From positions 1 through 26,308 of IMG/VR virus record IMGVR_UViG_3300042894_001507: DNA of 26,308 nt; one strand, given 5' to 3'. Numbering within the stretch: the stretch's first letter is position 1; each line of letters starts with the position of its first letter. This DNA is from a virus. The translations under genes were made by a program, and so were the position numbers. Positions 1 through 26,308 of the stretch are shown one piece after another. The notes under the pieces were generated by a model. That model worked only from the letters and a program-made list of their open reading frames with translations. It had not been told where the DNA came from and ran no database searches.

Positions 1-1
1 C

Positions 2-1480
2 ACCGGCATGATACCGTTCTTAAAGAAATGGTTCGGTGACTTAAGAAGTTGCAGTCAAGGAGGTATTCGTAATGCAAGTGCTACTGTATTTTATCCCATT
101 TGGCATCATCAGTTTGATGATCTTATTGTACTTAAGAACAACCAAGGAACAGAAGAAACCCGAGTCCGTCATATGGATTATGGGGTTGTGCTTAGTGCTT
201 TCTTCTGGAGACGATTCAAAAACAAAGAAAACATAACATTCTTTGATCCTAATGAAGTGCCAGATTTATACGAAGCATTTTACAAAGACACAACACTTTT
301 TGAGGAGTTGTACATTAAATATGAAAAACAAAAAGGTCTGCGTAAGAAAACAATGGCTGCCGAAGAAGTATTTAAAAGCGGCATTTTAAAAGAACGCACA
401 GACACAGGTCGTATCTATCTAGTATTCATTGATAACGTAATGAATCAGGGTCCTTTTGATCCTGAGTACCAAACAATTTATCAGAGTAATCTTTGCTGTG
501 AAATTTTGTTACCAACTAAGCCCTTTAAAAGGTTAGATGATGAAAACGGTCGAATCGCACTATGTACCCTTGGTAGTATTAATTGGGGTGCGTTCCGTAA
601 CCCCGAAGATATGCGCCGAGCATGTCGCATACTACAACGTAGCTTATGTAACATCCTCGACTATCAGGACTTCCTTAGCATCCAAAGTAAACTCTCAAAT
701 GATGAGATCCAACCATTAGGTATAGGTATCACTAACTTAGCATACTGGCATGCAAAACGAAACTTTAAGTATGGTGAGAAAGATGCATTGTCCGAAGTTA
801 AGTCATGGATGGAACATCAAGCATATTATCTAACAGAGGCAACTGTTGAACTTGCTAAAGAAAGAGGCAGATGCAGTAAGAGTGATGAAACACGTTATGG
901 TAAAGGTATCTTTCCGTGGGAAATACGTGCTAAAGGTGTTAATGAATTAGCAGATTTTACTCCTGAATTAGATTGGGAATCGTTACGTGCTAACATGAGA
1001 GCGTATGGTGTTCGTAATGCTACGTTGATGGCAATTGCACCTGTTGAAAGTTCAAGTGTTGTTATTAATAGTACCAACGGCATAGAAATGCCTATGAGTT
1101 TGATTAGTGTTAAAGAATCTAAAGCAGGATCATTCGTGCAAGTTGTGCCCGAATATCACAGGTTAAAAAACAAGTATCAAATGATGTGGGATCAAAAAGA
1201 TTGTGTCGGGTACCTCAAAACAGCCGCTGTACTAGCAGCCTACGTAGATCAATCTATTTCTACTAACACATTCTACAACCCTGCTCATTTCCCTGACAGA
1301 AAAGTTCCAACAACATTGATTGCTAAGAACTTGATGCAAGCCCACATGTGGGGTATTAAGACATTCTACTATAGCTTAATTAACAAAGCAGGAAGCAAAT
1401 CAAATGAGTTAGATGACGCAATGCCACTACCAACTATAATGGAAGAACTGGAAGAGGATTGCGAGGCCTGCAAGTTATGA
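2..1480 (+). CDS. nrdA: Ribonucleoside-diphosphate reductase, class Ia large (alpha) subunit, 5'-partial
   Basis: Reduces ribonucleoside diphosphates to deoxyribonucleotides together with the radical-bearing beta subunit encoded downstream. The frame is open to the window edge, and the first ATG (base 8) is an internal Met: the residues before it (Thr-Gly) continue the family's HTGxIPF segment, so roughly the first third of the usual ~760-residue protein is missing. Counting from that Met, the catalytic block NLCCE (161-165) carries the thiyl-radical Cys and the Glu corresponding to E. coli C439 and E441. IALC holds the second active-site Cys (C186, like C462). The radical-transfer Tyr pair is in TFYYS, and the C-terminal redox pair is in the tail CEAC. 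That tail is CxxC, where E. coli has a wider CxxxxC spacing. Stop overlaps the next start as ATGA. Family assignment is secure. Confidence 0.97.
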   Translation, partial: TGMIPFLKKWFGDLRSCSQGGIRNASATVFYPIWHHQFDDLIVLKNNQGTEETRVRHMDYGVVLSAFFWRRFKNKENITFFDPNEVPDLYEAFYKDTTLFEELYIKYEKQKGLRKKTMAAEEVFKSGILKERTDTGRIYLVFIDNVMNQGPFDPEYQTIYQSNLCCEILLPTKPFKRLDDENGRIALCTLGSINWGAFRNPEDMRRACRILQRSLCNILDYQDFLSIQSKLSNDEIQPLGIGITNLAYWHAKRNFKYGEKDALSEVKSWMEHQAYYLTEATVELAKERGRCSKSDETRYGKGIFPWEIRAKGVNELADFTPELDWESLRANMRAYGVRNATLMAIAPVESSSVVINSTNGIEMPMSLISVKESKAGSFVQVVPEYHRLKNKYQMMWDQKDCVGYLKTAAVLAAYVDQSISTNTFYNPAHFPDRKVPTTLIAKNLMQAHMWGIKTFYYSLINKAGSKSNELDDAMPLPTIMEELEEDCEACKL

Positions 1481-2268
1481 AGATAGGCATATACGGAGAC
1501 AGTTATGCATCGGCTAATAGTAAAGAAGCAGTAAAGTGGTTCGAACTATTAGCAGATAAACTAAAAACTGGCCAACCAATTAAAAAACCATGGTGGAAAT
1601 TATTTGGTAAAGAGATTGACATTAAACCAGTCGACATTGAACTAACGATATACAGTAGAGCAGGATCTTCTTTTTTCTACACATATCAAAAGTTCTTACA
1701 ACATCATGCTGATAATGATTTGAATATTGTTTTAGCTACTGGATCAGGAAGATATCCCCATGTTGTTTCTGTACAGAATCGTGATTTTGTAATCACATCT
1801 GAACCACATGTAGAACAAATTGTTAAGATGTTGAATGGAAAAATCACAGTAAGTGATATGCGAAAATTAGCAGATGTGAAGGCTTGGTTCAGAGCATCTA
1901 AGGGTGAGTTCAACATAACAATGCAAGAATTGATGTTAGAAAAAATAGAAAAACTACATAGTAACACTCTATACTATCCTTGCTTTCCTGATTCTTTTAG
2001 TAAAGAAAGATTTAAGAGATACGAGTTAGATCAGAATTTCAATGTCATGCATACTATGTGGCATAGACAATTAGAATTGTTAGGATTATCACCAGATAGC
2101 ATTGGATTAGCTGAGACTACTAATCTATGTGGTCACTTGGGCCCAGAATTCAACGAGTTTTTCGCAGGAATGCTATATAAACGTATACAAACAGGAAAGT
2201 GGGACCATTCCGGACTACTTGACATAACACTAACGAAACCGTTAGAATTTTACTATAAACTAGATTAA
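1477..2268 (+). CDS. SGNH/GDSL-hydrolase-like protein inserted between nrdA and nrdB
   Basis: A 263-residue protein starting MKIGIYGDSYAS. GDSYA resembles block I of SGNH/GDSL hydrolases, in which the Ser is the nucleophile. Near the C-terminus, NLCGHLGPEFNEFFA could provide the catalytic His, but the canonical DxxH spacing is not obvious, so esterase activity is uncertain. I chose the ATG at 1477, which overlaps the nrdA stop (ATGA); an upstream in-frame TTG at 1459 would only add residues overlapping nrdA. It sits between the two reductase subunits and is probably co-transcribed with them, although nothing in it suggests a role in nucleotide reduction. Two further SGNH-like genes occur in the window (12588 and 24188). 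Function unknown; could act on carbohydrates or lipids of the cell surface. Confidence 0.6.
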   Translation: MKIGIYGDSYASANSKEAVKWFELLADKLKTGQPIKKPWWKLFGKEIDIKPVDIELTIYSRAGSSFFYTYQKFLQHHADNDLNIVLATGSGRYPHVVSVQNRDFVITSEPHVEQIVKMLNGKITVSDMRKLADVKAWFRASKGEFNITMQELMLEKIEKLHSNTLYYPCFPDSFSKERFKRYELDQNFNVMHTMWHRQLELLGLSPDSIGLAETTNLCGHLGPEFNEFFAGMLYKRIQTGKWDHSGLLDITLTKPLEFYYKLD

Positions 2269-2269
2269 T

Positions 2270-3370
2270 ATGAGCAAACAACAATACAACCTAACAACTA
2301 AAACAGACTATCTTAATCGCAAAATGTTTTTGGATCCAGAAGGTCCAGTGACTATTCAACGATTCGAAGAAGTAAAGTATAATAAACTTGCAAAGATTGA
2401 ACAGACTGCACGTGGCTTCTTTTGGGTCCCGGAAGAAATCTCTTTAACGAAAGATGCAAATGACTTTAAAGATGCTAGTGAAACAGTCCGTCATATCTTC
2501 ACTGCAAACTTGTTACGCCAAACAGCATTAGATAGCTTACAAGGTCGTGGACCTGCTCAAATCTTTACACCAGTTTGTTCTATTCCTGAGTTAGAAGCAC
2601 TGATGTATAACTGGAGTTTCTTTGAAACTAACATCCATAGTCGCAGTTACAGTCACATCATTCGCAACATTTACAACGTGCCCAAGGATGTGTTCAACAC
2701 GATCCATGACACACAAGAGATTGTTAGTATGGCTAGTAGTGTCGGTAACTACTATGATGACCTACACGTTATTAACTGTCGCAAAGAGGTTGGCGAAGTT
2801 GTTACTGAGCATGAACACATTAAAGCTATTTGGTTAGCATTACATGCAAGCTATGCCCTAGAAGCATTTAGATTCATGGTATCATTTGCTACAAGTTTAG
2901 CAATGGTCGAGAACAAAATCTTTATTGGCAATGGTAACATCATTGGTTTGATTCTACAAGATGAGTTGTTACATAAAGAATGGACAGCGTGGATGATAAA
3001 TCAAGTTGTGAAGGAAGATTCTCGCTTTGCCGCAATTAAACAAGAATGTGAAGCTGAAGTTTATCAAATCTACATGGATGTTATCCGTGAAGAAAAAGAA
3101 TGGGCTGAGTATCTATTCAAGTTTGGACCTGTTATTGGATTGAATGCAAATATTCTTAAGGATTTTGTTGACTACACTGCAAAAGATGCATTGCATCAAA
3201 TTGGCATTAAGTATCTAGCATCTGCACCTAAGAGTACCCCTATTCCATGGTTCAATAAACATTCTGACACTAGCAAGAAGCAAACCGCATTGCAAGAAAA
3301 TGAATCGACAAACTACGTCATTGGTATAATGTCAGAAGCATTAGACTATGAATCACTACCAAATATTTAA
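2270..3370 (+). CDS. nrdB: Ribonucleoside-diphosphate reductase, class Ia small (beta) subunit
   Basis: Houses the di-iron site and tyrosyl radical that start catalysis in NrdA. Length 366 residues, close to the E. coli protein (about 375). Expected ligands are visible: D88 in LDSLQGR, E119 and H123 in FFETNIHSRSY with radical Tyr Y127, E198 in ALEAFRF, and E232/H235 in DELLH. A notable difference is the spacing in the first helix motif: E-T-N-I-H (ExxxH) here versus E-T-I-H (ExxH) in E. coli and T4, with alignable flanks on both sides, so one residue is inserted between two metal ligands. The Tyr keeps its distance from the His. The start follows the previous stop by one base. Requires oxygen and iron, in line with an aerobic host. 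Confidence 0.96.
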   Translation: MSKQQYNLTTKTDYLNRKMFLDPEGPVTIQRFEEVKYNKLAKIEQTARGFFWVPEEISLTKDANDFKDASETVRHIFTANLLRQTALDSLQGRGPAQIFTPVCSIPELEALMYNWSFFETNIHSRSYSHIIRNIYNVPKDVFNTIHDTQEIVSMASSVGNYYDDLHVINCRKEVGEVVTEHEHIKAIWLALHASYALEAFRFMVSFATSLAMVENKIFIGNGNIIGLILQDELLHKEWTAWMINQVVKEDSRFAAIKQECEAEVYQIYMDVIREEKEWAEYLFKFGPVIGLNANILKDFVDYTAKDALHQIGIKYLASAPKSTPIPWFNKHSDTSKKQTALQENESTNYVIGIMSEALDYESLPNI

Positions 3371-3382
3371 AAGGAAAATATA

Positions 3383-3613
3383 ATGACAGCAATCGTATGG
3401 AGTAAGTATCATTGTCCTTATTGCGACCAAGCAAAGGCACTATTAACACAAAAAGGTATTAAATTCGAAGAACGTAAGATCGGAGATGGGTATACCAAAG
3501 AAGAATTGTTAGAAGCAATCCCAACAGCAAGAACAGTTCCTCAAATCATTTTAGATGGTGTACTAATCGGTGGATTCACTGAATTAAAAACAAAACTAAC
3601 AGAAAGCAACTAA
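3383..3613 (+). CDS. Glutaredoxin
   Basis: A 76-residue dithiol glutaredoxin. The active site is C11-P-Y-C14, followed by the cis-Pro motif TVP (51-53) and the glutathione-binding GG (63-64) before the last helix. It begins 12 bases after the nrdB stop, with a good ribosome site (AAAGGA). Position in the nrd cluster suggests that it re-reduces the C-terminal Cys pair of NrdA, the usual role of phage glutaredoxin/NrdC proteins; this is inferred from context. It could also serve the peroxiredoxin encoded later. Stop and next start overlap as TAATG. Confidence 0.95.
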   Translation: MTAIVWSKYHCPYCDQAKALLTQKGIKFEERKIGDGYTKEELLEAIPTARTVPQIILDGVLIGGFTELKTKLTESN

Positions 3614-3918
3614 TGCAAATCGCACTACAATCAAACGAAGTATACACATTCAAACTTAACTCAGGCGAAGAACTAATCGCTAAAGTAATTCAATCGGGTG
3701 GTGATTTTATCATCATTTCAGAGCCGGTTTCTATCGCACCCGGACAACAAGGTCTTCAAATGATTCCTAGCATGTTTACCGCGGATCCGAAGGAAGAATT
3801 CAAGCTAAATACTAATAGCATTATTATCATTGCACAAACCGACGATTCTATCAAGGTTAAGTACATTGAAGCAACAACTGGTATTAAAGTACCAGAAAAG
3901 AAACTAATACTAGGATAA
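3613..3918 (+). CDS. Small Sm/Lsm-like phage protein
   Basis: 101 residues, with short beta strands throughout: an N-terminal segment with FKLNSGEELIAKVI followed by FIIISEPVSI. This strand-turn-strand pattern with a GEELIAKV core resembles the Sm/Lsm-fold proteins often seen in marine and freshwater phages. The C-terminal part has NTNSIIIIAQ and a Lys-rich tail. No catalytic motif seen. Start overlaps the glutaredoxin stop (TAATG), so the genes are translationally coupled. An RNA-binding or structural role is possible; the fold assignment rests on pattern similarity only and the real function is unknown. Confidence 0.5.
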   Translation: MQIALQSNEVYTFKLNSGEELIAKVIQSGGDFIIISEPVSIAPGQQGLQMIPSMFTADPKEEFKLNTNSIIIIAQTDDSIKVKYIEATTGIKVPEKKLILG

Positions 3919-3921
3919 ACA

Positions 3922-4203
3922 ATGGCAGCATTGAGCAGGTTAGGTGATACAAACCAAGTTGGTGGCGCAATCATGCGCGGCGCCGGCTCAGTATTTTGTA
4001 ATGGAATACCAGTAGGATTACATGTGAGTCAAATAACTCCACATGCTCCTTTTGGCAAGCCGCACCGACCGCATAATGCCGCTACTACCACAGCTGGTAG
4101 TCCTTCTGTTATATGTGAAGGTTCTCCTGTTCTCAGAGTTGGATCAGGAAACACATGTGGTCATAGTATAGTTCAAGGTAGCCCGGATGTTAACGTACCA
4201 TGA
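3922..4203 (+). CDS. PAAR-motif spike-tip protein
   Basis: 93 residues with the typical PAAR composition: Gly/Pro-rich short strands with SRLGDTNQVGGAIMRGAGSVFCNGIPV at the N-terminus, a His-rich middle (HVSQITPHAPFGKPHRPH) and a C-terminal repeat with SPSVICEGSPVLRVGSGNTCGHSIVQGSPDV. PAAR proteins cap the membrane-piercing spike of contractile tails (T4 gp5.4) and bind a metal through His/Cys; candidate ligands are the central His residues and the Cys/His of NTCGH. Its presence indicates a contractile-tailed phage. The start has AGGA upstream and the stop overlaps the next start (ATGA), so it is coupled to the following structural genes. Confidence 0.9.
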   Translation: MAALSRLGDTNQVGGAIMRGAGSVFCNGIPVGLHVSQITPHAPFGKPHRPHNAATTTAGSPSVICEGSPVLRVGSGNTCGHSIVQGSPDVNVP

Positions 4204-5498
4204 CAACCCCTAAACAAACTCCTCTAGGAGTAAATGTTCAATCATCGTTATTACAGAATGCAGGGTTTGAAATAAATCCTGTAGCTTCTGCCTTTATGGG
4301 TTCTAGTACAACTAATAGTGACTATACCCCGGGTACAGTCGTTTCTGCTACATGTTTGAACCTGCCAACATACGCTATAAATGATGCATACGTTAGAGGT
4401 AATGTAACTACAGGTACATATGATGATTTGATAAGCATTGGTAGTAGTGTTTGTGAAGCCTTAGGTAACGCAAAGCCTCCTACTTATGATGCAATTGACC
4501 CTAGTGGATTATGGACTACTGCAGGGACGCCTGCAACAACCGGATTTGCAAATGAAGTAAATCCTGATTATCCTGATAATGATATTGGGCAAGGCCAAGA
4601 AGCAAGTTGGCTGCCATATGATACAACTAATGTCAATAAGTCTGTAACACAATGGGGCTTTGTCCGTAACTATGCACTTCAAGCTTGGAATGAATTTAAT
4701 TGGAATGGTATTCCGGATGATTTATCTATGCCTGAGTATAAAGATTTCTTGGGTTCATTCATGGCTAGTCAGTCATATATTGACTTGAATAATACATCTA
4801 TTCAATCAATGACAGAAAGCACATCGTTCTTAAAGGGAACGTACAGCAACATGAATGACTTATCTAGTGCTGATATAACTGGAGTTAATTTAGCAACACT
4901 ACAGTTTGGTCAAGACTTGATAACATCAGGCAAAGTAATTGATTTGTCAAAGATTGATAAGTTTGGTTTACCTTCAGTATTGTTTCAAACAATTAAAAAG
5001 TTCAATGCAACGTCACAGTCATTGACTTTGGCATTACTGTCTGCTGGATTAACACCAGCAGAGATAGATGGAATCTCTAGTGGTAGAATCTCTAGTGTAT
5101 CTAAGCAACAAGAGCAACAAATATTTGGTGCATTCTTAGTTATTGTGGGTGTCGATTTAATAGATATCTTAGTACCGTTGAATTGTAAGACAAAAGGATT
5201 GAGCACATTAGCAGATTTGTTAGATGTCAAGAAGCTATTCCCTAACAGTTATCAATCATTAACTGTTCCAGTATACAACACCACTGCAGGTCCTACTAAC
5301 AGTAAGACATATTATCCTATCTTTGAAGGACAAGGAGTAAGTCCTCGACTAATTAGTCCTACAATATCTACTCAAATAGGTACTGCTATACCTACAGGCA
5401 CACCTCAAATTGGAGTAGCTCCTGCAACTTACACAGTGCAAGGTGATACATCAATACTTGATGAGTCAAGTAGAGTAATTAACGGAAGAGGAGTGTAA
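4200..5498 (+). CDS. Putative virion (tail/baseplate) structural protein
   Basis: 432 residues without signal peptide or membrane segment, rich in Ser, Thr, Asn and Gly, typical of virion proteins. Residues roughly 85-100 read SSVCEALGNAKPPTYDAIDP, a Cys followed by Gly/Pro-rich turns that recalls FFGCMSGLPYSW in the next protein, so the two may share part of a fold. A central helical region (DFLGSFMASQSYIDLNN onward, with SLTLALLSAGLTPAEIDGI) is followed by a Pro/Thr-rich C-terminus. Coupled by ATGA to the PAAR gene and followed after one base by another structural gene. A baseplate or spike-associated role is inferred from context. Exact function not recognised. Confidence 0.6.
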   Translation: MTTPKQTPLGVNVQSSLLQNAGFEINPVASAFMGSSTTNSDYTPGTVVSATCLNLPTYAINDAYVRGNVTTGTYDDLISIGSSVCEALGNAKPPTYDAIDPSGLWTTAGTPATTGFANEVNPDYPDNDIGQGQEASWLPYDTTNVNKSVTQWGFVRNYALQAWNEFNWNGIPDDLSMPEYKDFLGSFMASQSYIDLNNTSIQSMTESTSFLKGTYSNMNDLSSADITGVNLATLQFGQDLITSGKVIDLSKIDKFGLPSVLFQTIKKFNATSQSLTLALLSAGLTPAEIDGISSGRISSVSKQQEQQIFGAFLVIVGVDLIDILVPLNCKTKGLSTLADLLDVKKLFPNSYQSLTVPVYNTTAGPTNSKTYYPIFEGQGVSPRLISPTISTQIGTAIPTGTPQIGVAPATYTVQGDTSILDESSRVINGRGV

Positions 5499-5499
5499 C

Positions 5500-7338
5500 A
5501 TGGCACTAACACCTAATTATCAACTGCCTCCTACAGGATTTGGTTCATATTTACAAGATGCTGTTCCCGAAGACATAGCAGTATCTGCCGGCGCATTTTC
5601 AGTTGCAATGCAACAGATTAAGAATATCAAGACAGTTGATATTGAAAGATTTGCACAAGTAGTTACGTCAATTGAAGTAGCAACAGCGGGATTAACTTTA
5701 GTTAATGGTACTGATGTTCCAGTAAATACGTCACTTGCAACACAAGGACAGAATATCCTAGCGTTAGGATCGGGTCCTAATGGTGGCTATACTGTTAGCG
5801 ATTTCTTTGGTTGTATGTCTGGATTACCTTATAGTTGGCAAGAGATGCAGACAAACATACAATCTGCACAAACAACAAAATTAACAAACATATATGACCA
5901 ATTGTATCTAGCAACCACTTGGGAAGGTGCAACAGTATCAGTGCAATATTCTACAGCAGCCGGCCCATTATACACAATCACCGGTCTTACGATAACTGAC
6001 GCAGGTGGTGGTTATGGTAGAGGAGGCGCAGTAGCACCTACTATATCTATTGCAGGAGGCTCAAGTGCAACAGCAACATGTACAATAGGTACTGATCCTA
6101 CTAACGCAGGCTCAAATGGTTCAGGACAATACGGTCGTGTAATTACAGTAACCCTTACATCAGCTGGTTCAGCAACTGGAACTATTCCTACAGCAACTAT
6201 TCAAGCACCACCTACTGCTACACTAGCAGTTGCAATAGATGGTAGTAAATCAACTAGTGGTATAAACACAGCATCCGGTACAACAGGTTGGCCTGGTATG
6301 GATACTGTAGTAGCAGATTACATAACACAAGCAAATACAGAAATTGCTTCAATCGCTAGTTCAAATCCTAATATAGTAAACATATTGAACACTGTTTACA
6401 ATACGGCAGGTGGACAACTATTGTCAGAACAGCGTACTAGATATGCTGCCATATCACCTGTCACATCACCTAGAGATACGTTCATCAATCAATATCCCAC
6501 AACGATGGGAATATTTACAGATATGATAGGTACATATGCTGGTTCAACCTATCCACATATGTACGCACAGACATTAGAAGCAATATCAGACTTATCCACA
6601 GCAGGTGGACAGAGTGTTGTCGCACTCATGCGTCAAGAACGTAACACTGATAGACTTCAACAAATAGGTATCACACTGGACAATATTATTCCTGTTACGA
6701 ATGAGAACATGTGCCCAGTGTTAATATCAAACGGTACTGTACCTATTGCTAAAACGGGTATTGATGTAGCAGGTATCAACGGAAACGTAGAAGATCCAGT
6801 CACAACTTACACTGTACCGGCAGTATTACAACAAAACTTAAATGGAGTAGTAACCCCAATTCCTCAAGGTTACTACGATCCAAACACAAATCAATACATT
6901 AAGTCCAATAATACTTCTTTTGCTCCCCCAATAGAAAGTATTATGAACGTATCTAAGGGTGTGATTACAAACACAAACTTGTTAGGTCCCGAGAACAATG
7001 GAACAGGCCCTGCTAGATCAATTTCTAGCACAGCATTGGGTCGTGAATCTATTCAAACAGGATCAAATGATACATCAGTCGGCGGAAGTAATGTAGTACA
7101 AATAGAACCCATAGCAGTAGTAACGGTAGGTGCAAAGGTTGCTTCTGGTCAAGGAACTCCTTTAGATACAGGAAAGGCAGAGTTCCCCGGAAGTCTAGCC
7201 GGCTCCAAAGCTAGCAACATACTACCTTGTACACTCACTACACCTTACACTTCATCAGTCTTGTTACCATCTACCTTAGATGTTGCACAAGCTATCAATG
7301 AAGTGATAAATTGTAACTGTGACTGTTGGGTTGACTAA
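5500..7338 (+). CDS. Large putative tail/baseplate structural protein with a Gly-rich beta insert
   Basis: 612 residues, no membrane segment. About residues 145-250 form a Gly/Ala/Thr-rich insert with phrases such as LTITDAGGGYG, APTISIAGGSSATATCTI and VITVTLTSAGSATGTIPTATI. This is the repeating beta-strand pattern seen in many phage tail-fibre and adhesin-like proteins. The flanking regions are more ordinary helical/beta sequence, and the C-terminus ends in Cys-rich NCNCDCWVD. A strong ribosome site (GGAAGAGGAG) precedes the ATG. Next to the PAAR and 432-residue proteins, a role in the tail tip, baseplate or receptor-binding structure is likely; the insert may be a variable, surface-exposed domain. 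Not assigned to a named family. Confidence 0.6.
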   Translation: MALTPNYQLPPTGFGSYLQDAVPEDIAVSAGAFSVAMQQIKNIKTVDIERFAQVVTSIEVATAGLTLVNGTDVPVNTSLATQGQNILALGSGPNGGYTVSDFFGCMSGLPYSWQEMQTNIQSAQTTKLTNIYDQLYLATTWEGATVSVQYSTAAGPLYTITGLTITDAGGGYGRGGAVAPTISIAGGSSATATCTIGTDPTNAGSNGSGQYGRVITVTLTSAGSATGTIPTATIQAPPTATLAVAIDGSKSTSGINTASGTTGWPGMDTVVADYITQANTEIASIASSNPNIVNILNTVYNTAGGQLLSEQRTRYAAISPVTSPRDTFINQYPTTMGIFTDMIGTYAGSTYPHMYAQTLEAISDLSTAGGQSVVALMRQERNTDRLQQIGITLDNIIPVTNENMCPVLISNGTVPIAKTGIDVAGINGNVEDPVTTYTVPAVLQQNLNGVVTPIPQGYYDPNTNQYIKSNNTSFAPPIESIMNVSKGVITNTNLLGPENNGTGPARSISSTALGRESIQTGSNDTSVGGSNVVQIEPIAVVTVGAKVASGQGTPLDTGKAEFPGSLAGSKASNILPCTLTTPYTSSVLLPSTLDVAQAINEVINCNCDCWVD

Positions 7339-7351
7339 CTCACCAAAATCA

Positions 7352-7380
7352 TTGATATAAATAGCATTTGGTGCTATACT
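7352..7380 (+). promoter_or_regulatory. Composite promoter: sigma70-type with embedded T4-type late box
   Basis: -35 TTGATA (7352-7357) and -10 TATACT (7375-7380) are separated by 17 bases. A perfect late box TATAAATA lies at 7356-7363, overlapping the -35. A dyad ATAGCA-5-TGCTAT (7361-7377) bridges the late box and the -10. It is the only sizeable gap in this part of the window and precedes the lysis genes. Confidence 0.65.
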
Positions 7381-7400
7381 ATGTCTATCAGTGAGTATTT

Positions 7401-7418
7401 TTACCGCTAAAACGGTAA
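7401..7418 (+). promoter_or_regulatory. Leader hairpin upstream of the lysis hydrolase
   Basis: Perfect 6-bp inverted repeat TTACCG-CTAAAA-CGGTAA in the untranslated leader, about 24 bases before the chosen ATG at 7442. No U tract follows it, so it is not a terminator. It might affect translation or mRNA stability, or be an operator. The upstream motif TATCAGTGAGTAT (7386-7398) recurs with one change before ahpC. Confidence 0.4.
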
Positions 7419-7441
7419 CAAACTATGAAAGGAAAGTTGAA

Positions 7442-8002
7442 ATGGATACAACTATAAAAACAGTTAATAGACTTTTGGGTCTATTAATGATCGTAGGCCT
7501 AGTCAATATGGTTACGATTTTTAAGCTACAAAGTACTACTAATGCTGGTGGTATTTTGGAAATAGTAAGAGAACACAAGTCTTATGTTTCTGCAAATAAT
7601 GTAGATAGAACCCTAGAATGTCTTGCTATGAACATTTATAAAGAAGCAGGCAATGAATCATTCGAAGGTAAAGTTGCAGTAGCACAAGTAACCCTTAACC
7701 GAGTAGATCACCCAAAGTTTCCAAAAGATATTTGTGGTGTGGTTTACCAAAAGAATGTAATTATGGAAAAAGTCGTGTGTCAATTTAGTTGGTACTGTGA
7801 CAGTGTTCACAAAGCACGACCTGTTAATAAAGAGTCATACGCCGATAGCTATGCAGTAGCTAAGAAAGTATTACTTGAAGGTTTTAGATTGGACTCGTTA
7901 ACCGATGCTATCTATTATCATGCTGACTATGTAAACCCACGATGGCCGCATGAACGTATTACAAAAGTGGGTGCTCATATTTTTTACAGGAGTCGTACAT
8001 GA
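7442..8002 (+). CDS. SleB-like cell-wall hydrolase (candidate endolysin) with N-terminal membrane anchor
   Basis: 186 residues. The C-terminal ~130 residues match the SleB/Hydrolase_2 family: LAMNIYKEAGNESFEGKVAV with presumed catalytic Glu E68, AQVTLNRV, CQFSWYCD, and the closing GAHIFYRSR. The family cleaves peptidoglycan glycan strands. Residues about 9-28 (NRLLGLLMIVGLVNMVTIFK) form one hydrophobic segment without an obvious signal-peptidase site, consistent with a signal-anchor or SAR-type endolysin. I chose the ATG at 7442, preceded by AGGAAAG at proper spacing; an in-frame GTG at 7391 lies inside the promoter/leader region. The stop overlaps the next start (ATGA), coupling it to a holin-like gene. 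Lysis function is inferred from family plus context. Confidence 0.85.
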   Translation: MDTTIKTVNRLLGLLMIVGLVNMVTIFKLQSTTNAGGILEIVREHKSYVSANNVDRTLECLAMNIYKEAGNESFEGKVAVAQVTLNRVDHPKFPKDICGVVYQKNVIMEKVVCQFSWYCDSVHKARPVNKESYADSYAVAKKVLLEGFRLDSLTDAIYYHADYVNPRWPHERITKVGAHIFYRSRT

Positions 8003-8310
8003 GTTTTGCAATCAAAGCAATTGAATATTTCAAAGATTTAGTTTATAACAAATTGGGTAAAATGTCAGCCGAGACTCTCGGTTGGTTAGCTAACATTTCA
8101 CTACATTGTGCTACTATACCATCTTTCTTTGCACTGATGACAGGTATCACAGACAAACCCCCGGCAGTTGACTTGGTTCTTATGATCTGGGCAACACTTG
8201 GTCTATTGTTCTTCCGTGCAGTGTTATTGAAAGACTTGCTCAATATCGTAACAATTGGTGTTGGCTTCTTGCTTCAAGCAACCGCAATGGCATTGATATT
8301 TTTTAAGTGA
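7999..8310 (+). CDS. Holin-like small membrane protein
   Basis: 103 residues with about three predicted transmembrane stretches: around 27-49 (LGWLANISLHCATIPSFF), 57-78 (DLVLMIWATLGLLFFRAVLL) and 81-101 (NIVTIGVGFLLQATAMALIFF). The N-terminus is a charged helix and the C-terminus ends at once after the last membrane segment. Size, topology and translational coupling to the SleB-like hydrolase fit a holin that would permit release or activation of the lysin. No holin family signature can be named, so this is a context-based call; another small inner-membrane protein is possible. Confidence 0.6.
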   Translation: MSFAIKAIEYFKDLVYNKLGKMSAETLGWLANISLHCATIPSFFALMTGITDKPPAVDLVLMIWATLGLLFFRAVLLKDLLNIVTIGVGFLLQATAMALIFFK

Positions 8311-8345
8311 GTGTATAACTATTAAATACTTCACTAAGGAAAAAA

Positions 8346-9449
8346 ATGAGTTATTTATTTACAAGTGAGAGTGTGTCAGAAGGACATCCGGACAAAGTTG
8401 CTGATGCAATCAGCGATGCAATTTTAGATTTGATTATGGCTAACGAGGATCCTACACAACGTTGTGCATGTGAAACATTAGTAACAACTAATCAAGTGGT
8501 TGTCGCCGGAGAGTACAAAGGCTCATTACATGAACTTCAAGTTGACAGTGCGATTCGCCGTGTTGTTAAAATTATTGGTTACGAACAAGAGGGCTTCGAT
8601 TGGCGAAAGCTAACAGTTACTAATCTATTGCATGGTCAGAGTGCTGACATTGCATTAGGTACTGATAACTTTGGCGCCGGCGATCAAGGCTTGATGTTTG
8701 GTTATGCATGTAATGAGACAGAGACACACATGCCAAGTGCTATCTATTGGTCGCACCGCATTGTAGAAAAACTATCTGAGTTACGTAAGCTAGGTGGACA
8801 ATATGGATGGTTAGGTCCTGATGCTAAAAGTCAGGTTACATTTGAGTATGACGACAATAACAAACCAAAGCGAATTGCTAAGGTCGTTTGCTCTACGCAA
8901 CATAGTGCAGACGTTGATATTATTGCAGTACGCAAAGCGGTAGAAGCAATTATACGTACAATCTTACCGAGGAATTATGTAGATGACACTACTGAGTTTT
9001 TTATTAATCCTACTGGGCGTTTCGTTATTGGTGGTCCTGATGGCGACACTGGCCTTACTGGAAGAAAAATTATTGTGGATACCTATGGTGGTTATAGTGC
9101 CCATGGTGGCGGCGCTTTCAGTGGTAAAGATCCTACCAAAGTAGATCGTAGTGCCGCATACATGATGCGCTACCTCGCTAAGAATATCGTAGCAAGTGGT
9201 AAAGCAGATTGGGCTACTGTGCAAATCAGTTATGCAATCGGTCTATCACAACCTATGAGTTTCTATGTTGAAACTGCCGATGCCGCACAAGGTCGTGACT
9301 TAACTAAATGGATTCAAGACAACATTGATTTGACACCTAAAGGTATCATTGATCGTTTCAAACTTTTCAGACCTATCTATAGCAACACTACTAACTATGG
9401 TCACTTCGGTAAACCCGATCTACCATGGGAATCAATTAATTTATTCTAA
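8346..9449 (+). CDS. metK: S-adenosylmethionine synthetase
   Basis: Makes S-adenosylmethionine from methionine and ATP. At 367 residues it is nearly the length of E. coli MetK (384) and aligns end to end. Visible signatures are SEGHPDKVADAISDAILD (catalytic His14), GAGDQGLMFGYACNET, DAKSQVTF (catalytic Lys), INPTGRFVIGGPDGDTGLTG, and the Gly-rich phosphate loop GGGAFSGKDPTKVDRSAAY. The C-terminus is slightly shortened. No key residue appears lost, so it is probably active. Preceded by AAGGA and overlapping the next gene by TAATG. It may supply methylation reactions (a methyltransferase-like gene lies at 16117) or offset host SAM limitation. It is an auxiliary metabolic gene not commonly part of phage cores. 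Confidence 0.97.
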   Translation: MSYLFTSESVSEGHPDKVADAISDAILDLIMANEDPTQRCACETLVTTNQVVVAGEYKGSLHELQVDSAIRRVVKIIGYEQEGFDWRKLTVTNLLHGQSADIALGTDNFGAGDQGLMFGYACNETETHMPSAIYWSHRIVEKLSELRKLGGQYGWLGPDAKSQVTFEYDDNNKPKRIAKVVCSTQHSADVDIIAVRKAVEAIIRTILPRNYVDDTTEFFINPTGRFVIGGPDGDTGLTGRKIIVDTYGGYSAHGGGAFSGKDPTKVDRSAAYMMRYLAKNIVASGKADWATVQISYAIGLSQPMSFYVETADAAQGRDLTKWIQDNIDLTPKGIIDRFKLFRPIYSNTTNYGHFGKPDLPWESINLF

Positions 9450-10006
9450 TGAACTCTAGTCCAGAACGAGGCACATTTCATATTAATAACGCTCTCAAAA
9501 ATGTAGAAGAAGGAACCAAAACTGCTGAAGATGCAGAAGGGTTAATCGACTTCTACAAATCTTGGGAGGAAAGACGCCGCGAGTTAGAACAAACTGACGA
9601 ATGGCGTAATAACAATATGGAGTATGACCTCCGTTCTTGTAAGTGGATTTGCGACAAAGCGAAAGCTAGTGAAGCATACGCACAAAACTTGTATGCCGCA
9701 ATCTGCAATAATGATTTCACGAAGAATGACGTATGGCCTATACTACAAGGTCAAACATGGAGTGCTAGTTGGCGCAGTGCTGGTGGCATCGTAGCTAACA
9801 TGGTTGAAGAAGGTGATTATATTGATTGGTATTGTTCTGGTATCACTGGTGAAGTTAGTGATGAAGAATACCAAGATATGACTGAGAAACAACAAGAGAG
9901 ATACACGTATCTAAAAACTCATTTTGTACCTGAAAGTCAAGTCACTGATGAGATTCGGGAAGACCTACTCAAGTTAGGTTGGTTGGTCGTTCCTGTCACC
10001 GAATAA
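9449..10006 (+). CDS. Conserved-looking phage protein of unknown function
   Basis: 185 residues, soluble, acidic and rich in Trp, Glu and Tyr. Distinctive segments are LRSCKWICDKAKASEAYAQNLYAAICNN, a middle block QTWSASWRSAGGIVANM, and GDYIDWYCSGI. It ends in a Val-rich strand. I do not recognise an enzymatic motif. It is translationally coupled to metK (TAATG) and its stop codon lies inside an AATAAATA late-promoter box for iscU. The Trp/Cys pattern and gene position suggest a conserved phage protein, but no function can be proposed. Confidence 0.6.
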   Translation: MNSSPERGTFHINNALKNVEEGTKTAEDAEGLIDFYKSWEERRRELEQTDEWRNNNMEYDLRSCKWICDKAKASEAYAQNLYAAICNNDFTKNDVWPILQGQTWSASWRSAGGIVANMVEEGDYIDWYCSGITGEVSDEEYQDMTEKQQERYTYLKTHFVPESQVTDEIREDLLKLGWLVVPVTE

Positions 10007-10009
10007 ATA
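10002..10009 (+). promoter_or_regulatory. T4-type late promoter box (AATAAATA) before iscU
   Basis: AATAAATA, the NATAAATA form of the T4/cyanophage late box, includes the TAA stop of the preceding gene. The iscU ATG follows 19 bases later with AAAGGAG in between, leaving room for a short leader. Confidence 0.5.
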
Positions 10010-10027
10010 CTCTAAAGGAGAGTACAT

Positions 10028-10414
10028 ATGGCGTATTCAGAAAAAGTAGTAGATCACTATGAGAACCCTCGAAATGTAGGATCTTTTGAAAAAGGTGATG
10101 AAGATATAGGTACAGGTATGGTCGGTGCACCTGCATGCGGTGACGTTATGAAACTGCAAATTAAAGTCGATCCAACAACAGGAATTATATCAGATGCCAA
10201 ATTTAAGACATATGGGTGTGGGTCAGCGATTGCTTCAAGCAGTCTTGTCACAGAATGGGTTAAAGGCAAAACTCTCGACCAGGCAGCAACAATTAGAAAC
10301 TCACAGATCGCAGAAGAACTCAGCCTCCCCCCAGTCAAAATCCACTGCTCTATCCTCGCAGAAGATGCGATAAAAGCCGCAGTAGACGATTATAGGAAGA
10401 AACACAATGGCTAA
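10028..10414 (+). CDS. iscU: Fe-S cluster assembly scaffold IscU
   Basis: 128 residues, the same length as E. coli IscU. Cluster ligands are all present: C37 and D39 in GAPACGDVMKL, C64 in YGCGSAIASSS, and H106-C107 in KIHCSILAEDAI. The chaperone recognition motif LPPVK (100-104), bound by HscA in bacterial IscU, is intact. The protein would hold a nascent [2Fe-2S] cluster made by a host IscS-type cysteine desulfurase; no desulfurase is in the window, so host IscS/HscA is presumably used. Strong ribosome site AAAGGAG. The end overlaps the next gene by 8 bases. Finding a fully equipped scaffold in a phage is unusual. Clients in this window may include redox and lipid enzymes, although the di-iron proteins here (NrdB, desaturases) do not contain Fe-S clusters. 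Confidence 0.95.
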   Translation: MAYSEKVVDHYENPRNVGSFEKGDEDIGTGMVGAPACGDVMKLQIKVDPTTGIISDAKFKTYGCGSAIASSSLVTEWVKGKTLDQAATIRNSQIAEELSLPPVKIHCSILAEDAIKAAVDDYRKKHNG

Positions 10415-10709
10415 TGAGCTTGCAAAGTACCTTAATTCTAAACGTAGATACAAAGATGAAGTCGCCGTACAGAAACAAGTTAAGATTGCTAAAGCACATG
10501 GTTTAGGACTTCACGATAAAGCTATCAAAGAGCCACATCGTTTAATAAAACACCATGCTATGGATTGCGGTAATCCTGATTGTTATCTATGTGGTAATCC
10601 ACGCAAGACACATAAAGACAAACTGACAGCACAAGAGAAACGTTTATTTCAGGATACTGAAAAAATAACAGATAAACACAGTAACGGACTGAAACCCACA
10701 GAAGATTAA
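10407..10709 (+). CDS. Small Cys/His-motif phage protein, possible zinc ribbon
   Basis: 100 residues, basic. The centre reads HHAMDCGNPDCYLCGNPRKTHK: Cys at spacing C-x4-C-x2-C with flanking His, resembling a short zinc knuckle. The N-terminus has a Lys/Arg-rich helix (RRYKDEVAVQKQVKIAKAHG) and the C-terminus a Lys/Asp/Thr-rich tail. It overlaps iscU by 8 bases and may be co-translated with it. Similar small proteins occur in many phage genomes to my recollection, but I cannot name the family. A metal- or nucleic-acid-binding role is possible; a link to Fe-S or metal handling is suggested only by its neighbour. Confidence 0.55.
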   Translation: MANELAKYLNSKRRYKDEVAVQKQVKIAKAHGLGLHDKAIKEPHRLIKHHAMDCGNPDCYLCGNPRKTHKDKLTAQEKRLFQDTEKITDKHSNGLKPTED

Positions 10710-10722
10710 TTCACCTTTTTCT

Positions 10723-10754
10723 TTGTATAAATATCACTGAGTATGTTATACTCA
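10723..10754 (+). promoter_or_regulatory. Composite promoter and dyad operator upstream of ahpC
   Basis: Late box TATAAATA (10726-10733) overlaps a -35-like TTGTAT (10723-10728). After an 18-base spacer there is a -10 TATACT (10747-10752). A perfect dyad TGAGTAT-GTT-ATACTCA (10738-10754) covers the -10. The motif TATCACTGAGTAT (10732-10744) matches TATCAGTGAGTAT at 7386-7398 with one change. The layout repeats the promoter at 7352, so the two transcription units may share a regulator. Confidence 0.6.
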
Positions 10755-10782
10755 CAGAGACTATTACACACAAGGAGAAATT

Positions 10783-11322
10783 ATGAAAACAGTCGGAGAT
10801 AAATTAGAAAAATTTGCAGTCACAGGCGTCAAGCCCGGACAACCAGAAGATGCTTTCTACACTATTACAGACCAAAGCTTTGCAGGCAAGTGGAAAGTAA
10901 TCGTGTACTATCCAAAAGATTTTACATTCGTTTGCCCAACAGAAATCGTAGCATACGATAAGTTGACACAGGACTTTGCAGACCGTGACGCAGTATTGCT
11001 CACAGGTTCAACAGACAATGAGTTCTGTAAAGTAGCATGGCAGACAGCACATGCTGATTTGAAGAAAATCACACATCACCAATTTGCTGACACACAGCGT
11101 GGTGAGTTTAGCTTGATTGAACAACTTGGTGTATTTTACGCTCCAGCAGGTGCGGCATTACGTGCAACATTCATTGTTGACCCAAACAATGAAATCCAGC
11201 ACGTTACAGTCAACAACTTGAACGTTGGTCGTAGCCCAGATGAAACATTGCGTATTCTTGACGCATTGCAAACTGGTGAACTATGCCCATGCTCACGCCC
11301 AATCGGTGGTGAGACACTCTAA
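10783..11322 (+). CDS. ahpC: AhpC-type peroxiredoxin
   Basis: Reduces hydrogen peroxide and organic hydroperoxides. 179 residues with the peroxiredoxin core FTFVCPTE (peroxidatic C51, T48), the active-site Arg R127 and the partner-interaction C-terminus ELCPC (C168, C170). The CPC ending resembles AhpC proteins of the type that pairs with AhpD rather than AhpF. It is the first gene after a composite promoter, with AAGGAG upstream of the ATG. An AhpD homologue is encoded about 4.2 kb downstream on the same strand, so the phage may carry both halves of a peroxide-detoxification pair. The glutaredoxin at 3383 is another possible electron source. The stop overlaps the next start by one base (TAATG). 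Confidence 0.95.
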   Translation: MKTVGDKLEKFAVTGVKPGQPEDAFYTITDQSFAGKWKVIVYYPKDFTFVCPTEIVAYDKLTQDFADRDAVLLTGSTDNEFCKVAWQTAHADLKKITHHQFADTQRGEFSLIEQLGVFYAPAGAALRATFIVDPNNEIQHVTVNNLNVGRSPDETLRILDALQTGELCPCSRPIGGETL

Positions 11323-11957
11323 TGTCTCATTTGGTGGCAAATTTACCACCGGTGCATTGTTATATTCGCCGTGAGTTTCTTTATGATTTTCAAAAGGGCC
11401 ACGGTGAGTATGAACCTTGTATATGGGTCAGTGTAAAAAGTCTACGCAGTCAGGCATTTAGAATAGAAGCATACTTACCTAGGTACGGTGCTTTGTATGA
11501 TAAGTTGCCGCTACATGCATATGTAAGCAGAAACAAAGATTTAGATCCAGCTAAGTTTTTAGATTTGGATACACTACAAATTTGGGACTGCTTTAGCTAT
11601 GATTTTACAATCATTCAAAAAGCATTCTTGCGTAATCTGAGTTGTAAATTTTATGCCAAAGATAAAAACTTCTATCAAGGCAACTATCTTTTCACAGTAG
11701 ATCATAGTGCTCCCGACCTAAACATCATTGATACAAGCTATGCAGAATGGCCCGAGGATCATAAGAGTTTCAACTTCATTGAATTAGAAAACGGGCAATA
11801 TGCGGCACAGCCTAATAATCGTTGTATATTCTTAGACGCAGCCAGCAATCCAACGGAACTGTTATTCCCGGACTTTAAAGTAGCTACTAAAAAATATGTA
11901 GTAGAGACTAATCCCAAATGGGCATTAGGTGACACAAGTACAGTAATGTACGAATAG
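11322..11957 (+). CDS. Hypothetical phage protein
   Basis: 211 residues, soluble, rich in aromatic residues and Asp. Segments include HCYIRREFLYDFQKGHGEYEPCIWVSVKSL near the N-terminus, then SFNFIELENGQYAAQPNNRCIFLD and NPKWALGDTSTVMYE at the C-terminus. The N-terminal CYIRREFLYDF...EPCIWVSVKSL block with beta-rich flanks is distinctive but I cannot assign it. No catalytic motif or membrane segment. It is coupled to ahpC by TAATG and followed after 8 bases by the aldolase-like gene, so it belongs to the same transcription unit. It may be a conserved phage protein of unknown role. Confidence 0.55.
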   Translation: MSHLVANLPPVHCYIRREFLYDFQKGHGEYEPCIWVSVKSLRSQAFRIEAYLPRYGALYDKLPLHAYVSRNKDLDPAKFLDLDTLQIWDCFSYDFTIIQKAFLRNLSCKFYAKDKNFYQGNYLFTVDHSAPDLNIIDTSYAEWPEDHKSFNFIELENGQYAAQPNNRCIFLDAASNPTELLFPDFKVATKKYVVETNPKWALGDTSTVMYE

Positions 11958-11965
11958 GAAATTAA

Positions 11966-12586
11966 ATGTTAGAAACAATCTGTGATACAATGGTAGAAGC
12001 TTACCGTCGCAACTGGATTACTAGTCGTGATGGTAATGTAAGCATACGTCACCATGACCGAGATCATTTTTATATTACTCCGAGTGGTGTGCGTAAACAA
12101 ACCATGCAACCTGACCAGTTCAAGAAGATTAAAATTCATGGATTGTTATGGACGGATGAATTCTACACTGATATTAGTGCTAATCTCAAACCTAGCGGAG
12201 AGATTCCATTGCACTTTGGTCTACAGAGAGCGATGGGACAGCATAGTAATGATGTCCGTGTAGTAATGCACTTTCATCCTACATATTGTGTTGCGGCAAT
12301 GCACGCCGGTATTGATCTATCAACAATCGTTAACGATTTTCCTGAATTAAGTCGCTACACAAAAGTTGCACCAAATGTGCCGGATGTTCCTCCCATCAGT
12401 CAAGAATTAGCAGATGAATGTCATCGTAACTTAGAATTAGATGATTACGGTAATATTGCTTATGACATTGTAGGAATTAAAGGTCACGGGGTCGTTTCAG
12501 TTGATACTAGCCCATGGAGAGCATTTGAACATATTGAACGATTGGAGCACATTTGCCAAATCGTATTAGCATCAAGGAAATATTAA
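11966..12586 (+). CDS. Class II aldolase/adducin-family protein
   Basis: 206 residues with the zinc-site layout of the class II aldolase family (fuculose-1-phosphate aldolase, methylthioribulose-1-phosphate dehydratase MtnB). SRDGNVSIR (20-28) and ITPSGVRK (37-44) are the phosphate-binding loops, E79 in KPSGEIPLH matches the catalytic Glu, MHFHPTYC (101-108) gives two His ligands (H102, H104), and GHGVVS (173-178) gives the third. The family cleaves or dehydrates sugar phosphates. It lies just before the heptose operon; alternatively it could act in the methionine-salvage pathway next to the phage MetK. Both roles are inference. No truncation seen. Confidence 0.85.
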   Translation: MLETICDTMVEAYRRNWITSRDGNVSIRHHDRDHFYITPSGVRKQTMQPDQFKKIKIHGLLWTDEFYTDISANLKPSGEIPLHFGLQRAMGQHSNDVRVVMHFHPTYCVAAMHAGIDLSTIVNDFPELSRYTKVAPNVPDVPPISQELADECHRNLELDDYGNIAYDIVGIKGHGVVSVDTSPWRAFEHIERLEHICQIVLASRKY

Positions 12587-12587
12587 A

Positions 12588-13001
12588 ATGTTAGACTGTT
12601 TAATTATTGGAGACAGCATTGCAGTAGGCACACATATGGCTAGACCAGAATGTATTGCCTACGCTAAGGGTGGGTGGAACAGTTGGCAATGGAACAAAGA
12701 CTATTTGGCTAAGGCATCAGCACAGCCCGCTAAAACTGTGATTATTAGCTTAGGTGCAAACGATCACAAGGGTGTAAAGACTGAACAAGAACTACGCAAG
12801 ATGCGTGAAGCAATCAAGGGCGAGAGGGTGTTTTGGATCGATCCTGGCCAGGATCGAAAGCCTGTTCCGCATGACGCTATGACCCGAATCGCAAAAGAAT
12901 ACGGAGATATAATTCTGCCGCGCCCAAAAAATCATATGAGTGCTGATGGTATTCATCCTACAGGTCGAGGCTACAAAATGTTAGGAGAACAGACAAAATG
13001 A
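12588..13001 (+). CDS. SGNH hydrolase
   Basis: 137 residues, a compact member of the SGNH fold. All four blocks are visible: IIGDSIAV (nucleophile S10), the Gly block around KGGWNSW (G28/G29), LGAND (N58) and ADGIHPT (D120, H123). It should be an active esterase- or acyltransferase-type hydrolase with unknown substrate. The preceding gene supplies an AAGGA ribosome site inside its end. It stands between the aldolase-like gene and the heptose genes, so deacylation or acylation of a surface sugar is possible. It is the clearest of the three SGNH-like genes in the window. Confidence 0.85.
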   Translation: MLDCLIIGDSIAVGTHMARPECIAYAKGGWNSWQWNKDYLAKASAQPAKTVIISLGANDHKGVKTEQELRKMREAIKGERVFWIDPGQDRKPVPHDAMTRIAKEYGDIILPRPKNHMSADGIHPTGRGYKMLGEQTK

Positions 13002-13017
13002 ACTTTTACGATTATAA

Positions 13018-13410
13018 ATGAAGCGTATATTTGTTAATGGTACTTTTGATGTACTTCATTTAGGTCATTTAGCTATGTTAAATTTTGCTAAATCATTGGG
13101 CAACCACCTAGTTGTAGCGATTGATTCAGATGAACGAGTTCGTAAACTCAAAGGATCATCAAGACCCATCAACAATGTTGTTGAACGTAAAGTTATGTTA
13201 GAGAATCTTAAAGCGGTAGATCAAGTAGAAATTTTTGACACCGATGAAGATTTGATTAATATAATAAAGACCTGTGATATCATGGTCAAGGGCGGCGACT
13301 ATAAGACATTACCAATTATTGGTAAAGAATATGTTACCGTTGTTTTATTTGAAAGAATAGATGAGTACTCTAGCACGAAAAAGATTCAACATATTATTGA
13401 TCGGGGATAA
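13018..13410 (+). CDS. hldC: Heptose-1-phosphate adenylyltransferase-like nucleotidyltransferase
   Basis: 130 residues matching the adenylyltransferase half of HldE (RfaE domain 2) or stand-alone HldC. GTFDVLHLGHL contains the HxGH nucleotide-binding motif (H14, H17), RKLKGSSRPI is the family's substrate segment, and VKGGDY and DEYSSTK complete the active site. It should transfer AMP from ATP to heptose 1-phosphate to make ADP-heptose, a precursor of LPS inner core. CDP-glycerol or CDP-choline transferases share the fold, but RPI, KGGDY and EYSSTK favour the heptose enzyme. The last 50 bases overlap the kinase gene in another frame, so gene order is the reverse of the HldE fusion (kinase first). 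Confidence 0.82.
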   Translation: MKRIFVNGTFDVLHLGHLAMLNFAKSLGNHLVVAIDSDERVRKLKGSSRPINNVVERKVMLENLKAVDQVEIFDTDEDLINIIKTCDIMVKGGDYKTLPIIGKEYVTVVLFERIDEYSSTKKIQHIIDRG

Positions 13411-14128
13411 TTGTAAGGACACGTATATCTACGGTGTCGTAACACGACTTAGTCCTGAAGCCCCTGTACCAGTGTTTCAACCTAATACTGAGATTGTTCT
13501 AGAGGGCATGGCAGGTAATGTTGCTAGAAATCTAGAGGCATTACATTGTGAGGTTAAGTTTCATTACAGTGATATTAGCGAAAAGAAAAGATTAATTGAC
13601 GAACGCAGTAAGCAACATCTAATCCGTATAGATAATGATGCTAAATGCACACCCATTCTTGGGTCGTTCGTAGACGTTAACGAACTCAATACATATGATG
13701 CAGTTGTGATTAGCGACTATAATAAGGGCACTGTCCCTACATCATTGATTGAATGGGTTAGAAAAGAATACAAAGGTCCTGTGTTCATTGACACAAAGAA
13801 AACTGACTTGGCTAAGTTCAATGGTTGCTATGTAAAAATCAATCAACTAGAAAAGAATATGGCAAAGACATTACCCGATGATGAGTGGCTAATTGTCACA
13901 AAGGGGGAGAAAGGTGCAGAGTATTTAGGACACACCTTAGCTCCTGATCTTACTGACGATGTGATTGACGTTTGCGGTGCCGGGGACACATTCTTGTCTG
14001 CATTAGTTTACCGTTACTTAGACACTAAAGATATTCGCAAGGCAATTATGTTTGCTAATAAGGCGGCAGGAATTACAGTACAACACGTAGGAGTATATGC
14101 TCCTAAACTAGAGGAGTTAATACCATGA
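13361..14128 (+). CDS. hldA: PfkB-family heptose 7-phosphate kinase-like protein
   Basis: 255 residues. The N-terminus, FNILLIGDNCKDTYIYGVVTRLSPEAPVPV, then GMAGNVARNLEAL, matches the RfaE1/HldE kinase domain closely. SDYNKG (119-124) and VCGAGDTF (catalytic Asp D209) complete the ribokinase-type active site. The family normally has a ~310-residue domain, so it is shortened by about 50-60 residues, largely in the middle. Role: phosphorylates D-glycero-D-manno-heptose 7-phosphate at C1. The ATG at 13361 is chosen because the next candidate would cut the first beta strand; this makes a 50-base overlap with the adenylyltransferase. Stop overlaps the next start (ATGA). Confidence 0.82.
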   Translation: MSTLARKRFNILLIGDNCKDTYIYGVVTRLSPEAPVPVFQPNTEIVLEGMAGNVARNLEALHCEVKFHYSDISEKKRLIDERSKQHLIRIDNDAKCTPILGSFVDVNELNTYDAVVISDYNKGTVPTSLIEWVRKEYKGPVFIDTKKTDLAKFNGCYVKINQLEKNMAKTLPDDEWLIVTKGEKGAEYLGHTLAPDLTDDVIDVCGAGDTFLSALVYRYLDTKDIRKAIMFANKAAGITVQHVGVYAPKLEELIP

Positions 14129-14484
14129 GTAGATTAGAAGGTTATGTAGAAAAAGGTTGGGGACATGAGCTTATCTTTGCAACAAACGAATTGTATTGTG
14201 GCAAGGTTCTCAAGTTCAACAAAGATGCTAAATTCAGTATGCACTTTCATAGTGAAAAAGATGAGACTTGGTTTGTATTAAACGGTAAGTTCAAGGTCAG
14301 GTATATTGACACAAAAGACGCAACAGAGCATGAAGTTATATTGAATCCTAACGATGTGTGGAGAAACAAACCATTGTTTCCACATCAAGTGATTTGTTTA
14401 GAAGAGGGTGCTATAATTGAAGTCTCTACGCCTGATAGCGTGGAAGACAATTATAGAGTGTATAAAGGAGATAGTCAGAAATGA
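14125..14484 (+). CDS. Cupin-domain protein, sugar-metabolism type
   Basis: 119-residue single cupin. KGWGHELIFATNELYCGKVL near the start resembles the phosphomannose-isomerase-like cupins that begin with PWG. MHFHSEKDETWFVLNGKF supplies the metal-binding HxH...E of motif 1, and PHQVICLEEGAIIEVSTP gives motif 2. In the heptose operon it could act as a sugar isomerase or epimerase; it cannot be assigned to GmhA, which has an unrelated SIS fold. Coupled to both neighbours by four-base ATGA overlaps. Confidence 0.75.
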   Translation: MSRLEGYVEKGWGHELIFATNELYCGKVLKFNKDAKFSMHFHSEKDETWFVLNGKFKVRYIDTKDATEHEVILNPNDVWRNKPLFPHQVICLEEGAIIEVSTPDSVEDNYRVYKGDSQK

Positions 14485-14777
14485 AAGTGTATATGGTTGA
14501 TATAGATAACACTATTTGTATAAGCAATGGTAGTGATTATGCAAATAGCAAACCTATGATAGAACGTATTGAAAAGATAAATGAATTGTACAGTCAAGGT
14601 CACAAGATCATTTATTGGACAGCCCGTGGCGGTAATAGCGGCATTGACTGGACAGATAAAACACATAGTCAATTAGCAGCCTGGGGCTGTAGATATGATG
14701 AAATTCGTATGGGAAAGCCTCCCTATGATGTATGGGTAGATGACAAGGCTATTAACTCTGAGGATTTCTTCAAGTGA
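14481..14777 (+). CDS. Small HAD-superfamily phosphatase
   Basis: 98 residues. Motif I is DIDNT (D7, D9), motif II YWTARG (T48), motif III K79 in GKPPYD and motif IV DD (87-88) in WVDDKA, so it is a compact HAD phosphatase with the full set of catalytic residues and no evident cap domain. By position it could take the place of GmhB, which removes the 7-phosphate from heptose 1,7-bisphosphate. That role is inferred from the neighbours; its sequence alone does not separate it from capsule-type phosphatases. Coupled by overlaps on both sides, including GTGA to the epimerase gene. Confidence 0.8.
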   Translation: MKVYMVDIDNTICISNGSDYANSKPMIERIEKINELYSQGHKIIYWTARGGNSGIDWTDKTHSQLAAWGCRYDEIRMGKPPYDVWVDDKAINSEDFFK

Positions 14778-15565
14778 AAATTTTATTAACAGGACATAAA
14801 GGCTTTATTGGCTCTAACATGCTTAACGCATTGAAAGATCACGAAGTCACTACATTCGAATGGGGTGATTCGTTGCCTAGTGTCGAAGGACATCAATGGG
14901 TCATTCATATGGGTGCTAATAGTTCTACTACTGAACGTGATATTGAAAAGATTATGCACCAGAACGTTGACTTCAGTGTGTGGTTACTAAATCAGTGTAT
15001 TAAGCATGGTGTAGACTTTCAATATTCAAGCAGTGCTAGCGTATATGGTATGCGTAAAGAAAATTTTGCAGAGACTGAACCTGTTGACCCTCGTAACCCT
15101 TATGCCTGGACAAAGTACTTGTTTGAACGTCACGTTAACAATATTGACCCTAAGAAGCTTAATAACATTCGCATTCAAGGTTTCAGATACTTTAATGTCT
15201 ATGGTCCCGGTGAAGATCACAAAGAAGGTCAAGCAAGTCCTCACCACACATTCACTAGACAAGCAAAAGCAACTGGTATTATAAGACTGTTTGAAAACAG
15301 CGAGAATTATAAACGAGATTTTGTACCTGTAGAACTAGTAACAGATTACCACCAAAGATTCTTTGACGTAAAAGAATCTGGTGTGTGGAATATAGGTACA
15401 GGAAAACCTGTAAGTTTTGAGCAAGTAGCACGAAACATTGCAGAACAATACGGAGCTAAGATAGATTATATCCCAATGCCCGCAAAACTCAAAGATAGTT
15501 ACCAAACTTATACATGTGCAGACATGTCAAAAACACTAACAAGCTTACAAAATAAAGGAGAATAA
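14774..15565 (+). CDS. hldD: ADP-L-glycero-D-manno-heptose 6-epimerase-like SDR enzyme
   Basis: 263 residues, extended short-chain dehydrogenase/reductase. The NAD(P) motif GHKGFIGS (7-14) follows the first strand. GANSSTTE, SSSASVYG, the catalytic Y110-x3-K114 and FRYFNVYGPGEDHKEG, then NYKRDFVPVE and NIGTGKPVSF and LKDSYQTYTCAD align closely with E. coli HldD (310 aa), except that about 45 residues are missing, mostly near the N-terminal third. HldD converts ADP-D-glycero- to ADP-L-glycero-D-manno-heptose for LPS core. The start is GTG at 14774, overlapping the previous stop (GTGA). Followed by AAAGGAG and ahpD. Confidence 0.85.
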   Translation: MKILLTGHKGFIGSNMLNALKDHEVTTFEWGDSLPSVEGHQWVIHMGANSSTTERDIEKIMHQNVDFSVWLLNQCIKHGVDFQYSSSASVYGMRKENFAETEPVDPRNPYAWTKYLFERHVNNIDPKKLNNIRIQGFRYFNVYGPGEDHKEGQASPHHTFTRQAKATGIIRLFENSENYKRDFVPVELVTDYHQRFFDVKESGVWNIGTGKPVSFEQVARNIAEQYGAKIDYIPMPAKLKDSYQTYTCADMSKTLTSLQNKGE

Positions 15566-15566
15566 A

Positions 15567-16124
15567 ATGGAAGCAATCGCATCAGTACCCCCAATTACCA
15601 TTGGTGGCAATTGGGTAGATCAAGTTAAAGATAGTATCCCTGACACAGCAAAAGATATTCGTTTGAACCTGGATAGTGTTATCAATCGTAGTCCGTTTGA
15701 TCCAGTAGATACACACGCAATCGCATACGTGTCTGCATTGGCTTCAAGTAATGGCGGTCTAGCATTTGAGATTGAAATGAACGGTCCATTGTTCAATGAC
15801 GAAGTAGCACGTGAGGCAGCAAAGACCGCGGCCGCATTGATGGGCCAAAACAACGTATGGTATCCATTCGTTGAAATGTGTGATGATCCTGAATTAAAGG
15901 GATTGCCTGCAGGCCTACGTATGAACGCATATGCTAACAACGGTGGCACAACTAAGAAGCAATTTGAAATGTACACCTTAGCCGCAAGTATTATCGGTAA
16001 GTGCCACTTCTGTGTTAAAGCACACTATGAAGCATTGAAGAAAGAAGGCTTGACTGTGCAACAGTTACAGCACATTGGTAAGATTGCGGCGACTATCAAC
16101 GCAATCGGCAAAGTAGCTATTTGA
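15567..16124 (+). CDS. ahpD: AhpD-family alkylhydroperoxidase
   Basis: 185 residues. The signature KCHFCVKAHYE gives redox C146 and C149 and H153, with an upstream Glu at 134. This matches the proton-relay layout of mycobacterial AhpD (C130, C133, H137, E118), although the position-132 His is shifted: here CHFC rather than CSHC. AhpD recycles AhpC or acts itself as a weak peroxidase; the phage AhpC at 10783 has the AhpD-type CPC tail. It ends the heptose operon, and its 3' end overlaps the convergent methyltransferase gene by eight bases, leaving no room for a terminator. The pairing with AhpC is inference. Confidence 0.9.
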   Translation: MEAIASVPPITIGGNWVDQVKDSIPDTAKDIRLNLDSVINRSPFDPVDTHAIAYVSALASSNGGLAFEIEMNGPLFNDEVAREAAKTAAALMGQNNVWYPFVEMCDDPELKGLPAGLRMNAYANNGGTTKKQFEMYTLAASIIGKCHFCVKAHYEALKKEGLTVQQLQHIGKIAATINAIGKVAI

Positions 16125-16668
16125 TACCGATAATCATATATCGTTCATAGCCCCAATCATCATAATTGATTGGCAAAGTACCCGCAAACTTTAAATGAGT
16201 TAGCGGGTATTTTTCTATGAACGACTCATATGTTGGGCTAGGATTATTGACGTACCAAGGATAACCACTGTCTACTATGTTACTGGACTGAATACAGACT
16301 AATGTGCCGGCTGTAATGTTATCAAACCAAATACTAGAGTCCATATGCTCACAGCTACAGTTAATAACAACGTCAAACCCCTGACTTGACACTGTGTTTG
16401 CATCTCCCACTTCGTGTCGCATTATGCATTCAATGACTGAATAACTATTGATCTTGTCTGCGGCAGCAATAGCTTCACTATCAATATCAATGCCTTTAAT
16501 CTGTCTGTAAAGTTTAGGTTGTCTGGACATCATTATAAATCCAGTAATATCAATCCAACACCCTAGAATCATTACGGTAGCGTCTTGTAGAACATTAGGC
16601 TCTAGGTTCTCACAGAGCCATATCTTGCTCTTAATCTGCCCGTGACTAAAGCTATCAGTATCAATCAT
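16117..16668 (-). CDS. Class I SAM methyltransferase-like protein
   Basis: 183 residues. VMILGCWIDITGF is a loose version of motif I (GxGxG is replaced by GCWIDITG), followed by KGIDIDSEAIAAADKIN, which has the acidic residue expected at the end of strand 2, and FDVVINCSCEHM at motif IV. It reads as a Rossmann methyltransferase fold, but the degenerate motif I makes SAM binding uncertain. I chose ATG at 16668; the open frame starts with an in-frame TTG at 16686 that overlaps the upstream gene. It is last in a minus-strand operon and convergent with ahpD. Substrate unknown; the phage metK could feed it. Confidence 0.65.
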   Translation of the reverse strand: MIDTDSFSHGQIKSKIWLCENLEPNVLQDATVMILGCWIDITGFIMMSRQPKLYRQIKGIDIDSEAIAAADKINSYSVIECIMRHEVGDANTVSSQGFDVVINCSCEHMDSSIWFDNITAGTLVCIQSSNIVDSGYPWYVNNPSPTYESFIEKYPLTHLKFAGTLPINYDDWGYERYMIIGIK

Positions 16669-16673
16669 GATGA

Positions 16674-17234
16674 TTAAAACTTCCAAACATCCTCAAACTG
16701 TTGTCCAAAGAAATTAGAATAAGGAAATCTCACACTTAACACTAGTCTGTTAGTAGGTTTGTAATTATCGATTCCATGAACAATATCAGTTCTAACAAAT
16801 GTAGGACGATCTATAACAGTTGAGTCTATTTTTTCTAATTTAGTAAAGTCTATGACTTTACTAGCCGGAATATTTTCAAACCCGTAATGTCCGTTATCAA
16901 AATTATTATCTGGACAACTATACCAATCCATTGTAGTGTTCTCATATCCGGATATAGGTATGTTTAACCCAATAGGTGATCTAAAAGTACTGACACCATC
17001 GGCATGTGGTTGTAGACTGCTATTTGGTGGAGTTAGATAAAATCTACAAAATCTAATAGAAATTTTCTTCTTACTTTCAATAAAGTTATAGAACGTAGGT
17101 GTGTTTTGTTTAAACCAAGTATAAGGTTCTCCCCAGTATCTTGTATTTTGTATAACTCTGTTCATTGATGCTAATTCTAATTCTACTCGCATCTGTTCAA
17201 AATTATCAACCTCTAATTTTTTATACAGCAACAT
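16674..17234 (-). CDS. 2OG-Fe(II) oxygenase-like protein
   Basis: 186 residues with the double-stranded beta-helix iron motif HxD...H...R: H77-A-D79 in SLQPHADG, H153 in DIVHGIDN, and R163 or R169 that could bind 2-oxoglutarate. Such enzymes hydroxylate proteins, nucleic acids or small molecules. It overlaps the next-upstream gene (17221) by 14 bases. That neighbour has the same motif layout, so the two are probably paralogous or complementary. The substrate cannot be told from the sequence, and the overall sequence similarity to named 2OG families is only motif level. Confidence 0.6.
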   Translation of the reverse strand: MLLYKKLEVDNFEQMRVELELASMNRVIQNTRYWGEPYTWFKQNTPTFYNFIESKKKISIRFCRFYLTPPNSSLQPHADGVSTFRSPIGLNIPISGYENTTMDWYSCPDNNFDNGHYGFENIPASKVIDFTKLEKIDSTVIDRPTFVRTDIVHGIDNYKPTNRLVLSVRFPYSNFFGQQFEDVWKF

Positions 17235-17715
17235 TTATTAACTCTCCGTTAAAATGCATTTCTCTAAGGGTGCTGTATGAATGATTCTTAAATCCTATAG
17301 ATAGCATTAGTCTTTCTTTTTCAGGATTTTTATTTTCTATACCGTGCGGCTTCATAACATTAAGCAGAGTAAAGTTATTTGTCTTATATCCTATAGGTTC
17401 TAGTGTCTTGTTTATATACATGTAAGACTGAAACCCTACAGTTTCTTCAAATAAAGGCATGTTAATAGATGCGATTCTAAAAACATCAGTATGGATAGGA
17501 TAAATTCTTAGTGGGGGAGTTTTTAAAAATCCACAGCACGTAAAAGGAGCATTTATTAGTTTAGAAAGTTCTGTTCTTAAAAAAGAACTAGCATCACAAC
17601 GCAACACCTTTGCAGGACTCATGTAATAGTTTTCAGCAACAGATGCCTCTTCATACATTAACGATAGCAGATGTTTAGGTGAGTAATCTAGATTCAAATA
17701 ATAATCGTCTAACAT
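17221..17715 (-). CDS. Second 2OG-Fe(II) oxygenase-like protein
   Basis: 164 residues. H75-T-D77 in IYPIHTDVF, H124 in KPHGIEN, and R135 in KERLMLSIGF follow the iron/2-oxoglutarate layout of the neighbouring protein, with LTPPNSS...HAD there and KTPPLRIYPIHTD here. The N-terminal half is poorly alignable. It overlaps the GNAT-like gene by seven bases upstream and its partner by 14 bases downstream. The two may form a heteromeric or sequential hydroxylation system; this is speculative. Confidence 0.55.
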   Translation of the reverse strand: MLDDYYLNLDYSPKHLLSLMYEEASVAENYYMSPAKVLRCDASSFLRTELSKLINAPFTCCGFLKTPPLRIYPIHTDVFRIASINMPLFEETVGFQSYMYINKTLEPIGYKTNNFTLLNVMKPHGIENKNPEKERLMLSIGFKNHSYSTLREMHFNGELINVAV

Positions 17716-18305
17716 TTAATAGTAGTCCAGTCAAATTCAAAGTTTTTGTCAAGCTTTTCGTATATAACCCACTGCGGGGTGTATTGAATCATTACAAGGA
17801 ATAGAACTTCTTCTACACCGGTGTAGAACATATGCTTTGGTTCTCTGTTATTGATTCTGTTGTTCTTCTCACCCAATCGATTACGTTTGAAGATTTCTAT
17901 GATGTTTTTATTGTAGTCATTGAATGAAAGTGCTACCAACTTAACTTGTCGTTCTATGCACCATTTTTTATGTTCTACTAATAGATAGTCCCTATGTAGT
18001 GACAAATGACGATAAGTTTGGTCAACCCAAGTTCTGACGCCTGCTAATGCAATGTCACTATTGAAATCACTTATATAAACTCCACCACAGGCGGCTATTT
18101 TGTCACCGTCAAACAAGACAAAGAATTCTCCGTTTACTCCGTTGAACCTGTTAGTGTTCTCTAGTATGTAGGGAAGCGTATGCTGATTATTCACATCGTC
18201 ACTCCACATATTTGATGACGATTGTTTGTCATGCAATAATGATTGTTCCTTGCAAAAAGTAAGGAACTGTTGTTTATCTATTGATTTGTAGGTCTTTATT
18301 TGCAT
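17709..18305 (-). CDS. GNAT-like acetyltransferase
   Basis: 198 residues from the ATG at 18305. A central beta-strand block (GEFFVLFDGDKIAACGGVYIS), followed by a WVDQTYRHLSLHRDYLLVEHKKWCIE helix, then VKLVALSFNDYNKNIIEIFKRN, has the N-acetyltransferase order, although the usual QxxGxG/A acetyl-CoA loop is not clear. It leads the minus-strand operon behind a perfect TATAAATA box. Upstream in-frame ATGs at 18344 and 18359 would overlap the divergent desaturase and bypass this promoter; 18305 with CAAGAA upstream fits better. Substrate unknown. Confidence 0.55.
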   Translation of the reverse strand: MQIKTYKSIDKQQFLTFCKEQSLLHDKQSSSNMWSDDVNNQHTLPYILENTNRFNGVNGEFFVLFDGDKIAACGGVYISDFNSDIALAGVRTWVDQTYRHLSLHRDYLLVEHKKWCIERQVKLVALSFNDYNKNIIEIFKRNRLGEKNNRINNREPKHMFYTGVEEVLFLVMIQYTPQWVIYEKLDKNFEFDWTTIKC

Positions 18306-18321
18306 GGGCGTATTCTTGTAA

Positions 18322-18335
18322 GATAAATATTTATA
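18322..18335. promoter_or_regulatory. Overlapping divergent late promoters (palindromic box)
   Basis: On the minus strand TATAAATA (18335-18328) precedes the GNAT-like gene at 18305. On the plus strand GATAAATA (18322-18329) ends five bases before the desaturase ATG at 18335. The shared core is the 12-bp palindrome ATAAATATTTAT, so a single site can be read in both directions. The plus box would place the transcript start at or near the ATG. Confidence 0.55.
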
Positions 18336-19087
18336 TGTTTTCATCCAATGCCCAAACAATTACCAAAATTCAAATGATTACCGGATTGTTGTCAATAGCC
18401 GGGCTATTTTATTTCGACTTTACTCTGTCAAACGTTATCTTGCTACTTGTTAGTTTCTACATTTACAGTGTTATAGGGGTTGGCTTAACACTACACAGAT
18501 ACTATTCACATAAATCATTTGAATTTAGATTTGAATTTATGAAATGGATATGTACATTTATTGCAATACTATCCGGACGAGCTAGTATCCTAGGATGGGT
18601 TTATGTTCATAGATTGCATCACGCACACTCTGACACTGAAAAGGACCCGCACGGCCCCGGCAACATTGGATTTAAATTGTTTAACTTCAAACACATAGAA
18701 TCTACTGCAGGAAAGATGAATGTATTCTTAGTCAAGGACTTAATGAACAAACAGCATATTTTTATACACGATTACTATCTTGCTATAATCTTGGCATTCG
18801 TTTTTGTCTTAGCTATATTTGGTCTAGACGTAGCGTATTTCGTTTGGGTTCTACCCGTGTTTTTAGTACAAATGAGCCAGAATAGTTTTAACTATTTTGC
18901 ACATACATATGGTTATAGAAACTACGAGACAAAAGATACCAGTAGTAACAACGCATTGTTATGGCCGTTGATAATGGGTGATGCTTGGCATAACAATCAT
19001 CACGGTAATCCTGCTTCTATGACTACACAAATGAAATGGTGGGAAATTGATCCTGCTGGTTATCTTATTAGGATGATTAGAAGATGA
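18335..19087 (+). CDS. Membrane fatty-acid (acyl-CoA/acyl-lipid) desaturase, first of a tandem pair
   Basis: 250 residues with membrane stretches around 13-28, 32-54, 70-90, 145-180. Di-iron His boxes: H54-x4-H59 in HRYYSHKSF, H92-x2-HH in HRLHHAHSD, H190 (AHTYG) and H219-x2-HH in HNNHHGNP. This is the delta-9 type desaturase layout, which inserts a cis double bond into acyl chains using oxygen. I chose ATG 18335 rather than an ORF extension to 18281, which would lie over the divergent gene. The first ~45 residues are more divergent from the second copy. The stop overlaps the next start (ATGA). A role in changing host membrane or virion lipids is inferred. Confidence 0.9.
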   Translation: MFSSNAQTITKIQMITGLLSIAGLFYFDFTLSNVILLLVSFYIYSVIGVGLTLHRYYSHKSFEFRFEFMKWICTFIAILSGRASILGWVYVHRLHHAHSDTEKDPHGPGNIGFKLFNFKHIESTAGKMNVFLVKDLMNKQHIFIHDYYLAIILAFVFVLAIFGLDVAYFVWVLPVFLVQMSQNSFNYFAHTYGYRNYETKDTSSNNALLWPLIMGDAWHNNHHGNPASMTTQMKWWEIDPAGYLIRMIRR

Positions 19088-19839
19088 AACAATATTTGTA
19101 TCCAAGAGAATGGTTTTTCATAGTAATGCAGGTTATTGCTAGCATTGTCACAGTGTGGGCAATCTTTAATCCTGCAGGGATAAATTATTGGTTGACAGCG
19201 TTGTTTGGCTACTTTTTGATAACATGCTTAGGAGTGTCTGTCACGTTTCATAGACTATTAACTCACAAATCCTACAAATTAGCGAAACCATTAGAATATG
19301 TTTTTAGCTATCTAGGAAATTTAGGATGCACAGGTAGTTCTGTGGGTTGGGTCTTTGTACATAGAACACATCACAAATTTGCAGACAAGCCCGGCGATCC
19401 TCATAGTCCTGTTGTCATGGGCCCATTAGGGGCAATAATTGGAGACTATACAAGCAAGTTTAATAAGTGGGGAGTCAGAGATATCATCAATGATCCTGTA
19501 CATAGATTCATGCATGAATATTACATGCTAGTAGTATTAGCAACAGTGCTTGTTCTATACATGATTGATCCATTGTTATCTGTTTATCTATTCTGGATTC
19601 CAATGTTCTTAAACACAGTAGCGTCTAGATTGAGTAACTGGATCGACCATGACCCTAAATTTGGTACAAGATCCGATAAAAGCAAAGATCAATCTCATAA
19701 TGTCTGGTGGTGGGCATTGTTAACATTCGGTGAAGGTTGGCACAACAATCATCATTTATATCCCGGTGACTATAGAATCGGAAGAAAATGGTGGCAAATT
19801 GATATCGGTGCGTATGTCATACACCTAGTGCGTAAATAA
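19084..19839 (+). CDS. Membrane fatty-acid desaturase, second of the pair
   Basis: 251 residues with the same architecture. His boxes H56-x4-H61 in HRLLTHKSYK, H93-x2-HH in HRTHHKFAD, H189 (WIDHDP) and H220-x2-HH in HNNHHLYPG; the hydrophobic N-terminal helices and PHSP/DPHG loops are preserved. The same-length neighbour suggests an old duplication with divergence, perhaps to act on different positions or chain lengths. Coupled to the first by ATGA. The 27 bases to the convergent PP-loop gene are AT-rich and hold no hairpin-plus-U terminator that I can see. Confidence 0.9.
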   Translation: MKQYLYPREWFFIVMQVIASIVTVWAIFNPAGINYWLTALFGYFLITCLGVSVTFHRLLTHKSYKLAKPLEYVFSYLGNLGCTGSSVGWVFVHRTHHKFADKPGDPHSPVVMGPLGAIIGDYTSKFNKWGVRDIINDPVHRFMHEYYMLVVLATVLVLYMIDPLLSVYLFWIPMFLNTVASRLSNWIDHDPKFGTRSDKSKDQSHNVWWWALLTFGEGWHNNHHLYPGDYRIGRKWWQIDIGAYVIHLVRK

Positions 19840-19866
19840 TCTAATTATTAAGTTTATTAAAACTTT

Positions 19867-20778
19867 TTAACCCAAGATATCTTTACGTAACTCATCATAA
19901 GTCCTCAAATGTTCTTGTCTATAAAGTAATCCATTGTTTTTATTAGACAAGAATTTTTCAAACTCGGATACCAATGATGTTATCTTTTCAAATCCGGTCG
20001 CTTTAGTACGATTAATCATGTCAGGAAATACTTCTTTGTATCCTTGCAATTTAGTAGAAGAAACTCCAGACTTTCCAATTATACCATCATTAGTCAATAA
20101 TTTAAACCATTCTAAATTAGTATAAGCCCATACTAATCCGGGTCGCCATTTAAACCAAATGGGTATACCTGGCTTATCTATTGCTAATAAGAATTTACTA
20201 GTCCCAGTAAATAGTTCCATATCACCATATCCCCAGGATCCTTTAACTGAATAATCAATACCTTGATTTCTAAACCACCATGGATCTCCTTGCCCTAATA
20301 CAGGTATACCATCGGCAATCTCTAAGAAATTTAAATAGGGTAGAGCAGCTGGTCTATCTATTTCCGATAACTCCGAATACCGCTCGGCATCATTTTCATA
20401 AAATTTAGCAAGATTGAAATCGATTATCTTGTAATCAACCCCTAACATATTACAAATGGTTACAGCATAGCTAACATCATACAGATTAAAATCATTCTCA
20501 TACCTATATATAATCACATCAATAGGGTAACCAATAGCCAGATAACTTCTTAATACAACCTCACTATCAGCACCTCCTGAAAAAAGCAATGTAAGTTTTC
20601 TGTTCGGATATGTATCAACTGTAGACTGTGCTACCTTAATTAATTCTTCTTTATAAGTTCCGATTTGAGATAAGCATTTTCCGTAATTTGTTTTAAAGGG
20701 TTTATTCGGAACATATCTTCCGTTTATGGGATCGTCACCGTATTGCCAATTATACCAATTATTTTCTGAGAAAATCAT
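19867..20778 (-). CDS. PP-loop ATP pyrophosphatase-like protein (minus-strand member of a divergent pair)
   Basis: 303 residues. LLFSGGADSEVVLRSYL is the SGGxDS PP-loop that binds ATP alpha-phosphates in AANH-type enzymes (asparagine synthetase C-domain, QueC, tRNA thiolases). The following strand DVIIYRYEND and GVDYKIIDFN fit the Rossmann-like order, and VLGQGDPWWF is a plausible second conserved loop. There are no QueC zinc Cys. The ATG at 20778 lies directly after TATAAATATTC; an in-frame TTG at 20796 would run through the late-promoter box. Substrate unknown; the enzyme would activate a carboxyl or amide as an adenylate. Converges on the desaturases. Confidence 0.75.
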   Translation of the reverse strand: MIFSENNWYNWQYGDDPINGRYVPNKPFKTNYGKCLSQIGTYKEELIKVAQSTVDTYPNRKLTLLFSGGADSEVVLRSYLAIGYPIDVIIYRYENDFNLYDVSYAVTICNMLGVDYKIIDFNLAKFYENDAERYSELSEIDRPAALPYLNFLEIADGIPVLGQGDPWWFRNQGIDYSVKGSWGYGDMELFTGTSKFLLAIDKPGIPIWFKWRPGLVWAYTNLEWFKLLTNDGIIGKSGVSSTKLQGYKEVFPDMINRTKATGFEKITSLVSEFEKFLSNKNNGLLYRQEHLRTYDELRKDILG

Positions 20779-20783
20779 ATGAA

Positions 20784-20802
20784 TATTTATAGACAATAAA
20801 TA
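20784..20802. promoter_or_regulatory. Divergent late promoter boxes between the PP-loop genes
   Basis: Minus-strand TATAAATA (20791-20784) and plus-strand AATAAATA (20795-20802) are three bases apart, pointing outwards. The minus box ends five bases before its ATG. The minus start region TATAAATATTCATATG resembles GATAAATATTTATATG at the desaturase start. Confidence 0.55.
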
Positions 20803-20824
20803 CGTAAAGAAATAATACAGATGT

Positions 20825-22006
20825 ATGATATTGACAAGTAAAATTAACGGACATTACATTGTTGATGGTAATGTAATCAATAATAAACTGCAAGCAATTA
20901 TTGCAGCCAGTGAAACCAACAGTCACATTCAATGGAAATATTTTGATGATGTCTTTAGCACCTCAACAGGTTTATTTAATAACCACGATGTAACATTAAA
21001 AGAACTGTATAGCTCTAGAGCCCAACAGTTGCGAGATACCTATGACTATCTTATATTAAATTATAGCGGAGGTAGTGATAGTCATAATATACTAATGACT
21101 TTTTTAGAATACAATATCAAATTAGATCATGTTTACATTCAATGGCCTGAACGTCTAATGGATAAAGGAATTTATGTACCTAATAGTGTAGATAAATCTA
21201 ATGCAAATTTTCATAGTGAATGGGATTTGGTATTAAAAAAAGATTTAGAATGGCTTGGTAAAAAGCATCCGGAAATCAAGATTGAAATAGCTGATTGGAC
21301 TGCTACCGTAACGGAACAATTTTATAAAGACGACATTTTTGCAAATGATGTTAGCAATTTACCTAGTATTGCTAGATCACAAAAGCAAAACACATTTAGT
21401 CCTATAGAAGGTAAACTTGCGTTACAAGGTAAAAAAGTAGCAAGTATATTTGGAGTAGATAAACCTAGTATAGTTAAAAAAGGCGACAACTGGTTTTTTT
21501 ACTTCAGTGACACTGCATGTATGGCTCAACCGAATCCGGATAATCCATATGGTACAGAGTATTTTTATTGGAGTCCTAATTTTCCAGACATTGCAATTTC
21601 ACAAGCATATGCAATGAAAAGATATTTTAAAAACAATCCTGACAAAATTTATTTGATACAAAATCCTCCTGAAAGAGCGCAACTAGATCCTACATATAAT
21701 ACTAGAACATATTCTCAGCGTTACAATGAATACTCTCAAGTTTCTGATATAGCAAAACTAGTCTGTTATCCATACTGGGATTTTAATAGATTTCAGGCAG
21801 ACAAGCCATTTGCTATACTCGATGGATTTAAAATGGGTACAAGGGCGTGGGATAATATTCTTACAGAAATACCTGGTTTTAACCGAGTTCAGCAAGCATG
21901 GGAGTATCATTGGAAAAGTTACTTAAAACAAATAGATATGAAATTTATGAGAAGTCAAGATACAGTTAATGTTTGTAGAACTAATTGGCATTACATAGGC
22001 CAATAA
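20825..22006 (+). CDS. PP-loop ATP pyrophosphatase-like protein (plus-strand partner)
   Basis: 393 residues. LILNYSGGSDSHNILMTFL carries the SGGSDS PP-loop; HVYIQWPERL follows as the next strand. Further conserved-looking parts are WFFYFSDTACMAQPNPDNPYG and DRYSQ...CYPYWDFNRFQ. It resembles the divergent partner only in the PP-loop and general order, not in length. The ATG has only a weak ribosome site. The stop sits in AATAAATA for the next gene. Paired ATP-activating enzymes suggest one pathway for a small-molecule or nucleic-acid modification; no substrate can be named. Confidence 0.7.
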   Translation: MILTSKINGHYIVDGNVINNKLQAIIAASETNSHIQWKYFDDVFSTSTGLFNNHDVTLKELYSSRAQQLRDTYDYLILNYSGGSDSHNILMTFLEYNIKLDHVYIQWPERLMDKGIYVPNSVDKSNANFHSEWDLVLKKDLEWLGKKHPEIKIEIADWTATVTEQFYKDDIFANDVSNLPSIARSQKQNTFSPIEGKLALQGKKVASIFGVDKPSIVKKGDNWFFYFSDTACMAQPNPDNPYGTEYFYWSPNFPDIAISQAYAMKRYFKNNPDKIYLIQNPPERAQLDPTYNTRTYSQRYNEYSQVSDIAKLVCYPYWDFNRFQADKPFAILDGFKMGTRAWDNILTEIPGFNRVQQAWEYHWKSYLKQIDMKFMRSQDTVNVCRTNWHYIGQ

Positions 22007-22009
22007 ATA
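22002..22009 (+). promoter_or_regulatory. Late promoter box AATAAATA
   Basis: Box overlaps the TAA stop (22004-22006) of the preceding PP-loop gene. The next ATG (22031) follows with AAGGA, leaving a ~15-base leader. Confidence 0.45.
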
Positions 22010-22030
22010 GATATATTATAAGGAAATAAA

Positions 22031-22948
22031 ATGATATCACTCGTAAAAACACAAACAAGACCTAGCGCAGACATTCCATTCTTTTACCAGACTAAGCTTG
22101 TCAGACCTGAATACGGACCATATTTAAAAGCAAATTATATAGATACTGGTAAACTAGTGAAATTTGATAGAACAATCTCAGAGGATCAGTTGACTATAAC
22201 TTCCATGACAGAATGGGAATCGAAAGAAGCTTTTATTGAATACATCACTGATCCGTTTTGTATAGAAAACTTTTTGAAAATTAGTACAGAGTATGAACAG
22301 TTGAATGGCATAACATCAAAATCAATATCTGATGCTGGATTCACTAAACCAATTTGGAAACAAATAGATGCTAATGATTATTTTAAAGATGTTAAAATTC
22401 CAGATGATTGGGCTAGCCTTGAAGATTTTGTAGATTGGTATTGTACTCAGAGAATGCCTATAATGATTCCTTGGGATGCAAATGTCATACGTAGTGATGA
22501 TGCTGTTGCAATATGCCTGTACCGAAAAGGAAACTATCAGGTAGAGTTTTACATTGAATATCCAAATATGTATATACGCAAGCATTCTCATCCTAGAATG
22601 GAAGTTATTACAATGTCTATGGGAGGGGGAGGAACATGGAAACCTAATGAAGGATCAACGACCAATACAGCTAGTACATGGGGAGGACTTAGTACTAAGT
22701 TAGTTAACGGGGCATATCACGGTGGCGATGCAGACACTACCACCGGTAATGGATTTATTACATTAGCATTCCAACGTTGGGAAAATCCAGAAGAAATGAC
22801 CTCGGCCGCAGTGCAATGGAAGGGCGAATTGCAAGGTGAATGGCAAACAGAATTAATTAAAAAACACTATCCCGAAGCGTTTATGCGTGAAGGGTATGCT
22901 GATATATCAAAGACGATAGAATCGTCATCTACGATAAATACTAAATAA
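22031..22948 (+). CDS. Two-domain protein: ferredoxin-like N-domain plus cupin-like C-region
   Basis: 305 residues. Residues 1-95 (TQTRPSADIPFFYQ, YIDTGKLVKF, ISEDQLTITSMTEWESKEAF, ITDPF) read like an ABM-type dimeric alpha/beta domain and match the complete next protein. Residues ~155-250 have a beta-rich region with YIRKHSHPRMEVITMSMGGGG and GGLSTKLVNGAYHGGD, suggestive of a cupin-like or metal-binding core (HSHP). No catalytic set can be assigned. Preceded by a late box and AAGGA. Could be a minor virion or a monooxygenase-like protein; function unknown. Confidence 0.55.
   Translation: MISLVKTQTRPSADIPFFYQTKLVRPEYGPYLKANYIDTGKLVKFDRTISEDQLTITSMTEWESKEAFIEYITDPFCIENFLKISTEYEQLNGITSKSISDAGFTKPIWKQIDANDYFKDVKIPDDWASLEDFVDWYCTQRMPIMIPWDANVIRSDDAVAICLYRKGNYQVEFYIEYPNMYIRKHSHPRMEVITMSMGGGGTWKPNEGSTTNTASTWGGLSTKLVNGAYHGGDADTTTGNGFITLAFQRWENPEEMTSAAVQWKGELQGEWQTELIKKHYPEAFMREGYADISKTIESSSTINTK
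22933..22940 (+). promoter_or_regulatory. Candidate late promoter box GATAAATA
   Basis: GATAAATA lies in the last codons of the preceding gene, 18 bases before the ATG at 22959, with AAAGGAAA between. Weaker than the other sites because it is inside coding sequence, but it has the same placement as the boxes at 10002 and 22002. Confidence 0.35.
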
Positions 22949-22958
22949 AGGAAATTTT

Positions 22959-23270
22959 ATGTACCAAATTGTTATTGTATCAACTAGACCTACAGTTAAT
23001 ACTGAATTTTTTGACATTCGACTTGATAAATATATAGCATTTCGTGCCTATTGGACAGAAACATACAAAGTAACTGGCAAAATGCTATTAGTAGATAAGC
23101 AGTTATCAGAAGACCTATTGACACGAACAACTACTTTCTTTTGGGATTCCGAAGAATCGTACCAACAAGCACTTAATGACCCTGCTGTAATAACTATATG
23201 GGCAGAGAGAGATGCATTTCACGCGGCTCAAGGTATTGTCAAAATCAGTGAAACAGCAACTACTATCTAA
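22959..23270 (+). CDS. Small ABM-like domain protein, paralogue of the preceding N-domain
   Basis: 103 residues: MYQIVIVSTRPTVNTEFFDI, YWTETYKVTGKMLLVDK, QLSEDLLTRTTTFFWDSEESYQQALNDPA. This lines up with TQTRP, TGKLV, ISEDQLT, EWESKEAF and ITDPF of the upstream protein, so it is a single-domain copy of it. The pattern is that of ferredoxin-like dimeric barrels (ABM/EthD/Dabb superfamily), but no active-site residues are evident. The GGAAATTTT leader is reasonable. It probably arose by local duplication. Confidence 0.6.
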   Translation: MYQIVIVSTRPTVNTEFFDIRLDKYIAFRAYWTETYKVTGKMLLVDKQLSEDLLTRTTTFFWDSEESYQQALNDPAVITIWAERDAFHAAQGIVKISETATTI

Positions 23271-23276
23271 TTTGGC

Positions 23277-24191
23277 ATGACTGTTTTTGATCTCGAACAC
23301 ATATTCATTGTGTTTGCCCCCGGCGCCGGCGGAAACTTCATTTCAGGACTGTTAGATAATTTAGTAACAAATCAGTTATCTCAATTTACTATCTCGACCG
23401 CCGGCAGTGCTCATATAACAATGGCTAAAAAAGCTGCCAAACAAGATTATATTTCTTTTGGTACATTTAAGTCAGAGAGAGAAAATTTTAAGTCAGATGC
23501 CAAACGCTTAGAATATTACATCTCTAACATACAAGATATCAACACTCCTCAAGTTACATGGACGCATGACTATGATAATATCAAAGACTATAGTGACTTG
23601 TTTCCCAACGCAAAGATATTAGTAATAACCGCCGATAGCGAAGAAGAAAAGCTAGCAGTTACATTTATGTTTTGTGTGAAGAATATGTTAGACGAGCAGG
23701 TAGCTACACCCCACCCTGAAAAAAGAGAACTTATTTGGAAACGCCGAAATAGGTTACTCAACACAGAGTTAGTAAATCTCATACCCAAAAATAAGATTCT
23801 TGAAGCAAGATTGGACAAAGATATCATCAAGTATCTTCATATTGATAGAACAATGAAATTATTTAGAATTATGAACTATTGTGACCTGCCCGCTATTGTG
23901 CATAATAATTCGATGAATTTGTTGAACATTGATCCATATGTTACGGATCAGTATTTAAACGCTAGATGCACTGTACTGCCATATAAATATCTCATGACGA
24001 ATGACATAGAACTCTTCCTTGATACTATAGGTAAACTATTACCATTGAATGATGAACAAAGATCCTACATTGTAGAAATGCTTGATTACTATAGGAACAA
24101 GCAAAATCTACAAATGTTGGAACGTCCGTACGAGTTTTTAGAACAACTAAAGATGACGTTTGATGAAAAAATAAAGGCATTCAATACATGA
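23277..24191 (+). CDS. P-loop/sulfotransferase-like protein
   Basis: 304 residues. Near the N-terminus, HIFIVFAPGAGGNFISGLLDNL is a strand then a Gly-rich loop then a helix, as at the nucleotide-phosphate site of sulfotransferase-like P-loop proteins; GAGGNF replaces the classical GxxxxGKT. WTHDYDNIKDYSDLFPNAKILVITAD resembles the region after it. The remainder is helical with no recognisable motif. It could transfer sulfate or simply bind nucleotide. Start is ATG at 23277, six bases after the previous stop; the stop overlaps the SGNH-like gene (ATGA). Confidence 0.5.
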   Translation: MTVFDLEHIFIVFAPGAGGNFISGLLDNLVTNQLSQFTISTAGSAHITMAKKAAKQDYISFGTFKSERENFKSDAKRLEYYISNIQDINTPQVTWTHDYDNIKDYSDLFPNAKILVITADSEEEKLAVTFMFCVKNMLDEQVATPHPEKRELIWKRRNRLLNTELVNLIPKNKILEARLDKDIIKYLHIDRTMKLFRIMNYCDLPAIVHNNSMNLLNIDPYVTDQYLNARCTVLPYKYLMTNDIELFLDTIGKLLPLNDEQRSYIVEMLDYYRNKQNLQMLERPYEFLEQLKMTFDEKIKAFNT

Positions 24192-25075
24192 AACACTTGA
24201 TTACATTTGGATGTAGTTGGATGTTCGGCGCGGGATGTGGGTATCATGAGGACATGACACGTGAACAATACAAGTCTATTGTATGGAGTGAAGACCTTGC
24301 TAATCAATACAGCTTTAGATCACTAATAGCTAAGAAGTACGGGTACGAACATCTTAACTTTTCTATATGGAAGTCTAGCAACCAAAAGCAATTCAGACTA
24401 GCACAAAGGTTCTTCTCTAGTGATAAGTTCAAACAACTACAAAAAAACGCTGAAGAAGTTGTAGTGTTGTGGGGCATCACATCAACCGGTCGTGATGAAG
24501 TATTCTCTAATAACAATAGCCAATACATGAACTTTGTCATAGGTGGTGAACATCACCCCAATGCATCAGAAAAAGATGCGTCTGAATTTTTTGCACGTAA
24601 CATATACGATCATGACCATTGTGTATTTGAATTAGCAAACGAAATGACTCATTGGAATGACTACTTTAGTTTGCTGAACATCAAAAACTATTGGTTCGAT
24701 TCCTTCAACCACCATGACTACACAGTAAACAGCCCTGGCGCAAAAAAACTTGCAGATACGGATCCTCAGAGAGTAAACTATCTCAACACAGCAAAGATTG
24801 ACAATATGGTCATTGAACACGACCATAGTAGAGACTTGTTGAGTCAATTGGCAATCATGCATGGTATGGATACGTTTGATCGCCGATACCATTCAAGTGC
24901 ATGGGCCAATGACACTGATAGATTGAACTTCTTAGTAGACAAGAAGATACTCAATCCGTATTCATTTCATCCTACAGTACGTGGCCATGTAGAGATTGCA
25001 GAATTCTTTGACCCAATCTTCAACAAAAAAGTTGACAACAAATCAGAAGGCATATATACTACACACATTGCTTGA
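24188..25075 (+). CDS. SGNH-like hydrolase with GCS variant nucleophile motif
   Basis: 295 residues. ITFGCSWMFGAG (block I, GCS instead of GDS), NFSIWKSSNQ, LWGITSTGRDEV (block III) and SFHPTVRGHVEIAEFF (His block). The block order is that of SGNH hydrolases; GCSWxxG is common among phage members in my recollection, but activity is uncertain. It ends at an RNA locus: a strong promoter (25032) lies in its last codons and the stop is in a hairpin (25069). Third SGNH-like gene of the window. Confidence 0.65.
   Translation: MKHLITFGCSWMFGAGCGYHEDMTREQYKSIVWSEDLANQYSFRSLIAKKYGYEHLNFSIWKSSNQKQFRLAQRFFSSDKFKQLQKNAEEVVVLWGITSTGRDEVFSNNNSQYMNFVIGGEHHPNASEKDASEFFARNIYDHDHCVFELANEMTHWNDYFSLLNIKNYWFDSFNHHDYTVNSPGAKKLADTDPQRVNYLNTAKIDNMVIEHDHSRDLLSQLAIMHGMDTFDRRYHSSAWANDTDRLNFLVDKKILNPYSFHPTVRGHVEIAEFFDPIFNKKVDNKSEGIYTTHIA
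25032..25060 (+). promoter_or_regulatory. Strong sigma70-type promoter inside the 3' end of the SGNH gene
   Basis: TTGACA (25032-25037), 17-base spacer, TATACT (25055-25060). The -35 is within GTTGACAACAA, which recurs in the next promoter. Confidence 0.6.
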
Positions 25076-25086
25076 GAAATCAAGCA
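25069..25086 (+). other. Hairpin over the SGNH stop codon
   Basis: TGCTTGA-GAAA-TCAAGCA: perfect 7-bp stem with a GNRA loop, containing the TGA stop. No U tract, so not an intrinsic terminator; perhaps an mRNA end-protecting or processing structure. Confidence 0.4.
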
Positions 25087-25126
25087 CAATCAATGATGTA
25101 TGTTTTGGGTAAGCTAGTGAAAAAAG

Positions 25127-25158
25127 TTGTTGACAACAATTCGCTAAGGCACTATAAT
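25127..25158 (+). promoter_or_regulatory. Consensus sigma70 promoter with palindromic -35 region
   Basis: TTGACA (25130-25135), 17-base spacer, TATAAT (25153-25158): exact consensus for both boxes. The -35 is in the dyad TTGTTG-A-CAACAA (25127-25139), a possible operator. Region 25076-25236 holds only promoter and leader. Confidence 0.85.
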
Positions 25159-25173
25159 ACATATATGAATTAA

Positions 25174-25199
25174 TTAAAGGCACAAAAAACAGCCTTTAA
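25174..25199 (+). promoter_or_regulatory. Leader hairpin downstream of the consensus promoter
   Basis: TTAAAGGC-10-GCCTTTAA, a perfect 8-bp stem with an A-rich loop, near the expected 5' end of the transcript. Could shield the 5' end or regulate the small ORF downstream. Confidence 0.4.
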
Positions 25200-25236
25200 A
25201 AGACAGAATTTTTAACCAGGACTAAATAGATTTACT

Positions 25237-25416
25237 ATGAAAAACATTTGCATTCAATCGCTAAAACATACGGGTCAGTGGCAGATAGCCTCTTTGACAC
25301 CAGTGTTAGCCTTTGCGGGTAACATGTCTACACCGAGTATTCGCGGGTCAGAGTTTAATTATGATGCAAGAATTCCGGGGAGTTTCATAGAAGGAGAAAA
25401 GATTCCAAGAATCTAA
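25237..25416 (+). CDS. Small ORF in its own transcription unit (59 aa)
   Basis: ATG to TAA, 59 codons: MKNICIQSLKHTGQWQIASL, then TPVLAFAGN and a C-terminal segment FNYDARIPGSFIEGEKIPRI. It lies between the consensus promoter (25130) and a strong terminator (25436), so a ~310-base transcript would carry just this ORF. The ribosome site is weak (AGGA about 15 bases upstream). There is no recognised family. It may be a small peptide, or the transcript may act as an RNA instead; confidence is limited because coding is judged by length and codon feel only. Confidence 0.4.
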   Translation: MKNICIQSLKHTGQWQIASLTPVLAFAGNMSTPSIRGSEFNYDARIPGSFIEGEKIPRI

Positions 25417-25435
25417 TCTCAATAGAATCTAAGAA

Positions 25436-25475
25436 GCCCCTGGGAAACTAAAAAGTCTCAGGGGTTTTTGTTTTT
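25436..25475 (+). terminator. Rho-independent terminator
   Basis: CCCCTGGGA and TCTCAGGGG form a 9-bp stem (one G-U) around an A-rich loop, followed by TTTTTGTTTTT. Clear intrinsic terminator that ends the small-ORF transcript. Confidence 0.88.
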
Positions 25476-25503
25476 GTGTTGCGAAAAAGCAACAAAGGAA
25501 AGG

Positions 25504-25532
25504 TTGACGACAATTGGATAGTAAAGTAAGAT
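25504..25532 (+). promoter_or_regulatory. Putative third promoter with the shared -35 sequence
   Basis: TTGACG (25504-25509), 17-base spacer, TAAGAT (25527-25532). GTTGACGACAATT resembles GTTGACAACAAAT and GTTGACAACAATT at 25031 and 25129, but its -10 is weaker. It could drive the RNA region just after the terminator. Confidence 0.4.
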
Positions 25533-25675
25533 CGGGTTCTTCTGATAACAAGCGTGAACAACGCAGTGATGAGTGGGTAAAGACTCACACATTGTCAAAA
25601 GAACAAGTCGCACAATTGATCCGTAACAAGATTGAACGTGCAAGAATCTATCACACGATGTTTAGCATCAAATGA
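25514..25675 (+). CDS. Possible small basic protein (53 aa, TTG start)
   Basis: Open frame with TTG start at 25514 and AAAGGAAAGG ten bases upstream; stop at 25675. The sequence DNKREQRSDEWVKTH, then SKEQVAQLIRNKIERAR, looks like a real charged helical protein, and HTMFSIK closes it. It overlaps the putative promoter at 25504, so one of the two is probably wrong: if that promoter is real the ORF's start would lie before the transcript. No family recognised; treat as tentative. Confidence 0.35.
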   Translation: MDSKVRSGSSDNKREQRSDEWVKTHTLSKEQVAQLIRNKIERARIYHTMFSIK

Positions 25676-25900
25676 TAGTACGTGAATAGGCAACGAGAGC
25701 CGGAATACAGCGTAAAGTGTATCGAATGGGCGGACAGTAGGATGAAGTCTGTGGCGATAACGCAGATTGTAAAATCACTGGTCAGGGTATCGACCCTGAC
25801 ATAGCGCAAGCAATTGCGCTATTCTATAATGTATTGAATGGACAACGCCCCTAGCCTCTGACGCTAGGAAAAGCACTCAGTACACTATAGAATAGCAAAT
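25676..25900 (+). ncRNA. Candidate structured non-coding RNA upstream of the tRNA array
   Basis: No plausible ORF here, but many stems: ATACA/TGTAT (25705-25722), GTCAGGGT-ATCG-ACCCTGAC (25781-25800), immediately followed by ATAGCGCAA-GCAA-TTGCGCTAT (25801-25822, GNRA loop), CCTAGC-7-GCTAGG (25850-25868), and a 20-base long-range pair 25818-25837 with 25877-25896 (one mismatch, one G-U) enclosing that last hairpin. The long-range arm competes with the GNRA hairpin. It lacks tmRNA or RNase P signatures I can recognise. Could be a phage sRNA or the precursor leader of the tRNA operon. Confidence 0.4.
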
Positions 25901-25903
25901 TGT

Positions 25904-25979
25904 TGGGGTGTAGTGTAATGGCTTATCACATCGGGCTTTGAACTCGATAATCTTGGTTCGATTCCAAGCACCCCTACCA
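25904..25979 (+). tRNA. tRNA-Gln (UUG)
   Basis: 76 bases, CCA encoded. Anticodon TTG at 25938-25940 in loop CTTTGAA with a TCGGG/CTCGA stem. Acceptor TGGGGTG pairs with CACCCCT apart from a U1-U72 mismatch; a weak first pair is normal for tRNA-Gln. The D stem has only three good pairs (GTG/CAC). TTCGATT T-loop present. Confidence 0.9.
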
Positions 25980-25986
25980 AAATTAT

Positions 25987-26061
25987 ACTCCGGTCGTCTA
26001 GTGGCTAGGACGCCAGCCTTTCAAGTTGGAGAAGCGGGATCGAAACCCGTTCGGAGTACCA
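25987..26061 (+). tRNA. tRNA-Glu (UUC)
   Basis: 75 bases, CCA encoded. Acceptor ACTCCGG/TCGGAGT, D arm GTCT/GGAC, anticodon stem CCAGC/GTTGG with loop CTTTCAA and anticodon TTC at 26020-26022, T arm GCGGG/CCCGT. The T-loop begins with A (ATCGAAA) instead of the near-universal T54. Confidence 0.92.
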
Positions 26062-26067
26062 ATCAAT

Positions 26068-26156
26068 GGAGTGTGTTCCCCGTTGCCGGCTGTAACCCGG
26101 TAGCCTTTATTAAGCGGGGTGGCAGGCAAGTAGTTCGATTCTATCACGCTCCACCA
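26068..26156 (+). tRNA. Aberrant tRNA-Tyr-like (GUA) without a normal D arm
   Basis: 89 bases, CCA encoded. Acceptor GGAGTGT/ACGCTCC and an anticodon arm GCCGG-CTGTAAC-CCGGT (anticodon GTA, 26092-26094) are clear; T arm is weaker (GTAG-TTCGATT-CTAT with an A-C outer mismatch). Only ten bases (GTTCCCCGTT) separate acceptor and anticodon arms instead of about nineteen. The variable region is 27 bases with a GCCT/AGGC stem, and its loop has CGGGG (26115-26119), complementary to CCCCG (26078-26082) in the shortened D region. Confidence 0.6.
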
Positions 26157-26161
26157 ATTAT

Positions 26162-26237
26162 GTGTCTTTAGCTGATATGGTTATAGCGGCGGTCTGAAAA
26201 ATCGTAGAAGCAGGTTCGATCCCTGCAGGACACACCA
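26162..26237 (+). tRNA. tRNA-Phe (GAA)
   Basis: 76 bases, CCA encoded. Acceptor GTGTCTT/AGGACAC, D arm GCTG/TAGC, anticodon arm GCGGT-CTGAAAA-ATCGT with GAA at 26196-26198, T arm GCAGG-TTCGATC-CCTGC. Confidence 0.9.
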
Positions 26238-26245
26238 TACAATAC

Positions 26246-26308
26246 GGGGGCAGTGCTGGGGCACGGCTGGGGCTTGCAACCTTAGTGACTAGATGAGTTC
26301 GATTCTCA
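26246..26308 (+). tRNA. Partial tRNA, probably Ala (UGC), cut by the window end
   Basis: 5' GGGGGCA, anticodon arm TGGGG-CTTGCAA-CCTTA (anticodon TGC, 26275-26277, two G-U pairs) and T arm ATGAG-TTCGATT-CTCA before the end. The D region is atypical. If the loop is shifted by one base the anticodon would be GCA (Cys), but its stem pairs poorly. The 3' acceptor is outside the window. Confidence 0.6.

Follow-up and report, generated by a model that had tools for sequence, protein, structure and literature searches.

Heptose cassettes of phages and layout of the locus

Genes for heptose synthesis have been described from several groups of phages. The genome announcement of cyanophage SynMITS9220M01 lists a heptose kinase, a "phosphoheptose isomerase" and an epimerase (PMC7378029), pelagimyophages were reported to contain rfaE (PMC7029224), and in a marine long-read survey (PMC9238414), phosphoheptose isomerase (gmhA) served as marker of viruses. 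According to summaries of the work of Tang et al. 2024 (PMC11461863, PMC11573728), viruses encode functional NDP-heptose enzymes with the phosphatase absent, and some of the viral nucleotidyltransferases possess an arginine termed R-5 (STTR5). Carriage by phages of the five-family set considered here is likewise already known. The five families correspond to T4-GC 304-308 of P-SSM2 (PSSM2_309-313) and occur, in varied order, in S-SSM7, S-CAM1, Sf-FS3 and P-TIM68; in the stretches read, S-T4 and Sf-CH8 contain the nucleotidyltransferase, kinase, HAD and cupin genes, and S-SM2 those of the nucleotidyltransferase, kinase, HAD and epimerase.

The window analysed here is a complete IMG/VR record of 26,308 bp. 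Its gene content, including NrdA, NrdB and glutaredoxin, points to a T4-like phage as source virus. In contrast to the cyanophages, the nearest relatives of its NrdA are found in Xanthomonas and Stenotrophomonas phages, and a nucleotide-level search against phage records yielded none matching the contig. Searching IMG/VR for the kinase indicated that at least 562 confirmed viral contigs encode a compact kinase of this type, and a detailed comparison covered 87 compact-kinase loci of phages. The five open reading frames listed in the first-pass annotation were all recovered at their coordinates on the plus strand; together with three neighbours they are as follows.

11966..12586, plus strand: class II aldolase, upstream neighbour (PF00596, E 2e-30; in 5 of 87 loci)
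12588..13001, plus strand: SGNH/GDSL hydrolase, upstream neighbour (PF13472, E 2e-8; in 6 of 87 loci)
13018..13410, plus strand: nucleotidyltransferase of the HldE C-terminal-domain type (heptose-1-phosphate NTP transferase; TIGR02199, phrog_7878, PDB, motifs)
13361..14128, plus strand: compact heptose-7-phosphate kinase of the HldE N-terminal-domain / PfkB type, 255 aa (TIGR02198, 4e84, motifs)
14125..14484, plus strand: metal-binding-type cupin, proposed sedoheptulose-7-phosphate isomerase (motif, weak isomerase matches, co-occurrence, AF2 model)
14481..14777, plus strand: small HAD phosphatase, EcbF/BcbF-like, proposed heptose-1,7-bisphosphate 7-phosphatase (TIGR01689, phrog_1238, PDB)
14774..15565, plus strand: HldD-type NDP-heptose 6-epimerase (TIGR02197, PDB 1eq2/2x6t, Y110, K150)
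15567..16124, plus strand: AhpD-like alkylhydroperoxidase (TIGR00777, 111 bits; adjoins the cassette in 11 of 87 loci)

The hydrolase gene is outside the cassette core, and the aldolase, considered as a source of the sugar, was dropped from the core because of its presence in only five loci. The AhpD-like gene, which begins 1 nt past the epimerase stop codon, shares the transcript as a neighbour and is outside the heptose pathway.

Adjacent genes of the cassette overlap by 4 nt each at the kinase/cupin, cupin/HAD and HAD/epimerase junctions, as expected from the coupling by short overlaps claimed previously for the entire operon; that description does not fit the nucleotidyltransferase/kinase junction, where the overlap amounts to 50 nt and is identical in relatives. 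Gene order and overlaps are kept in five other IMG/VR contigs, with protein identities of 73-97%, and in one identical contig. Judged from the conserved order, overlaps and proteins, the five-gene arrangement lies far beyond chance. That the cassette is a non-functional acquisition, decaying or transient, as might be read from the epimerase, which lacks some 30 residues from the C-terminal end of HldD, is hardly credible in view of the open frames throughout, the maintenance of order and overlaps in these divergent contigs, the number of viral contigs with the kinase, and motifs that are intact in nearly all sequences compared.

The cassettes of the T4-like cyanophages P-SSM2, S-CAM1, S-SSM7 and Sf-FS3 have the same five families, at 32-51% identity to the window proteins, the same order of nucleotidyltransferase and kinase genes, which usually overlap, and adjacent cupin and HAD genes, and their whole genomes likewise lack GmhA and SIS proteins. 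However, the cupin gene follows the HAD gene in these phages, whereas it precedes it in the window, and the epimerase gene of P-SSM2, S-CAM1 and S-SSM7 is on the opposite strand rather than on the same strand. Kinase, nucleotidyltransferase and epimerase of the canonical hldE-type pathway are homologous to the window proteins, with key residues conserved. Canonical HldE, however, is a single protein, represented here by two shortened proteins in reversed order, and whereas the canonical pathway involves GmhA and GmhB, the window lacks GmhA, has a small EcbF-like HAD protein in place of GmhB, and contains the cupin in addition.

Heptose-type enzymes and the phosphatase slot

The best NCBIfam model for the kinase is TIGR02198 (HldE domain I) with 142 bits, as compared to 48 bits for ribokinase, the next unrelated model, and its best PDB match is the heptose-7-phosphate kinase 4e84. 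The protein is about 60 residues shorter than the N-terminal domain of HldE, with RLSPEAPVPV and GAGD kept; RxSPEAPVPV and GAGD are both present in 83 of the 87 phage kinases. The nucleotidyltransferase is best matched by TIGR02199 (HldE domain II; 111 bits, versus 55 for glycerol-3-phosphate cytidylyltransferase), and also matches phrog_7878 and the PDB entries 5x9q/5xf2 and 1coz. It contains the motifs GxFDxxHxGH and KGGD, and an alignment indicated that N7, H14, H17 and G92/D94 are invariant across the phage set. For the epimerase, TIGR02197 (HldD) scored 228.5 bits and GalE 78 bits, and E. coli HldD (PDB 1eq2/2x6t) was matched with an E value of 1e-48. Besides the YxxxK motif (Y110/K114), the protein has Y110 and K150 in the places of Y140 and K178, the catalytic bases of the E. 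coli enzyme, and both residues are invariant in 10 phage sequences. The equivalent of K178 points to a C6 epimerase acting on heptose.

Profile ranking and retention of key residues thus bear out the earlier assignment of the three proteins to heptose enzyme families, which we regard as supported. None of the five cassette proteins reaches its NCBIfam curated cut-off (345 bits, an equivalog threshold, for TIGR02198; 181.5 bits for TIGR02199; 274.6 bits for TIGR02197), because the phage proteins are divergent and shortened, and the three are therefore filed as HldE-like, HldE-C-like and HldD-like.

Arginine R113 of the nucleotidyltransferase is located at position -5 of SST (RIDEYSST). By an approximate regular-expression count, arginine at this position occurs in 59 of 85 phage nucleotidyltransferases and in one of 39 canonical ones. 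It has been linked to the use of CTP and UTP besides ATP (PMC11461863), so the product may be ADP-, CDP- or UDP-heptose. The nucleotide is probably ADP, possibly CDP or UDP; ADP, as assumed in the first-pass annotation, is not established for an enzyme with a residue linked to CDP- and UDP-heptose synthesis.

The HAD protein does belong to the HAD family, as proposed before, but the GmhB profile TIGR00213 gave no match with it. Its best NCBIfam model is TIGR01689 (EcbF/BcbF; 45 bits), and it also matches phrog_1238 and the PDB entries 9iqw and 1xpj. One and the same slot is occupied in some loci by a member of this small EcbF-like family and in others by a GmhB-like protein. Among the 87 loci, the small HAD was found in 15, a GmhB-like protein in 15, and an NT5C-like HAD in nine; the three types are unrelated to each other and never share one locus. 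Altogether, a phosphatase of one of these types is present in 39 of the loci; in another count, none of the three was nearby in 50 of the 87. On the kinase tree, the phosphatase state changes at least 10 times among viral rows; for 37 compact-kinase rows, 10 changes compare with a mean of 16.5 and a minimum of 12 after shuffling. Repeated exchange in one slot, with one of the types being GmhB-like, provides good evidence for the prediction that the small HAD performs the GmhB step as a 7-phosphatase. The locus resembles the viruses surveyed by Tang et al. 2024, as far as the summaries describe them, in viral heptose synthesis and in R-5 of some nucleotidyltransferases, but differs in that three types of phosphatase occur among the cassettes where the viral phosphatase was absent, and in that the first step is apparently due to the cupin. 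Cassette phosphatases would thus fill the "missing phosphatase" of viruses in that cross-kingdom survey, as summarized.

Kinase and nucleotidyltransferase might have shifted to another substrate, with the HldD-like protein and the cupin tailoring a different activated sugar. Consistent with such a shift are the loss of about 60 residues from the kinase, the scores below curated cut-offs, and the departure of R-5 from canonical HldE. However, the heptose enzymes are the best matches by wide margins, the HldD-specific lysine is retained, and the slot of the phosphatase is occupied by a GmhB-like protein in 15 loci, which makes this explanation improbable.

The cupin and the absence of GmhA

Profile searches detected neither GmhA nor a SIS protein in the contig, in agreement with the absence of a GmhA-type isomerase stated before. 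Since the ends of the record are the ends of the window, there are no flanks in which gmhA could be sought, and whole records of relatives were searched instead: GmhA (TIGR00441) was absent from all 16 records of one set and all 50 of another, and none of the 16 had an SIS_2 protein at E values up to 1. None of the 87 compact-kinase phage loci had GmhA close to the kinase, whereas a search of this type, run as positive control, recovered GmhA beside canonical bacterial hldE.

The nucleotidyltransferase is present in 84 of the 87 loci and the cupin in 81, in two of which (L191 and L196) both form a single open reading frame. In all 81 loci the cupin gene is on the kinase strand; it overlaps or adjoins in 46, and is no more than 1.4 kb away in 80. 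An HldD-type epimerase was identified in 66 loci by first clustering and in 68 by profile; the cupin is commoner than the epimerase (81 vs 66 loci).

GmhA is encoded by 160 viral contigs, 80 of which were fetched; a heptose kinase occurred in 15 of the 80, and the cupin in none of these 15. Phage kinase loci, with cupin-set and GmhA-set loci collected by different queries, thus comprise 81 with the cupin only, 15 with GmhA only, none with both, and six with neither; thinning at 80% kinase identity left 57, 12, none and six, respectively. Many independent events as the origin of this exclusivity are ruled out by the kinase tree, on which one change of isomerase state suffices for the viral rows and two for all rows together. 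The exclusivity thus corresponds to about one evolutionary switch, tied to the compact kinase. What is new here is the comparative pattern, that is, the consistent absence of GmhA and the consistent presence of the cupin with the compact kinase.

The metal-binding motif of the cupin, H40xH42x4E47x6G54 and H87 of the second motif, is invariant in 52 sequences. Its best NCBIfam model is TIGR04366 (WbuC) with 28 bits. Sub-threshold matches to MannoseP_isomer, Lyx_isomer and GMP_PMI recur in 46, 45 and 47 of the 52 members, respectively; the weak family matches also include general cupins such as oxalate decarboxylase, and no curated isomerase cut-off was reached in the family profile searches. 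The AF2 model (pLDDT 93.6) has a metal-type cupin fold. In a structure search, mannose-type isomerases were matched with Z scores of 14.6 (7zvm) and 13.9 (7nzq), and the neighbours of the model include phosphomannose isomerase from Thermococcus and D-lyxose isomerase from Thermofilum, along with CapF, quercetinase and KdgF. As these match about as well, the fold alone is indecisive for the function of the cupin; the fold search was discarded as a decider, hundreds of cupins being superposed almost equally well. The cupins of PMI, D-lyxose/D-mannose isomerases and ManC/AlgA resemble the phage protein in fold, metal motif and the weak recurrent matches, whereas identity is 14-23% and no curated threshold was reached. 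ManC/AlgA is a nucleotidyltransferase-cupin fusion, paralleled by the fused genes of L191 and L196. The conversion of sedoheptulose-7-phosphate to D-glycero-D-manno-heptose-7-phosphate is the one-carbon homologue of that of F6P to M6P, for which cupin isomerases exist.

A role as isomerase is suggested by elimination, four of the five steps being covered, and by co-occurrence, fusion to the nucleotidyltransferase, and chemistry. At about even odds, we consider the cupin a non-orthologous replacement of GmhA and a candidate sedoheptulose-7-phosphate isomerase. The previous term "near-complete" for the operon was right as to the absence of GmhA but is probably too low, the cupin being a strong candidate for the isomerase. 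Some loci would be compatible with a different role of the cupin: in the phages L261 and L281 it adjoins a different nucleotidyltransferase, no kinase was found, and GmhA lies at a distance of about 5 kb; the MAG contig L098 combines a GHMP-type kinase (identified by eye), an SIS protein, the compact kinase, the nucleotidyltransferase and the cupin; and six of the 87 compact-kinase loci have neither cupin nor GmhA.

Proposed pathway, host supply and product

We lean slightly towards regarding the five genes as a complete phage-encoded NDP-heptose pathway with the cupin replacing GmhA. The cupin would isomerize sedoheptulose-7-phosphate to heptose-7-phosphate, the kinase (13361) would form heptose-1,7-bisphosphate, and the small HAD (14481) would take off the 7-phosphate; the nucleotidyltransferase (13018) would then yield NDP-D-glycero-D-manno-heptose, to be converted to the L-glycero form by the epimerase (14774). 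Enzyme families with their residues, the conserved operon, the absence of GmhA and the exchange of phosphatases can be read from the sequences; the catalytic activity of each enzyme, above all of the cupin, we infer from them. The chances appear evenly balanced that a phage lineage comprising at least 562 IMG/VR contigs, T4-like cyanophages included, performs heptose synthesis independently of host heptose genes, with a cupin-type sedoheptulose-7-phosphate isomerase first and a swappable phosphatase.

Alternatively, the cassette might boost a host pathway, host GmhA supplying heptose-7-phosphate and the phage the other four enzymes, with the cupin serving in product modification, sugar binding or regulation. 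Gram-negative hosts with heptose-containing LPS possess GmhA; if the host always had GmhA, the phage would need no isomerase. The fold search, which does not single out isomerases, and the occurrence of the cupin together with GmhA in L261 and L281 are also consistent with a boost. The steadier presence of the cupin relative to the epimerase and its fusion to the nucleotidyltransferase in two loci, however, speak against a boost. Moreover, in the family of Prochlorococcus AG-409-P03, a GmhA match at E 0.001 was missing from 113 of 151 genomes, or about three quarters of a sample for which completeness is not reported, and a single genome reached the GmhA cut-off, the hosts of the particular cyanophages not being identified among them; yet cyanophages carry the cassette. 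At least for cyanophages, host supply of GmhA therefore appears unreliable, and we consider the host-boost explanation possible but rather doubtful.

If, as we prefer, the cupin is the isomerase, phages could synthesize NDP-heptose in hosts lacking GmhA, which would explain why cyanophages and other T4-like phages alike have cassettes without GmhA, and the isomerase step, which is under study as a drug target, would have a second, unrelated enzyme. The LPS genes long noted in marine phages become testable as a minimal five-enzyme system. The NDP-heptose would most likely be used by host or phage glycosyltransferases in the modification of a surface glycan of the host. Remodelling of LPS, glycosylation of the virion and a raised level of ADP-heptose, as proposed in the first-pass annotation, are conjectural roles. 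As the window contains no member of Glyco_transf_9, the heptosyltransferase family, and some relatives have weak or partial matches to it, with GT2 genes elsewhere, no transferase was assigned as consumer of the product.

The "phosphoheptose isomerase" of cyanophages in GenBank was rejected as GmhA; it is a small HAD protein with EcbF-BcbF as best family, and neither GmhA nor, at E values up to 1, an SIS_2 protein was found in the cyanophage genomes with this annotation. Judged by profile, the name is a misnomer for members of the same family as the small HAD of the window. The correction concerns a name now found in marine phage papers, and the misnaming may have affected surveys with "gmhA" as viral marker.

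Naming of the small HAD proteins and cassette variants

The cyanophage protein encoded at L008 6731-7075, one of the loci compared, and its homologues (GC306, phrog_1238) carry the name "phosphoheptose isomerase", yet they are small HAD proteins; the name is a misannotation, which has been propagated via GenBank and PHROGs.

The composition of the cassette varies among other loci. At L191 7271-8047 and L196 749-1531, cupin and heptose nucleotidyltransferase are fused in a single ORF. The MAG contig L098 (6488-13281) encodes a GHMP-type kinase, a SIS protein and a HAD-nucleotidyltransferase fusion along with the compact kinase, nucleotidyltransferase and cupin; the former set looks like a GDP-heptose route.

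Peroxidase and Fe-S-type genes

The heptose cassette is flanked on both sides by peroxidase genes, coding for AhpC (10783-11322) and AhpD (15567-16124). Among the 87 related loci, AhpD-like genes occur in 11 and AhpC-like genes in 10. One gene of the window is of the Fe-S type, and a second carries an Fe-S-type label:

10028-10414, phage-encoded IscU (TIGR01999, 221 bits, exceeding the cut-off of 192 bits)
11322-11957, phrog_3704 protein, PHROG label "ferredoxin" (281 bits)

The former also matches the NifU-like phrog_8429. Despite its label, the latter gave no matches in Pfam and NCBIfam profile searches. At L261 and L281, the isomerase gene gmhA is adjoined by a cluster of IscU, ferredoxin-like and IscA-like genes, identified by eye.

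Other genes and a hint at the host

Further features of the window, the first two assigned by eye, are as follows:

8346-9449, putative MetK-like protein (S-adenosylmethionine synthetase)
18281-19839, fatty-acid-desaturase-like pair, adjacent genes with histidine boxes
25904-26237, end of the contig, one tRNA gene each for Gln, Glu and Phe

The MetK-like protein shows 82-88% conservation in relatives, and homologues of the desaturase-like genes are present in all five distinct relatives. NrdA (1-1480) is incomplete at the contig start, comprising 490 aa as compared to 771 aa in the close relative G005. In contig G005, a receptor of the TctC/Bug type and a PBP of the phosphate type are also encoded (L018 11694-12584 and L017 11678-12688), which hints at a betaproteobacterial host.

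Follow-up and report, generated by a model that had tools for sequence, protein, structure and literature searches.

Acyl desaturases have already been described in several groups of phages. Cyanophages carry lipid desaturases (Roitman et al. 2018, as cited in PMC11480375), which, by that description only, are phage-encoded acyl desaturases like the two reported here. A Nitrospirota virus from the freshwater of Lake Baikal encodes an acyl-CoA desaturase and an iron-sulfur biosynthesis gene, and its desaturase, with best matches to Nitrospira, was read as host-derived (PMC7678222). Two Arctic brine viruses encode five copies each of SCD-like desaturases, for which an effect on membrane fluidity was proposed; these proteins form two clades without any microbial member (PMC7300359). 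Beyond desaturases, Roseobacter prophages carrying fabG-acpP-fabF have been reported (PMC8224337), and bacterial polyyne clusters contain a desaturase triad, all members of which are required together, plus a dedicated acyl carrier protein (ACP) (PMC8406139). A preliminary description of the present locus called phage lipid desaturation rarely described. This is not supported: the cyanophage, Nitrospirota virus and brine virus genes are published, and 475 viral contigs matched one of our two desaturases (desaturase B, below).

The gene family and its presence in phages were thus already known, and what appears to be new here is a conserved module of two desaturase types, A and B, with fixed partner genes. 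No report of A/B pairing, of linkage to GNAT and PP-loop genes, or of a desaturase array with its own ACP and ketoacyl synthase (KAS) was found in a literature search outside which most subscription journals lay. The section on the brine viruses that proposes membrane fluidity likewise describes neither A/B pairing nor GNAT linkage (PMC7300359).

The window, i.e. the whole stretch of DNA analysed, is an IMG/VR fragment from a large uncultured phage, 26,308 bases long, with a GC content of 38% and a tRNA cluster at its end. No structural genes were identified in this 26-kb fragment, and a search of 50,697 phage records gave no DNA match to it. The window's NrdB shares 63% identity with its counterpart in Xanthomonas phage X1. 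Records of 345, 236 and 229 kb are among the related desaturase contigs. The T4-type major capsid protein gp23 was found in eight of 32 related desaturase contigs and in none of 14 control genomes, indicating that the group is T4-like at least in part; a terminase was found in two related desaturase contigs. With its source in an IMG/VR record, gp23 in desaturase-bearing relatives and homologues in cells, the pair belongs with the phage auxiliary metabolic genes. The isolate-phage collection yielded no matches for the GNAT, PP-loop or ORF 5500-7338 proteins of the window, and the only isolate with a desaturase relative, a distant one, was Pelagibacter phage Mosig (L086). The Mosig desaturase gene has Asp_Arg_Hydrox, N-acetyltransferase, methylase and peroxiredoxin genes as neighbours, and this arrangement recalls the window. 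The features around the desaturase pair are as follows.

16674 to 17234, minus strand: putative 2OG-Fe oxygenase-like protein, possible accessory; by eye, no Pfam match
17221 to 17715, minus strand: putative 2OG-Fe oxygenase-like protein, possible accessory; by eye, no Pfam match
17709 to 18299, minus strand: GNAT-like transferase, divergent, upstream of A; weak profile match to a GNAT acetyltransferase (3t9y, E = 0.0017)
18322 to 18329, plus strand: GATAAATA, T4-late-promoter-like motif, 5 nt before the start of A; from the sequence
18328 to 18335, minus strand: TATAAATA, late-promoter-like motif towards the divergent GNAT gene; within the number expected by chance for the window
18335 to 19087, plus strand: desaturase A (viral clade A), 250 amino acids; PF00487, nine ligand histidines, AlphaFold2 model, SCD1 fold, tree
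19084 to 19087, plus strand: ATGA overlap coupling the stop of A to the start of B; from the sequence
19084 to 19839, plus strand: desaturase B (viral clade B), 251 amino acids; PF00487, nine ligand histidines, AlphaFold2 model, SCD1 fold, tree
19867 to 20796, minus strand: PP-loop ATPase (QueC/NAD-synthetase-like), downstream of B; PF06508 (E = 4.4e-5), NAD synthetase profile (E = 1.2e-5)
20825 to 22006, plus strand: second PP-loop-like protein; SGGSDS motif by eye, no Pfam match

Elsewhere in the window, a peroxiredoxin of AhpC-like type was recognised by eye at 10783-11322, and a carboxymuconolactone-decarboxylase/AhpD-like protein (PF02627) is encoded at 15567-16124; these two proteins could have lipid peroxides from unsaturated chains as a target. 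An ADP-heptose-type sugar synthesis run was read by eye at 13018-15565 (cytidylyltransferase, PfkB kinase, HAD and NAD-dependent epimerase), of which the epimerase alone was confirmed by Pfam. An IscU/NifU-like iron-sulfur scaffold gene, also recognised by eye, lies at 10028-10414. The Nitrospirota virus likewise combines a desaturase with an iron-sulfur gene, but A and B show no sign of such a recent origin.

Both proteins were confirmed as SCD/DesA-type membrane desaturases, chance being excluded. The PF00487 matches of A (E = 3.9e-17, 63.3 bits) and B (E = 1.2e-16, 61.7 bits) lie above the cut-off of 29.7 bits. The best NCBIfam match of both (A, E = 8e-26; B, 1e-24) was the DesA-family bacterial desaturase NF049918, with 91.1 and 87.0 bits, respectively, which is below the cut-off of 400 and covers the first 231 of 385 model positions. 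Sequence and profile searches alike placed SCD1 structures closest among solved proteins. The AlphaFold2 models (mean pLDDT 93.6 for A and 95.6 for B) matched only SCD1 structures in the PDB at E <= 0.001 in Foldseek, with query-normalised TM scores of 0.75-0.82. A and B share with SCD1 (PDB 4ymk, 6wf2 and 4zyo) the fold, the metal site of nine histidines and one asparagine, and a conserved tryptophan; they are 21-25% identical to it, about 50-70 residues shorter, and differ at the Q143 and T257 sites. The three histidine boxes and the ninth ligand are H54/59, H92/95/96, H219/222/223 and H190 in A, and H56/61, H93/96/97, H220/223/224 and H189 in B. These nine histidines align with the SCD1 metal ligands, and none of them varies among 44 A-type and 51 B-type viral relatives. 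The asparagine ligand is Asn186 in A and Asn185 in B; its site is kept in only 28 of the 44 clade A proteins, including that of the window.

The two copies are 30% identical to each other over their full length. In the nearest relative of the pair (L003), A is 96% and B 90% identical to the window proteins, and the dN/dS values against this relative (NG86) are about 0.10 for A (0.024/0.230) and about 0.08 for B (0.057/0.677), which places both genes under purifying selection. A TTG at 18281 is a possible alternative upstream start for A, while the start at 18335 is common to its relatives. The 4-bp overlap of adjacent desaturases recurs in many related contigs. The preliminary description of two ATGA-coupled desaturases of 250-251 residues at 18335-19839, with complete histidine boxes in both copies, is thus accurate, and its view of the genes as phage-borne and diverged agrees with the PF00487 matches, the IMG/VR record and the low mutual identity.

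The PF00487 family also includes hydroxylases, epoxidases and acetylenases, and one or both copies might carry out such other di-iron chemistry on the same fold. Residues beside the catalytic tryptophan bear on this. The equivalent of SCD1 Trp149 is invariant in A, B and cellular proteins. The Gln143 and Thr257 that accompany it in SCD-type enzymes, and which we take to shape the kink of the acyl tunnel, are not kept by the A and B clades. The column aligned with Gln143 holds Arg in 43 of 44 A proteins, Thr in all 51 B proteins, and Gln or Glu in 23 of 24 cellular ones, and that aligned with Thr257 holds mostly Gln in A (24/44), Ser in B (49/51) and Thr in cellular proteins (23/24). A search covering part of the literature found no confirmation of the Q143/T257 role. 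The divergence of these residues, together with the breadth of the family, leaves room for another reaction, but all the ligands are retained and the closest solved structures are those of desaturases, so we consider it unlikely. The residue pattern fits a different positional or substrate specificity for A and B, without amounting to proof.

A phylogeny with bacterial desaturases, proposed in the preliminary description, bears on the origin of the pair. In a tree of 97 proteins (IQ-TREE, careful run), 21 viral proteins including A formed one clade (support 100/99) and 15 proteins including B another (98/77), the latter with two contigs of one archaeal MAG; other viral desaturases fell into further paralogous groups. 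All 24 sampled cellular desaturases formed a single clade (100/99) outside A and B. Cells of many phyla have homologues, so a host could in principle have supplied A, B or both recently, but the closest bona fide cellular protein shares about 39% identity with B. The position of the cellular clade rejects recent host capture, named in advance as a refutation of the earlier interpretation, for the sampled hosts, and we regard it as very improbable. A and B lie in two old viral lineages, both separate from every cellular desaturase sampled, although the tree gives no date for their split.

Two sets of records were set aside in this connection. The record labelled 'Acinetobacter phage MD-2021a' (L087, CAKLQH020000002.1) reads as a bacterial chromosome (trpB, btuB, baeSR) and its desaturase groups with the cellular ones in the tree; it seems to be mislabelled and was rejected as phage evidence. 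The two contigs of a Nitrososphaerales MAG that carry B-clade genes (L095 and L096; JANWKP010000208.1 and JANWKP010000389.1) are probably viral contamination of an archaeal bin, and an archaeal origin was set aside.

The related phage contigs, where the preliminary description had suggested looking for the genes, revealed a marked asymmetry between the two types. Among the loci collected with B as seed, 33 of the 34 A genes with 4-kb flanks had a B gene on the same strand within 3.5 kb. A scan of genome contigs with A alone as query gave no matches. Since the B-seeded set was biased towards B, the viral contigs were rescanned with an alignment of clade A. In this A-seeded set, 43 of the 46 A genes with 4-kb flanks had a same-strand B within 3.5 kb. 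In the remaining three, B lay just beyond 3.5 kb (L178), was adjacent on the opposite strand (L217) or was 7 kb away (L230, the same contig as L033). After removal of redundancy at 80% identity, B was present within the available flank for 36 of 37 A genes, the 37th being L230. Two short contigs with short flanks (L232 and L233) have A without B in the available stretch. Conversely, 27 of 60 B genes had no same-strand A within 3.5 kb, a proportion from the B-seeded set, which is not a census. Both orders, A-B and B-A, occur, and the 4-bp overlap is frequent. A is thus almost always accompanied by B, and B is often alone, an asymmetry that points to a dependence of A on B. In biochemical terms, A would most simply use the product of B as its substrate; alternatively, the dependence may reflect complementary substrates or a physical partnership.

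These data can be set against the published model for phage desaturases, namely membrane fluidity (PMC7300359, PMC7678222). Under such a model, A and B would be an ordinary fluidity gene in two copies, giving the same monounsaturated product and kept for dosage or for different chain lengths or temperatures. The SCD-like folds of both proteins and the many phages with B alone agree with it, but the near absence of A without B and the clade-fixed differences at the Q143 and T257 sites do not, and the recurrent GNAT and PP-loop partners described below would be left unexplained. We therefore consider this explanation rather less than likely. The earlier proposal of distinct roles for the two copies is supported by the two clades, the clade-fixed residues and the near-obligate pairing. 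Taken as a whole, the earlier interpretation is supported as regards phage-borne, diverged desaturases with distinct roles, but not as regards their rarity.

Genes flanking the pair recur in the relatives. Within 5 kb, GNAT homologues were found in 33 of the 46 loci seeded with A and in 16 of the 24 loci with B only, and for PP-loop ATPase homologues the corresponding figures were 29 and 16; these linkage counts treat related contigs as independent. At the same distance, 20 of the 46 A loci had a homologue of the 20825-22006 protein, and homologues of the two oxygenase-like proteins were near A in eight (17221-17715) and 11 (16674-17234) of 46 loci. GNAT was present in 16 of 19 whole contigs and effectively single per contig, even at 345 kb (one further match, weak and partial, was seen in G037). 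In 13 of the 16 contigs it lay within 1 kb of a desaturase, against 1.5 expected under random placement, a proximity reached in none of a million random draws, although the contigs are not fully independent. In the reverse test, GNAT-seeded loci contained a desaturase in 45 and A in 41 of 48 cases, and distant GNAT relatives (about 30% identical) had a desaturase in 24 of 32 loci. This recurrence of GNAT and PP-loop genes suggests something more specific than membrane fluidity.

In a second, more distant group of phages (L306-L329), a 295-aa desaturase accompanies GNAT, PP-loop and a further GNAT-like gene, the order and spacing of the four being constant, as read in L317. Fatty-acid-hydroxylase-like ORFs were seen by eye near the desaturase/GNAT/PP-loop module at L284:10687-11133 and L317:12378-13418.

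Some relatives carry much larger sets. In L088 (IMGVR_UViG_3300013006_001903, 157-13877), 11 desaturases are packed into some 16 kb, and six of these overlap head to tail. Genes for an ACP, a KAS, a Rieske protein, a rubrerythrin and an AcpS-type transferase accompany them, and the stretch looks like a phage-borne acyl biosynthetic cluster. A RimK-like ATP-grasp gene is also present there. G003 and G034 have eight desaturases each. Among 51 related contigs, ACP was found in 12, KAS in 10 and Rieske in 16, and ACP or KAS directly adjoins a desaturase in several. In the Rieske proteins both the 2Fe-2S and the mononuclear-iron motifs are conserved, and carnitine monooxygenase and SxtT are similar to them. 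In L089 (9936-13750 and 8486-9946), five desaturases form one run next to a radical-SAM protein, of cobalamin-binding type by eye, and in L284 (9143-10684) a similar protein comes directly after the A-B pair.

The layout of the L088 array resembles that of the bacterial polyyne clusters with their desaturase triad and ACP (PMC8406139), but no fatty acyl-AMP ligase, thioesterase or rubredoxin was seen in L088. These arrays, the ACP, KAS and Rieske genes of relatives and the GNAT linkage raise the possibility of a dedicated phage pathway to a specific acyl product, for example a polyene or an N-acyl compound, in which a carrier- or lipid-bound chain would be desaturated serially and transferred or activated by the GNAT and PP-loop proteins. 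On the other hand, family searches found no ACP, KAS or Rieske gene in the window, no acyl-AMP ligase or thioesterase was identified, and the GNAT and PP-loop proteins are putative enzymes by sequence. We regard a dedicated pathway as possible, but still tentative.

The preliminary description tentatively placed the action of the desaturases late in infection. ATAAATA is the core of the T4 late promoter. Of the 93 non-redundant A/B genes that come first in a run, 52 have this motif 1-14 nt upstream of an in-frame start; for genes placed after another desaturase the figure is three of 20, and among 1,095 other ORFs it is 10%. Its enrichment before A/B units in the relatives makes late expression plausible. 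Over the whole window, however, T4-late-like motifs are not above chance, so the argument for a late promoter comes from the relatives and lends the earlier statement indirect support. Concerning electron supply, no Fer2 ferredoxin was found in 24 phage records; a phage-encoded donor of this type was rejected there, and the host is probably the electron source.

The near-constant company of A and B and their shared partner genes look like one lipid-altering toolkit rather than spare copies. We consider it reasonably probable that A and B are functional, non-redundant di-iron acyl desaturases forming an old, late-expressed two-gene module of large, partly T4-like aquatic phages. The computations establish the family and fold of the proteins, their intact metal site, the purifying selection on both genes, the two separate viral clades, the pairing of A with B and the linkage to GNAT. 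Whether the enzymes are active, on which substrate, in what order, at what time, with which electron donor and to what end is a matter of inference, along the following lines. A single late transcript would probably yield both A and B, which would reside in the host inner membrane and take electrons from the host's own donor. They would then insert double bonds in acyl chains, probably at different positions or in sequence. B would probably be the first, self-sufficient step and A the second, needing the product of B; the sole basis for this order is the asymmetry of occurrence. The GNAT transferase and the PP-loop ATPase would probably act on the acyl product in the same pathway.

Phage desaturases have so far been read as single host-derived membrane-fluidity genes. 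The present locus offers a contrast, with two virus-specific enzyme types, long separated, that are kept paired with constant partners and have relatives in arrays of up to 11. Large aquatic phages may conceivably possess a modular pathway, evolved in viruses, for building or remodelling a specific acyl product late in infection, with a core of A, B, GNAT and PP-loop ATPase that is extended in some phages to as many as 11 desaturases plus Rieske oxygenase, ACP, ketoacyl synthase and AcpS, following a logic like that of a bacterial polyene or polyyne cluster. If the product is a di-unsaturated or otherwise special acyl chain, such phages would run their own lipid chemistry, possibly one absent from their hosts, and this would affect lysis, superinfection exclusion or membrane-bound virion assembly.
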